A stretch of 64,000 nt of DNA from positions 6,758,609 through 6,822,608 of the forward strand of contig RPFO01000213.1 of the NCBI GenBank assembly GCA_009746045.1, in the 5' to 3' direction. The notes below the pieces were generated by a model. It did no database searches. It was not told the DNA's origin and was given only the letters and a program-made list of their open reading frames with translations. The stretch is from Mesostigma viride (lineage: Eukaryota > Streptophyta > Mesostigmatophyceae > Mesostigmatales > Mesostigmataceae). The position numbers and the translations under genes were made by a program. Shown here in pieces: positions 1 through 64,000 of this stretch. The stretch's first letter is position 1, and every line of letters starts with the position of its first letter.

Positions 1-246
1 CGAGCACCATAGATATAGAGTAGGACTGTTTTTGTAGATACGTATCAAGTATGACAATTGGCAGGCCCCCCCAGTCCCCACCGGGAATAAACATGTTTCG
101 AGTCCTTTCAGCTGTGTTGTTAGCCACATCCTGCCCCGGGGAGGTGCATCATGGACCACCGCTATCGCGTAACGGGTGTTACACAGTGAATAGTTGACTT
201 ACCTCAATATGCTCCGCTCTGGTTCTGTTTGATGTCTTAGCTCTCA

Positions 247-1170
247 GTGCATCTGAATCAACATGAAACACCTTATGACTTTCTGGACCTCTCCAGAACG
301 CTCAGCGCCCCAGCCCCCGCGCAGCCGGCAGCCCCATCGGCTCCCTCCCAGCTCTGCTTAAGGATGATGCATCCGTGCAGTGCTGGAGGAGCACGTGACC
401 TGGCCGCTGGCCGAGAAGATGACATTGCTGAACACCACGGTCAATCTTGGTGGAGGCCCGGGTCTCCAATGTGGAAACCAAGGTCGTCCACAAGCTCCAA
501 CCTCAGTTCACGGCGCTACACACCGCAGCGCAGGCATCGGAAACGCACGCTGCACTTGTCTCTCGCCTTTAATAACCAGGTGGAGGGCAAGTGTGGCGTG
601 CTCATGAAGAAGCTTGAAGCCATGCATCACCGCCCACACCGAGGCCCTGGCCACACAGGTCCCAAAGATAGCGGAGCAGACGGCCACTGACCATCGCATC
701 CCAGCCACCCCGGCAGGATGCTGGCGACCTCCCGCCGCTCTCCTACGCGGACCTGCTGCGGTCAGTGACCGCCTCAACCACCGACGCCATCGCCACGAAG
801 CTCCAGGAGCTGGAGGACCACCGCCAGGCCAACCAACCGGAGGCCACCGACCGCGCTCGCCCGAGTGCAGAGTGCATGGTTCTGCGTCGTTTCCCCCAGA
901 AGCCAGGTGAGACGTCAACCTCCCCTGCCGACGAGCTCTAGAACCAGCTCCTTACCCTCATGGGCCTGGTAGGGGAGGTAGAACTGCGTGGACCATGCAG
1001 GTGCCACCGCCCATCCCCACCGGCTCACGGGACAAAAGGCTCCCCCACCACTCCTGCTCACCTTCCCCTCCCTTGAGGACAAGCAGCGGTTCCTCTCTCG
1101 TCGCAAGAGCCTTGCACGACCTCCCTGGACGCTGGACGACGACCTGACCCCCGCTCAGCAGCAGCAGCGA
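247..1170 (+). pseudogene. Decayed LINE ORF1-like remnant
   Basis: No single frame is open throughout; similarity passes between frames, so this is a broken coding region. A mid part (about 460-610) reads as a heptad-like, Ala/Val-rich segment that could be a coiled coil. Later parts contain a tract around LQELEDH, a segment around CMVLRRFPQKPGET, and a terminal stretch with LPSLEDKQRFLSRRKSL and LDDDLTPAQQQQR. The last resembles the C-terminal domain of L1-type ORF1 nucleic-acid-binding proteins, which often have a DLTP.Q...R motif. This is inferred from motif style only. The remnant stops abruptly where the GTATAC repeat array begins. The first 246 bases show nothing recognisable. Confidence 0.4.
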
Positions 1171-1530
1171 TCACTATACTATAAATTTACGGCCCGTACA
1201 CGTATACGGAAATTTTTACGGGCCGTAAATTTTACGTTCGTACGCATATACTTACCACTCGTATACTGGCCGTAAAATTTACTACCGTATACTTTTTCTC
1301 GTATACGGCAGTAAAGTTTACGGTAGTAAATTTTACGGCCAGTATACGAGAAAAAATTTACGGTAGTAAATTTTACGGCCAGTATACGAGACAAAATTTA
1401 CGGTAGTAAATTTTACGGCCAGTATACTAGAAAAAGTATACGGTAGTAAATTTTACGGCCAGTATACTAGAAAAAGTATACGGTAGTAAAAGTTTACGGC
1501 CAGTATACTGGACAAGTATACGGGCCGTAA
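1171..1530. repeat. GTATAC foldback repeat array A
   Basis: AT-rich array of short inverted and direct repeats built from GTATAC, TTTACGG and ACGGCCAGTATAC units, with several near-identical 56-60 bp tandem copies between 1320 and 1500. The left end (atcactatactataaa, then ttacggcccgtacacgtatacgg) recurs almost exactly at 28939, so this is a dispersed family. It interrupts the ORF1-like remnant. Strong local hairpins are expected. No coding capacity. Confidence 0.75.
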
Positions 1531-2004
1531 CCTTGTGATTTGTCCAACCTAGTGTATTGTGATTTGCGTTGTCATTTGACTTCATGGAAACATCATGTGG
1601 CAATAATTCAAATTAATTAATCAATTATCAATCATTCAAATTAATGAAGAAACACATTATACTACTAAGAAACACACTGGTTGAATTAACCCTCATCAAT
1701 CATTCAAATTTCCCAGAGCATCAGCTCAACGACGTACGCGAAAATATGCCGAGCTATGGCTGCCGAGAATGATCATAACTTTCGACTCAGGCCATGAAAT
1801 TTAGTCGGGTTTGTTGCATTCGACTCGTCTTCTGATGACAAACACGCTGGTATAATTTCCGGCAGCTATCGTCCCCGATTTCGTACGTTCTCGACCTCGG
1901 CCTGCCCAGCAGATATCGCTATTTTCGACTCGATATGGCGGCATTCCCTTCGTGAATAGCACGCCTGCGCCCCCGCCCCAGCATTCGACATCTTCCCCGT
2001 AGCT
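1531..2004. other. AT-rich non-coding spacer
   Basis: Contains AATTAATT-type runs and short repeats of tcaatcattcaaatta. No reading frame or RNA gene is recognised. Confidence 0.5.
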
Positions 2005-2109
2005 ATGGAGGCCCCAACAACACCTGCCGCCCCAGAAACCCGGTCGCTGGACGACGTTCTTGCCGCAGCCAGCCCTTTCGTCGGCATCGCTCCCGCCGCT
2101 CCCAAGTAG
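2005..2109 (+). CDS. Short ORF, 34 codons, function unknown
   Basis: ATG at 2005 to TAG at 2107-2109 encodes an Ala/Pro-rich peptide starting MEAPTTPAAPETRSLDDV. Composition is similar to the N-terminal gag leaders of the elements in this window, and it stops exactly where the purine minisatellite begins. It may be the start of an interrupted gag or host exon, or chance. Confidence 0.2.
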   Translation: MEAPTTPAAPETRSLDDVLAAASPFVGIAPAAPK

Positions 2110-3417
2110 CTAAAGGAACTTAGGTAATGCAACGAGGGAGGGAAGCTAAGCTTAAGGTAGGGGAGGAAAGCTACCAAGGGAGAGGGAGGAAAGGGAAGGG
2201 CATTAAGCTATGGGATATGGGAGGGGAGGGGAAGGAAGCTAAAGGAACTTAGGTAATGCAAGGAAGGAGGGAAGCTAAGAAAGTGAGGGGAGGAAAGCTA
2301 CTAAGGGAGAGGGAGGAAAGGGAAGGGCATGAAGCTATGGGATATGGGAGGGGAGGGGAAGGAAGCTATAGGAACTTAGGTAATGCAAGGAAGGAGGGAA
2401 GCTAAGAAAGGGAAGGGGAGGAAAGTTACTAAGGGAGAGGGAGGAAAGGGGAGGGAAGCTAAGATGGGAGGGGAGGGGAAGGAAGCTAAAGGAACTTCGG
2501 TAATGCAAGGAAGCCCCCAAGCTAAGAAAGGGAAGGGGAGGAAAGCTACTTAGAAGGGAGAGGGAGGAAAGGGGAGGGAAGCTAAGGGATGGGAGGGAAG
2601 AGGAAGGAAGCTAAAGGAACTAAGGTAATGCAAGGAAGGAGGGAAACTAAGAAAGGGAAGGGGAGGAAAGCTACTAAGGGAGAGGGACGAAAGGGGAGGG
2701 AAGCTCAGGGATGGGAGGGGAGGGGAAGGAAGCTAAAGGATCTTAGGTAATGCAAGGAAGGAGGGAAGCTAAGAAAGGGAAGGGGAGGAAAGCTACTAAG
2801 GGAGAGGGACGAATGGGGAGGGAAGCTCAGGAATGGGAGGGGAGGGGAAGGAAGCTAAAGGATCTTAGGTGCTGCAAGGAAGGAGGGAAGCTAAGAAAGG
2901 GAAGGGGAGGAAAGCTACTAATGGAGAGGAACGAAAGGGGAGGGCATTAAGCTATGGGACATGGGAGGGGAGGGGAAGGAAGCTAAAGGAACTTCGGTAA
3001 TGCAAGGAAGGAGGTAAGCTAACAAAGGGAAGGGGAGGAAAGCTACTTAGAAGGGAGAGGGACGAAAGGGGAGGGAAGCTCAGGGATGGGAGGGGAGAGG
3101 AAGGAAGCTAAAGGAACTTAGGTAATGCAACGAGGGAGGGAAGCTAAGCAAGGGAGGGGAGGAAAGCTACTAAGGGAGAGGGAGGAAAGGGAAGGGCATT
3201 AAGCTATGGGATATGGGAGGGAAGGGGAAGGAAGCTAAAGGTTCTTAGGTAATGCAAGGAAGGAGGCCGGGAAGCTAACAAAGGGAAGGGGAGGAAAGCT
3301 ACAAAGGGAGAGGGAGGAAAGGGAAGGGCATTAAGCTATGGGATATGGGAGGGGAGGGGAAGGAAGCTATAGGAACTTCAGTAATGCAAGGAAGGAGGGA
3401 AGCTAAGAAAGGAGGCA
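2110..3417. repeat. Purine-rich minisatellite (unit roughly 110-130 bp)
   Basis: About eleven degenerate tandem copies of a unit with the landmarks ggaagctaaaggaactta, ggtaatgcaaggaagg, aagctaagaaagggaagg and aaagctactaagggagag. The + strand is almost entirely A and G, so triplex (H-DNA) formation is plausible. Units differ by small indels (tta inserts, a catt variant before aagctatggg). ORFs here are composition artefacts. The array abuts the truncated 5' end of E1. Confidence 0.85.
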
Positions 3418-4418
3418 TCGGGGAAGATGACATTCCAGCGTTCATCTCTGTGAACGGCTGGATCATTCGTCAGCATTTTCAGCTGACTGCCGATGAGCCG
3501 ACGCACGCGATCGATGTTCATCGGACGCAGGCGATGCTAGAGCGTCGTCTGCGGATGCAGTTCAACTTGATCCAGGTGGCGGTTTGGATGTGGTGCTTTG
3601 CCAACAGGCCGAGGCGCAATCCAGGCACTGTGGATCAGTGGGCATCCAGGCAGCGTCAGAGAGATGCGCTGCGCGTGGTGGCCAAGCAGGAGATCGCGCT
3701 GACTCCGTTGCCGGCGTGGCCCCAAGTCACGCCAGTTGGCTGGGAAGCTGACAGGCGCGAGGCGGCTGCGATGCCGCCTGCGACGGAGCGCGGGGCGGCA
3801 GTCGCCCCTACCACGCCAATGGGTGGTGTAACCACCCAGGACCCTCTGGCAGGGCAGAGGGTCCAGCCTCAGCAGCGGGCTCCCCCGCCCAGCGTGGGGG
3901 GCCAGGTGGCTGAGGAGGCCACCGGGGTTGCAGGGACCCCGGCGGCGACGCCAGCTCCCGGGGTCGCAGGGACCCCGGCAGCGACGCCGGCGCCTCCGGC
4001 GCAGGCGGGGGAGGAAACTCCCATGGAGGGTGTCACTGGCACCTCCAGCGGCTCTGGGGGGCAGACCCCCTCCAGTCGCACCAAGGATAAGGCCTTGGCA
4101 GGGCCGGGTGGGCCTCAGGGTCCCACCCTGGCGGGGCAGCAGCCGGCAAGGCTGGAAGGCGATCTGGAAGGTCGGGACTTCATCACCCTGGGTGATGAGT
4201 CTGTGTGGCGGGCCATTCAGGCTGCCACAGCCTCCTTCCGCGGGCTGGCTGACAGGAGTCAGCAGCTGCACATCGCGGAGGCGGGCAGCCTGGTGTGTGT
4301 GATTATCACGCACTTACTGGGCTTGCCCAACCTCCACGTGGACACACGTAGGGTGTGTGACGACTTGCTGCCTGCCCTGCAGGCTCTCCTCTCAGGGAGG
4401 AGGGTGCAGGGCCGGTGA
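3418..4418 (+). pseudogene. gag: E1 gag, N-terminal part
   Basis: Open in one frame to a TGA at 4416-4418, with no proper start because the 5' end is missing. After ~120 residues of mixed composition come Pro/Ala-rich repeats (GVAGTPAATPAP-like, twice), then a predicted helical segment beginning VWRAIQAATASFRGLADRSQ. In E2 this segment runs on into an RLVR.LELLHNA motif; in E1 that continuation is in another frame (from 4357), so a frameshift lies near 4410. Role: N-terminal part of the structural Gag polyprotein that packages element RNA. Domain identity is not recognised; assignment rests on position. Confidence 0.6.
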
Positions 4419-5598
4419 CAGGCTTCGCCTGGTGCGACGCCTGGAGCTCCTGCACAATGCCATCATGACAGGGGCGGGTAGGTGGTTGCCTACCTGGCTG
4501 CATCATGATTTTACTAACCCTACTGACGATGACGTGTCTCTCTCTCCCACTTTCCATGACTGGGAGGAGGCCCGCAGCAGGAGGCGGGAAGTCACACATA
4601 CTCACACCCCCACCCAGCCCACCCCTATGTTGCCTACCCCTCCTACGCAGCCCATGCTTGCCCCTCCTGCTCAGCTCACTCAAGTAGCACCTCCCTCTCA
4701 GCATGTCTCTCCTGTGAATGCTGCAGCAGCAACACCATCTTCTCCCTCACCCCCTGCATCCCCCTCCAGGTGGCCCACATACAATGAAAACCGTCCTGTG
4801 GATAGGATCAATGTCAGGGGGTTGCCTGAGGGGCATACTAGGGAGCAGGGGAATCATGCACTTCTCTCTCTCCAGCTGGCTAGGGAGGAACTGAATGTCA
4901 AGAATTGGTTTGGATCTCTCATGCAGGGGGATTTTTACCATCAGTCCTCCTCTCAGATTCAGAATCTCATCCTTGTCTTCCAGCGTAGGTATCCCAGGTG
5001 GCAGGACACGCAGGCTAGGGCAGTCTGGGAGGCCTTCATGAAGGAGCTAACTGACCTCCTCTCCACCCCCTCATCTGTGGACATGTATGGGGCATTCAGG
5101 TGGGTAGAGGAATACAGGGTCACCTCCGTAGACTATGTGGCTGAGACCAAGAAATATGAGCTAGCCATCAAAGCACGTCCTGATGTCCAGCAGCTAGATC
5201 ACAAGTTCTTGCTGCATGCTTTCCTGGAGAAACTTAAACTTGACAAAAACACCTACGCTATGCTTGCAACAGGAATGGCAAAGTACTGGGAGGACATGAA
5301 GGAGGCCTTGGATTATATCAAGCTGGCCCTGGCCCCCCTCAGCCAGGGGGCCATGGGCACCTCTGTAAAGAGGGTCAGGGGGGAGGATAGGGAGGAGGAG
5401 GATAGGGAGAGGGAAGACAGGAGCAAGAGGCCTGTCACCATGGCAGAGGTGAAGTCCCTGCTGGGACAGATGTTTAAGGGCAAGGGCAAGGGCAAGGGCA
5501 AGGGCAAGGGCAAGGGCAAGGGCAGGGGCTGGGGCAAGGGCAAGGGTAAGGGGCAGTCTCCCTCCAAGGGGGGCAGCTCCAGCAACAACAACAACAGC

Positions 5599-5664
<66 letters not shown>

Positions 5665-5670
5665 AACAAT

Positions 5671-5708
<38 letters not shown>

Positions 5709-6129
5709 GCAGGACAAGGAGGACAAGTCTTCTCAGCGGTGCACCCGCTGTGGCATGAGGTACCATCCTCGACCTACCTGCCACAAGAACATGGACGAGC
5801 TGGGACACGACGTCCTGTGCCACAAGTGCCACGGGCCGCCCCACGGTGACCCCAAGGACTGCAAGCGGCCTCCTTACGGCAAGAAGTGTGAGTCTCCCTC
5901 TCAGGCTGGCTTGAGTGTGCCTGCTTCACCTCTTTCATCTGCATGCCCCACTGTCAGAGCAGTGAGCAGTTCTGGAAAGGTGCTACAGCTGGTTTCAGAA
6001 GATTATGTCTCTAAACCAACCTTCACATCTATGGTTCCCAAGGTGTGCAGAGTGTCCCCTCAGAGGATGCTCATATCAGTATTCAGGAGCTTGCTTTGCA
6101 GTTGCACTTCCTTTATGGGCATGAAGTGA
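4357..6129 (+). pseudogene. gag: E1 gag, capsid-like and zinc-knuckle part
   Basis: Long frame with, in order: a Thr/Pro-rich linker, a helical capsid-like region (about 4860-5330) containing W.AFMKELTDLL and a YVAETKKYEL segment, a basic (GK)n tract at 5479-5550, a run of ~45 Asn from an AAC microsatellite at 5581-5709, and a Cys/His cluster (CTRCGMRYHPRPTC then CHKCHGPPHGDPKDC, about 5739-5860). The cluster is not the usual CX2CX4HX4C knuckle. The frame continues without a stop into the pol leader (VSSSGKVLQLVSEDYV), so gag and pol were originally one polyprotein. Relative to E2 it shifts frame at ~6060 (ccccagcagagg in E2, cccctcagagg here). Confidence 0.75.
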
Positions 6130-7319
6130 GTGCAGAGGTGGTGGCAGCAGCAATAGGGGGGGCAGCACTCAGACGTGCATGCCAGGTGGTCAGATCCCAC
6201 TGCCAGCATTGTCAGTTCAATGCACCCAAACCCCCTAAGTGGCATGTAGCTACCCCACCTAAGTGCAAGGGCAGGGTGGTAGGAGATGTCTTTCATATCA
6301 AAGGACAATCTTACTTGGCACTTAAAGATGCATGGTCAAGGTACACAACCATTGAACCATTACCTGGAATGGACAAGACACAGTTGCTCAGGGCTCTCTT
6401 GATTGCTCAGGCCAGGTACTACCCTGTGGAGGCATTGTTACTGGATCAACAGTTCACGTGTCTTGCCAATGAACCAGGGTGTGAGGCTATTGATCTGGCT
6501 GGGCTAGAAGATCATGAGAGGCAAGGCATTATTGAAAGGGCCATCAGGTCCATTAAAACCCTTGTAGCCAAGGAAGATGGTAATCTGCTGGCTGACAGTG
6601 GGTCATATGCTGACAGAGCTCTGTGGTCCACCAGGCTGTGCCAAGTCCTCAACAGGAGGCCACTCATGAAAACCCCACAAGGGGTGATCATTACACCAGA
6701 TGGATTGCATGCAGGCATTTATCCACCTGAGGTACTAGCCCTATACAACGCACAGCGAGCACATACAGCTAGCAGGTTAGCTGTCAAGGATGCAAAGCAT
6801 CCACGTCCCACCTTCAGAGAAGGGGATCAGGTCCTATTCTACAAGGAGTCGGGACTAGGCAAGGTGGGTACCTGGCATGGGCCAGCCACCATCCTAAAGT
6901 TTAACACCACTGGCAGGACAGTGTTGGTTAAACACAATGACACGGGAAAGATTCACAGGTGTTCACCTCACAGGATGAAATTGTATTTTCCAACTGTGTC
7001 AGACGTGGCAGAGGAGGAAGAGCTGTTGGCCGACAGCCCTGTACAGTTGCCTGGCATCCCAGCGTTGCCCAGTGAGTGGTTGTTTGGAACACCCACTGGT
7101 GAGTGTGAGAGCCACACCCACTGTGACACCCAGGTCACCCTTGATGATTGTAGGCAGTCACTGCAGGCTTGGCCCCCTGCAGCAGAGGGTCAAATTGGCA
7201 AAACAGGTGATCAGCAACCTATCACCTCTTCAATTGTGAACATAGCTCAGCCACTAGCTGCACCTTCCAAACGCAGCCTATGTAGCAGACGCTGTTCGCA
7301 TTTTACAAGCAGCTCATAG
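6045..7319 (+). pseudogene. pol: E1 integrase domain
   Basis: Carries a zinc-binding N-terminal domain (LHFLYGHE, then CQVVRSHCQHC) and a DDE core: D in VVGDVFHIKG, D in LLLDQQFTC, E in GIIERAIRSIK. The DDE spacing and ERAI..IK context fit Ty1/copia-type integrases. A C-terminal part with FREGDQVLFYKESGLGKVGTW is a DNA-binding, SH3-like tail. The frame ends prematurely at 7317-7319; E2 continues with SKRSLADAVRILQAAHRAK into the protease-like domain. No protease precedes this domain, which is the order anomaly shared by E1-E4. Confidence 0.85.
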
Positions 7320-7353
7320 AGCTAAAGCTCAAACTGCTGCAGGATCAGCTAAG

Positions 7354-7872
7354 GTGGGGAAGGTTGGGCAGAATGACAATAGCCCATTTATGGTTGCAGT
7401 GGACACACAAGCCCAGGTCAGCATTATCAGTGCCCTGGCTGTGCCCCATTTGCCTTTGGAACCTTCACCATGGCACCATGTGGCTGATTTCTCAGGGCAG
7501 TCATCTCTCAAGGTACAAGGTCAGGTCATGTTGACTATACTTGGTATCCCAACCCCTTTTCAGGTCTTGGAAGGTTATAAAGGGAATGCTTTGTTGGGGG
7601 ATCCTTTTCTCTCTTACCCTGGTGTCATTATCTCCAGTGATAGACTAGCCATCCAGGACCTGGGTGGTGTTGATCTGAATCATTTCAAAATTTCTCTTCA
7701 AAAACTTCTTAACACCAACATTGCTTCTGTAAAATTTGCTACCCCAAGTATGCCCCAGGGCAAGAACCTTGTGTGGCAGACTTGGTTCATAACCAAAAGC
7801 TTCATCCCACCTCCTTTGGATTGGGCAAGCATGATGTGGCTAAAATGTCTCCTCTTTCTTATGAACAGATAG
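7354..7872 (+). pseudogene. pol: E1 protease-like domain, placed after integrase
   Basis: Contains VAVDTQAQVSII, aligned with the retropepsin D-S/T-G-A active-site loop but with Gln in place of Gly, then HVADFSGQSSLKV and a closing NALLGDPFLSYPGV that matches the ILG..FL element of retropepsins. In E3 and E4 the equivalent segments read DTNS and DTNA with ILGQNFL. Canonical copia elements have the protease upstream of integrase; here it lies between integrase and RT. The domain call is from fold-pattern motifs and needs structure prediction. Confidence 0.65.
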
Positions 7873-9191
7873 AGCAAGACTGTCGCACACACATAGGTTT
7901 CCTAAAATGGGTGGAGGCCTTCAACAAGGCCAGGGAAGAATGGGTAGTGCCAGATCCTCTTAGCCCTCTCACACTCCACCTGTCACACCTATTGACAAAA
8001 AGCCTGCAGGGTGCAAGCACTTGCGCCTGAAGTTTGTGTGTAAACATAAGCCAGCAGCAGATGGGTCAGTCATTTTCCATGCTAGACCTTGTGTGACAGA
8101 GTTCAAGGGCACCACTGATCTGACAGAGGCAGAGTTGTACACGCCAGGCATTCAGCAAACCTCCTTAAAAATCTTGCTGTCTGTCTTTGTGGGTCATCTC
8201 AATGACGGGGATGACTATGTATGTAAGGCTACAGACATTAAAAGGGCTTTCTTGAAAGGCTCACCTGAGATAGCACAACAAGTGTGGCATGGTCAGGTGT
8301 ATGTAGTCTCCACTCCCAGAGTTTGGGCAAAACACATCCCTCAGCAGTACCTGAAAGCCAACATAGGTGTTGAAGGGCTGCAATCAGCTCCTCGAATTTT
8401 CAGGATGTCAGCTCAGGCTGTGTTTGAAAAGCTAGGGGCTAGATATGATGATATAGACCCTTGCTTCTTTGTGGTCCCACACCCTCATGGCATACTCACC
8501 TTTGTGTGGCATGGGGATGATCAGCTGATTGCTGGGCCAAGGCGTGCTGTAGATGATTTTATTCAACAAGTGTCACAGCATTTTGAGATTGGCAAGCAAG
8601 TAGAGCTGGGCACCACTGCCATAAAATTTTGTGGCACAATGTTACAACTCCAGCAGCATCAAAACCAGTGGGTGTGTGCACTTTACTCTCCCAATGATTA
8701 CATGCACAGTTGCTTGGAGGTTTTGCAAACCAAAATCAAACCTGGAGCCTGTCCCACCATTAGAGGCAAGCTGGGGTGGTTGTGCTCAACTTGTGCACCT
8801 CACCTGGCTGTGGTTAGCAGAGTTGATGATGATGTCTTGATGCAAGTAGGTCACAAAGCCATCACCAAAACTCTCCAGGAAGGCCCTCCCCTTATCTTGC
8901 ATTCCTTGGATCTCCACAAAACCATTCACATCCAAGCTATGATGGATAGTTCCATGGAGTCCAGGCAGATTACCAAGTTGCAGGCACGGGAGTCAGGCTT
9001 GTATTTTGTGCAGAATGATGATGCACCCTTGTCTCTCATTTCATGGTACAGCCGGTTGCATAGACGCAAGGCTGTCAGCAGCAATGCTGCTGAGTGCAGG
9101 GCAGTGGTGTCAGCAGTGCTTCATGCCAGGTACTTGAACCATGTGCTGGTTTGGTTGCAGATGCAAGCAGGCAGCAATGCTGGGGTGGTGG
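7773..9191 (+). pseudogene. pol: E1 reverse transcriptase and proximal RNase H
   Basis: A short frame (7773-8030) covers the connector, then 8021 onward is open to the palindrome insertion. RT landmarks: LKFVCKHKPAADGS, TDIKRAFLKGSPE (first catalytic Asp), VEGLQSAPRIFRM, and WHGDDQLIAG (catalytic DD with His-Gly before it instead of the Tyr-Val usual in copia). Thumb/connection: IRGKLGWLCSTCAPHLAVVSR. RNase H begins at MMDSSMESRQITK with ISWYSRLHRRKAVSSNAAECRA (D and E). It is cut at 9191 by the P1 composite; the rest of RNase H lies beyond both insertions. Confidence 0.85.
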
Positions 9192-9397
9192 AGTTACGTT
9201 AAATAGTGCCGGAACCTTTTGCCGCCTGAGGCAAATCGGTCCGTAACACTATTTTGCCCGGAATAACCACTTCCGAGCACCCAAGTTAATTCGGCCGAAT
9301 TAACTTGGGTGCTCGGAAGTGGTTATTCCGGGCAAAATAGTGTTACGGACCGATTTGCCTCAGGCGGCAAAAGGTTCCGGCACTATTTAACGTAACT
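9192..9397. repeat. P1 left palindrome (206 bp, axis 9294/9295)
   Basis: Near-perfect to perfect self-complementary sequence centred on gg|cc in aattcggccgaatt. The arms pair through agttacgttaaatagtgccgg and its complement. The same sequence recurs at 9530-9735. Confidence 0.92.
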
Positions 9398-9529
9398 AAA
9401 ACCTGGCCTCGTGGAGGGGGGACGAAGAGCCCGAGACATCCGCCTAGGCCGCTGAGCACGCACCACTAAATGCGCCGGAGCTGCCTCAGTAAGGATTCGA
9501 ACCCCTGACCTCCAAGGTGCACGGGTTTT
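9398..9529 (-). other. U1 core with tRNA T-arm-like (box B) motif
   Basis: 132 bp with short terminal inverted repeats aaaacc/ggtttt. On the minus strand it carries ggaggtcaggggttcgaatcc (9505-9493 at its centre), a close match to a tRNA variable loop plus T arm and to the Pol III box B GGTTCGANNCC. Further along the same strand is a D-arm-like gtgctcagcggcctaggcg (9459-9441). The T arm precedes the D arm, the reverse of a normal tRNA gene. No complete cloverleaf was folded by eye. Confidence 0.5.
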
Positions 9530-9735
9530 AGTTACGTTAAATAGTGCCGGAACCTTTTGCCGCCTGAGGCAAATCGGTCCGTAACACTATTTTGCCCGGA
9601 ATAACCACTTCCGAGCACCCAAGTTAATTCGGCCGAATTAACTTGGGTGCTCGGAAGTGGTTATTCCGGGCAAAATAGTGTTACGGACCGATTTGCCTCA
9701 GGCGGCAAAAGGTTCCGGCACTATTTAACGTAACT
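9530..9735. repeat. P1 right palindrome (206 bp, axis 9632/9633)
   Basis: Same sequence as the left palindrome, ending cgtaact immediately before the right GGTGG duplication. Confidence 0.92.
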
Positions 9736-9853
9736 GGTGGCACACTTGCTCACTGACAGTCAGTCAGTCCTCAGCTTCCTTGCTAACCCCTATGCTGTGC
9801 ACACTGATCTTGACTGGGTGGTCCTTAAACAGGAGTCCACCTACTGGGAGTCC

Positions 9854-10261
9854 AGTTAGCTGAGATACCTCGAGGCTGACTTGTGGCCGGAGCCACACAG
9901 GGGAACATACAATGTGACCGGAGTTATTCTGGCGGAGACAGAATAACGGTGCCGAGCGCCGGTTGTGGTGCGACGCACACACGTGTACGCAAGTTACGTA
10001 GCTAGCAACTAGTCTAGTGGACGTTGTGCGTAGTAACGTTGCTCCAGGTCTAGAAGCCTCTAGAACCTGGACACGTGGCGGACAAGTGAGCGTAGTCCAG
10101 TTGTCCTAGGGATCTCGTGTGAGTGATGTGTCCACGACATATAATGTGTGCCCACATATGGAGTGAATAATGACAAGGAACGCCCGATCCCTGGCGTTGC
10201 TGCAGCCATCATTCTCACACTGAGTCCCCAACGTTTCCGACGTACATCTATATATCTAACT
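9854..10261. mobile_element. 408-bp solo-LTR-like insertion (AGTT...AACT, TSD AGTCC)
   Basis: Begins agttagctgag and ends atatctaact, flanked by AGTCC at 9849-9853 and 10262-10266. E2 lacks it (gggagtccacccg), which defines the boundaries. No coding frame. It includes a small hairpin (ccaggtctagaag...ctagaacctgg) and a TATA-like tatataatgtg tract. Ends and TSD length match the E2 and E4 LTRs, so it is probably a solo LTR of a related family, though its sequence is not that of any LTR in this window. Confidence 0.7.
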
Positions 10262-10409
10262 AGTCCACCCGTCACGTGGAGGACAAACACAACGCTGCTG
10301 ACGCACTTACTAAAGTGCCTCAGCAGGCAGCTGATCAATATCAGCTGTTGTACCACCTGATGAACCCGTATGGCAAGCAGGCAACCCTGCTCCATCGGGG
10401 GGACGCCTA
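10262..10409 (+). pseudogene. pol: E1 RNase H, distal part
   Basis: Continues RNase H after the two insertions. The equivalent E2 frame reads STRHVEDKHNAADALTKV, containing the terminal H...N.ADALTK motif of copia-type RNase H, then a short tail ending near 10409. Between the insertions (9741-9848) lies the segment with LLTDSQSVLSFL, which carries the third catalytic Asp. Confidence 0.75.
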
Positions 10410-11480
10410 GCAGGGTCCTGTTAACCAGGGCCGCCTAGGTAACCCAGTACCCCTTGGGCAGGTCCAAGGGGTAGGTTGTGCTTCCAGCAAGGGGGGTTGG
10501 TTGGAGTCTGTTTTCATGCATCTGCGTGCCCTATGCCAATAAAATCTGTTTTGATTTTTTCAACACCATGGAATTTCGTGCTGCTCACCTTCATAGGTGG
10601 GCAGGGGATGTATCTCACACTCTTTATCCATTAGGGTTGTATGCCTTGGTGGATAGGCCTTGAGCTCAGTGGCTCAGGTGCCTCCCATTCAAGTGGAGGG
10701 TCAAACCTCCCTTGACAGGTGGTTACCCAGGACCCCAGTTCACTGTGGATCTCCTGGGCCACCTGGCCTCACTGTTCAGTGGCAGTAAAGGCATGGGTGC
10801 TGTCATGTTGTCTAGTACAACGTGCTCAGCACAGGTGCAGGATGCAATATTCCTGTCACCTGTCACCAGGAATTCAGCCACCACTGTGCAGGGCAGGGGT
10901 GGCTGGTCCTCACACGTTGTGCAGGTGCAACGTGGACAGGTCCAGGATGTCATAGTCCTGTCACCTGTCACTAGGACTTCAGCCCCCTCTGTGCAGGGCA
11001 GGGGTGGCTGGTCCTCACATGTTGTGCAGGTGCAACATGGACAGTGCAGGGTGCAATAAACCTGCCTCCTGTCACTCCTCAGGTTGCAGGTGACCTGAGC
11101 TCAGTTGACCCAGCCTGGCTGGGTGTTTTTTTTTCTGAGTGGGCGATGATGATGGAACAACATGGAACCTCTTAAACGGTTACCTTGGCATTTTTTTTAC
11201 AATGGCTCTCTTGGCTGGTGATGCACTCCCTGGATAGGCAGACAGGCATAGCTATCTCCCTTGTGAGCTCGCGAGGAGGAGGAACTCCCCGGGCATGTTG
11301 AGCTAAACGTGATGCCATCACAAGTATTGCACGAGTTCTGGGGCCCATCTTTTTCAGTCCAGATGTTGCAGTATGGGTGTCAGTTGCTCAGCACCTCAGT
11401 CAGCTTGGAGTCAGTCTCCTAGCTGGGTAGGATCAGGCTTGAAGTCGCTAGCCTTCAACCTGAAAGGAAAACATAATGGG
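10410..11480 (+). other. E1 3' non-coding region
   Basis: About 1.07 kb between the end of pol and the 3' LTR, collinear with E2 15792-16855. It contains an AATAAA-type signal (ccaataaaatctg near 10537), two tandem ~105-bp copies (about 10830-11040) sharing gtgcagggcaggggtggctggtcctcaca, and a GC hairpin followed by T9 (gacccagcctggctgggtg, about 11108-11135). A purine tract (aaaggaaaacataatggg, 11463-11480) directly precedes the LTR and is the likely polypurine tract. Confidence 0.7.
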
Positions 11481-11938
11481 AGTTAGATGAGATGCTTAGG
11501 CTGACACACGGATTTCCGGCCTGCGCGCCGCGTATTGCCTACCGCGGCTGAGCGGGACACCTTAGTACTGTACGGCAGGGCGTACGGTCCTGCGGTGTCA
11601 TGTGGACTGACGTGTAGTGCGTGCCAGACTGTTCCTAGGCTCTAGCTTGGCCCGCCAGATCCGGTGTAGCCGGGTCTGACGGGCCGAGTGTTAGCTGGTT
11701 GCTAGTGACGTGGTCGCATGGCATTGCAGTGTACAGTTGTCCACTGGTAGGCGCTGCAGGTAGTGCTGCCATAGGCATATAGGCGTAGCACTGGGGAGTG
11801 CCGCAGCACCCGAGTTTGCCCAGACGTTCCATTCTGAGCCCTCAAGCTTTCACTACACTCCGTGTATTATTGCTAATACAATCATCATTCCATTTCAGCT
11901 TTCGGCAGTTGTCCATCGTCTCTAGACGCGTTCCAACT
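11481..11938 (+). repeat. E1 3' LTR (458 bp)
   Basis: Starts agttagatgagatgc, ends ctagacgcgttccaact. Homologous over its length to both E2 LTRs. The boundary is set by the polypurine tract on the left and by the AACT end seen in E2. Confidence 0.88.
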
Positions 11939-12637
11939 GCATGCCCACCTGATCGACGTAGCTGCAAGCCTTTCCTGGCCGTCGTCGCTTATAAATCATG
12001 TAAGGAATAACGTGAAACATCTATCCGCGTTCAAATGTAGGGGCATTTCCCGCCTATCAACAGTGAGCACATGCACGGTCGCCACCTGGTTGCTGAAACG
12101 AGGTTGCAGCATCGAGCAGAAGGTCGAGACATATCTGCGCACATCCAAACGTTGCCTGGCCAAGGATATAAGCTTTTCAGGACCTAAGGATAGTGCCTAC
12201 AAAATTTCAGTTGAAAATGTAAAGCGGCCATGCTCTCGTACCAGTCAGTTTTCTGTATGACTTTGGGTTAATATTTGGTGCATGGCTGCCCGAGAGGCAA
12301 GGGCTGAGACCTAAACAGCATGGAGGGTTGCCAACTTGCCATGCTACAGTGTAGCTTGCTTGTAAGATCCTTGTGTCTCACGGTCGCCAAATGTCAACCA
12401 GTGGATGGTTTCCGTAGTGTTTCTAAGTTCCCTTGCTTTCCCGCCTTGGTTCCCGCACGAAAAATTTGGCTGCCGGACCTCGGCTGGACCGCAAAAACCC
12501 ATAATACGCCCGCTTATACGTGTTATACGTAAAAATACGCCAATCGTATAAAACGGATAAAAATTATACGCTCGACCTTGTATAACGCGTATTATACCGT
12601 ATTATACCATAAAATACGCCGTATGATTGAACACTGA
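11939..12637. other. Spacer, no gene recognised
   Basis: Mixed-composition DNA with short ORFs that show no recognisable motif. The last ~130 bases (12500-12620) are AT-rich with small TATACG/CGTATA inverted repeats reminiscent of the GTATAC arrays. Confidence 0.4.
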
Positions 12638-12914
12638 CCAGTCGACAACTGTACACTGCAATGCCATGCAACCACGTCACCTGCATCAACTACACTCGGC
12701 CCGTCAGACCCGGATAACCCGGATCTGGCGGGTCGAGCTAGCGACTAGGCACAGTCTGGCACTAACGGCACAACAGTCCACATGACTCCTCAGTACCGTA
12801 CGACCTGCATGCCGTACAGTACTGAGGTGTCCCGCTCAGCCGCGGTAGGCAATACGCGGCGCGCAGGCCGGAAATCCGTGTGTCAGCCTAATTAAGCATC
12901 TCTGACATCTAAGT
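12638..12914 (-). repeat. Partial LTR of the E1/E2 family, variant
   Basis: Matches the E2 LTR from ccagt.gacaactgtacactgc to its outer end, with a distinctive outer end (gcctaattaagcatctctgacatctaagt) shared only with the copy at 14164. The inner ~170 bp of the LTR is missing. Confidence 0.8.
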
Positions 12915-14163
12915 GGGTGTAAATTCAGCAAGAGCAGCGGCAATGAGATACTAAAGTTTCGTTATTGGTTCGTACCGTACAGCCAATAAATTTGCGCCGG
13001 CATAAAACTCTAATCTGGTCACTAAACACGAAAATTTCAGCGGATCGAACGTACGAATCGGTTTTCTCTGAATATAGTTTAATTAACGCATGCGGGAAAG
13101 ATAGGGCCGCTATGCCTTGGCCTGGATGTGGAAGGCTGTCTGCGACATGGGCTGACTAATTCGATCTGTACAAAGGGTTTCCTGTTCGCCCGAATTTTCC
13201 TTGGATGACCCGGTTGTTTATAAGGGTCGGTGGCTATTAATTAGTGGTCCGAGAAAATAAACTGTAGGTTTTATACGACTTGCTTGCAAAGATTCGTGTT
13301 TGGTTGCACCAGCTGAGGTTAGGTGGGGACCTGTAGGGTCGCCGCTGGTTGCTTAACGAATCTTTGGTTGTTTGGTTCTTTAGTGAGTCGTGATTAATTA
13401 TTGTATAGTGGATTCGGACCGGCCCAAGGGGTCGATGGGCGCGTTTTATGTTTGCCAGTCTTGGGAACCTTGTACAACTACCTGTATGGTTATAAACGCA
13501 CTAGCCTGGGGGTGCGTGGCCACGTTGTTTGTTGTGGCGTTTTCAGCACTGTTCAGGCCGGCGTGTGACACATGCTGGTGTTACTTAACCCTAATTTAGG
13601 ATGATGTCAGCTTGTGTGTCGGCGGGCCATGCCTTAAGCAAGCTAGGCAGGCAATGATCCGCAATTGTTTCTTTCCCCTCCCTCCCACCCTGGAGGCTTC
13701 TTGCTTCTGCGTGCGGATTGAGAAACCACTGTTAACTGCTGCATTTGTGGCAGGGCTCCAGTTATTGTATTCAATCAAATGCTGGCCAGGTCTTCTTGGG
13801 AGCTCAGTGATCTTAAATACCAACGAAACTAGACAAAAATGTCAGTGACGGAATTGTACTAGTAACCGTGTACACTGAGCAAAACGTAGTATGATTTCGC
13901 TAAAGTCACGTTCTGAATTTTTCCCCAAAAAATTCCACCGCATGGTTATCCTCGCACTTGAGGCTCAGGCTCACAATTGTTGGATAGATTGTGCAAATAG
14001 TATCGAAATCCTTATCATTATTTAAATATATAGCATAAAATTATGTTGCAGTTAAAAAAAACTGTCAATTGAAGGTTGCTAACATTTGTCAACTATCAAT
14101 AAACTTCACCACATGAAGATCTCGAATAAAATAAACAATATATACGGGCACCTTTTTACACCC
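12915..14163. other. 1.25-kb segment bounded by inverted LTR copies
   Basis: Flanked by gggtgtaaa at 12915 and tttacaccc ending at 14163, which extend the inverted repeat formed by the two LTR copies. Inside are several short ORFs (for example 13390-13599 and 13612-13848) with no recognised domain. Composition becomes AT-rich toward 14160. It may be an inversion product or the interior of an element with inverted ends. Confidence 0.45.
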
Positions 14164-14622
14164 ACTTAGATGTCAGAGATGCTTAATTAGGCTGACACAC
14201 GGATTTCCGGCCTGCGCGCCGCGTATTGCCTACCGCGGCTGAGCGGGACACCTCAGTACTGTACGGCAGGTCGTACGGTACTGAGGTGTCATGTGGACTG
14301 TTGTGCCGTTAGTGCCAGACTGTGCCTAGTCTCTAGCTCGACCCGCCAGATCCGGGTTATCCGGGTCTGACGGGCCGAGTGTAGCTGATGCTAGTGACGT
14401 GGTCGCATGGCATTGCAGTGTACAGTTGTCCACTGGTAGACGCTGCAGTCGGCGTTGCCATAGGCATATAGGTGTAGCACTGGGGAGTGCCACAGCACCG
14501 AGCAGCTCACGCACACAACGTTCCATTCTGAGCCCTTTTGGTGTTCGACGTATTATTTGCATAATACATTCTCTCTTCATTCCCATTTCCAGTGAGTTGT
14601 TCGTCTAGTCCATCTCACAACT
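14164..14622 (+). repeat. Full-length variant LTR (459 bp)
   Basis: Begins acttagatgtcagagatgc, ends ccatctcacaact. Similar to E1/E2 LTRs with substitutions and small indels. The left flank is CACCC and the right GGGTG: reverse complements, not a direct duplication, so it is not a simple solo LTR. Confidence 0.75.
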
Positions 14623-15329
14623 GGGTGCAGGTGTCATTGCGTTCGGCAATGGCATGATCGATCTGGTGCCACCGGCCCGATTCAGATTTGAACCCTGCAT
14701 GCTTACCAAGGCGTGCCTGACAATCAGGCGAGAGTGCTGGTGGAGAGCACGGAAATTCCGGGCTCTCCCAATGTATCAATGATGCGCCTGAGGGCTGAGG
14801 CCTGGCAGCAGGAGTTCCTGCAGGCATGCTGCTGCGGGGAACGGCGGGGCCAAGTGGAACACCAAAATGTATACAGGCGAGACTCCCAACTACAGGGGAG
14901 ACCTGTACCACGGAGTGTACATACTCCTTCGTAGATTTCGAGATCGACGGATGGGGCACCTTTTTCTAGGTGCAATGCCTAAGTTGTCAAATACTCGACA
15001 AAGTCGATTTTATGTGCACATATGTATTCATTGAGAATGATAAAATTACGGACATGTGCACGTGTGTATACTGATTCAATAAAACATTTCGGCGATTTTG
15101 TTCCCGGCATTGATAATCAAAAGCTGCTAGCAGGCCAAGGACTTTAAAAGTGGCAAAAGATCAATGTAGGTCGTCGATAAACTTGTGTAGTCGAAATATT
15201 CCGGTCGCAAAATTCGTGCGTGGCCTGCAGGCATCGGACAAAGTGCACGCAACAGCAGGAATCGGTTAAGTTCGAAGCACGGCTTACAAATATTTCGGCG
15301 CAAAGTCCGGCCGGCGGAAAATTCGCTCG
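14623..15329. other. Spacer, no gene recognised
   Basis: Contains gattcagatttgaaccctgca near 14680, a weak T-arm-like motif on the minus strand. The last ~45 bases before E2 (ttcggcgcaaagtccgg) resemble the other flank of E2 (ttcggcgcaatgtccgg at 23817), so E2 sits within or beside a short local duplication. No gene seen. Confidence 0.4.
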
Positions 15330-15334
15330 GCTGC

Positions 15335-15791
15335 AGTTGGATCGAGTCTAACGACGATGGACAACTGCTGAGAGCTGAAAGGAAACGATTGTTGTATTAG
15401 CAATAATACAATGAGAGTGGTGGAAGCTTGAGGGCTCAGAATGGAACGTCTGGGCAAACTCGGGTGCTGCGGCACTCCCCAGTGCTACGCCTATATGCCT
15501 ATGGCGGTGCTACCTGCAGCACCTACCAGTGGACAACTGTACACTGCAATGCCATGCGACCACGTCACTAGCATCAACTACACTCGGCCCGTCCAGAACC
15601 GGATAACCCAGGTCTGGCGGGTCGAGCTAGAGTCTAGGCACAGTCTGGCACTAACCGCACATCGGTCCACATGACACCTCAGTACCGTACACCCTGCCGT
15701 ACAGTACTGAGGTGTCCCGCTCAGCCGCGGTAGGCAATACGCGGCGCGCAGGCCGGAAATCCGTGTGTCAGCCTAAGCATCTCATCTAACT
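15335..15791 (-). repeat. E2 3' LTR (457 bp)
   Basis: Minus-strand start agttagatgagatgcttagg, end ctcgatccaact. Flanked outside by GCTGC. Confidence 0.92.
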
Positions 15792-16855
15792 CCCATTATG
15801 TTTTCCTTTCAGGTTGAAGGCTAGCGACTTCAAGCCTGACCCTGCCCAGCTAGGAGACTGACTCCAAGCTGACTGAGGTGCTGAGCAACTGACACCCATA
15901 CTGCAACATCTGGACTGAAAAAGATGGGCCCCAGAACTCGTGCAATACTTGTGATGGCATCACGTTTAGCTCAACATGCCCGGGGAGTTCCTCCTCCTCG
16001 CGAGCTCACAAGGGAGATAGCTATGCCTGTCTGCCTATCCAGGGAGTGCATCACCAGCCAAGAGAGCCATTGTAAAAAATGCCAAGGTAACCGTTTAAGA
16101 GGTTCCATGTTGTTCCATCATCATCGCCCACTCAGAGAAAAATACCCAGCCAGGCTGGGTCAACTGAGCTCAGGTTACCTGCAACCTGAGGAGTGACAGT
16201 GGACAGGTTTATTGCACCCTGCACTGTCCATGTTGTACCTGCACAACATGTGAGGACCAGCCACCCCTGCCCTGCACAGAGGGGGCTGAAGTCCTAGTGA
16301 CAGGTGACAGGACTATGACATCCTGGACCTGGCCACGTTGCACCTGCACAACGTGTGAGACCAGCCACCCCTGCCCTGCACATGGTGACTGAAGTCCTGG
16401 TGACAGGTGACAGGAATATTTCATCCTGCACCTGTGCTGAGCACGTTGTACTAGACAACATGACAGCACCCATGCCTTTACTGCCACTGAACAGTGAGGC
16501 CAGGTGGCCCAGGATATCCACAGTGAACTGGGGTCCTGGGTAACCACCTGTCAAGGGAGCTTTGACCCTCCACTTGAATGGGGGCACCTGAGCCACTGAG
16601 CTCAAGGCCAATCCACCAAGGCATACGCCCTAGTGGAGAAAGGTGTGAGATACATCCCATGCCCACCTATGAAGGTGTGCATAACGAAATTCCATGGTGT
16701 TGAAAAAATCAAAACAGATTTTATTGGGCATAGGGCACGCAGATGTATGAAAAACAGACTCCAACCAACCCCCCTTGCTGGAAGCCACAACCTACCCCTT
16801 GGACCTGCCCAAGGGGTACTGGGTGACCTAGGCGGCCCTGGTGAACAGGACCCTG
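15792..16855 (-). other. E2 3' non-coding region
   Basis: Collinear with E1 10410-11480: polypurine tract next to the LTR, GC hairpin with oligo-T, two ~105-bp tandem copies, and an AATAAA signal (minus strand, near 16720). No conserved ORF between E1 and E2, so it is read as untranslated. Confidence 0.65.
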
Positions 16856-18734
16856 CTAGGCGTCCCCCCTATGGGGCAGGGTTGCCTGCTTGCCATAGGG
16901 GTTCATCAAGTGGTACAACAGCTGATATTGTTCAGCTGCCTGCTGAGGCACTTTAGTGAGTGCATCAGCAGCGTTGTGTTTGTCCTCCACGTGACGGGTG
17001 GACTCCCAGTAGGTGGACTCCTGTTTCAGGACCACCCAGTCAAGATCAGTGTGCACAGCATAGGGGTTAGCAAGGAAACTGAGGACTGACTGACTGTCAG
17101 TGAGCAAGTGTGCCACCACCCCAGCATTGCTGCCTGCTTGCATCTGCAACCAAACCAGCACATGATTCAAGTACCTGGCATGAAGCACTGCTGACACCAC
17201 TGCCCTGCACTCAGCAGCATTGCTGCTGACAGCCTTGCGTCTATGCAACCGGCTGTACCATGAAATGAGAGACAAGGGTGCATCATCATTCTGCACAAAA
17301 TACAAGCCTGACTCCCTTGCCTGCAACTTGGTAATCTGCCTGGACTCCATGGAACTATCCATCATAGCTTGGATGTGAATGGTTTTGTGGAGATCCAAGG
17401 AGTGCAAGATAAGGGGAGGGCCTTCCTGGAGAGTTTTGGTGATGGCTTTGTGACCTACTTGCATCAAGACATCATCATCAACTCTGCTAACCACAGCCAG
17501 GTGAGGTGCACACGTTGAGCACAACCACCCCAGCTTGCCTCTAATGGTAGGACAGGCTCCAGGTTTGATTTTTGTTTGCAAAACCTCCAAGCAGCTGTGC
17601 ATGTAATCATTGGGAGAGTAAGTGCACACACCCACTGGTTTTGATGCTGCTGGAGTTGTAACATTGTGCCACAAAATTTTATGGCAGTGGTGCCCAGCTC
17701 TACTTGCTTGCCAATCTCAAAATGCTGTGACACTTGTTGAATAAAATCATCCACAGCACGCCTTGGCCCAGCAATCAGCTGATCATCCCCATGCCACACA
17801 AAGGTGAGAATGCCATGAGGGTGTGGGACCACAAAGAAGCAAGGGTCTATGTCATCATATCTAGCCCCTAGCTTTTCAAACACAGCCTGAGCTGACATCC
17901 TGAAAATGCGAGGAGCTGATTGCAGCCCTTCAACACCTATGTTAGCTTTCAGGTACTGCTGAGGGATGTGTTTTGCCCAAACTCTGGGAGTGGAGACTAC
18001 ATACACCTGACCATGCCACACTTGTTGTGCTATCTCAGGTGAGCCTTTCAGGAAAGCCCTTTTAATGTCTGTAGCCTTACATACATAGTCATCCCCATCA
18101 TTGAGATGACCCACAAAGACAGACAGCAAGATTTTTAGGGATGTTTGCTGAATGCCTGGCGTGTACAACTCTGCCTCTGTCAGATCAGTGGTGCCCTTGA
18201 ACTCTGTCACACAAGGTCTAGCATGAAAATGACTGACCCATCTGCTGCTGGCTTATGTTTACACACAAACTTCAGGCGCAAGTGCTTGCACCCTGCAGGC
18301 TTTTTGTCAATAGGTGTGACAGGTGGAGTATGAGAAGGACTAAGAGGATCTGGCACTACCCATTCTTCCCTGGCCTTGTTAAAGGCCTCCACCCATTTTA
18401 GGAATCCTATGTGTGTGCGACAGTCTTGCTCTATCTGTTCATAAGAAAGAGGAGACATTTTAGCCACATCATGCTTGCCCAATCCAAATGAGTTGGGATG
18501 AAGTTTTTGGTTGTGAACCAAGTCTGCCACACAGGGTTCTTGCCCTGGGGCATACTTGGGTGTAGCAAATTTTACAGAAGCAATGTTGGTGTTAAGAAGT
18601 TTTTCAAGAGAAATTTTGAAATGATTCAGATCAACACCACCCATGTCCTGGATGGATAGTCTATCACTGGATATGACACCAGGGTAACAGAGAAAAGGAT
18701 CCCCCAACAAAGCATTCCCTTTATAACCTTCCAA
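16856..18734 (-). pseudogene. pol: E2 reverse transcriptase and RNase H
   Basis: Three overlapping frames (18734-18207, 18210-17464, 17674-16856) together carry the connector, RT and complete RNase H, so at least two frameshifts are present. RT motifs: TDIKRAFLKG, VEGLQSAPRIF, WHGDDQLIAG, IRGKLGWLCSTCAPHLA. RNase H motifs in order: MMDSSM (D), NAAECRA (E), LLTDSQS (D), HVEDKHNAADALTKV (terminal motif). It uses element RNA as template for cDNA in cytoplasmic particles. Closest known type is Ty1/copia by the RNase H terminal motif and RT-RH adjacency, but HGDD replaces YVDD. Confidence 0.85.
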
Positions 18735-20335
18735 TACCTGAAAAGGTGTGGGATACCGAGTATAGTCAACATGACCTGACCTAATACCTTGAGGGATGAC
18801 TGCCCTGAGAAATCAGCCACATGGTGCCAGGGTGAAGGTTCCAAAGGCATATGGGGCACAGCCAGGGCACTGATAATGCTGACCTGGGCTTGTGTGTCCA
18901 CTGCAACCATAAATGGGCTATTGTCATTCTGCCCAACCTTCCCCACCTTAGCTGATCCTGCAGCAGTTTGAGCTTTGGCTCTATGAGCTGCTTGTAAAAT
19001 GCGAACAGCGTCTGCTAGGCTGCGTTTGGAAGGTGCAGCTAGTGGCTGAGCTATGTTCACACTTGAAGAGGTGATAGGTTGCTGATCACCTGTTTTGCCA
19101 ATGTGACCCTCTGCTGCAGGGGGCCAAGCCTGCAGTGACTGCCTGCAATCATCAAGGGTGACCTGGGTGTCACAGTGGGTGTGGCTCTCACACTCACCAG
19201 TGGGTGTTCCAAACAACCACTCACTGGGCAACGCTGGGATGCCAGGCAACTGTACAGGGCTGTCGGCCAACAGCTCTTCCTCCTCTGCCACGTCTGACAC
19301 AGTTGGAAAATACAATTTCATCCTGTGAGGTGAACACCTGTGAATCTTTCCCGTGTCATTGTGTTTAACTAACACTGTCCTGCCAGTGGTGTTAAACTTT
19401 AGGATGGTGGCTGGCCCATGCCAGGTACCCACCTTGCCTAGTCCCGACTCCTTGTAGAATAGGACCTGATCCCCTTCTCTGAAGGTGGGACGTGGATGCT
19501 TTGCATCCTTGACAGCTAACCTGCTAGCTGTCTGTGCTCGCTGTGCGTTGTATAGGGCTAGTACCTCAGGTGGATAAATGCCTGCATGCAATCCATCTGG
19601 TGTAATGATCACCCCTTGTGGGGTTTTCATGAGTGGCCTCCTGTTGAGGACTTGGCACAACCTGGTGGACCACAGAGCTCTGTCAGCATATGACCCACTG
19701 TCAGCCAGCAGATTGCCATCTTCTTTGGCTACAAGGGTTTTAATGGACCTGATGGCCCTTTCAATAATGCCTTGCCTCTCATGATCTTCTAGCCCAGCCA
19801 GATCAATAGCCTCACACCCTGGTTCATTGGCAAGACACGTGAACTGCTGATCCAGTAACAATGCCTCCACAGGGTAGTACCTGGCCTGAGCAATCAAGAG
19901 AGCCCTGAGCAACTGTGTCTTGTCCATTCCAGGTAATGGTTCAATGGTTGTGTACCTTGACCATGCATCTTTAAGTGCCAAGTAAGATTGTCCTTTGATA
20001 TGAAAGACATCTCCTACCACCCTGCCCTTGCACTTAGGTGGGGTAGCTACATGCCACTTAGGGGGTTTGGGTGCATTGAACTGACAATGCTGGCAGTGGG
20101 ATCTGACCACCTGGCATGCACGTCTGAGTGCTGCCCCCCCTATTGCTGCTGCCACCACCTCTGCACTCACTTCATGCCCATAAAGGAAATGCAACTGCAA
20201 AGCAAGCTCCTGAAAACTGATATGAGCATCCTCTGCTGGGGACACTCTGCACACCTTGGGAACCATAGATGTGAAGGTTGGTTTAGAGACATAATCTTCT
20301 GAAACCAGCTGTAGCACCTTTCCAGAACTGCTCAC
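18626..20335 (-). CDS. pol: E2 integrase plus protease-like segment
   Basis: A 569-codon frame. Residues ~49-84 form the zinc-binding domain (LHFLYGH, CQHC). DDE residues by count are D109, D162 and E192. Residues ~285-345 form a basic C-terminal domain (FREGDQVLFYKESG). A linker holds the motif ADAVRILQAAHRAKAQ at ~441, equivalent to DIVQALQRAK in E4 and DIIRALQNSK in E3, and the protease-like DTQAQVSII follows at 480. The frame shifts at ~18750 before the ILG-type motif, which is completed in the next frame. There is no ATG-defined protein start; in life this would be part of a gag-pol polyprotein. Confidence 0.85.
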   Translation of the reverse strand: MSSSGKVLQLVSEDYVSKPTFTSMVPKVCRVSPAEDAHISFQELALQLHFLYGHEVSAEVVAAAIGGAALRRACQVVRSHCQHCQFNAPKPPKWHVATPPKCKGRVVGDVFHIKGQSYLALKDAWSRYTTIEPLPGMDKTQLLRALLIAQARYYPVEALLLDQQFTCLANEPGCEAIDLAGLEDHERQGIIERAIRSIKTLVAKEDGNLLADSGSYADRALWSTRLCQVLNRRPLMKTPQGVIITPDGLHAGIYPPEVLALYNAQRAQTASRLAVKDAKHPRPTFREGDQVLFYKESGLGKVGTWHGPATILKFNTTGRTVLVKHNDTGKIHRCSPHRMKLYFPTVSDVAEEEELLADSPVQLPGIPALPSEWLFGTPTGECESHTHCDTQVTLDDCRQSLQAWPPAAEGHIGKTGDQQPITSSSVNIAQPLAAPSKRSLADAVRILQAAHRAKAQTAAGSAKVGKVGQNDNSPFMVAVDTQAQVSIISALAVPHMPLEPSPWHHVADFSGQSSLKVLGQVMLTILGIPHLFRYWKVIKGMLCWGILFSVTLVSYPVIDYPSRTWVVLI

Positions 20336-20619
20336 TGCTCTGACAGTGGGGCATGCAGATGAAGAGGTGAAGCAGGCACACTCAAGCCAGCATGAGAGGG
20401 AGACTCACACTTCTTGCCGTAAGGAGGCCGCTTGCAGTCCTTGGGGTCACCGTGGGGCGGCCCGTGGCACTTGTGGCACAGGACGTCCAAATGCCCCAGC
20501 TCGTCCACGTTCTTGCGGCAGGTGGGCCGCGGTGGTACTTCATGCCACAGCGGGTGCACCGCTGAGAAGACTTGTCCTCCTTGTCCTGCTTGTTGTTGTT
20601 GTTGTTTTTTTTTTTTTTT

Positions 20620-20655
<36 letters not shown>

Positions 20656-23299
20656 TTGTTGTTGTGTTGTTGCTGGAGCTGCCCCCCTTGGAGGGAGACT
20701 GCCCCTTACCCTTGCCCTTGCCCCAGCCCCTGCCCTTGCCCTTGCCCTTGCCCTTGCCCTTGCCCTTAAACATTTGTCCCAGCAGGGACTTGACTTCTGC
20801 CATAGTGACAGGTCTCTTGCTCCTGTCTTCCCTCTCCCTATCCTCCTCCTCCCTCTCTTCCCCCCTGACCCTCTTTACAGAGGTGCCCATGGCCCCCTGG
20901 CTAAGGGGAGCCAAGGCCAGCTTGATATAATCCAATGCCTCCTTCATGTCCTCCCAGTACTTTGCCATTCCTGTGCAAGCATAGCGTAGGTGTTTTTGTC
21001 AAGTTTGAGTTTCTCAAGGAAGAACGCAGCAAGAACTTGTGATCTAGCTGCTGGACATCAGGACGTGCTTTGATGGCTAGCTCATATTTCTTTGTCTCAG
21101 CCACATAGTCCACTGATGTGACCCTGTATTCCTCTACCCACCTGAATGCCCCATATATGTCCACAGATGAGGGGGTGGAGAGGAGGTCAGTTAGCTCCTT
21201 CATGAAAGCCTCCCAAACTGCCCTAGCCTGCGTGTCCTGCCACTTGGGATACCTACGCTGGAAGACAAGAATGAGATTCTGAATCTGAGAGGAGGACTGA
21301 TGGTAAAAATCCCCCTGCATGAGAGATCCAAACCAATTCTTGACATTCAGTTCCTCCCTAGCCAGCTGAAGAGAGAGAAGTGCATGATTCCCCTGCTCCC
21401 TAGTATACCCCTCAGGCAGCCCCCTGACATTAATCCTATCCACAGGACGGTTTTCATTGTAAGTGGGCAACCTAGAGGGGGATGCAGGGGGAGAGGGAGA
21501 AGATGGTGTTGCTGCTGCAGCATTCACAGGAGAGACATGCTGAGAGGGAAGTGCTACTTGAGTGAGCTGAGCAGGAGGGCAAACATGGGCTGTGTAGGAG
21601 GGTTAGGCAACATAGGGGTGGGCTGGGTGGGGGTGTGAGTGTGTGTCACTTCCCGCCTCCTGCTGCGGGCCTCCTCCCAATCATGGAAGGTGGGAGAGAG
21701 GGACACGTCATCGTCAGTAGGGTTAGTAAGATCATGATGCAGCCAGGTAGGCAACCACCTACCCGCCCCTCAGGATGGCATTGTGCAGGAGCTCCAGGAG
21801 TCGCACCAGGCGAACCCTGTTGCCCTGCACCCTCCTCCCTGAGAGGAGAGCCTGCAGGGCAGGCAGCAGGTCGTCGCACACCCTGCGTGTGCCCGCTTGG
21901 AGGTTGGGCAAGCCCAGGATGTGCGTGATAATCGCACACACCAGGCTGCCCGCCTCCGCGACGTGCATCTGCTGGCTCCTGTCGGCCAGCCCACGGAAGG
22001 AGGCTGTGGCTGCCTGTATGGCACGCCACACGGCCTCATCACCCAGGGTGATGAAGTCCGACCTTCCAGGTCGCCGTCCAGCCGTGCTGGCTGCTGCCCT
22101 GCGGTGGGACCCTGAGGCCCCTCCGGCCCTGCCAGGGCCTTGTCCTTGTTGCGACTAGAGGGGGCCTGCCCCCCAGAGCCGCTGGAGGTGCCCGTGACAC
22201 CCTCCATGGGGGCTGCATCCCCCGCCAGCGCCGGAGGCGCCGGCGTCGCTGCCGGGGTCCCTGCGACCCCGGGCGCTTGTGTCGCCGCCGGGGTCCCTGC
22301 GACCCCGGTGGCCTCCTCAGCCACCTGGCCCCCCACGCTGGGCGGGGGAGCCCGCTGCTGAGGTTGGACCCTCTGACCTGCCAGAGGGTCCTGGGTGGCT
22401 TCACCACCCATGGGCGTGTTGGGGCGTCTGCCGCCCCGCGCTCCGTCGCAGGCGGCATCGCAGCCGCCTCACGCCTCTCCGGGCCCCAGCCAACTGGCGT
22501 GACTTGGGGCCACGGCCCAACGGAGTCAGCGGATCTCCTGTCTGGCGACCACGCGCAGCGCCTCTCTCTGACGCTGCCTGGACGCCCACTGATCAACAGT
22601 GCCGGGGTTGCGCCTCGGCCGATTGGCGAAACACCACAGCCAAACTGCCACCTGAATCAGGTGGAACTGCATCCTCAGACGACCCTCGATCACCGTTGCG
22701 CCCGATGAACCTCTATCGCATGTATCGGCTCATCTCCTGTCAACTGAAAACGTTGAATGATCCAGCCGTTCACCGAAATGAACGCTGGGATGTCGTCCTC
22801 CCCAATGGGGAGAAGATGGGGTAAGCGCCCGAACTCGACAGGGGCGGAACATGCGCCCCATACCGGTCAATGTCCATGGTGGCCATCTGTCGGCCCACGG
22901 AGAGATTACCAGACGTCGCAGGCGTCTGTGACGAAATCTCGAGCGAAGGCCGTGGCCTCGCAGGCGGCACCTCCCCGTCCTCCTCCGAGGAATCACTCCG
23001 CTCACGACCCCCGTCACCTGCGACGGGGGAATTACGTGCCCGGGGGACCTGCCCCCCAGGTGCCATGGCGGACGAACCGCCAGTGGCAAACGGACGACCG
23101 CTCGCCATCCCCGGGCGCCGGGCCCCACCTGCGGGGTCCGACGCCTGGGGTGGTCGGCGACCACCGTGCGGAAGGTGACGTTGGGCGTCACCCTCGCATC
23201 GTTGGTGGAGGGCGTGCCCTCCGGCGAGAGTCGGGGTGAGGTGCGCCTGGCAGGCGCCTTCCCCTTGTTGTTGTTGTCGTTGCCGTTGTTGGAAGCCAT
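20332..23299 (-). pseudogene. gag: E2 gag region
   Basis: ATG at 23299 starts MASNNGNDNNNKGKAPARR, 41 bases inside the 5' LTR edge. The reading then passes through at least five frames: 23299-22730, 22596-22039 or 22411-21770 (Pro/Ala repeats), 22031-21759 (VWRAIQ... helical segment continuing into RLVRLLELLHNAIL), 21754-20901 (capsid-like), 20968-20540 (GK repeats and AAC-derived tract) and 20559-20332 (Cys/His cluster CHKCHGPPHGDPKDC). It shows the complete Gag layout that is truncated in E1. Role: structural particle protein. The AAC tract here is interrupted by a homopolymer run (20608-20622) that shifts frame. Confidence 0.7.
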
Positions 23300-23327
23300 A
23301 TTTTTTTTTTTCGGAAAAAAATAGAAA

Positions 23328-23340
23328 GCTTTTCAGTCCA
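23328..23340 (-). promoter_or_regulatory. E2 primer-binding site
   Basis: Minus strand tggactgaaaagc directly abuts the 5' LTR. TGG is the complement of the tRNA CCA end. The primer tRNA was not identified. Confidence 0.65.
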
Positions 23341-23793
23341 AGTTGGATGGAGTCTAACGACGATGGACAACTGCTGAAGCTGAAAGGAATGATGTTGTAT
23401 TAGCAATAATACAATGAGAGTGGTGGAAGCTGAGGGCTCAGAATGGAACGTCTGGGCAAACTCGGGTGCTGCGGCACTCCCCAGTGCTACGCCTATATGC
23501 CTATGGCGGTGCTACCTGCAGCACCTACCAGTGGACAACTGTACACTGCAATGCCATGCGACCACGTCACTAGCATCAACTACACTCGGCCCGTCCAGAA
23601 CCGGATAACCCAGGTCTGGCGGGTCGAGCTAGAGTCTAGGCACAGTCTGGCACTAACCGCACATCGGTCCACATGACACCTCAGTACCGTACACCCTGCC
23701 GTACAGTACTGAGGTGTCCCGCTCAGCCGCGGTAGGCAATATGCGGCGCGCAGGCCGGAAATCCGTGTGTCAGCCTAAGCATCTCATCTAACT
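23341..23793 (-). repeat. E2 5' LTR (453 bp)
   Basis: Pair of the 3' LTR, ending AACT next to the PBS on its inner side and GCTGC on its outer side. Confidence 0.92.
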
Positions 23794-23798
23794 GCTGC

Positions 23799-24365
23799 CA
23801 AATTATTGGCAAGAATTTCGGCGCAATGTCCGGTTTTCGGACGATTGTAACAAGCGTTTTTTTCTTGCAAAAATCTACCCCATTCTCCGTGGGACCACCC
23901 CGCGGTTATCGCCCTTGAAGGCATACTCATGCGATTGTGTGTGTGATATGTTTTTCATCACATACATGTCAGTTGTAGGAGCTTCTTGAGTTATGGATGA
24001 GGTGAACATTGCACACTTCAAACTCTGTTCTAAGTGCATGGCCCAACCTTGAGTGCTGGCAAATAAATGTTAGCCGTCAGCAATTTATGTGTGCTTAGGT
24101 CTAGGGGGGCAGTTGCCCACCCTTTGTAGTGGTTGCGGCTTGGCTCAGCAGTGATGAGTATTTGGCCTCATGTTCCCTCCACATACATAAAGTAAAGCCA
24201 CACAGGCTATCCGATACGCTTCTAAAGGTCAGCTGGCATATTATAGATAGACACGTTTCACCTATTTGGCCGCTCTAATGGACCGCCTCCCACCAAGTGT
24301 GGTGGTAGACTCATGGCAACAAGTCAATTTACTAGTCTCTAGCTTACATGATAAGATGAACACGA
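23799..24365. other. Spacer, no gene recognised
   Basis: Unique-looking mixed sequence without a convincing ORF. Confidence 0.4.
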
Positions 24366-24836
24366 TAATAAGCCATCATGATGTATGCAACATCCACCCT
24401 AAGTACCTGGCCAGCTCATGTGTTTTTTTTTCTTTTTTTGGGGGGGGAGGGCGCAATGGGGGCGTGCTGGGTCCTTTGGGGTGGATGTATATGTATGTTC
24501 CCACATGATACTGTGGTTATCCATGATAGATGCAATCCACCCTTGGTGCCTGAATGCCTGGGCGGGGGGGGTCCGGGGGGGGGGGGGGCATGCTGGGTCC
24601 TTGGGGGGGGGGGGCGTTGTATGTTCCCACATGATACTAAGCCATGATAGATGAAATCCATATCCTTAATGCCTGGATGCCTGGGTGCATGGGTGCATGC
24701 ATGAATGCCTGCATGGGTGCTTGGGGGGGGGGGGGGGCCAAAGAAGGGGGCATGCTGGGTCCTTGGGTGGGTGGGGGTGGGGTGTTGTATGTTCCCACAT
24801 GATAATAAGCCATACTAGAAGCAATATCCACTATTT
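24366..24836. repeat. G-rich minisatellite (~125-bp unit, 3-4 copies)
   Basis: Repeated landmarks: catgctgggtccttggggg, gtatgttcccacatgatact, agccatgatagatgcaatcc, with poly-G runs of 7-14 bases in each unit. G-quadruplex formation is plausible. Proline- or glycine-rich ORFs here are artefacts. Confidence 0.8.
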
Positions 24837-25649
24837 CCAAAAAACATCATTTTGATGTAGCGGGATTTGTAAATAAACTTGGGGATTACTAAAACAGGCC
24901 ATAACTTTCTTGTTTGTAGGCCAAATCACATGGGACAAAAAGCACTTGCTAAAGCACAACATCCTCTCGCTAGCTAGGTAACATGCACATGCACTTATGC
25001 ACTACATTTCGCCACCGCGGAAACCCAATTTATGCGAGAATGTGGTTCCGTCAATACGGCGGGGGTTACAAATTCAATTTCGAAGTTCGGCACCGTCGGA
25101 TACCAGTAAAGCAACGTATGTTATCTAGAATCGCGCCATTCGGCATCGATTGGCCAGTTCTGCAAATTCGATGAATCTCTAGTCCTTGGTCGAATATTTC
25201 CCTCCGATTTCGATGACGAAATTTGAGTATGAATTTCTTAGTACAGTCCACCGTTTTGTTCAGTTCAGTTTATTCCCACACCGCTTGCTGACCTGACGGA
25301 GGCCAAATTCGTACTGAACACTAGCGCAAGTGCGCTCGATACTAAAAATTGCTACTTCCAAGATGTCTGACGGAATTCCTGCTAGGTCCATGCTTTGGTA
25401 CTGGACGGATGCTGGAGTTCACTGTGGTTCTGTCCGAACGAGGAAAATTGTCAGAAATCTACTCTCGATACGAACGTAACAAAATTTCCAAGTATCTGAC
25501 GCTCGGAGACCTGCCACCGTTTTCCCCTACGTGACCGAACCACATTCCCTGCTAAAAAAGGTGTCCTAGGCGGCGAAATGTAGTGTGCATGCTAGGTGGG
25601 TACAATACCTCATACACCCACAGCTAGCCATGCATGCTATACTAAAGGG
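24837..25649. other. Spacer, no gene recognised
   Basis: Short ORFs on both strands with no domain signature. It lies between the minisatellite and the copia remnant and may include that element's missing 3' end, but no LTR was identified. Confidence 0.35.
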
Positions 25650-26007
25650 GGGCATGTCACCACTATATACTCTATCCAGAGTTCATGAACTGCATGGTCA
25701 TGAACTGCATGGTCACGCAGGACCTGGTAGCAGGCCCGAGGTAGGGCCCTGGTGAAGAGGTCAGCCAGGTTAATTGTAATTCCCGGCGACATGGCCATAG
25801 CGCATGCTGATGATGCCCGCCTCCACCTTCTCCCGCGTGTAGTGATACTTGACGTAGTTGTACAAGCTAATGCTTATACTTTTTATGCGGAAACCTTTTT
25901 GCTAAGGTTAACGCATATTCTTACATCCTGCGCAGGATGTAAGACTTTGCGTTAACCTTAGTTAAAAGGTTTGCGCATAAAAAGTATAAGCGTTAGCTTG
26001 TACAACT

Positions 26008-26252
26008 TAAAACCTTTGCGCGTTGGGGCGGAATATTAAGCGGCTCCCTAACTAGGGCTTACTTCCGCATCGAATTACTAATTCGATATCGAATTACTGA
26101 TTCGATATTAATCCCGGGAAGGTCCGATATCTACCTCGCTAGGCGATTAATTAGGTCCGACCGGTGCCCCGGCGGATCCTCCCAAATAATCCCTACTCGG
26201 CACTGTCCCCACGAGGTTTCGAACCCATGACTTCCGCGCCGCGCTGGCTCTA
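26008..26252 (-). other. U2 core, with T-arm-like motif on minus strand
   Basis: Minus strand carries ggaagtcatgggttcgaaacc (box B-like, centred at 26215-26226), then gtgccgagtaggg (D-arm-like, 26203-26191), in the same T-before-D order as U1. Several GAATTA/TAATTC and cgatatcg short palindromes occupy the distal half. Confidence 0.5.
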
Positions 26253-26407
26253 AGTTGTACAAGCTAACGCTTATACTTTTTATGCGCAAACCTTTCAACT
26301 AAGGTTAACGCAAAGTCTTACATCCTGCGCAGGATGTAAGAATATGCGTTAACCTTAGCAAAAAGGTTTCCGCCTAAAAAGTATAAGCATTAGCTAATTG
26401 TACAACT

Positions 26408-26652
26408 TAGAACCGGCGCGGCGCGGAAGTCATGGGTTCGAAACCTCGTGGGGATAGTGCCGAGTAGGGATTATTTGGGAGGATCCGCCGGGGCACCGGT
26501 CGGACCTAATTAATCGCCTAGCGAGGTAGATATCGGACCTTCCCGGGATTAATATCGAATCAGTAATTCGATATCGAATTAGTAATTCGATGCGGAAGTA
26601 AGCCCTAGTTAGGGAGCCACTTAATATTCCGCCCCAACGCGCAAAGGTTTTA
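26408..26652 (+). other. U2' inverted copy of the U2 core
   Basis: Inverted, nearly identical copy of 26008-26252. gggttcgaaacc is at 26434-26445 and gtgccgagtaggg at 26457-26469 on the plus strand. Confidence 0.75.
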
Positions 26653-28938
26653 GGTTGTACAAGCTAATGCTTATACTTTTTATGCGGAAACCTTTTTGCT
26701 AAGGTTAACGCATATTCTTACATCCTGCGCAGGATGTAAGACTTTGCGTTAACCTTAGTTAAAAGGTTTGCGCATAAAAAGTATAAGCGTTAGCTTGTAC
26801 AACTGACGTCGATGTGTTCCGCTTGGGGTGCATGGGATCCTTGCCCAGCGCTATACTGCCCCTGTGTTGTCGCAGTACACGGGGGTGGGCTCGCTGGCAG
26901 GGTCCCCTATCTCCTCGAGGATGCGCCTGAGGGGGACCACGAGCTGGGTTGCCGCGCATGCCGCGATATACTCAGCCTCGCAGGAGGAGAGTGACACGAC
27001 GGGCTGCTTGCGGCTGGCCCACTCGATGGCGGCACCACGGTATACAGCCCCAGGTTGCCGGTGACTGAGCGACGGGTCTCAGGGCAGCTCCCCCAGTCGG
27101 CGTCCGTCCACGCCTCGAGTCCCCCCTCGCGACCGTAGGTGAAATGGACTTGGTCGTCACGAGGTAGCGGATGACACGGAAGGCTAGCTTCACGTCGCCC
27201 CTCGGTCGGTGCCTGCATGCACTGCGCCAGTTCAATGGTTGACAGCAAAGGCTACATCCGGGCGAGTCCAGATGTGGGCGTATGACGAGAGCACCGACAA
27301 TCGACTGATAAAGAGTGATGTTCGCTGCATCGCACAGTCCCCCCTCGCGACGTACGCTCCCGGGCACGACATGGGTAGGGATCGACAGGGTGAGAAGAGG
27401 AAAGCCCAAAGCGGGCATGCAGCGATGGCCTCTATATAGGGCTCTTGGTGCAGGGTGAGGGAATGGGTGTCACGGTCCACATGCACGGATACACCGAGGA
27501 AAAGGGAGGGGTTGTCGGACTCGGTGATCTGAAAACGAGAGGCAAGACGAGAGGTCCACGCAGCTAGCCACTGAGGGCATGGGGACGCAGCAAGGATATC
27601 CGTCAACGTGCACGAAAGCAAAAGCACGACTGACGATGGGTAAAAATAGAGACATGTGTCTGTTTGGCTGTCACGTGGCACCGTCGGAAACGAGGTAGGC
27701 ACTAACTAAAGGTTCGGTGCCAATTCCGAGGGGCCTGACGGATGCCATAGAGGTTCCGCTTAAGTCGCCACACCATGACGTTGCCGTCAGGTGCGTGCTG
27801 CTCGAAACCATGGGGGGAGGGCGCACAAACACGGATTCCTCAAGCTCGGCATACAAGAAGGCTAGCTGTAAGTACATCGAGCTGCTTGATGCAGTATCCA
27901 GACGACACTGCAAAAGCTAAAGCAAGGCGAATAGTGGAACTGCGCACCGTCGGTGGGCCGGGCTGAAAACATCGTTGAAATCTATACCCTCGCGCTGGGC
28001 AAAGCCCTTTACATCAAAACGAGCCTTAATAATGGCGCCCGTCCGGCCTTCACAGCAAATACCTATACCTTGACGGAAGTACCTTGGCATTGGCAGGCAG
28101 GGAAGAAGGATCAGCACCAGCTCGTATACTGCATGGGATTCTATGCTGTCGAGTTCGCTGCGCATGGCCGGCTGCCCGCCATTCGGGACTTGCATTGGCA
28201 TCACGAAAAGAAGCCGGCAAAGGGGCTGCAGCATGCAATGGGGGTAAGATGCACCTCATCACAGATGTCACGTACAAGATGATACTGGGGAAAATACCAG
28301 GCCCAGCGGGGGGAAAGACGGGAGAAATGATAGCCAGGTTCTGTGTGCTCTGTTGCGAGGGGTGCCTGTGCGAATTCGCTAGGCATCATTTCATTTTCAG
28401 TGACTGTTACCATGGCTGCCGCAGGCCGGGGTCCTGCAAAGAGTTGACGACTTGCTGAAGGCGAGCAGCACTGGAAGTCGGTGCAGGCGAGGTAGCCGTT
28501 GGTGCGGACACATAGGTCGACAGGGGCTCCAGCGCGGCGTGCATGTGGAGTAGCAGCAGTACTTGGACTTGGGCTCGACGACGCAGCCGGTGGTGGTGAG
28601 CCCCCTTCACCACCAGAAGTCCCCACGAGGTGGGCAAGTAATCTGATCATAGCCATGCAGGAGGTAGCATGTAGACCTGTTACTACAAACTAAGCTAAGG
28701 CTATGGCTGGTTGTGTACCGTGCGTTAGCGGGGCACGTGACTAGGTATGGTGGCTCGGCTAGGTATACATCCTAGGCATGGCTGCCATGGCGGCTATCGG
28801 ACTGCCAATGGTTCAAGCTAGGGCTATTCTAGCCCGCAGGGGGCGACCACATCTTGTGGTTGATCACCAGGTCCCCGGCCCCTCCAGTACACCTTGGGCT
28901 TGATCTGCTTGTGGCGGAGGTACCAGGCCACAGGTCGC

Positions 28939-29340
28939 ATCACTATACTATAAACTTACGGCCCGTACACGTATACGGGCTCCGTATACGGCCCGTAAAC
29001 GTATACGGGCTCCGTATACGGTACGTAAACTTTACTTCAATATACGACAAAAAGTATACGGGCCGTAAACTTTACGGCCCGTATACTTTTTGTCGTATAC
29101 TAAAGTAAACTTTACTTTAGTATACGACAAAAAGTATACGGGCCGTAAAAATTACTACCGTATACTTTTTGTCGTATACTAAAGTAAAATTTACTTTAGT
29201 ATACGACAAAAAGTATACGGGCCGTAAAAATTACTACCGTATACTTTTTGTCGTATACTTTAGTAAATTTACTACCGTAAACGACACAAAGTATACGGGC
29301 CGTAAAAATTACGGCAAGTATACTTTGTGTCGTATGCCTT
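28939..29340. repeat. GTATAC foldback repeat array B
   Basis: Starts with the same ~40 bases as array A. Then repeated inverted modules tatactttttgtcgtatac / gtatacgacaaaaagtata joined by aaagtaaa.tttacttt and gggccgtaaa. Dense nested palindromes, no coding capacity. Confidence 0.8.
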
Positions 29341-29930
29341 ACAGGCCATTTTTTACGTCCACTTGGCGTCCACTAGAATTAATGTCACGCTATGTACATG
29401 CCGCGTACACCGAACCGAGCCTAGTACGGGGCCGTAACCGAAACGGACCCCGGTTACGGTCTTGTTGTTGTTGTTGTTGTTGTTGTTGTGTCCCACGCCG
29501 CACATGGGCAGCAGAGAATCTATACTGGCCGATACGGTCTTGTACTTGTCCCGTTCTAGGTACGGCACAGAGCGGTTGCGTGTTGTTCTTGTTCTTGTTC
29601 TTGTTCTTGTTGGTTCCCACGCCGCGGAAGTTAGTTAGTTAGTTAGTTGAATCCCACGCCGCGGAAGTTGTTGTTGTTGTTGTTGTTGTGTCCCACGCCG
29701 CGGAAGTGCAGCAGAGATTCTATATTTGCCGAGGGCCGGATAGAACGGTTGCGTGTACGGGACTGGTTTCAGGAACGCCCCCGTACCTGTGCTAGTCGAG
29801 TTTGCAGGTGGGGAGTTGTGAACCGCCGCGCCGGGCGAGAACGATTTTTCGAATTTATCAACGATCACAAGCGTCTGCCCTTGCAACGCTTGCCTCATAA
29901 TTAGCCGGCCATGCCGATTTGCAGTCGCCA
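29341..29930. repeat. GTT and GTTCTT microsatellites in a tcccacgccgc repeat
   Basis: Four copies of tcccacgccgc(gg/ac)a alternate with GTT runs (29461-29488, 29668-29688), a GTTCTT run (29583-29610) and a GTTA run (29629-29648). Two longer duplicated pieces (gcagcagagattctata...gccga) show tandem duplication followed by decay. The Asn- and Gln-rich ORFs here are microsatellite artefacts. Confidence 0.75.
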
Positions 29931-30680
29931 GCCGGTCAGTAGTGGTGAAAGAATATTTGGACTAAAAAAGAATCGCAGGCTTATTGCGCCTGAAGAAGAA
30001 GAAAGCCAAAGGCGCACTAGAACAAGCCTTTGGAGCCGCAGTTTAGCATGATTGAGTTATCATTTTTCCAGCCATCTACAGCGCTCTCTCCGATACAGCT
30101 AGCCTACCATGGCGTAGTCCTTAGCCAGCTACATCAATTGGTTCGTCTTTGTTCCTAAAGGAAATTTAAATTTCGTGACATCGTGCGCATGCGGCATTTC
30201 ACGAAGCTACTGCAATCGCATTACGCTAAACAAAGTAAGCCAATGTTCCTAATCAGCGCCCGCATATGCATGCCACGTTTAGTCGCAAGGAGTCGCATAG
30301 ACTATCTGTCTCACACTTTGTTAATCATCGCTCATTTGCTTACTGCTCCATGAGGGGAGCTGTGTACTACTGATTCTCTATCTTTTATGTATGGCAGTCG
30401 ACTTAATGTCTTTTGCCATTCTTCAGGTTTCCACTCGTTCCCGTCGCTTGACAGGCTACTAAAGATGCCTTTGAGTTACGCGACATTTTCGGCCTCGTTT
30501 ACTCTACACCCGGCACATCTGGGCTACTCATTATGTGCCGATGTCCACCGTAAGTTATTCAAGTTTTTTGCCTTGCATGGTTGTCAGTTTTGCTGGGCAA
30601 TTTCTCCCCACCGAGATCTCTTTTTTCGCTTTGGCAATGCCATGCTATTGTATGGTATGCCTTCGTGCCATGCTAGTGGG
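29931..30680. other. Spacer, no gene recognised
   Basis: Includes a 98-codon ORF at 30387-30683 without recognisable features. Nothing else supported. Confidence 0.4.
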
Positions 30681-32080
30681 TAGGTAGGTTCACGTGCTTG
30701 TTCGTTGTCAAGAGAGGAATGCGTGTGGGTGGGTGGGTGAACGCGCTTTTTCCCTGTCAAGGGAGGGATGCATGTGGGGTGGGTGAGTGCAAGTGCTTTT
30801 TCCTGTCAAGGGAGGGATGCATGTGGGGTGGGTGTGAGTGCACGTGCTTGTTCCTTGTCAAGGGAGGGATGCACGTGGGGTGGGTGGTTGCACGTGCTTT
30901 TTCCTTGTCAAAGGAGGGATGCATGTGGGGTGGGTGAGTGCACGCGCTTGTTCCTTGTCAGGGATGCATGTGGGGTGGGTGGGTGCACGCGCTTGTTCCT
31001 TGTCAAGGGAGGGGTGCATGTGCAGTAGGTAGGTGCACGTGCTTTTTTCTTGTAAAGGGAGGACTGCATGTGGGGTGGGTGGCTGCATGCGCTTGTTCCT
31101 TGTCAAGGGAGGGATGCATGTGGGGTGGGTGGGTGCATGCGCTTGTTCCTTGTCGAGGGAGGGATGCATGTGGGGTGGGTGGGTGCATGCGCTTGTTCCT
31201 TGTCGAGGGAGGGATGCATGTGGGGTGGGTGGGTGCACGTGCTTGTTCCTTATGAAGGGAGGGATGCTTGTGCATTAGGTGGGTTCACGTGCTTGTTTCT
31301 TGTAAAGGGAGGGATGCGTGTGGGGTGGGTGGGTACACATGCTTGTTTCTTGTCAAGGGAGGGATGCATGCGCGGTGGGTAGGTGCATGCGCTTGTTCCT
31401 TGTCAAGGTAGAGATGCATGTGGGTGGGTGGGTGCATGAAATTGTTCCTTGTCAAGGGAGGGACGCAGGTGGGGTGGGTGGGTGCACATGCTTCTTCCTT
31501 GTCAAGGGAGGGATGCATGCGCGGTGGGTGGGTGCATGTGTGTGTTCTTTATCAAGGGAGGGATGCATTGCAGTAGGTGGGCCCACATGCTTGTTTCTTG
31601 TAAAGGGAGGGGTGCATGTGGGGTGGGTGGGTGCACGTGCTTGTTCCTTATCAAGGGAGGGATGCTTGTGCATTAGGTGGGTTCACGTGCTTGTTTCTTG
31701 TAAAGGGAGGGATGCATGTGGGGTGGGTGGGTACACATGCTTGTTCCTTGTCAAGGGAGGGATGCATGCGCGGTGGGTAGGTGCATGCTCTTGTTCCTTG
31801 TCAAGGTAGAGATGCATGTGGGTGGGTGGGTGCATGAAATTGTTCCTTGTCAAGGGAGGGACGCAGGTGGGGTGGGTGGGTGCACATGCTTCTTCCTTGT
31901 CATGCAAGGGAGGGATGCATGCGCGGTGGGTGGGTGCATGTGTGTGTTCTTTATCAAGGGAGGGATGCATTGCAGTAGGTGGGCCCACATGCTTGTTTCT
32001 TGTAAAGGGAGGGGTGCATGTGGGGTGGGTGGGTGCATGCGCTTGTTCCTTGTCGAGGGAGAGATGCATGTGGGCCGCTA
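30681..32080. repeat. 50-bp minisatellite with a 398-bp higher-order repeat
   Basis: About 27 copies of a 50-bp unit (ttgttccttgtcaaggga, gggatgcatg, tggggtgggtgggtgcac). A ~398-bp block at about 31311-31630 recurs at about 31709-32030, including its private variants (gcatgaaattgttcc, gtgtgtgttctttatc). Since 50 is not a multiple of 3, all frames of both strands stay open, which generates spurious Cys/Trp-rich (+) and His/Pro-rich (-) ORFs. Confidence 0.9.
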
Positions 32081-32758
32081 GCTTCCCTCCCCTCCCCAGG
32101 GGAGAAGATACGGCAGGCGCCCGAAGTATAAATGAATTAACACATATTAGCTTGGGTCATGGCAGTGTAGTTGTGTTTCCTTCCTCTATTCCTGGAGTAA
32201 ACGGGTTTGTGTAAATGGCTTAAATGGCGTATTATAGTAGCACATACGTAAATGCATTGAGATCTGGATCGTCTCGTTCGTCTTTTGCTAGGGGTTTAAC
32301 TAGAGGTGGCCTTACTAGTTTAGGTAGCATTAGACAGGTTAGAGGTAGAGGTGGCGGTAGAGGTTTATAGGACGTAACAATGGTATCGGAGGAACTTTCA
32401 TAGGTAGAGAGCGAGACGACGATCCCACAACGGTACGAGCCGCGCCAAAGTCCGACCTCGTAAGCGGTACCCGAAAAGTGGCGCGAAATGCAAATTGTGG
32501 TGTGTGCGTGCACGACGGTGACCGAATTCTGGGCGACAGGCATGGCGGGCCGGCAGGCAATGCTGAGCGTGTAAACAAGCATTATCAAGGCTGAAATTTT
32601 ACGCTTATCCCCTTACGGTGTTATTTGATCCACCAGTATTTTTTTTTCGCCATAAAATTTGCAGACGCGCACAGCATCTTGCGTCATTCAAAGGTGGGTC
32701 CTTGGTTGTTCGCAGATTTTCTCTCGACCCCACCTGACTGCAGCAAAAAATTTTCCCG
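32081..32758. other. Spacer upstream of the transposase-like locus
   Basis: No domain-bearing ORF. It may contain the promoter or terminal repeat of the downstream locus, but no inverted repeat pair was found. Confidence 0.35.
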
Positions 32759-34093
32759 ATGAAGTGCGCCCTAAGATCGGGTTTTATATGTATCATGAAC
32801 GACGCATTTTTTAATGATAAAGACTTTGACCGAACGACTTTTTTGATTACCGATGCCAATTTTTTTTCCCGAGCTACCGCGTGTTTCCGACCAATTTCAA
32901 GGCTGCGTCAGGCTTGGCAGACCCATAATTCGTATATATTTGCGTTTGCCCCGAACGTCATGTTTCATGCAGGCTTTTGGGTCTCCAAGACGCCCATGGC
33001 GTCAGGGGTGGTCACCAACCTCCGGACATGCACAAACTGCGGCGAGCATGTGAATGCCGCAAGCAATTTCTGCTGCCGAGTCTGCGACACGGACATGAAA
33101 TGCAAGACCGTGGTCGACGTGACGGAGTGGTATGTGCATATTGAGCGGCGAATTCACTCGCTCTTGAAACCCCGACCTGTGGCAGACAAGTATTTTACCA
33201 TATCCCCATTCCCCGAGTCTCTCTTTTCCGTCATGTTTTCAAGGTTCAGGAAGTGCGTCAGTTTCAGCGAGCGACAGCATGATGACGAGCCGTTTGCTCG
33301 CATCAGGGCTGTGCGGCTCATTTTAGAGACGAGCGATATAAAGCAGATTTTGCACTCGGATTCAAGGGAGGGGCCGTGCTGGAACGGCAATAAGGTACTG
33401 TCGGCTGGCAGCCTTGCTGCAGTCATGCCGCCCATGAAGCTGATATGGACGCAGACAGGGGAGGGGATAACAAAGCTGTTGATTCGCTTTAGCTGGTGCG
33501 TCCTCAACAACATGGGCATTGTGCTCATGGCAAGGGATCATGACATGGCTGACCTTGTGGCCAACAAGGTTGGTGGTAGGGAAAACCCCGAGGCAATGGG
33601 TGCCTTCCTTAGGCGCCTAACCGCTGCACGCGCTCTGGAGACCAACAAGCCCACTGCATACGTGCCCACCATTCCTCCTTCTCTCAAAGAGTCTGCTCTC
33701 AAGCATTTTAAGGAAATCCCTGTCCACGAGAATTATTGGTTCAGTGTGGAGAGGGTGCCATTCCGTGAGAGCTGCGAGAGAGAGCGTGGCCAGCCTAGGC
33801 CAGCTACTCGTGCTGCCACACGGGCGGCAAACGCTGATGCACAACCAGCTGCCCCTCCTGCTAGCACCCAAGCTGCCCCCCCTGCCAGCACCCCCGCAGC
33901 CCCCCCTGCCAGCATCCAAGCTGCATTTGCAACCCATGATGACACCCTCACCGATGAGCAGAGGGCGTCATTAACACCAGCGTTCAGGCAGTTCAGGCTG
34001 GGCTTGCTGGCCGTGGGCAAGGGTAAATGGGCCAATGACTACGCGTGGTGTCGCCAGCGGCAGCGAAACAATCCAAGCCTTCCCTCTCGATAG
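32759..34093 (+). CDS. Transposase-like locus, first ORF (zinc-cluster protein)
   Basis: ATG at 32759, 444 codons to TAG. A possible later start is in frame at 32960. Residues ~90-115 hold CTNCGEHVNAASNFCCRVC, a CX2C...CX2C zinc ribbon. The middle has a conserved-looking helical region (VRLILETSDIKQIL, FSWCVLNNMGIVLMARDHD). The C-terminal third is Ala/Pro/Ser-rich (PPAST repeats), then a basic tail (RQFRLGLLAVGKGKWANDYAWCRQRQR). No family recognised. The next ORF starts within ~65-110 bases on the same strand, and a GTATGT...TGTGCAG pattern (34094-34175) looks like an intron directly after the stop, so the ORFs may be exons of one gene. Confidence 0.5.
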   Translation: MKCALRSGFICIMNDAFFNDKDFDRTTFLITDANFFSRATACFRPISRLRQAWQTHNSYIFAFAPNVMFHAGFWVSKTPMASGVVTNLRTCTNCGEHVNAASNFCCRVCDTDMKCKTVVDVTEWYVHIERRIHSLLKPRPVADKYFTISPFPESLFSVMFSRFRKCVSFSERQHDDEPFARIRAVRLILETSDIKQILHSDSREGPCWNGNKVLSAGSLAAVMPPMKLIWTQTGEGITKLLIRFSWCVLNNMGIVLMARDHDMADLVANKVGGRENPEAMGAFLRRLTAARALETNKPTAYVPTIPPSLKESALKHFKEIPVHENYWFSVERVPFRESCERERGQPRPATRAATRAANADAQPAAPPASTQAAPPASTPAAPPASIQAAFATHDDTLTDEQRASLTPAFRQFRLGLLAVGKGKWANDYAWCRQRQRNNPSLPSR

Positions 34094-34157
34094 GTATGTG
34101 TCACTTGATTTCTCATTTCTTGTGCGATGCTTGTGCCTGTTTTTGTCCCTATGATGC

Positions 34158-34745
34158 ATGGCTGCATGTGTGCAGATGTGGGCAGCCCTAAGCAAGCCAC
34201 ATGGCCAACCTCCACAGTGCCAGGGGTGCGGGGGGGTTGTTTGTCAAGAAGGCAGCACCAACACTCACATGTTCAGCCCCCCCTACTCCCAATGCCACTG
34301 CCGGCACTCACCCAGAAGCCATTGCACCACCACGCATAATTGCTAAGCTGGAAGACAGGATTGCAGTTCTCACCAAAGAGAGGGATGAGGCAAAAGCTAG
34401 TGCTAGCCGCTTGGTTGTACGAGTGCATGAGTTGGAAGAGCTTCTAAGGCAGAAGGTCAAGGATGGCTGGGAGCGTGGCAGCACCTACAGGGGTATCCTT
34501 AATGCTGGCAAGGGCAAGGGCAAAGGGAAGGCCACCGTGCACACGAGGGTGAAGAAGAGGGCTGTTGGCCTTGCAGCATCCGTTGACACCAACGATGGTA
34601 GGGTGCCGCCAGGCGGCTCACGGGAGATGTGCAGAGGTTTTTGGATTCTCGGTACGATGGCGGCCAGCTGAAGGTGGAGGCTTTGGCAGCATATTTCGAG
34701 GCAAACCCTGAGATAGCCAGAGCTGTGCTTGAGCAGTCTGGCACT
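34158..34745 (+). pseudogene. Transposase-like locus, coiled-coil part
   Basis: Frame 34201-34671 contains a heptad-rich coiled coil (KLEDRIAVLTKERDEAKASA, then LVVRVHELEELLRQKV) and a basic GKGKGKGK tract. After ~34640 the sensible reading moves to another frame (RFLDSRYDGGQLKVEALAAY), ending at 34763. Frameshifted, so probably decayed or with unrecognised introns. Confidence 0.45.
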
Positions 34746-34747
34746 GC

Positions 34748-35101
34748 ATGCCACGTCGTTGGCTAGGGAGCTTAAGGCCAAGATGGAGGCTGCATGCATG
34801 GGATCCCGAGTTGTTGATGTGCCTCATCAAGAGGTTCAGGCTCAGTAGGAGGAATGTATACCTACTTAGGATGGCCCTCAGTCACACATGGGACGAGGAG
34901 AGGGGGGAATGGGTGCCACGGGAACTCGTGAAAGGTGTGCCCTTCCCTGAGTGGCCCACCAACTATGAGCTGCACAAACTGGCTGACGAGATTGCTGAAG
35001 CTAAGGGTATGGAGCAGAATGAGGATGGTACCTTTGTTAGTGCCAGCCTAGAGGCGGGAGTCATTGAAGCCATCACGCACATAGAGAAGGTGTGCCAATG
35101 A
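34748..35101 (+). pseudogene. Transposase-like locus, pre-catalytic segment
   Basis: Open frame with WDPELLMCLIKRFRLSRRN, LSHTWDEERGEWVPRELVKG and VPFPEWPTNYELHKLADEI. In several uncharacterised eukaryotic transposase-like proteins a similar linker (a short basic helix, then G.P.P.......L) sits just before the catalytic core. That link is from memory of sequence style. It ends in a TGA directly overlapping the next frame. Confidence 0.4.
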
Positions 35102-35102
35102 T

Positions 35103-36532
35103 GTGCAGCTGGACCTGGCGGGTGGGTTTGATATTCAGATCCAGGTAGATGGAGCCCACCTCACCCGTGGCTGTAGTCAGACCACCATAGCCGCCAACAT
35201 CACACCCAGCGATCCCCACCTGAAGCTCATGGTGAAGGCCCAGTCGCCTTTCAATTTGTGCGCTGTGGCCGTGTACAAGGGCTGTGACAGCAACCACGAT
35301 GTGTTAAAGGGTGCATTCACGCGTACGTTGGGGGAGTTGCTCACCATCATGAAGGACAAGGGCATCTTTCTCCCCGACGCACTTAGGGTGGTGCCCCTGA
35401 CAAGGGTGATAGGGGGGGGAGACAAGCACTACGTCAACGCTGAAAGGGGGCAGAGCACATGCGCACATACATTCCCCTGCAACAAATGCCTCTGCCCTAA
35501 AGCCAAGTTCGGCTACCTGGAAGAGTCCAAGAAATACCCCCTGCGCACCACAACCATAGCCTGCCAGCTGGCCCACGTCTGGGATATCGAGAAGCAAGGG
35601 CCCTTCAAGTGCATAGGATGCAACGTCAAGTTCACCACGCAGGCCCAGCTTGCAAGTACCAGGCCCAGCCCTACCAAGGCTGCTGCACATGCCTTAGATC
35701 ACTATGGCCAGCGGTGGGGCTGCACCCCCATTCTTCCCATCGAGCACGACGACCACCCTGATTGCATCCTCCACCTCCTGCTCAATGTCGTGTGCTCCCT
35801 AGTTGACCACACCCTGCTGGCAAACTTGCTGAAAAGCCAGGAGGAGGAGATGCTCAAAACATTGCACGAGGAGTGTGGGGTGTACCTCAAGGCCAAGCAC
35901 GTGAAGGCCACCTCCAAGAGTGCCACGGCTAGAGCTCCCGAGAAACCCAACATAGTAGGCAGGGAGGCCATCTCCTTGCTAGACAAGTATGAGACATGCG
36001 TGAACAAACTGGGGACATTCTCACGGGAAGCAAGAATAACATTCTGTTTGCCTGGCAGAGCATGGGTTTGCTGTGGAGCACACTCTCTGACGCAGAATTC
36101 CAGGACGATGGACCGGGGGGGCCCAACAGGGCAGCGAAGGCTGATCTGGTGTACGAGCAGGCAGAGGTTTTTTTCAATGCTTTCTTGAAAATTGCCACGC
36201 CTGAGGCTGTGACAACGTACATGCATGATCTTGTTTGCCACATCCCCTCCCAGGTCCTCAAGTTTGGGGACCTGCGCCTCTTCTCTCAAGAGGGGCTGGA
36301 GCACATGCACTCCGTGCGCAAGACCGAGGCCAAGGCCTGCACCAACCACCGCTCAAAGCTGGGCACTGACGCCAAGCTAGGGCAAGAACATGGCGGTGGG
36401 CATGTTGATGCAAGGCATGAAGGCGGACAAGGTCAGGCAACACCTGTCCAAGAAGGTGGCACTCCCCCCTATAGTGACACCGAAATGAGGGCGCGCAAAC
36501 GCATCGCCGCCATGCCACCTGCCGAGTGACAG
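35103..36532 (+). pseudogene. Candidate DDE transposase core
   Basis: Frames 35103-36188 and 35996-36529 are joined by one frameshift near 36040. Order: IQVDGAHLTRG (candidate first Asp), a strand/helix region, VIGGGDKHYVNAERG (candidate second Asp), a Cys/His region (CAHTFPCNKCLCP, then CIGCNVKF), HPDCILHLLLNVVCSL, and in the second frame TYMHDLVCHIPSQVLKFGDL followed by LFSQEGLEHMHSVRKTEA (candidate Glu in GLE). This D...D...E layout with zinc inserts suggests an RNase H-fold transposase. It matches neither KDZ, hAT nor EnSpm by the motifs I can recall. A disulfide-rich host protein is less likely given the repeat context. Confidence 0.45.
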
Positions 36533-36890
36533 TCAACCCTCATGGCTGGTATGCGATGATTGTTGCATATCCAGGCAGGGTTTAGGACTACTGTGCATGC
36601 TGTGGGTGTAGAATAATCTTTCTAGCCCGTGTGGCAGCTGCCAATGTTATTTTCAGCAAGCCCCTCCATTGGAACCGCCTCAGCGTGGCCACTTGGGCAT
36701 GTAGCCAGCTGGGTCCAGCCCATGTTTATATGAATAAATTATTGTTTATGTGTCACAAAGTTGTATTGCATCATGGATGAAAGGTTTTATAGTTACCAAA
36801 CCGTATAAATGGGAGTTGACCGTATTTTACTATGGAGGGCTGCTCAATCCGTGAGCGCTTTAGAAGCGAAACTGGCATGTGTTGGATGTA
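36533..36890. other. Spacer downstream of transposase-like locus
   Basis: Contains gaataaattattgtttatg (possible polyadenylation signal near 36731). No gene. Confidence 0.4.
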
Positions 36891-37430
36891 TTACTCAACC
36901 AAATGACACCTGCTTGACCTGAATTTTCATGCACTGTTTAAAATTGTAATGTTAAGCATGCATGCAAATTTCCAGCCTCAACTGAGCACATCTTATATGA
37001 AAACTGCAATGAATTGTGGAGAAAAAGGCGAAAATCTCGTTTTTGTTGTAACATTTGCTGATAAGCTACCATCAAATGACACTGGATTGACCTGGATTTT
37101 CGTTCATTGTCTAAAATAGCAATGTTTAGCATGCATGCAAATTTTCAGCCTCAACTGGGCACACAGTAAATGGAAAATGCAAGGAGTTGTGGTGAAAAAG
37201 GCGAAAAACACGCGTTTTTGCTAGCATTTTCAAGCAAATTGTCAACAAATGAAATGTTATGGACCTGAATTCTTGTGCATGGTCTACGCTACTGATGTTT
37301 AGCATGCATGTAAATTTCCCGCCTCAATTGAGCACGTCTTGTATGGAAACTGCAACTATATGTGGTGAAAAACGCAAAAAACACGCGTTTTTGCTAGCAT
37401 TTGGTGGCAGTTTGTCACCAAAAGGGGTCA
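36891..37430. repeat. ~175-bp tandem repeat, three copies
   Basis: Landmarks aaatgacac, gacctgaattttc, atgtttagcatgcatgcaaattt, gcctcaactgagcaca and aaacacgcgtttttgctagcattt recur at 174-176-base spacing (units starting near 36899, 37074 and 37248, with a partial fourth at 37424). A near-nucleosomal period, but only three copies here. Confidence 0.8.
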
Positions 37431-38202
37431 GATGACCATGGGATTTGGTGCTTAGTTGGTACTCATGAGGATCAGTCTACTTCAGCAAGCAGCCAGGTCA
37501 GGAGCTCTTTATTTTCATATTATAAGGTATTTGTTTATATTAAAAGCTGGAAAAACGCTAAAAATAGGCATGCCAAAAATAGACCAACCGAGGTCAGAAA
37601 AATCTGCAAAGTTGAATTCCTTCTATTAGTGTCCTGAACATACTCCCTACCAATATCTAGCAAGTTTGGACTTAAACTGCTCCATGCAGGGCTTATAAGG
37701 TAGGTTTTTGGCACTTTCATACCGTTGTGCCCCTGCCACATACGCCTTTGCATCAACCCTTCCGCGTCCAGGGAAACGAGGACGACACCTACTTGACAGG
37801 TAATGGGCGGGTCGCCTGCAAGCTGGGGGGGTAGTGCTGCCCGATTCGGGACACGCTCTGCCTAGACGTTAGACCTGCTCGAAGCGGGAAATCCTTTTTT
37901 AGATAGCTCCTTTCCCTCGTTTTGTTTTCCTGAGAAATGTTGCTTACTGTCGTAGATAGGTGATGGTTTCGGTTCGGCGATAGTGAGACGATTAGCGTCT
38001 TGGTAGGTTCCACCTTTTTCTTCGTGCTGCTGTTCATTAGACGGCCGCACCCGCAGAAATTCACTGGGTCGCTGATTTTAGGACTACGAGCGCTGGACCA
38101 TTGCCGCCCTCGTAATTTCGGTGATCCAGATAACCCAGCTAAGTCGACTCCTACTCCTCGTTCTCCTATCGTGACTTCTCAAGACCAACCAGGTGTGTTA
38201 CC
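37431..38202. other. Probable 5' region of the gypsy element
   Basis: Leads into the gypsy ORFs without another gene. No matching 3' LTR lies in the window, so the 5' LTR boundary cannot be set. Confidence 0.35.
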
Positions 38203-38598
38203 ATGAGCCAGCGGCGTTCTTTTACTGCTCCTTCCCATTCTTCTAGCGATAATAGCCTAGCTAAATATTACGTAGTGATTACGCCTCAATGGTCCGCCAT
38301 TTTCCTTTCCTGGTCCGACGCTAGAAAGATAGTTCAGAACCGTGTATACAACGTAACTAGATACAAGAAATTTATGTCCTTTGAGGAAGCTCAGACCTAC
38401 CTCTTGAATCATAGTGAATCAGATTTGGGTCTCCATTCTCGTCCTGCTCCTCATGCTCGTCCTTCTGTAGACAGTCTTGTTTTTGTTACACCACCTCCTT
38501 CACCTTCTCGTCCTACGGTGTTATCCTCTTCTAGTGCAGATACCCCTCTCACCTTAGAGTTTGGTTCCCTATCCATTACTGTGGTTAAAAAGGATTGA
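38203..38598 (+). CDS. Gypsy leader ORF with RNase H1 N-terminal (hybrid-binding) domain
   Basis: ATG at 38203, 131 codons. Residues ~21-70 read KYYVVITPQW, IFLSWSDARKIV and YKKFMSFEEAQTYL, a good match to the small domain at the N terminus of eukaryotic RNase H1 and in caulimovirus P6 (Cauli_VI/HBD), which binds RNA-DNA hybrids or dsRNA. The rest is Ser/Pro-rich (PPPSPSRPT). It ends ~120 bases before the gag ATG. It could bind element RNA or hybrids during replication. It is not fused to a catalytic RNase H, which lies far downstream in pol. Confidence 0.65.
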   Translation: MSQRRSFTAPSHSSSDNSLAKYYVVITPQWSAIFLSWSDARKIVQNRVYNVTRYKKFMSFEEAQTYLLNHSESDLGLHSRPAPHARPSVDSLVFVTPPPSPSRPTVLSSSSADTPLTLEFGSLSITVVKKD

Positions 38599-38717
38599 TT
38601 TTACTTGTTTTCTTTGCTTAGGACATTCAAGGTTTTTCCTGTTGCCTTCCTTGCTTCAATTTAGATTCCTATCCTTTTCTTAAGACAACTTTCATTGTTC
38701 TTCCTTTTTATGTAAAC

Positions 38718-38823
38718 ATGGATCCAGTGGGTGGAGAGATGTCGCCTATACCTACCGTTAATACTAATAATACAAATAATAACAACAATGCTCACGGTAA
38801 CAGACGGGACTCCTTGGAAACGG
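38718..38823 (+). pseudogene. gag: Gypsy gag N terminus, interrupted by E3
   Basis: ATG at 38718 gives MDPVGGEMSPIPTVN, an Asn-rich stretch and GNRRDSLET. E3 inserts after the TSD AACGG (38819-38823). Joining to 46813 keeps the frame for ~45 more codons (HHLTPQGNLRTSPPSP...), confirming the insertion site. Confidence 0.75.
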
Positions 38824-39477
38824 ATTTGCGCAGCAACTCGTCAGCAGAGCTTGTGAGCTCCTGGTCCTTGCCGGCTGGAATGACCCTAGGCTGCTGGCTA
38901 GCAACCTTTATCCTCACACCAGGCCTACGACCCTCGATAGGCTCGCCACTCGTCGTGACGACCAAGGTTCGTGTGTGAAGACGCTCGTTGCCTCGTTGAG
39001 CCCCGAGCTATATGCAACCTCGTTCCATCCTTGTTCCTCGGTCATGAGCAACGCTGGGCAACGCTACATTGCCAGAGCCTCGTATCGCTGCCCTGCATCC
39101 TCGTTGCAGGCAGCATACAGGAATCTCTGGCTATCCTGTGTCTAGGACAGCACAGGACCTGCCACAGTCCTGCAAGGACTTACATCCTTGCAGACCTGCT
39201 GGCTGTTTACTGGCTTCTACTAGCCACAGTACCGTTGAGCCCTCAGTACACTGTGTCCCAGTCACGTGAGAGTACAGGCTAAGCCTGTGCAGGCACGGCC
39301 TGCCACGTGTCCTGTCCACTATGCCCTGAGTGTGCCCCGCCCTCGCCCACCGGTCGGCAGTACTTCGGGACTTGATAACTTTCTAGTCCCTTGTCTGTTC
39401 TAGGCGGTTGACACGGCGTTGGAAAGGTCTCCTCAACCTGCATCCATCTAGCACATTGGTGCCCCAATATGCTAACT
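38824..39477 (-). repeat. E3 3' LTR (654 bp)
   Basis: Direct repeat of 46154-46807 with two visible substitutions (gagccccgag versus gagcctcgag; cagcacagg versus cagctcagg). Confidence 0.93.
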
Positions 39478-40412
39478 CCAACCCTTTCTTGTTTTGGAGC
39501 TTGGACCAGCCTGAGAACCTATCAGCCACTGTCCCCACAAGCCTTTAGACATCTGATCCCTCCCAGAGACCAGACCTGCCTTTTCTTTTGGAACCTGAGG
39601 TGCCTCCAAATATTAGCTAGGCCTGCTCATTGGTTCAAAGGTTGCCCTCTGACCCACATGACATCCCAACCCTTTCTTTGGGAACCTGGTGTAGATTAAA
39701 GTTAGGTCTTCACTTAGTCAGAGGAGTTTGGATAGAGGAGTCCATGAACGTACTATTGTGAGTTCCTGGTCATCCAGTTATCACAGGCGCCCGTTCATAT
39801 GGCGCCCGCCACGGAGCCTCCTTTATCTTTTAAATCCTTCCAAAGACTGAGAGAGCCCTGACAAATGTTAGCCAACACATGGGGAGCCCATGTCCTCACT
39901 GAGTCTCACTCAGGATTCATACATGCCAGGCTGAGGTCAGCTGGGGAATCGAACCCCACCCCATATCCTCCAGGTTTGGATCAGCTCCTGGAACTGAGCA
40001 TCACAAACAACAAAACATGACAATAACAAGATTATGTTTTATTATAAAGGAGTATAACCCATAGTGAGGCCCCTGGCAACCACGTCCAACATGGTCACAC
40101 AACCAGGGATTTTATTAGCATGCAACAGGTTGGTTACAGAGAATATATACAAATGTACAGCAACCTGTTAGAGCCAACACTTGGGCTGCCCTTGCAGGGT
40201 CCATTCCATGAAGACCCAAGGCCCATTACAAAGTCCTTAAGACTCTTCTGCAGCTCCATGACAGAGCCAGGCGAAATTCTCAGCCAGGGGAGTGACTCCA
40301 CCCTGACCCCTGTCCAGCAGAGTGTGTCTGAACTCTGAAGGACCTGCTGTCAGCCACCACGTGGCTGCCCAGCCCACTGGGATGCCTCCCACCTAGAGCA
40401 AGGCTGTTTGGT
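39478..40412 (-). other. E3 3' non-coding region with T-arm-like motif
   Basis: About 0.93 kb between pol and the 3' LTR. On the sense strand: AATAAA signals (near 40112 and 40040), ggggttcgattcccc (39957-39943), a perfect T-arm stem-loop in box B form, and a purine tract next to the LTR. No ORF shared with E1, E2 or E4. Confidence 0.65.
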
Positions 40413-43400
40413 CTACTCTGGCCCTCCCCCCTTGGAGGCCATGAGCCCACGAAGCAAAGGGTATTGCAGCTCAGCCTTCTCCTCCAGCTTGGTGAGAGCA
40501 TCTGCAGGGTTGTCCACGCCAGCCACATGTTCAATGTTAGCTAAGCAAGACATTTCCTTGAGCAACAAATAATCAAGGTCCCTGCTCCTGGCCAGCTGCC
40601 TGTGCACAAACTGCACCATGCCCATGCTGTCAGTTCTTACCAGTGTGTGCATCTGCAACCGACAGGAAGCCACTTGACATAGCTGGTAAAATAGCTCCCT
40701 CAAGTAAAGAGCAGTATGAAGCCCTTCACAGATTGCCCTGCACTCAGCAATGTCACTGCTGGGAGTTACCCTGTTTTGCAACCGACTGTACCAGCAGACC
40801 AGAGAGGACTGTTCCTGCACCAGGGATATTAATGCTGCTGCACGGCCCCTGACCTCTGTGACCTTCCTACTATCCATAGAACTGTCCACATAGAGCATCA
40901 TGTCAAAAGGCCTGTACAAATCCAAAGGACCCAGCATGAGAGGGGGAGACATGCGAACAGCCTCTACCACTCTCTCAGCACCCACCTCAACCAGTTGGGA
41001 ATCGGTCAACCGACTCAGTACCAACAGGTCAGGAGCACAAATGCTGGCCAGCCATGCCAACATACCTCGTATTGTTGCACATCTGGCCTGGGTGATGGGC
41101 TCCTGCAAGGCATCTATGATCTGCTGAGGATAATCCTTACCACCCTCCAGCTGGATGGACCATGTACCCTGCTGTTGGACCAAGGTCGCCTGCATTCCAC
41201 AAAACACCATGGGCTCATTCTCAACCATGTACTGGATCTTACCCAGTTCAAACCGTTTCTGGATCCTGGCCAGAGTCAACTCTTGCCAAGTGGGATGGCC
41301 CAGGAGATGCAGATCATCACCATGCAGGGAGGCAAACGCTGGCAGCCCCTCATAGCTACCCTGAAACAGACAAGGATCAACTGGAGAGACTGAGAGACCA
41401 CAGACAGACCTGAGGTACTTCTCCAAGCTCTTCCTCCAGATGATGGGACTCGATCTAAGGCCTTCCACGCCTTTGAGAATCCTCAAATACCTCGTCTTCA
41501 GCTCTGCCCTCCACACTGCAGGCACCTTAACAAAGAAAGGGGGTATTGTGCGCCAAGTATCCTGTGCTTCCTGCTGATCACCCTTAAGAAAAGCCCTCTT
41601 GAAATCTACCAACACAGAGCTATAGGGTATCCCCTTCTGCAGAAAAGACAAGTAAATGCACAACAAAATCCTCCATGTATCATGCAGCATCCCTGGTGTG
41701 TAAAGCTCCTCATCTGCTAACTGTCCAGTGCCATGGTACTCAGTCACAACTGGTCTGACATGTGGCACCTGCACGCCATCTACCTCCTTGAGCTTGAGGA
41801 CAAACATCAATCTGAGCAGCTGGTGATCCTCAGGGAGGACATCCACAGGCTCTGCACAGTTGGCAACTATCCACTCATGCCCAGAAGCAACAAAGCCAAG
41901 AGTCCATGCCTTAGCCATCTTGGGGCTTTGCATCATCTCCACTAGCTTGCGCCAAGGTACAGGACTCGTTCCTGGGATCTGGTACCTCTGCACACCCAAC
42001 TCACGTGGGTCAAACGTAGTAGGGAGGATCAGCAGGTCCCCAGCAATGGGCTCCTTTGTATCAGGACCCTCTGCCTCTAGACCCCTCACAGCCCTTACAG
42101 CCACACTAAGACCCTGGGAGTAGCGATATCTCTGCAAGGGAAGGCGGCCCTGCCCTTCTAATGCTAGCTCCTCAGAGGATATCCTCACCCCTGGTAAGCA
42201 CAAGAAGTTCTGACCTAGAATGGCAGGCCCCTGATACCCTTCAACCACACTGAACGTGGTGGGCACCCCCAGGATAGGCACACTCACTTCTCCCAAGATC
42301 TTCATGGACACATTCCCAGAGAAATCAGACACAGCTAGGCAGCTAGGGGATGACCACTGCAAGCCTGCAGCATCCTCTACCCTTAGAATGGACACCTGTG
42401 AGTTGGTATCCACTTCTAGTGCTGGTGCCCCACATGACCCCCATCCCGTGAGCTTAGATACCTTGGGATCACGCTTGCTGTTCTGCAGAGCTCGAATGAT
42501 GTCCGCCATAAGCAGCCCCCTGGACTGTGGTGCAGCCCTGGCCACCTCTGGCCTTGTGACAGACGTCTCAGCAGACTCCTGCTCACCCTCATCCATCCAG
42601 GACAGACCATAATCCAAGCATGGTGGGTTAGCATCTGCTGCCTGGCTCTCATCCTGCTCATCTCCCTCCAAGGGAGGATCAGGGCCGTCTTCAGGCCAGA
42701 TTGCAGTTGGCCTTCTCTCCTTGACGTGAGCCCAGGATAGCCTGTACACGTGCTTGGGATTACTCTCCAAAGCCACCAGACAAGAATGGTTAGCTTCCTC
42801 AACATGGGTTACCTGCCCATCTTGCCACTTGCCACGCTTGCCTGGTAATGACGGTTCCTTCCACATCCTGACCCTCAGTCCCACCTGGGGCCTCAGCATT
42901 TTCCAACCCTTGTCCTTACGCCTCAATCTGGAAAACACCCTGTCTGCCTTCTTCAGGCAGGCTGCCACCACGTCCTGTGATAGCATACCAAACTGCAATG
43001 CCAGGGGAGAGACTGCCACACCATCATAGTAATAGGTTACCCTGTGGTTAAGCTGCTCCTCAATCCCCTTACACCAAGCTGCTTTCTGAGCAGCTGCACT
43101 GCAGGCCTCTAGCAAAGGCTCCTTGCCAATCTTCCAAGCAAACATCTCTGCCTGCTTAGAGTGACCAAAGATATGGTGTAGTGTGTTTCCAGCCTGAGCA
43201 TAGCTCAACCCCCTGTCAGCCTGGCTGCACAGAGAGGAACGTGACAAAGACTGTGTGCTTGGGATAGCACGACCCACCTGCTGTTCTCTTGCTCCAGGGA
43301 CCTCCTCCAAGGTAGCTCGGCTCCCAGAGCCAGCCCCGGTTCCCACAGAAGCTGCAGGTCCTTCCAGTCTGGCGGCTTGACTCCCAGAGTCAACCCCAAC

Positions 43401-43586
43401 AACTGGAGACCCTGCACCTGCCACAGGCACAGGGAATTCCACTGCTGCAGCAGCGTTATTGCAATCATTGAGTGGAAGCACCTCATCATTCCCAACCCCT
43501 TGCTGCTGTACAAGAGGGACACCCCCATTACTATGTACAACTGTTCGTCCCACTAGGGGTGATTGACTATTTACAGGGGACAACAT
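40413..43586 (-). CDS. pol: E3 pol: partial integrase, protease-like, RT, RNase H
   Basis: 1057 codons, intact. First ATG is at 43586, two sense codons after the gag TGA (CCA TGA CTT GAG ATG). Residues ~136-142 hold the integrase zinc-binding HHIFGH, but the residues equivalent to E4 162-296, including all three DDE positions, are missing in frame (junction ~168-171, AAWCKGIEEQLNHR). The integrase C-terminal region is at ~226-292 (RRKDKGWKMLRP, MWKEPSLPGKRGKW). Protease-like: DTNSQVSI at 393 and ILGQNFL at 456. RT: DFKRAFLKG at 661, HGDD at 755-758. RNase H: D901, E948, D986, HVAGVDNPADALTKL at 1020. It can make cDNA in principle but cannot integrate it. Confidence 0.92.
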   Translation of the reverse strand: MLSPVNSQSPLVGRTVVHSNGGVPLVQQQGVGNDEVLPLNDCNNAAAAVEFPVPVAGAGSPVVGVDSGSQAARLEGPAASVGTGAGSGSRATLEEVPGAREQQVGRAIPSTQSLSRSSLCSQADRGLSYAQAGNTLHHIFGHSKQAEMFAWKIGKEPLLEACSAAAQKAAWCKGIEEQLNHRVTYYYDGVAVSPLALQFGMLSQDVVAACLKKADRVFSRLRRKDKGWKMLRPQVGLRVRMWKEPSLPGKRGKWQDGQVTHVEEANHSCLVALESNPKHVYRLSWAHVKERRPTAIWPEDGPDPPLEGDEQDESQAADANPPCLDYGLSWMDEGEQESAETSVTRPEVARAAPQSRGLLMADIIRALQNSKRDPKVSKLTGWGSCGAPALEVDTNSQVSILRVEDAAGLQWSSPSCLAVSDFSGNVSMKILGEVSVPILGVPTTFSVVEGYQGPAILGQNFLCLPGVRISSEELALEGQGRLPLQRYRYSQGLSVAVRAVRGLEAEGPDTKEPIAGDLLILPTTFDPRELGVQRYQIPGTSPVPWRKLVEMMQSPKMAKAWTLGFVASGHEWIVANCAEPVDVLPEDHQLLRLMFVLKLKEVDGVQVPHVRPVVTEYHGTGQLADEELYTPGMLHDTWRILLCIYLSFLQKGIPYSSVLVDFKRAFLKGDQQEAQDTWRTIPPFFVKVPAVWRAELKTRYLRILKGVEGLRSSPIIWRKSLEKYLRSVCGLSVSPVDPCLFQGSYEGLPAFASLHGDDLHLLGHPTWQELTLARIQKRFELGKIQYMVENEPMVFCGMQATLVQQQGTWSIQLEGGKDYPQQIIDALQEPITQARCATIRGMLAWLASICAPDLLVLSRLTDSQLVEVGAERVVEAVRMSPPLMLGPLDLYRPFDMMLYVDSSMDSRKVTEVRGRAAALISLVQEQSSLVCWYSRLQNRVTPSSDIAECRAICEGLHTALYLRELFYQLCQVASCRLQMHTLVRTDSMGMVQFVHRQLARSRDLDYLLLKEMSCLANIEHVAGVDNPADALTKLEEKAELQYPLLRGLMASKGGGPE

Positions 43587-43592
43587 CTCAAG

Positions 43593-44942
43593 TCATGGCT
43601 TACCCACCTGGCCAGAGCCTGCTCCAGCAGACTTGGCCTGGTCTGGGCAGTCACGTCGCCAATGACCCGTCCTGCCACATCCAAAGCACTTGTCATCCTT
43701 CCCAGCAGCAGCCTTCTTCAGGCCACCCTGGTTCTGGCTGCTCTGACTGGCCTGGGTGCCCTGGCCCTGGCTCTTGCCTTGCCCTTGGCCACCCTTGTTC
43801 TGCTGACCACCCTGGTGACCACCAGCCTGCTGCTGACCCTTGCCTTTGGATCCCTGCTGCTGGCCCTTGCCACCCTGGTTACCATTCTGCCTGCGCCTGT
43901 TAGCCCTCTGACGCCTACTAGGTCTGGTTTCTCCCTGAGCACCCTGCCCAGGGGCGTCACCATGGACCTGATGAGCGGAGGCTGAAGGGGCACCAGTCAC
44001 CTGGATTGCCTTACAAGCAGCATTGTCAGATGGACGGATATTGAAAATAACCTTTTGCAAGGCTGGCCACGTCCCATCTGTCTGATCAGCAAACATCCTA
44101 GCTGCATTTCTCCCATCCACACTCAGCCCCATGCGATCCAGGAAGTAATCTGCCACTGCTCTATCAGTCAGATTGAAGCCATGCTTGGCCCCCTTCTCCC
44201 TGATGCGTGTGAGCCGCTGCAGCTCCTCAGCTATTGTGCCCTTGATCTCAAAGGTATCATAGCTGAGCTTATAGTGATTAGTGAGGTTGAGTACCTTATC
44301 AGAAAACTCCTGACGTAGGCCCTCTAGGAACTGAGACCAAGTCAGCTTGTCCTTGACAGCCTGCCTAGCCTTGTCCCTCACCCTCTCACTTGAATCCCTA
44401 TTAGTCGTGGATGTGTGGAATACCTGCACAAGGTTGACAGTGGGATCTACAGAGCATGAAACTAGCTCCATATCCTCCAACCACTTGTCTAGCTCTTCCT
44501 GTCCCACAGGAGGCTTGAGAGGCTTCTGGCCATTCATCACAGCCACAGCACTCATATGAGGTCTAGTTCCAGGCAAAGCACGAGGGTCACTGCCAATGAC
44601 AGCAGCTCCTACTGGTGCTAATGGCGCAGGAACATGAGCTGCAGGAACACCAGACGGAGGCACACATGGTCTCTTACCAGGTGCTTGCCGTTCAGCATCA
44701 TTCTGGCCCTCCCCCGTCAGCACCACGCCGTCGGTTGGCCACCCTGCACGCTCCTCCCCTTGTGCCACCTCTTTCCTCTTCCGGTTGGACGCCCTCCTGC
44801 CATTGACGCCCTCTGCCGTTGGGATTGCCTGTCCCTCTGGCACGACGTTGGCGGGGCTTCCCGTGTCTGCCCTTGCCTCACCCCCGCCATCCCCCGCTCC
44901 CGCCCCGCTCCCGCTGCCGCCCCCGCGCGTGTTACGAAGCAT
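43593..44942 (-). CDS. gag: E3 gag
   Basis: ATG at 44942 (MLRNTRGGGS), ~449 codons. N-terminal Gly/Ala-rich and basic region with a KRKRKE-like patch, a helical capsid-like middle (WLEDMELVSC, FLEGLRQEFSDKVLNLTNHY, FADQTDGTWPALQKVIF), a Gln/Gly/Lys-rich low-complexity region, and a zinc knuckle CFGCGRTGHWRRDC (CX2CX4HX4C) near the end. It terminates at TGA 43595-43593, in frame with pol. Structural particle protein that binds genomic RNA. Confidence 0.88.
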   Translation of the reverse strand: MLRNTRGGGSGSGAGAGDGGGEARADTGSPANVVPEGQAIPTAEGVNGRRASNRKRKEVAQGEERAGWPTDGVVLTGEGQNDAERQAPGKRPCVPPSGVPAAHVPAPLAPVGAAVIGSDPRALPGTRPHMSAVAVMNGQKPLKPPVGQEELDKWLEDMELVSCSVDPTVNLVQVFHTSTTNRDSSERVRDKARQAVKDKLTWSQFLEGLRQEFSDKVLNLTNHYKLSYDTFEIKGTIAEELQRLTRIREKGAKHGFNLTDRAVADYFLDRMGLSVDGRNAARMFADQTDGTWPALQKVIFNIRPSDNAACKAIQVTGAPSASAHQVHGDAPGQGAQGETRPSRRQRANRRRQNGNQGGKGQQQGSKGKGQQQAGGHQGGQQNKGGQGQGKSQGQGTQASQSSQNQGGLKKAAAGKDDKCFGCGRTGHWRRDCPDQAKSAGAGSGQVGKP

Positions 44943-44996
44943 TATAGAATACCACAGAAAACACACGCAGATATGGCCGCTGGAACCCACTCAGGC

Positions 44997-45833
44997 TCAC
45001 GCACTTACTCCAGACGAGGCCGCCTCCTGGCTTGCACTCGCCTGCCCCTCCTCACGGTCTGGACGCTGCTCAACACCCTCAGCAACCGATGTGGCTGCTG
45101 CTGCCTCTGCGACAATCTGGAGGTCTGGGTTAAACTCTCCCAGCACGCAGGTCACAGGTCGCCCGTCTTCCTTGCGTTCGACTGGATGTTGTGTCTCGCC
45201 TGGGTTGCGATGCCAAGCAAGATTGCGCAACCACCGCTTACCGCCGCCGACCAGCTCGTTCTGCTCGCCTCGGCCGTAACGGTCGTACTCGTGAGTCGCC
45301 TCACGAGGTATATGCAGATCAGCTCTCTGCCTTGCCTCGTAGGTCTCGGTAGTGCCGTCGCCCTCGTTTATCTGCTGGGCTGAGCGCTTGACGGAGCCCT
45401 CTGGCTTGTCAGTCCACTCAAAATGGACGTCTTCAGGCGTCTTCTCGACCCCTGCGACAATCTCCACCTCCGGACCCCACGCAGTGGTGGTTTCCGGCCT
45501 CGGTGTATCAAGCCTTGAGTATACCCCGAAAGGCTGCGTGGTAATATAAAACCTGTCTGCGTACCCTCTCGACTCTTGCAAAAGGACAGCAACAAGATTC
45601 TCAATGGTTTGGGCAAACACCTCTGCCGTGCTCCAAGGATTTACCGTCTCCCGAGCACGCGCGTTCCGGATGATGTCGGCGTCTGGTACCCCCTCTCCTA
45701 GCACTGCTGTCGCCACCCAGTGGTTAAACAGTCGGGTGCTGCCGAGCGCTGTTGCCACAATCTGGCTAAGCGCCTCCCTGGCTAGGTCGAGACCGGCAAG
45801 TGATATGGGCGCCCTGATAAGCGACCTCCACAC
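44997..45833 (-). CDS. E3 upstream ORF B, unknown function
   Basis: Open for ~279 codons with no convincing ATG; it starts in frame after the ORF A TAG. Begins VWRSLIRAPISLAGLDLAREAL, loosely like VWRAIQAATASFRG in the E1/E2 gag N-terminal region, then a mixed alpha/beta-looking stretch, then a charged Glu/Gln/Arg-rich tail. It ends in two nearby in-frame TGA codons before gag. Not recognised as a known domain; it may be the N-terminal part of gag expressed by stop readthrough. Confidence 0.5.
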   Translation of the reverse strand: MWRSLIRAPISLAGLDLAREALSQIVATALGSTRLFNHWVATAVLGEGVPDADIIRNARARETVNPWSTAEVFAQTIENLVAVLLQESRGYADRFYITTQPFGVYSRLDTPRPETTTAWGPEVEIVAGVEKTPEDVHFEWTDKPEGSVKRSAQQINEGDGTTETYEARQRADLHIPREATHEYDRYGRGEQNELVGGGKRWLRNLAWHRNPGETQHPVERKEDGRPVTCVLGEFNPDLQIVAEAAAATSVAEGVEQRPDREEGQASASQEAASSGVSA

Positions 45834-45848
45834 GATTAGCAGTTTCAG

Positions 45849-46130
45849 CTAGCGCGTCCGTAGGCGCACCAACTCTTCCACCGCCACTCGCCCCGTCTCA
45901 CCTGGAGAAATCACGACGCGAGCCCGTTGAATAATCGGGTCCGCCGCCGCTGGCCTGTTGCCTCCCCCACTCACCGCCACCCACCCCTCTTCTGCCAAGT
46001 GCCTCGCTACGTAGGCCGCTTGCACGAATGTTGGAGCGTTTGCTTGGTTACGGTAGGGGAAAAACGCTTGCGCGTCTCTCTGCTCGTTCGCCTCACCAGC
46101 ACCGTGGCTGCTTGACGATGAACCAGACAT
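45849..46130 (-). CDS. E3 upstream ORF A, unknown function
   Basis: ATG at 46130, 24 bases inside the 5' LTR. 93 codons, beginning MSGSSSSSHGAGEANEQRD, with FVQAAYVARHLAEEGWVAV in the middle. Ends TAG, in frame with ORF B. No family recognised. Confidence 0.5.
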   Translation of the reverse strand: MSGSSSSSHGAGEANEQRDAQAFFPYRNQANAPTFVQAAYVARHLAEEGWVAVSGGGNRPAAADPIIQRARVVISPGETGRVAVEELVRLRTR

Positions 46131-46153
46131 GAAAGCGTGGAAGCAATAGTACG

Positions 46154-46807
46154 ATTTGCGCAGCAACTCGTCAGCAGAGCTTGTGAGCTCCTGGTCCTTG
46201 CCGGCTGGAATGACCCTAGGCTGCTGGCTAGCAACCTTTATCCTCACACCAGGCCTACGACCCTCGATAGGCTCGCCACTCGTCGTGACGACCAAGGTTC
46301 GTGTGTGAAGACGCTCGTTGCCTCGTTGAGCCTCGAGCTATATGCAACCTCGTTCCATCCTTGTTCCTCGGTCATGAGCAACGCTGGGCAACGCTACATT
46401 GCCAGAGCCTCGTATCGCTGCCCTGCATCCTCGTTGCAGGCAGCATACAGGAATCTCTGGCTATCCTGTGTCTAGGACAGCTCAGGACCTGCCACAGTCC
46501 TGCAAGGACTTACATCCTTGCAGACCTGCTGGCTGTTTACTGGCTTCTACTAGCCACAGTACCGTTGAGCCCTCAGTACACTGTGTCCCAGTCACGTGAG
46601 AGTACAGGCTAAGCCTGTGCAGGCACGGCCTGCCACGTGTCCTGTCCACTATGCCCTGAGTGTGCCCCGCCCTCGCCCACCGGTCGGCAGTACTTCGGGA
46701 CTTGATAACTTTCTAGTCCCTTGTCTGTTCTAGGCGGTTGACACGGCGTTGGAAAGGTCTCCTCAACCTGCATCCATCTAGCACATTGGTGCCCCAATAT
46801 GCTAACT
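46154..46807 (-). repeat. E3 5' LTR (654 bp)
   Basis: Minus-strand start agttagcatattggggcacc, end gctgcgcaaat. Outer flank AACGG. Confidence 0.93.
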
Positions 46808-47457
46808 AACGGTACACCATCTCACTCCTCAAGGTAACTTGCGTACCTCACCTCCTTCCCCTACTACTGGTGGTCGTCGTCGTCCCTCTATTACCCCACC
46901 TACCTATATGAACAACGTGTCAGATTTAGTGATGACCCCTCCTTTACTCTGAACCAGGTCCCTGCCCCTCCTGCAACCTTGGCTCAACCCTCAATAAGGT
47001 CCTCACTCCCTGACAATGCTTCTAGGCCTCCTCCTCACCCTGTGCCTTCCAACCCTGCTTATAACACGGGTCGTACCTCTGCCCCTGTCGGCCCTTCTGG
47101 TCGCCCTAGTGCAGTTCCATTTTATCCTCCTGCTTCTTGGTCCTACCCTGACACGGCCTACGAGGCTGCCCAGGTCCCTACTCGTGTAGCAGAGTTAGAA
47201 GTTAATAGTGATTTCAGCACCATGCCTCTAGATGACAGAAATTATGATCATTTTGCCTACTCCTCCCTTCGTGAACAATATACTGTTCCCTTCTCGATCC
47301 TATGGGCACCATCCTGAAACGGTGGCCCCTTCTAGACCCCTATCCAAAACCTTTCCTCTTCCTTCTTTCTATCCCTCTTATGTAGCAGTTGAAGACAGTG
47401 GTCCTATGGGTAAATCTGATCCTTCCCTTCCTCCTAATGTCCAAAAGCCTGCAAAAA
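46808..47457 (+). pseudogene. gag: Gypsy gag, Pro-rich continuation
   Basis: Continues the gag frame from 38823, stops at a TGA near 46949, and continues in other frames (46979-47317, then 47232 onward) with Pro/Ser-rich sequence and SSLREQYTVPF. Frameshifted. Interrupted at 47458. Confidence 0.6.
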
Positions 47458-49017
47458 GTCCTAAATTTAGGACGCTGGGGAATGCGTATTTAATCATGTA
47501 AACAATAATATTTGACCCTGGCATTTGTGCCACTGAGAAATAATATAGTTTTTAAATTTCTATCAAAGACCTAGGTTCAAATAACGACGTTTAGTACCAA
47601 AACTGGCCCTGCCCCATGGCAGACCTCGAACGAAAAAAATGGCCCAAAATTGAAACTAGGACTTTTTAGGACCACCATGTATAAGGTTGTATGGTTGCTG
47701 AGGTTGCCTGGCTTGAACATGACCCACCCCTTGCGTCAAACTCTCTCTAAGCATATACCATAGCTTGTTTAATGTCACGGGCATGCTGGCCACCATCCAG
47801 GAAGGAGAGGACACCACATTTGTATGGCAACTTACACAGGATAGCAGCCAGATGAAGTTGTTAAAGGGCACTATCCAACATGCCACACTTTGCATGCATT
47901 CTAGGGGGGGGGGAGAGCTGTAAAAGCATCACATATAAGCAGCACAAGAACAGCTAGAACAACTGCAAGCAATGGGCCCATGGCTGATAATGAACGCAAC
48001 CGTAACATTGCTGGGAAGCATGCGTAACTTAGCAGCAGCGAACAAGGAAGATTGCGACGATAGAAGGTACATGCCGTAAACCAACTACGTAAGCCATGTA
48101 CATGCACAGAAACTGTCCTGTCTTTCAGGCATAGCCGGCTGACACTTACTGCTACGACTACGCTACCCCTTACACCTAACCACAGAGAGAACCCGGCACA
48201 CACCTGCTTGTTACGTCGCCACGTCCAGGTGGATGCATTAAGAATCGCGGATATCCGCAGCCAGCCAGCTTACCGGCACAAGAACGCAGCTAAACTTACA
48301 AAATGGTTCGAAAGTAACGTAAGACACGCCGGAGCATTGTTCTAGGCCCAAGAGATATCGAAAGACAAGTCCTGTCACGTGCGCTCGCTACCCAGCCTTG
48401 ACGTTCTGTAAAATGGTCGACAGTAAACTTCGGGCAAGAACACCCAGGCCCGGGCGCTCCCTTGTCAGATATACCGTTTCCAAACTCTATACTACGATTA
48501 AAATCAAGCGCAAAAACTGCCTGGCCTGGTGCGGGCAACGTTTCCTCACGCACTGACATGTTTGTGCTCAAAATGGACCGTCCGGGCGCAGGCGATCTGT
48601 GACCTACTCATGTTGAGCAGCCGTGCTACACATGCAAACGCAAATAATTTCGTAACCAAATTCAGACCCTTTGAGCATAAGTACCAAGCTTTCGTTCTTG
48701 CTACTGGGCGCCCAAAACGATAAGCTCACGTGAAAATGCCACCCATATTTGTCAGGTCGCCATATCCGCCGCACATCATTCCCGCACCCACTTTTTTGGC
48801 CCAAAATCTCTGTATTTTTGGTCGAGGTACGTACATTCCCGCGCATCTACCCGGTACCCGGTACGGAATCCGGGTACGATGTACCGGTATCACGGGTAGA
48901 GTACATCTTGGAGGTCACGGTCCACTAGGGGTATGGACCATATAGTGACCCCCCCTGCCCGGTACCTCGGTTATAGTGACCTTAGGACTTTTTAGGACCA
49001 AGTCCTAAACTTAGGAC
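47458..49017. mobile_element. 1.56-kb element bounded by palindromic 16-mers, in gypsy gag
   Basis: Begins with the perfect palindrome gtcctaaatttaggac (47458-47473) and ends with the near-palindrome gtcctaaacttaggac (49002-49017). A related aggactttttaggacca occurs inside both ends (near 47657 and 48985). Gypsy gag resumes afterward (ALPLFANLPKLDVKST). No domain-bearing ORF inside; a ggtacc-rich palindromic tract lies at 48850-48895. Probably a non-autonomous DNA element. No clear TSD found. Confidence 0.5.
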
Positions 49018-50018
49018 GGCCGGCTGATTAACAGTGCTCTTCCCCTCTTTGCTAACCTTCCCAAGTTGGATGTCAAGTCTACCCCTCAACAGTTTTTCAC
49101 TTTCATTATGTTGCTTACCCAGAACACAGAGTCGTGGCAAAATCATAATAGATGGCGTCTCCCTGATGCTGTATTAGTCCCTCACTATCTTACTACCTGT
49201 ATTACCCCTGAGCTTGCTAACCTCATTCAGTGTGAATCCTTGGCCTCTCATGCCTACCCCAACTCAGTAGCAGAATTGTTTAAGCGGTTAGAGAGCCATT
49301 TAGTTCCCCCTGATGCAGATTGGCAGGATAGATTAGCCTTTGGTACTTTGCAGCAAGGTACTAAACCGTTTAAGGAGTATATGAAAGAATTTGATGCGCA
49401 GATGGTACGAATTAGGGATTTGTCAGGCGCAGAAGTACGTGCTCGTTTCCTTCAAGGCCTCAGTAGACCTTTATTACGTGAGGTAAAGCGCCAGTTCTCT
49501 GCCTACCGTTTTACTGATCTACCCCTCAAGCATGTACGACAGCATCTCTTAAGAGTAGCAGATTTCTTCACCACCCCTTCTCTTCCTACCCGTTCCCGCA
49601 TTAATAACATTAGCCTTACCCCTGAGGAGGAGAACTCCTATGTAGAAGAATTAGATATTTGTGTTACCGACCTTTCGGCTCTGGATGTCTCTCATATTAC
49701 ATGCTATCATTGTAAGGAAGTAGGTCATCTTAAACGTGAGTGCCCCAAGTTCCTTTCGGGTGCTCCCCCTCATCCCGATGCTCGCCCTCCTCGTACCCCT
49801 CAGCGTGCTCCTATTCGTCCCACTCCAGGACGCATTCCCTCAGCTACCCCTACTATAGTAGGCTGAATGCTGTGCAGACAGGACCCTCAGGTTTTCCCTA
49901 TGATAATCAGGCTCCTGCACCCTCTTCGCTCCCTCGTGACCCTCCAGCAGTGGCTTTTTCGCCAGGGTCTTCTTCGGGGTTAGTCCCTATGGATGTGGGG
50001 GGGGAGGGGGAACAGTAG
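49018..50018 (+). pseudogene. gag: Gypsy gag, capsid and zinc knuckle
   Basis: Main frame 49066-49866. A retrotransposon capsid region with WRLPDAVLVPHYLTTCI, FKRLESHLVPPDADWQDRLA, FGTLQQGTKPFKEYMKEFD and RARFLQGLSRPLLREVKRQF, typical of Retrotrans_gag/Ty3 capsids. Zinc knuckle CYHCKEVGHLKREC (CX2CX4HX4C) at ~residue 214, then a Pro/Arg-rich tail. Frame shifts at ~49860 into MDVGGEGEQ at 50018. Confidence 0.8.
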
Positions 50019-50143
50019 GCCTGTCAGCCGGGGGTAACCTGGACAGGTCCTTAGATAGTACCCCAGATAATAGTTTTTGCCTGCCTGTTTTCATAACTTC
50101 TGTAGGAGCTGAATCATCCCTACCCTTACATGTTCGTCCTCTT

Positions 50144-50938
50144 ATGTTTTTGAATGGTGGCTTAACCGTCCCTCACACTGTTGTAGACCCCTTCTTGCAT
50201 GCTGATGAACTTTTGAATGTCTCTGTGTTAGTGGATAGCGGTGCGGCTAGCTCCTTTGTGAGCGAGGCCCTAGTTAGGCGTTTAGTAGGACTAGTCCCTA
50301 TCCCTCACACCAAACCTGTCACGGTCCATTACGCTGACGGTCGCACCAGTCATTCCCCGGGTACGGTATCCCTTCCCCTGGTCATACAAGGACGTACTGT
50401 CAACCTTACGGCCACTATAGGTCCTATCACTACCGCTGATGTATTACTAGGATTAGATTGGCACCAGGGTAATAAGATTACTATTAATTATGATACTATG
50501 GTCATCTGGTTTCCAGATAGTTCTTACTGGGTACCGGAACGCCATTATAGAGTAGAAAATTTATCCTTGGTAGATATTACTCCTCCTACACCTGTTGATC
50601 CTCCTGTAAGACCTATACCTGAAGTATTAGTGTCCAATGATGAATTGCGATCTGAACTAAAGGAATATGGATATTTATTATGTATGTTCCTTCAGTTAGA
50701 AGTACAGGAGATACCTATCCCTAATAATAGTGTGGATATAGATGTGAACACAGTAGATACCATAGGGGTGGGATTTACTGAAAACGAAATAGTAAGATAC
50801 ATGGCTGTGATAGATTCCTCCAAAGTTTTTGAAGAAAAGACTCCTTCTTATCCTCCTCCTCGTTCTGTTTTACACCGTGTAGTTATTAAGGACGGTGCAG
50901 TTCCTACGCACTCTCCGATGTACCGAATGGGCCCTTAG
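50144..50938 (+). pseudogene. pol: Gypsy protease and start of RT
   Basis: Retropepsin: VLVDSGAASSFVSE (canonical DSG, unlike E1-E4), VTVHYADGRT, VLLGLDWH. A linker follows, then the RT leader VFEEKTPSYPPPRSVLHRVVIKDGAVP and MYRMGP, where TAG at 50936-50938 replaces a sense codon. The next frame (50939 onward, ELKELKQILVSLLEAGLIEPSNSPY) continues in phase with it. Confidence 0.85.
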
Positions 50939-51133
50939 ACCGAGTTAAAGGAACTAAAACAGATTTTAGTGTCGCTATTAGAAGCAGGATTGATAGAGCC
51001 TAGTAACTCCCCCTACTCAGCTGGTGTCCTGTTAGTCCCTAAGCCAAATGGCAAGTTTCGTTTAGTTACTGATTATAGGAAGTTAAATGATATCACTGTG
51101 AAGTCTAAATACCCTCTACCTCGTATTGAACTA
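50939..51133 (+). pseudogene. pol: Gypsy RT, N-terminal part before LINE insertion
   Basis: GLIEPSNSPYSAGVLLVPKP, GKFRLVTDYRKLNDITVK and YPLPRIE are classic Ty3/gypsy RT motifs 0-2. The LINE with its ~19-bp duplication follows; RT resumes at 53199. Confidence 0.85.
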
Positions 51134-51153
51134 TTGATGATATATTTTAATAA

Positions 51154-53198
51154 TATAATTACTTACAGCAGAGTGAAATCACTCAAACCAAAGCAAACGC
51201 CCAGCTATAAACCTCTATACAGAGCCATGTCAAAGCTCTATACTACGATAAGACCAATGGAAACGCCTAACGGGAGGAACCTAATAACCCTGCTGCACCG
51301 CAAAATCAGCCCGCGTACGGCGGAGCATGATGTCAGCCATGGCCCGAGTCAGCGCCACCGACAAGCGCTGACGCCAATATGACGTCCAGGTCCGCGCCGA
51401 CCATGAGGCCCGCTGGCCCTCCAGGTCCAGCCGGTCCTCCCGGAGCCGGCAACACTCCTTGAAGAAGGCGGAGGTCAGGGGCCCCATGGCCCCAAACTCC
51501 TCCAGGACAAAGGGCACCACACGAATCATGGTGCCCGACGTCGCCGTAGGCCAGGAGCTTGGCCCGCTCCGCCCGGTCCGCCGTGTAACCTGCCGTGAGG
51601 GAGGCCCCAGCCACGTGGCTAAGAGCCAAGGGCCGCGCCACCGAAACGTCAATAAGCAGATGCCGGCCACCCCCCTCAAAGTCCAGCACCACGATGTCAG
51701 GCCGGTGGTTGGGGGAATAGAAGGCAGCGCCATCCGCATCCTCGGACCGGATGTTCGCGTGGGGGAAAACCGACCGAATCATGGCGAGCACCACCGTCAG
51801 GAGGACAGTGTGCAAATACAAATACCAATTCTGATTCTGTTGGCCCCCCATGCAGGCAAGGTAGTGAGTCCCCGTGGGATCCAGCGGCTGCCCACAGCTA
51901 CCACAAGGCCGCCCGGCCGGAACAAGAGGCTGCGGGGCAAATAGCTGGTGCCGGAGCGCCACCGAGTAGTGGCTGGGAGCCAAGGCGAATGGGGGGGCCA
52001 TGGGAAGAGCACGAAGGTACGCCGAGCCCACACTCCGCAAGGAAAGCGAGAACAGCCACGCACGTCCCTGGGCGTTGAGGTCCGCGAAAAGAGCAATCCA
52101 ATCAGCCGTGTGCAGAATACCCGCGTAGGTTTTCTGGTGTTTATCGATGACGCGAGCAGGGAATGCGGCGGGAGATTGAACGGAGGCGACCGAGGGACTG
52201 TGCCGCGAGGGAGGTGGCGCTGTACCGCCTGAGCGGCACGGACGGGAGAACAGGCCTGCTGGATCTCAGCATAGGCCTCCTGGATGGCCGTGACGAAGGG
52301 CAAGGGGTTGCTGGGGTCCAGGAGGTCAGGCGCTGCCGTTGCCAAAAGGGGCAGGAGCCGGCAGCTTTCCGCCCACGACTGAGCGACGGAGCCCAAAAAT
52401 GCTGCTGGGGCCAGCCGGGCGGCACGAGTCAGACCACAGCCACCCATCCGTGCAGGCAGGGAGGCAATGCGAATAGCATGTGGCGGGAGGTCGGGGCCCG
52501 GGACCAGCTGCGCCAAGGCCGACTGGATGCGTTCGTCGTGGCCCTCGGCGGCCAGCCGGACCTGAGCCGGAAGAGCGCCCCGGAGCCAGTGAACGACGCG
52601 AGGGTGAGCGCAAAACCACAGAAGCAGACCCTTGGTCTGCGAATCATGAAGGCGCGCAATCAAGGGCAGTACCTCAGTGCGTGCCTCGAGGGCGGCCCGC
52701 AGAGCATCGATGACAAACGCGGGGTCGCCAACCGGAACGCCGAGGACATCCAACCCATGGAGGCGCTCGTCCCGGCCCAAGAGCTGGGGCGGAAAGCCGG
52801 AGCAATCACCTTGGGGCGAGTACACCGCGCACTTGGCCAGGGTCAACTGGAGGTTGATGTCGGCCACCGCGGTCTGCAGTGCCAGCAGAGCCGCGGTGGT
52901 GTCCGGCACAGGGCCCAGAAGGTAGATATCATCCAAGTAGGCCTGAATAGCGACCGCCGGGTGGGCAGCATGGACCGCTTGGAGGCAACCCTGGAGGGGG
53001 GCGGCAAAGTACAGGGGTCCCAGGGGGTCCCCTTGCTGGGTGCCCGTCCGCGACAGCAGGCCGCCGCGAGTGCCGTCCTCCATGATGTGAACCAGTTGGC
53101 CGGGCTGGCCGTAGCACACGGCTGTCCAAGCGTACAAGTCCTCGAAGGACTCCATGACGGCCGCAAACATGCTGGCGCGGGACAGACTGTTGAACGCG
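51154..53198 (-). mobile_element. 5'-truncated LINE with restriction-like endonuclease
   Basis: Inserted in the gypsy RT with a target duplication ttgatgatatat(t)ttaataa (51134-51153 and 53199-53217), typical in length for target-primed reverse transcription. On the minus strand it starts inside the RT (NAFNSLSRASMF), so it is 5'-truncated. It continues to GTQQGDPLGPLYFA, YLDDIYLLG, and a thumb/connection with LPARMGGCGLTRA. The 3' end is a short AT-rich tail before the duplication. Confidence 0.85.
51281..53198 (-). pseudogene. LINE ORF2 fragment: RT plus CCHC and PD-(D/E)XK-like endonuclease
   Basis: RT in one frame (53198 to ~52030): QQGDPLGP (motif B region), YLDD (catalytic). A frame change near 52020 leads to CGSCGQPLDPTGTHYLAC (CCHC zinc knuckle) and SPNHRPDIVVLDFEGGGRHL with LIDVSVARP, the R-PD...D pattern of the restriction-like endonuclease of R2/NeSL/Dualen-type LINEs. 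Another shift near 51560 gives the C-terminal helices (SFFKECC-like region to DFAVQQGY). No upstream APE endonuclease is present in this truncated copy. Clade not assigned. Confidence 0.8.
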
Positions 53199-53622
53199 TT
53201 GATGATATATTTAATAAGGTTAAAGGTTCTACCTGTTTCACCGTACTTGATTGTGCAGATGGTTTTTGGCAACTGCGAATAGCGCCCGAGGATTGTCATA
53301 AAACCGCCTTTGCTACCCCTTTTGGTCATTGTCAGTTTAGAGTAGCGGCTATGGGACTCTGTAATTCTCCTGCCTCTTTTCAAATGTTGATGAATGAAGT
53401 GCTTAGACCCGTCATGGGTAATTCTCACCTTCCCCAAGTGTCCTCTGATTTAAAGGATCCTTCCTTCTCCTCTGTTTCTTTAGCTGAGCACGATCGTTCT
53501 TGTGCTCAGGCTTACTTAGATGACATCCTTATTTACTCCCCAGATTTTGAAACGCACCTACGTGATTTAAAGAAAGTCTTAGAAATAATGTCTGAAAATT
53601 CCTTGTGGGCTCGCCGTGCTTA
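53199..53622 (+). pseudogene. pol: Gypsy RT, catalytic part
   Basis: VDDIFNKVKGSTCFTVLDCA, GFWQLRIAPEDCHKTAFATP, FRVAAMGLCNSPASFQMLMN and AQAYLDDILIYSPDFETH: RT motifs 3-5 with an intact YLDD. A ~20-residue Ser-rich insert precedes YLDD. TAA at 53620-53622. Confidence 0.88.
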
Positions 53623-54274
53623 AGTTCATTCTGGTAGGAGTGTACCATTTTTAGGACATGTTTTGTCTACCCCTACCGACGTTAAAAGTGTACGTAGTCT
53701 CTTAGGGATTGCCTCTTACTATAGGCGTTTTATCCCTCGTTTTGCAACTATAGCAGCCCCTATTAATCATTTGTTAAAGAAAGATATCCCCTTCCTCTGG
53801 AGTAGTGAGGGTCAATCTGCTTTTAAGTGTTTAAAATCCCTACTCCTCACTCCTCCTGTTCTCATCCTACCCGATACTACCAAACCCTTTGTGGTAGCTA
53901 CCGACGCTAGTAAGGTAGCTATAGGGGGGGTCCTTCTCCAGGATCAGCTAGGGTCAGGGCTTACAGCCAATTGAGTATATCTCTAGGACGATGCTCCCCG
54001 GCCGCGGAGCGTAACTATCCTGTACACCAGCAGGAACTCTTAGCTGTGGTGTATTGTTGCCACGCGTGGCAGCACTTTCTTAAAGGTTCCCAATTTGATG
54101 TTTGCCTGAATGAACCCTGTGAGATAGATCCTTATATAGATTAGTTATACAAACGGACCATCGTCCCCTTACCCATCTTCTCTCTCAACCCAACCTTACC
54201 CCTCGTCAAGCGCGCTGGATGGAGTTTTTAGCACAGTTTTCCCCTTTTAAACTGATATAGATACTTCTGTAGCG
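53623..54274 (+). pseudogene. pol: Gypsy RT thumb and RNase H
   Basis: FLGHVLSTPTDVKSVRSLLG, ASYYRRFIPRFATIAAPI, FVVATDASKVAIGGVLLQ (first RNase H Asp). After 53974 the frame breaks; later pieces (ELLAVVY-like around 54040, ARWMEFLAQFSPF around 54215) continue in other frames. Decayed. Confidence 0.8.
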
Positions 54275-55379
54275 ATGCCTACCTCTGATCTTGAACGCCT
54301 TATCAGTAGATTTACGGCCACTGAGCCGGAAGCTTTAGCTGCTATTGCCTCACATCCCCAACAGTTAGGCAAATACCCCTGTAAATTTGTAGGTGGGTTT
54401 TTATATGTGCAGTTAACAGAGTCTCCCCCTCAATGGTGCCTTTATGTCCCTCCTATCTGACGTTCCTCTTTGCTTTTTGAGTTGCATGATTTAGCTGCTC
54501 ACCAGGGCGGTAAACGGGTACGGGATCTAGTTACCCGCTCCTATTACTGGCCCTCCCTCTTAAAAGATGTAGATGAATATGTTAGGACCTGCCAATCCTG
54601 TCAGGAAATGAAACCTAGCAACGTAGGGCAGATAGCCGAGCCTAGGACCCTTCCTGACCCCATCATGCCATGGGATTCCCTTATGATGGATTTTGTAGGA
54701 CCTTTTAGAAAGAATGATAAGGGTAATGCTCAGATCCTTGTGTTTGTAGATCGCTTTACGCGTATGTGCCATCTCGTGCCTTGTCCCCTGGAACTCACCG
54801 CACGCGATTGTGCCCGCCTATACCTCAATAATGTTTATAGATACCATGGTTTGAGTAGGCAGTTTATTTCTGATAAAGATAAGTTATTTACTTCAGATTT
54901 TTGGCAGCAGTTCTTCGCTGCTATCGGTACCAAGGTCACCTTCGGTACTGCCTACCACTCCTCCTCTTCTCATTTAGTAGAACGTTTGAATACTGTAGAG
55001 TAGTGGAAGAAGCTCTGCGACACTATGTGAATGGTTCTGGGAGTGATTGGGAGGATTATCTATGTCTGGTAGAGTTTTCCCTTAACAACTGCCCTCAGGC
55101 CGCGCATGGTTACACGCCCTTCTTCCTAGACACAGGTAGACAACCTCTTACGGCCCCTACCTCTCTCTTAGCCAGTCCTTTAAGGGACAAGGATGATGTG
55201 TCCCGGGATACTGTAGAAGGTGTGCAGGCGTTATTTTAGATAAAATGAAGAATGCCCACGACAATGCATGCTATTGCAGGGTACCATAGGGCACAGGCCA
55301 AGTACCTTGCTAGGTTACGTGCCTCATTAGATAGGAGAGCACCTGAGATAGAAATAGGAGATTTAGTCTTAGTAGAAGG
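54275..55379 (+). pseudogene. pol: Gypsy integrase
   Basis: 54275-54460 is a pre-integrase linker. 54470-55003 has the HHCC zinc domain (ELHDLAAHQGG, CQSCQEMKPS) and DDE core: MDFVGPFRKNDKG (D), FISDKDKLFTSDFW (D), HLVERLNTVE (E; the family usually has GQTER). After a TAG at ~55003 it continues at 55004-55239 (DWEDYLCLVEFSLNNCPQA, HGYTPFFLDTG), then RAPEIEIGDLVLVEG up to the E4 insertion at 55380. Confidence 0.85.
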
Positions 55380-56076
55380 AGTTAAGCTTTCTTAGCACAT
55401 GCAATGTGAAGGATATGGTTGCAATGCAGCAATGTGTGATATGGTTGGAAACGGAGCTTTGTTAAAATCGGATAATGTTTACAGCGCTCACACACTTGAG
55501 GCTTGTACACGCGCTTGCCAAGTCAAGGCACAACACGTGAGGTGGGCTCGCAAGAGATGCCCATTTGGCACTGGCCTATTGTTTATATACTTGTGCACTG
55601 TGCTTGCTAGTCCTGAGCAGCCTAGCAGGCCTGCTCAGTAATAACACCCCCGGTACAGTATTCACTACCTGTACAGCGCCCGACTCCTATACAGTAGGTC
55701 TGCCATACAGGCACAGTGACCACAGAGCACAGTCCACAGTGACTATTGCATCTGCACCTAGAAGTCCAGGACTAAGCCTGCGGTACCAACAGACCACAGG
55801 TTAAGGTTCCTATTTCCTGCGTACGACGTATTAATCCAATACCGTCGTAGGTACAGCACCTAATTCCTGTCAGCCCAGGAATTACTGTCGACCCCATATG
55901 TCGTCGGCAAATATTCACGTCCGACTTAGAAGAACAGCCGGCTCGCGCTCGCGCGCGACCGGGAAGTCGGAACGCCATAACTTTCTTGATACTTGTCGGA
56001 ATGAACTCGTTCCGGTGCCGCTGGAATCGCAGAGATATGCCGAATCAGGATCACGCCAATGCGCTTGGCGTTAACT
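55380..56076 (-). repeat. E4 3' LTR (697 bp)
   Basis: Direct repeat of 62705-63400. Plus-strand start agttaagctttcttagcac, end cgcttggcgttaact. Confidence 0.93.
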
Positions 56077-56824
56077 CCAATCCTTTCTTTTCTTGAGCTG
56101 TAGCAGCTCACACAAGTCTACATACAAACACACACAATGGGTACTGGATATCCTCCCCAGACTACAAGTCACAACCCGCTGGGCATGACAGTCAGCTTGG
56201 ATTCCTTATTATATGTACATAGCACCCATACTGGCTCAGGAGCACAAACAAATTACAATGAGTCCCTATCCCTTCACGGGAGGCTCGTTGTGTTACCCAT
56301 GTACAAGAGGTTGGCCAACTGTGGCAGCCCATAGGTGTTCAGTTAAGAACTTGAGAAGTATGTACAACCTTCAGGACCTTAGGCGAAACCCCACAGATCA
56401 CCCACAACAGCTCATCAGAAAACATTGCTGACCCCCAGACGGGAGTCGGCGCCGGTCTGCTGCCCCTTATCGAACCAGACACAACATCTACGCGAAGCAC
56501 ATGCAAAACACAAGCTCCCATACTCGTTCCAACCGTGGAAAATCAGGGGACCTGTCGCCACCTCACCAGCATGGTGGATGGGTCAGCCAGTCCGTGAAAC
56601 TCCGCCTTAAGACGGCACCAGGGAATCGAACCCCGCCCACAAACCACAGATCTGGGGAAACCTCAGACTGAGATGAAAACCCCAGATAGACATCTCTCCA
56701 TCAGAGACAATGTCAGACATTCCCACACCAGAGACATGTCTCACCCCTCAAGGTGTGCTCAGGATTATGTACAATCAAGCTCCCAGCCTGATATCCAGAG
56801 ACTTAAGCACCCAGCTCTCAGCTT
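56077..56824 (-). other. E4 3' non-coding region with T-arm-like motif
   Basis: About 0.75 kb. Sense strand has gcggggttcgattccctgg with ggggttcgattccct at 56634-56620, matching the E3 motif in form and in distance from the LTR (~545 versus ~465 bases). Ends with the polypurine tract. Confidence 0.65.
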
Positions 56825-59800
56825 TTAGACAGATAGACCGACTTGACAGTCAGCATTCATGAGCTTCCTCAGTACATTGTACTGGGCTGGGGCCTTGTGT
56901 GGCAGCTTTGTCAATGCATCAGCAGGGTTCTCCTCGCCAGGGATATGCTTCAAGTCAACCAAACTGGCCAACTCCTTCAGCAACAAATAATCCAGGTCCC
57001 GGCTCCTGGCCAGCTGCTTGTGAACAAACTGGACCATACCCATGCTGTCTGTTAGCAACAACGTCTCCATCTGCAAGGTCCAAGGGGTAACTGAAGCCAG
57101 CTCCAGCATTAACTCCTTTATGTACAGGCTGGACTGGATCCCCTCGCATATGGCCCTGCATTCTGCCACATCTGAACTGATACAGACCCTCTTCTGCAGT
57201 CTGCTGTACCAGCTGAACAAACTTGCCCTGCTCTGATAAAAAGCAAACAGAGCAGCAGATCTCCCCCTGACCTTGGTAACCTGGCGAGCATCCATGGAAC
57301 TGTCAACAAAGATCTCCAAGGTGATAGGCTGGGTAAAGTCAATCCCAGACAAAATCAGATCAGGGGTACTCTCCACCAACCGGGCTATGACTCGAGGCTT
57401 CTCATCCTCAAGCACCTCATCAGGCATTCTGCTATGGACCATCAAAGACGGACCACAGATGCTGGCAAACCAGGCCCACATGCCTCTCAACTCAGGTCCT
57501 GCAGCCTGGGTGATCTTCTCTGGCAAGGCCTTCACAATGGTCTGTTTATAATCTCCTCCAGCCTGAAGCCTGATACTCCACTCCCCGTCCCTCCTGAACA
57601 GGGTAGCCTGCATTCCACAGAACACTACAGGCTTGTTGGGCTCCTGCCACAGCTCCTTGCCCAGTGAAAACTTGCCACTGATGACAGGAATAAACTTCTT
57701 CAGCCAGGTCGTGGGGGCTAGCAAATGCAGATCATCTCCATGCAAACTAGCATACACTGGCAGACCCTCCCATTGGGCCAGCAGCAAACAGGGATCAACT
57801 GAAGACACTCTCAAGCCACACTCACTGATCAGAGCTTCCTGCAGCGTGAGTCTCCAGATGATTGGGCTCGACCTGAGTCCTTCCAGGCCCTTCAGAATAA
57901 CCAGGAATTGTTGATGCAGCTCCAGCTTCCAGATGGCAGGCACCTCAACACAGTAAGGCTCATCCTGCTTCCACACCCTCCTGGCCACTTCTGGATCAGA
58001 TTTTAAAAATGCCCTCTTGAAGTCCAGCAGCACTGATGACATAGCTGCTCCCCTGTTCAGCAACCCCACGTAGAGACATAGCAAAATTCTCCATGTGTCG
58101 TGTAGCATCCCTGGCGTGTATAGCTCCTCTCCTGGCAGACTCCCCGTGCCGTGATACTCATTCAGGACAGGCCTGACATGGGGCACTGATACCTCATCCA
58201 CAACCTTCCTCTTCAGCACAAATCTCAAAGCAAGCTTCCTTGATGCTGGGGGACGTCTGTCTGTTGGTGCAGCACACTCAAACTGCAACCACTCCTCCAA
58301 TGCCTTGGAGAAGGCGAGCTTCCAAGCCTCAAACAAAGTAGGCGAGCTCATCTCTTGGACCAGCTGGTCATATGTCAAAGGAGAGTGTGCAGCAAGGCTC
58401 CTGTGAGTTATGCCAATACTGCTGGGGTGCAACACAGCTGGAATAACCAAACTGGCCGCTGGGGGCACCTCCCCTTCATCCCATTTTACACCCTTGACCG
58501 GCTTGGCCCTGCACCTGACTGGAAATGTTGTCCTGAAATTTTCTAGGGGAATCATCCCCCAGCCATCTCTTCTCAGAGCTGTAGCTCTGATAGAAATCCC
58601 AGGATTGCCCAGAAAATTCTGACCCAAAATCACAGGGCCATCATAGTCCTCTAGGACAAGGAAGGTCACATCCACACCCATGACAGGGGCAGTAACCTCT
58701 CCCAACACCCTTAGATGCGTCCTACCACTGAAATCAGACACCCAGGGGCAACTTGGTTCTCCGACCAGCAGTTCTCCTGTATGCTGAGGTCCCATGACAG
58801 AAACCTGTGCATTGGTATCTATCTCCATGGCAGCTACCTCAGGTTCATCCAACTGGACAAGCTTGGACACCTTAGGCTCCTTCTTGGCTCTTTGCAAAGC
58901 CTGTACAATATCTGATAGACGCACACCCCTAGGCCTGGTGTCGGGCCGTTCCGGAGGTGCAGCCTGTCCGCCTGCTTGCCCAACCACCGTATGTGAAGGT
59001 ACCCCAGGGGCCGGGCCAGGGTCACCCTGAGGGCTCGATACAGCTGTAGCACCCTGATCAGGAAGCTCCACGTCACCCCCGCCTTGTACACCAGCGGGCA
59101 CCTGGAAGAGGTCTCCTTGATTACCTCCCCGGGGACGGATCTTTGACCAGGACAGACGGTGCACTGCTTGGGAGCCATCAATGGCCACCCAGCACTTATG
59201 GCCAGCGGCTTCTACTCGGGTCACCACCCCATCATGCCAGCTGCCACGTTTCCCTGGAAAGCTTGGTTCCTTCCACACAACAACCTGTTGTCCAACGTTA
59301 GGTTCTAGGACACTCCAGCCCTTGTCTTTCTGCCTCAGCTTGAGGAACTTGGCCTCTAGCTTCTCCTTCCATGCCTGCTCAGCATCAGCTGGCAGCATCC
59401 TGGTATGCAGCATAAGAGGATTGATGGCAATGTCACCAAAGAACATGGGAGTCCTCAGGTTCAGCCTGTCCTCCACAGAACGTAGCCATGCAGATGTCAC
59501 AATGGCAGATGACGTCCTTGGAATCCTCTCCACCAGCAGCACAGTCTTGATCTCTTGGATGGCTCTCTCCACCACCCCTTGCTGGCCGTGGCTCTCCCTG
59601 GGTGTAATCAGCAACTCTGGAAACTCTGGCAGGTTCTCACAGCACTCAAACTGAATGTCACACTGCAACAACTCCAACCCAGGGTACCTGCTCCTTGTCA
59701 ACTTCAGAGCAGCAATCAATGTAGGCTTCTCCATGTCAGGCAGGATCTCTAGGGTCTTGTACTTGGTATATCTGTCCACTGCCACCAGCAGCTTCAAACC

Positions 59801-60382
59801 CCTGATTCTCTGAATATCTACCTGCACATGGCCTGGCTGCAAAATAGGAGTCCTGGCATGAGACTGCTTGGGCTTTCTAGCAACTAGCCTGCACTTGCAA
59901 GCTTGAGCAACCTGTTGGCAGATGGAGTACAACTCACTTCCTCCCAGCCGTCTAGCAACTTGCAAAGACTGAGCTGCATGGCCAAACATGGTATGCAACC
60001 TTGAGGCAATGTCATACAAGAGAGAAAACCTTTTATTGTCATTATTAGCACTCAAGGTATGTACAGATCCCTTATGTACAGGAGGCACCAGGGTCGTGCC
60101 TGTCAGACTGTCTCCAGCCCTATCCTCATCCTGACCATCCTGTGCCAGTCCTGCACGGTCAGAATGCTTCTGAGATCCACCTGGGTCCACATCACCAGGT
60201 CCTACCTCAGGCTCAGCACCGCCATGGCGGGCACGTTGGCGAGTAACCACTGCAGCTACAGCTGGCATACTCTCTGTGGTAACCAAGCTTGCCCCATCGT
60301 GTCCAATAGGCTCTTTCACTAGAGCATGGGGCTGCCCCTCACTGCTGTCACTAGCAGCTTCATTACACACCCCTGGGGGCAC
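56825..60382 (-). CDS. pol: E4 pol: integrase, protease-like, RT, RNase H
   Basis: 1185 codons, intact from the region after the gag TGA; no ATG lies near its beginning, so it must be expressed as a gag fusion. Integrase: H130/H135 (LHTMFGH) and C162/C164, then D189 (HVQVDIQRI), D242 (LLQCDIQFE), E272 (GVVERAIQEIK). Basic C-terminal domain ~350-416 (WKEPSFPGKRGSW, HRLSWSKIRPR). Linker DIVQALQRAKKEPKVSKL at 491. Protease-like DTNAQVSV at 522 and ILGQNFL at 585. RT: DFKRAFLK at 787, LEGLRSSPIIW, HGDD 881-884, RGMWAWFASICGP. RNase H: D1027, E1074, D1112, HIPGEENPADALTKL at 1146. Domain order INT-PR-RT-RH is unambiguous here. Confidence 0.93.
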   Translation of the reverse strand: MPPGVCNEAASDSSEGQPHALVKEPIGHDGASLVTTESMPAVAAVVTRQRARHGGAEPEVGPGDVDPGGSQKHSDRAGLAQDGQDEDRAGDSLTGTTLVPPVHKGSVHTLSANNDNKRFSLLYDIASRLHTMFGHAAQSLQVARRLGGSELYSICQQVAQACKCRLVARKPKQSHARTPILQPGHVQVDIQRIRGLKLLVAVDRYTKYKTLEILPDMEKPTLIAALKLTRSRYPGLELLQCDIQFECCENLPEFPELLITPRESHGQQGVVERAIQEIKTVLLVERIPRTSSAIVTSAWLRSVEDRLNLRTPMFFGDIAINPLMLHTRMLPADAEQAWKEKLEAKFLKLRQKDKGWSVLEPNVGQQVVVWKEPSFPGKRGSWHDGVVTRVEAAGHKCWVAIDGSQAVHRLSWSKIRPRGGNQGDLFQVPAGVQGGGDVELPDQGATAVSSPQGDPGPAPGVPSHTVVGQAGGQAAPPERPDTRPRGVRLSDIVQALQRAKKEPKVSKLVQLDEPEVAAMEIDTNAQVSVMGPQHTGELLVGEPSCPWVSDFSGRTHLRVLGEVTAPVMGVDVTFLVLEDYDGPVILGQNFLGNPGISIRATALRRDGWGMIPLENFRTTFPVRCRAKPVKGVKWDEGEVPPAASLVIPAVLHPSSIGITHRSLAAHSPLTYDQLVQEMSSPTLFEAWKLAFSKALEEWLQFECAAPTDRRPPASRKLALRFVLKRKVVDEVSVPHVRPVLNEYHGTGSLPGEELYTPGMLHDTWRILLCLYVGLLNRGAAMSSVLLDFKRAFLKSDPEVARRVWKQDEPYCVEVPAIWKLELHQQFLVILKGLEGLRSSPIIWRLTLQEALISECGLRVSSVDPCLLLAQWEGLPVYASLHGDDLHLLAPTTWLKKFIPVISGKFSLGKELWQEPNKPVVFCGMQATLFRRDGEWSIRLQAGGDYKQTIVKALPEKITQAAGPELRGMWAWFASICGPSLMVHSRMPDEVLEDEKPRVIARLVESTPDLILSGIDFTQPITLEIFVDSSMDARQVTKVRGRSAALFAFYQSRASLFSWYSRLQKRVCISSDVAECRAICEGIQSSLYIKELMLELASVTPWTLQMETLLLTDSMGMVQFVHKQLARSRDLDYLLLKELASLVDLKHIPGEENPADALTKLPHKAPAQYNVLRKLMNADCQVGLSV

Positions 60383-60412
60383 CCTCCAGGGTTCAGGGAT
60401 GTGTGCAGGCTC

Positions 60413-60418
60413 AAGTCA
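60413..60418 (-). promoter_or_regulatory. E4 gag-pol in-frame stop, TGA CTT GAG context
   Basis: Minus strand GAT CAT TGA CTT GAG CCT: the zinc-knuckle frame ends at TGA and reopens immediately in the same frame as pol. E3 has CCA TGA CTT GAG at the same boundary (43595-43587). Candidate translational readthrough signal. Confidence 0.6.
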
Positions 60419-61668
60419 ATGATCAGCAGCCTTGCCCTTGCCCTTGTCCTGGGATGGACCAGCCTTGTCCTTGCTGCCACCCTGAGCTGGCTTGCTCTGA
60501 CCTTCCTGCCTCAGGTACGAGGGACACTCATTCCTGAAGTGACCCTTCCCCTGGCAGAAATAACATTCCACCTGACTGATGTCCCGTGAGGTCCCACTGC
60601 TGGGCCCAGCCTTGGGAGGACCACCCACCCTCTTGAAGTCAAACTGGGACTGTGGATGTCCCGACTTCGGCGGGGTCCCCCGTCCAGCCCTTCTGTCACG
60701 CCCCCTCCTGGACCTTCCTCGACCCCTTGAAGAGGTCTCAGGCCCTCTCGAGGCGCTGGGCCCCCGTGGCCCGATCCCCTCATGGACTTAACCGTGGGTT
60801 CAGTGGCCTCCTCATCACCCTGACGAGGGCGCTTACCACCCACGTACTTGCCGCTGAAACACTCATACAACTGGTCCGTCATGGCTGCCCAGCCATGGAC
60901 CTGTCGCATGTGGATGGTCACATTATCCATGGTGACCGGATCCAGCTGCAGCGACTTGAGAAAGTCGCCCATGGCCATCCGATCTGCGACGAAGAAGCCC
61001 TTGGCCATGGCGTCCTCCCTCAGCTTGACGAAGTCTTCAAAGGCGTGGACCACTAGTTGCCCCTTGATGGGCTTGTAGTCCAGGTATTCTTGCTTCAGGT
61101 GGGACCCATCTATGGTCCTCTTGTCACTCAGGAACGACCTGAGTCGCGTCATAAACGCCGTCCAGGTGTCCCCCGCCGCGTGTCGCTCCCGAACAAACTT
61201 GAACAGCCGCCTCGCCGACTGCCGTATGTAGGCACTAGACGCCAGGATGCGAAGCTTGTCACCGTTGTATATCTCCGTGTACAAGTTCATGTCCTCTAAC
61301 ATCCTCTCAGCATCCCGGGGCTGCCAATTGTCCTTGATGGACTGAAACTGGCCTAGCACCGCGTACCCCTCAGCAACAGTTGGTCGCTTAGGCGCCGCTT
61401 GATCTGCGGCTGGCGCGTGCTGCCCGCCCTGCGATCCTTGGCTCTGATTATCTGGCACCTCAGCCTGGTCTCCCAGCGCCTGGCCGTCCCCGCGTCCATC
61501 GCGTCCACCGCGTCCATCTCGTCCATCCAGCCCAGCGCCGCGCCGCCGAAGCCCATAAAGCCCGCTTGTTGGTTGATAGCTCCATCCTCCATGATGGCCT
61601 CTGTTCAGATCTGCTACAGCCAGCCAAGTGGCCAAGCAGCAATTAAAGCAATATAAGCTACTGAACAA
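60416..61668 (-). pseudogene. gag: E4 gag (frameshifted)
   Basis: Start probably ATG at 61592 (MEDGAINQQAGFMGFGG), shifting frame near 61500 into the main frame (to 60511), which has ADQAAPKRPTVAEGYAVLGQ, WQPRDAERMLEDMNLYTEIY, LFKFVRERHAAGDTWTAFMT and YLDYKPIKGQLVVHAF, a capsid-like helical region. The C-terminal part is in a third frame (60628-60416): CYFCQGKGHFRNEC zinc knuckle, a Lys-rich tail, then TGA. That last frame is the pol frame. The two shifts indicate decay. Confidence 0.75.
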
Positions 61669-61774
61669 GAAAGGAAAGTGCCAAGTGTTACCACTCAGGC
61701 AAGACCACCACGGCTGGCCCCAGGCGCGTCCTGGTTCTCCTTGTCGCTGTCGTCGTCGCTGTCGCTCACCACAA

Positions 61775-62002
61775 TCAGCTCTGGTACCCTGCTACCTGCT
61801 GCGCCGTCGTCGACCCGCTGTCGGCCCGCGATGACTGAATCGTCACCGTTGGTAAAGTAGACAGGTGACAACCCGTCGTTGGCCCTCGCGGATTGTACGT
61901 TGGCACCTCGTGGTCGCCAAGTGCCTCGTCGCCTAGCCCAGCGACACCCCCTGCTCCTACCTCAAGGTCACTATCGTACCCAAGAGGTGCAAACTCTCCC
62001 AA
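61775..62002 (-). pseudogene. E4 upstream ORF B remnant
   Basis: Acidic, Gly-rich frame beginning near GEFAPLGYDSDLEVGAGG. It lies between ORF A and gag and in the same frame as ORF A, separated by a TAA. No domain recognised. By position it corresponds to E3 ORF B. Confidence 0.35.
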
Positions 62003-62050
62003 CGCGTCACACGAACGCGAAGGGGCGGGGCAGCTCCTGAAAAGGAACTC

Positions 62051-62611
62051 TTACTCGCTCTGGAAACCTGCCGACTCTTGTCGCGCGCTGTCCTCCGGCG
62101 ATGGCTTCCGCTGTCGCCCCGACCTCTGCAAGCCGCCTGTGATGCTCCGCTCCGCGTCGTTCACGCCTAACTGGCCCGCTGCAACACCCTCGTCGCCGAT
62201 GCCGCCTGCGAAAGCACGTGGTACTCCCGCGCCCGCTACTGTCGGCACAAACTCGTGTCGCCCTGCGCCAGCTGCCTCCGCAACCTCGCCTCGCCTTGCT
62301 GCCAACTCCGTCCGCACTCGCTCTGCTACTGCAGTAATCACCGTCTGGATGCCGACCAACCCGTGAAGCTCCTGCTCAAGGTCGTCGATGCTCCGGTGCT
62401 CCGGAATGACGATGGTTTGTACGTGTCGCAGAATTCGCTCCCAATCTTCGACCTGGTCGTCGACGAATTGCACGAAGCTGCGATTTACAGGCGGACGATC
62501 TGCAAGCAACAAAGATAGATCCCGAACGACACGGCGTAATTCAGGAGAAATCGAACCCCCAGCAGACTGCCGAAACCGGAAATCCTGCTGCCGTTGTTCC
62601 TCCTGCACCAT
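62051..62611 (-). CDS. E4 upstream ORF A, unknown function
   Basis: About 186 codons. VVRDLSLLLADRPPVNRSFV, DDQVEDWERILRHVQTIVI and IDDLEQELHGLVGIQTVI suggest a helical domain, followed by an Arg/Gly/Glu-rich tail. It begins ~90 bases inside the 5' LTR. No similarity recognised beyond position to E3 ORF A. Confidence 0.45.
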   Translation of the reverse strand: MVQEEQRQQDFRFRQSAGGSISPELRRVVRDLSLLLADRPPVNRSFVQFVDDQVEDWERILRHVQTIVIPEHRSIDDLEQELHGLVGIQTVITAVAERVRTELAARRGEVAEAAGAGRHEFVPTVAGAGVPRAFAGGIGDEGVAAGQLGVNDAERSITGGLQRSGRQRKPSPEDSARQESAGFQSE

Positions 62612-62704
62612 TCACCACCGGACGAGCTCCTCTCGTCGTAAACGCTGCACACCGCAACCGGCAACGACCCTCCTGGCCGTTCCGCTGAGACTGGTTGTAA
62701 TTTG

Positions 62705-63400
62705 AGTTAAGCTTTCTTAGCACACGCAATGTGAAGGATATGGTTGCAATGCAGCAATGTGTGAATATGGTTGGAAACGGAGCTTTGTTAAAATCGGATA
62801 ATGTTTACAGCGCTCACACACTTGAGGCTTGTACACGCGCTTGCCAAGTCAAGGCACAACACGTGAGGCGGGCTCGCAAGAGATGCCCATTTGGCACTGG
62901 CCTATTGTTTATATACTTGTGCACTGTGCTTGCTAGTCCTGAGCAGCCTAGGAGGCCTGCTCAGTAATAACACCCCGGTACAGTATTCACTACCTGTACA
63001 GCGCCCACTCCTATACAGTAGGTCTGCCATACAGGCACAGTGACCACAGAGCACAGTCCACAGTGACTATTGCATCTGCACCTAGAAGTCCAGGACTAAG
63101 CCTGCGGTACCCACAGACCACAGGTTAAGGTTCCTATTTCCTGCGTACGACGTATTAATCCAATACCGTCGTAGGTACAGCACCTAATTCCTGTCAGCCC
63201 AGGAATTACTGTCGACCCCATATGTCGTCGGCAAATATTCACGTCCGACTTAGAAGAACAGCCGGCTCGCGCTCGCGCGCGACCGGGAAGTCGGAACGCC
63301 ATAACTTTTTTGATACTCGTCGGAATGAACTCGTTCCGGTGCCGCTGGAATCGCAGAGATATGCCGAATCAGGATCACGCCAATGCGCTTGGCGTTAACT
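62705..63400 (-). repeat. E4 5' LTR (696 bp)
   Basis: Pairs with 55380-56076. Outer flank GAAGG. Confidence 0.93.
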
Positions 63401-63646
63401 GAAGGCCCTCGTGTTGGCCGATTCGCTCACAAGTTCGAGGCTGAACTTAAAGTGAAACTCAGGCCCGCCTTTTTAGGACCCTTCCGTGTGTTGTCTAGAG
63501 TAGGTAATTTCCTGTATGAGATAGACATCCCTACCTCTTGGCAAACCCATTCGCGCACCTTTCATAGTAGAAGCCAGCTAAAGCTTTACCACCAAAGCAC
63601 GTTTGCTGGTAGAGAGTTAGTTAGCCCCTGCCCCTTTAGAGCATAA
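63401..63646 (+). pseudogene. pol: Gypsy integrase C-terminal tail
   Basis: Joined in frame to 55379 after removal of E4: GDLVLVEG then PRVGRFAHKFEAEL, KLRPAFLGPFRVLSRVG, NFLYEIDIP, the usual GDLV...K....GPF.V tail of gypsy integrases. It ends at TAA 63644-63646; the chromodomain continues in the neighbouring frame. Confidence 0.85.
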
Positions 63647-63851
63647 TCCTGATACTGGCGAGGTAGAGGATGAGGTAGAGAGTACTATCGTGGCCCATAG
63701 AGACATTAAAAGAGGCCGTGGTACTCAACGCCAGTATAAGGTTAAATGGATGTATGCTCGTAGTGAGGTAGATAAAGTCTGGTATACGGAGAGTGAGCTA
63801 GATGGGTGTAGTCGCCTGTTGCAGGAGTATAAAACCCTGCACAAGCTCTAG
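63647..63851 (+). pseudogene. pol: Gypsy chromodomain
   Basis: VESTIVAHRDIKRGRGTQRQ, YKVKWMYARSEVDKVWYTES, ELDGCSRLLQEYKTL then TAG. Matches the chromodomain pattern at the C terminus of chromovirus integrases, which targets insertion to modified histones. Confidence 0.8.
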
Positions 63852-63931
63852 TTGTAGACCTTCTCCTCTCTTATGTTTTGTCTGCTGTCGACGGGTGGTT
63901 GGTTGTCCCCTCCCCTCCGCAGCTGTCATGC

Positions 63932-64000
63932 ATGTCAGAGCCTACCCCTCCGTCGGAGTCCCTGCCTACGGCTCCGGATCCTGAGCTGTATCATGAGTTC
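63932..64000 (+). CDS. Partial ORF running off the window
   Basis: ATG at 63932 opens a Pro/Ser/Glu-rich frame (MSEPTPPSESLPTAPDPELY) with no stop before the window end. It may be an additional 3' ORF of the gypsy element or chance. Confidence 0.2.
   Translation, partial: MSEPTPPSESLPTAPDPELYHEF

Follow-up and report, generated by a model that had tools for sequence, protein, structure and literature searches.

The window, i.e., the whole stretch of 64,000 nucleotides of Mesostigma viride DNA analysed in the present work, harbors four copia elements (E1–E4), a solo LTR-like insertion, and two non-coding elements, A and B, bounded by palindromic terminal repeats (P). The copia-related features with which the two elements can be compared are the following:

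15335..23793, minus strand: copia element E2, with LTRs at 15335-15791 and 23341-23793, ends AGTT..AACT, and target site duplication (TSD) GCTGC.
17113..17117, minus strand: empty target site corresponding to element A, within E2, a related copia copy.
55380..63400, minus strand: copia element E4, with ends AGTT..AACT and TSD GAAGG, the candidate integrase type.
9854..10261, no strand: solo LTR-like insertion in E1, AGTTAG..CTAACT, with TSD AGTCC and an empty site in E2.

In E3, by contrast, one LTR end reads ATTT, and none of the copia LTRs tested is an end-to-end palindrome. The coding regions, at 6015-9202 (plus strand), 18626-20404 (minus), 40413-43592 (minus, E3), and 56825-60415 (minus, E4), seem to have the order gag-integrase-protease-RT-RNase H, with the integrase before the protease; in the classic copia order, the protease precedes the integrase. 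In the Pfam scans, the integrase core of the copia ORFs gave a weak rve match (E 0.014, below the cut-off). A retropepsin-like stretch (VDTQAQVS.., VDTNSQVS.., or IDTNAQVS..) is followed by the RT, with an aspartyl protease match at E 0.059, also below the cut-off; the protease model has a mean pLDDT of 49 (low confidence), and the fold search was led by retropepsins, none of them at E 0.001. The alignment of E3 with E4 skips the integrase core up to the C-terminal part; to judge from it, E3 seems to be without an integrase core and may itself be non-autonomous.

Element A occupies positions 9192-9735 and has the structure P-U-P, with a monomer length of 544 bp:

9187..9191 and 9736-9740, no strand: TSD GGTGG in the flanks of element A, with the empty site in E2.
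9192..9397, no strand: family A left P, a perfect 206-bp palindrome with ends AGTTACGT..ACGTAACT.
9398..9529, minus strand: family A core U, 132 bp, non-coding, with 42 genomic matches listed.
9492..9513, minus strand: tRNA T-arm/B-box-like stretch GGAGGTCAGGGGTTCGAATCCT within core U.
9530..9735, no strand: right P of family A, with the same sequence as the left one.

Each of the two Ps is its own reverse complement across all 206 bases with zero spacer, and the element reads GGTGG, AGTTACGT..ACGTAACT, GGTGG from flank to flank. In the near-palindrome scan of the whole window (spacer 0-12), these Ps have 103 bases per arm, and one block-shuffled control reached 9. The inverted relation between the two ends extends a further 6 bases into U (AAAACC..GGTTTT), giving arms of 212 nt. 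Since the tRNA-like box lies at the 5′ side and GGTTTT at the 3′ end, the minus strand is probably the sense strand of U. The host site is the RNase H part of E1. In the related copy E2, which is 95% identical over 5.8 kb, the site is uninterrupted at 17113-17117 (E2 minus strand), and the frame of E1 without element A and one TSD reads through it as in E2. Both the structure and the insertion are observed directly.

The first-pass annotation of this DNA had described two identical, self-complementary 206-mers around a 132-bp core, which the sequence comparison found to be exact, and a discrete mobile insertion with TSD GGTGG and an empty site in E2, which the uninterrupted E2 site bears out. 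It had correctly equated the ends of element A with those of the E2 and E4 LTRs (AGTT..AACT in both cases), and mobilisation by the integrase of these elements, as it proposed, is probable in view of the copia-type ends and TSD. The layout was described there as unlike known LTR, TRIM, MITE or foldback layouts, and none of the known families compared here fits. The same annotation pointed out that P acts as a direct and an inverted repeat simultaneously. As each P is self-complementary and both are identical, this view is supported, and the double LTR-like and TIR-like nature of P seems central to the mechanism, beyond a problem of naming.

A second family is represented by element B, a P1-U-P2-U′-P3 unit of 949 bp at 25856-26804:

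25851..25855 and 26805-26809, no strand: TSD GACGT of element B; the joined flanks read through EHIDV/KYHYTREKVEAG.
25856..26007, no strand: family B P1, 152 bp, a palindrome with 6 unmatched pairs.
26008..26252, minus strand: family B core U, 245 bp, with a B box at 26215-26225 on the minus strand.
26253..26407, no strand: family B central P2, reversed relative to P1.
26408..26652, plus strand: family B core U′, an inverted copy of U with few differences and a B box at 26435-26445 on the plus strand.
26653..26804, no strand: family B P3, oriented as P1, with 1 difference in 152.

Because the joined flanks read EHIDV/KYHYTREKVEAG, which we take to be a copia RNase H stretch, the whole 949 bp represents one insertion. 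P1 and P3 differ at 1 position when compared directly and at 13 when one is reversed; this shared orientation is what LTR replication predicts. The six unmatched pairs of P1 are also present in P3 and, reversed, in P2. Two of these six are G-U wobbles, and wobble pairing as the cause of palindrome upkeep was rejected. Both A and B begin with AGTT and finish with AACT, and there is no detectable similarity between their Ps (53 of 300 shuffles score equally well). The near-palindrome scan retrieved no other zero-spacer palindrome of such size from the rest of the window. Further AGTT-ended palindromes were absent from the neighbouring 200 kb (L001-L020), where 18,000 of the 264,000 scanned bases (window included) read N; one low-complexity near-palindrome with a spacer of 1 was found there, in L012. 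Elements A and B and the solo LTR (starting at 9192, 25856, and 9854, respectively) have all inserted into copia sequence coding for RNase H, which may reflect either a target preference or chance.

The assembly holding the window comprises 440 Mb in 2243 contigs. Searching it with the U of family A retrieved at least 42 matches at 99-100% identity, a lower bound in that 40 of 1174 first-look candidates were scored. Thirty of these 42 matches were taken as loci and correspond to 19 distinct insertions, the window copy included; of the remaining 12, two fall in arrays already covered and ten were left out (one each on C178, C147, and C2, three on C113, and two each on C102 and C100), the coordinates of the C102 pair being compatible with a +- dimer, where + is the orientation of U in the window. 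Since this sample consists of near-identical copies, the sampled copies are probably young. An exact 5-bp TSD surrounds the whole unit in all 19 insertions, from monomers to five-unit arrays (17 directly, the other two after their partly deleted left P had been located). A 6-bp TSD with a T outside was rejected, being seen in 4 of 19, about the chance level.

Five of the 19 insertions are monomers and 14 are arrays of 2-5 units with shared Ps: eight P-U-P-U′-P dimers, three + - - arrays, and one each of + + - -, + - - -, and + + - + -. The unit P-U-P of the first-pass annotation therefore stands for the monomers and has to be extended to P(UP)n for the 14 arrays. The outcomes named there as refuting the element (a single copy, variable boundaries, or TSDs of another length) are excluded for the sampled copies, all 19 having a 5-bp TSD and AGTTA..TAACT boundaries. 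Whether U varies around a constant P was a check proposed there, and the outcome was the reverse: in family A, U is nearly constant, and P varies, mostly in mirrored pairs. In the arrays L026, L034, L042, L022, and L038, we also noticed palindromes reduced to one half, an additional arm, or arms with deletions that end near the palindrome centre, such as hairpin processing might leave.

The U of family B retrieved at least 87 matches, again a lower bound with 40 of 283 candidates scored; 43 of them approach full length, 42 are short owing to a repeat inside U, and 2 are partial. The four B dimers retrieved all have a 5-bp TSD (CCTCC, which sits within a CCT repeat, CACGG, AAATC, and GTAGA), so that the count is five of five with the window copy. 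Neither the window nor the P and U genome queries yielded an autonomous element bounded by palindromes. Moreover, exact patterns and copia proteins had no match in viral contigs, one P pattern had none in prokaryote genome contigs, and element A had none in phage records.

The ends AGTT..AACT and a 5-bp TSD are thus common to E2, E4, the solo LTR, all 19 A insertions, and all five B insertions examined. Because ends and TSD length match those of E2 and E4, we infer that a copia-type integrase inserts A and B. Scanning the window for AGTT..AACT with a TSD gave 15 pairs (100 to 12,000 bp), the majority of which probably arose by chance; up to 1500 bp there were 4 pairs against about 1.3 expected, two of the four sharing one end. 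A direct relationship between the copia LTRs and either P or U was rejected: when the Ps and Us of both families were compared with five LTRs (that of E1 being taken one to three bases off its ends), no significant similarity emerged except for a 17-nt match between the P of B and E3 (2 of 300 shuffles).

The 19 A insertions contain 62 P positions, of which 50 are full length; the 7 with small length changes and the 5 with large deletions were excluded. Among the 50, which comprise 15 distinct sequences, 45 are perfect palindromes. Relative to the window P, the mirrored pair changes number 38, of which 13 are distinct, against 11 single changes, and independent change of the arms would give about 0.3% mirrored changes. 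P stays mostly a perfect zero-spacer palindrome because most changes occur in both arms. Seven of the 11 single changes represent one arm of a mirrored change found in another P; on this comparison, some Ps of family A are best described as hybrids, with arms from two palindromes. The window B copy looks like a hybrid palindrome too, since three of its six changes are states found mirrored in other copies. Such hybrids exist uncorrected, and arm-from-arm copying is therefore not universal. In the four retrieved B dimers, the eight outer Ps are all perfect, in four versions and with no unmirrored change, and one of the four central Ps is imperfect (L053).

The terminal Ps can also be compared within an insertion. 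In the 15 A insertions with both of them at full length, they are identical in nine and different in six, by 2, 3, 4, 8, 12, and 14 positions; in four of these six, all differences are mirrored changes, whereas a fifth combines a mirrored with a single change and the sixth has two single changes. In 4 of the 15, then, the terminal Ps differ and both are perfect palindromes, which ordinary LTR replication, deriving both ends from one template, does not predict; change after insertion or gene conversion may also have contributed to these differences.

The inverted junctions are strongly polar. The 24 junctions in family A are +- in 15 cases, -+ in one, and direct in eight; adjacent pairs among the listed family B matches, taken from the match coordinates, are +- in nine cases, -+ in none, and direct in three, five of the nine +- pairs being seen as sequence (the window copy and L051-L054). 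In other words, all but one of the 25 inverted junctions (15 of 16 in A and 9 of 9 in B) have the tRNA-like box of U next to the shared P. Random polarity and independent junctions would give P = 7.8e-7, an optimistic value in that related arrays share junctions by descent, the true value being larger. All 14 multi-unit A arrays have + at the left end and - at the right, with the other end of U outside. In the dimers L029 and L044, U and U′ differ at sites that are variable elsewhere too, so that simple fold-back of a single molecule does not account for all dimers.

The only significant similarity shared by the A and B cores is the 22-nt stretch resembling a tRNA T-arm/B box (0 of 300 shuffles). 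The B box lies at position 27 in one core and 28 in the other, counted from the P edge, an agreement with a chance of about 0.03, and the window contains 5 B boxes against 0.3 expected. The T-arm/B box is not the 3′ end of a tRNA; it is the only recognisable part according to the tRNA and RNA-family searches, and a full tRNA in U was rejected. An A box was not seen in the cores by eye. By inspection, the A core begins with AAAACC.. and ends with ..GGTTTT, and the B core begins with TAAAACC.. and ends with ..CTCTA (..GGTTTTA in U′); neither start nor end resembles a PBS or a PPT. Microrna-model matches of P in the RNA-family search mirror its hairpin, score below the gathering cut-off, and were discarded; a hammerhead ribozyme had no match in either element. 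A sense T-arm-like sequence, GGGGTTCGATTCC, similar to that of the A and B cores, also occurs in the 3′ non-coding parts of E3 and E4 (39945-39955 and 56622-56632, both on the minus strand).

The reading that we favor, tentatively and as something short of probable, is that A and B stand for two families, both multi-copy, whose mobile units P(UP)n are non-coding and non-autonomous, are inserted by an integrase, and regenerate their ends by fold-back copying. A copia-type integrase, presumably borrowed, would insert whole units or arrays. In the replicating intermediate that we infer, one P arm would be copied from the other: the strand would fold back at the palindrome and prime its own extension, and a shortened end, such as that of an RNA starting inside P, would thereby regain the lost arm. 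The palindrome would replace the LTR strand transfer, the primer-binding site, and the polypurine tract. Fold-back would occur at one specific end, the simplest candidate being the 3′ end of the first-strand cDNA; with an RNA intermediate, this would place the tRNA-like box just after the 5′ P on the sense strand of the transcript. Extension without resolution would give P-U-P-U′-P, to be inserted unchanged, and direct tandems, mixed units (L029, L044), and hybrid palindromes would need template switching or recombination in addition. Self-priming fold-back on P would thus explain jointly the upkeep of the palindrome, the independence of the ends, and the one-sided inversion. Against it, the direct junctions (8 in A and 3 in B) require a further step, e.g., template switching, and plain fold-back predicts opposite orientations of P1 and P3, whereas the window B copy has them in the same orientation. 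Host correction of chromosomal palindromes could be an alternative source of the mirrored changes. That the units form a class of retro-elements in which palindromes replace the LTR cycle, with head-to-head dimers as a natural product and a borrowed integrase, is a narrower proposition that we consider doubtful.

An ordinary TRIM whose LTR happens to be palindromic, replicated through tRNA priming and two strand transfers and forming arrays by LTR-LTR template switching, is an explanation that we regard as unlikely. Terminal direct repeats of 152-206 bp and a monomer of 544 bp fit the definition in PMC6934838, where cases without a clear PBS but with tRNA-like stretches are also reported; ends and TSD are of the copia type, the nine A insertions with identical terminal Ps and the direct P1 and P3 of the window B copy behave as LTRs would, and strand transfer between two RNAs could produce hybrid palindromes. 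However, the terminal Ps differ in the other 6 of 15 A insertions, in four by mirrored changes alone, inspection revealed no PBS- or PPT-like start or end of U, and the mirrored changes and the polarity of the inversions would be left unexplained. A DNA element, either cut-and-paste or of the foldback/MITE type, whose arrays arose by recombination at P and moved as composites, with the host correcting quasipalindromes by template switching, is improbable to much the same degree. It would accommodate a non-coding unit with terminal repeats that are also inverted and free to differ, arrays of 1-5 units within one TSD, and hybrid palindromes, which fit recombination at the palindrome centre. Nevertheless, recombination at palindromes should yield +- and -+ junctions equally, and 24 of 25 are +-, so that a DNA-only cycle with host palindrome correction, possible in itself, leaves the polarity unexplained; moreover, the outer Ps form direct rather than inverted repeats in the window B copy, ends and TSD are those of the copia elements E2 and E4, and the Pfam scans of 10 window ORFs revealed no transposase.

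A hairpin-ended linear replicon, similar to parvoviruses or hairpin telomeres, with closed P ends, DNA replication, head-to-head dimers resolved at P, and insertion by an integrase, could give rise to palindromes with zero spacer, changes in mirror image, ends independent of each other, and inverted dimers on one side only. We consider it very improbable, as no replication or resolution protein is known for these non-coding elements, and alternating concatemers (-+) would be expected, whereas a single -+ junction was seen. As to an assembly artefact or the in-place rearrangement of a single insertion, long palindromes are hard to sequence and array lengths may be mis-assembled in places; yet the 19 insertions, each in other flanks and with its own matching TSD, four more in family B, the empty site in E2, and the copies on many contigs with different flanks make this scarcely credible.

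With regard to known systems, adeno-associated virus (AAV) and other parvoviruses possess self-priming terminal palindromes, form head-to-head dimers that share one palindrome, and correct their ends arm to arm. The genomic arrays of A and B would fit terminal palindromes of this kind that yield head-to-head dimers; in contrast to parvoviruses, A and B have no capsid and no Rep gene (the 132- and 245-bp cores being too short for the Rep endonuclease), their hairpin is simple and without side arms, and they show a precise 5-bp TSD and integrase-type ends. Foldback elements and MITEs are non-coding, with long inverted repeats, a TSD, and many copies; A and B differ in that each terminal repeat is itself a zero-spacer palindrome and in their polar multi-unit arrays. 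Perfect Ps fit a direct and an inverted orientation equally, whereas in the window B copy, with its asymmetric Ps, the outer pair is direct. A SINE, which would have the A and B boxes of a tRNA-type promoter, a TSD of variable length, and a tail rich in A or T, was also considered and rejected: a B box is present, but an A box was not seen, there is no tRNA, and the TSD is constantly 5 bp. The likeness to copia lies in the AGTT..AACT ends and the 5-bp TSD shared with E2, E4, and the solo LTR; PMC5659011 describes LTR elements whose ends are not TG..CA.

The nearest in plan are TRIMs, defined in PMC6934838 by terminal direct repeats of 100-250 bp and a total below 1000 bp; for bivalve TRIMs, the same paper describes a tRNA-like stretch just inside a terminal repeat and also remarks on self-priming. 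A and B resemble them in having a short non-coding core between terminal repeats, a size under 1 kb, and a tRNA-like stretch; family A (206/544 bp) and the window B copy, a dimer (152/949 bp), lie within these limits, and arrays of at least three units exceed 1 kb. They differ from TRIMs in a palindromic repeat that changes in mirror image, in terminal repeats that may differ, in having no PBS or PPT seen, and in inverted arrays inserted as single units. Retrozymes, according to PMC4918200, are small non-autonomous elements with terminal repeats and a variable core, and A and B resemble them in this; the hammerhead ribozyme that a retrozyme would carry in its terminal repeat has no match in A or B. 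In the literature searched, with most subscription papers lying outside it, there was no precedent for palindromic LTRs or TRIMs, self-priming inverted dimers, or palindromic terminal repeats of this kind.

Any linear mobile DNA must restore its ends, which LTR elements do by terminal redundancy and strand transfer and parvoviruses by hairpins. The A and B families look like integrase-inserted elements that restore their ends with hairpins, and the insertion of inverted multi-unit arrays as one piece, seen in most of the sampled copies, suggests that the ends of this mobile DNA are copied in an unusual manner. As the plan is shared by two families without detectable homology of P, it would be either a convergent or an old trait, and the mechanism can be tested on genome data through the mirrored changes and the one-sided inversions. 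In addition, A and B would provide the genome with perfect inverted repeats in many natural copies, and effects on small RNAs, on the stability of the genome, and on its assembly would be likely.

Other repeats in the window deserve a brief mention. Two partial LTRs of the E1/E2 type, at 12637-12923 and 14155-14437, are inverted around 1.2 kb, and their inner 114 bp are identical. At 2108-3412, the 5′ LTR of E1 was not seen, and E1 is bordered on its 5′ side by a tandem repeat of about 125 bp. Finally, two elements at 1170-1530 and 28938-29340 share the same start, ATCACTATACTATAAA, which resembles Helitron 5′ ends and is followed by palindromic satellite-like repeats.
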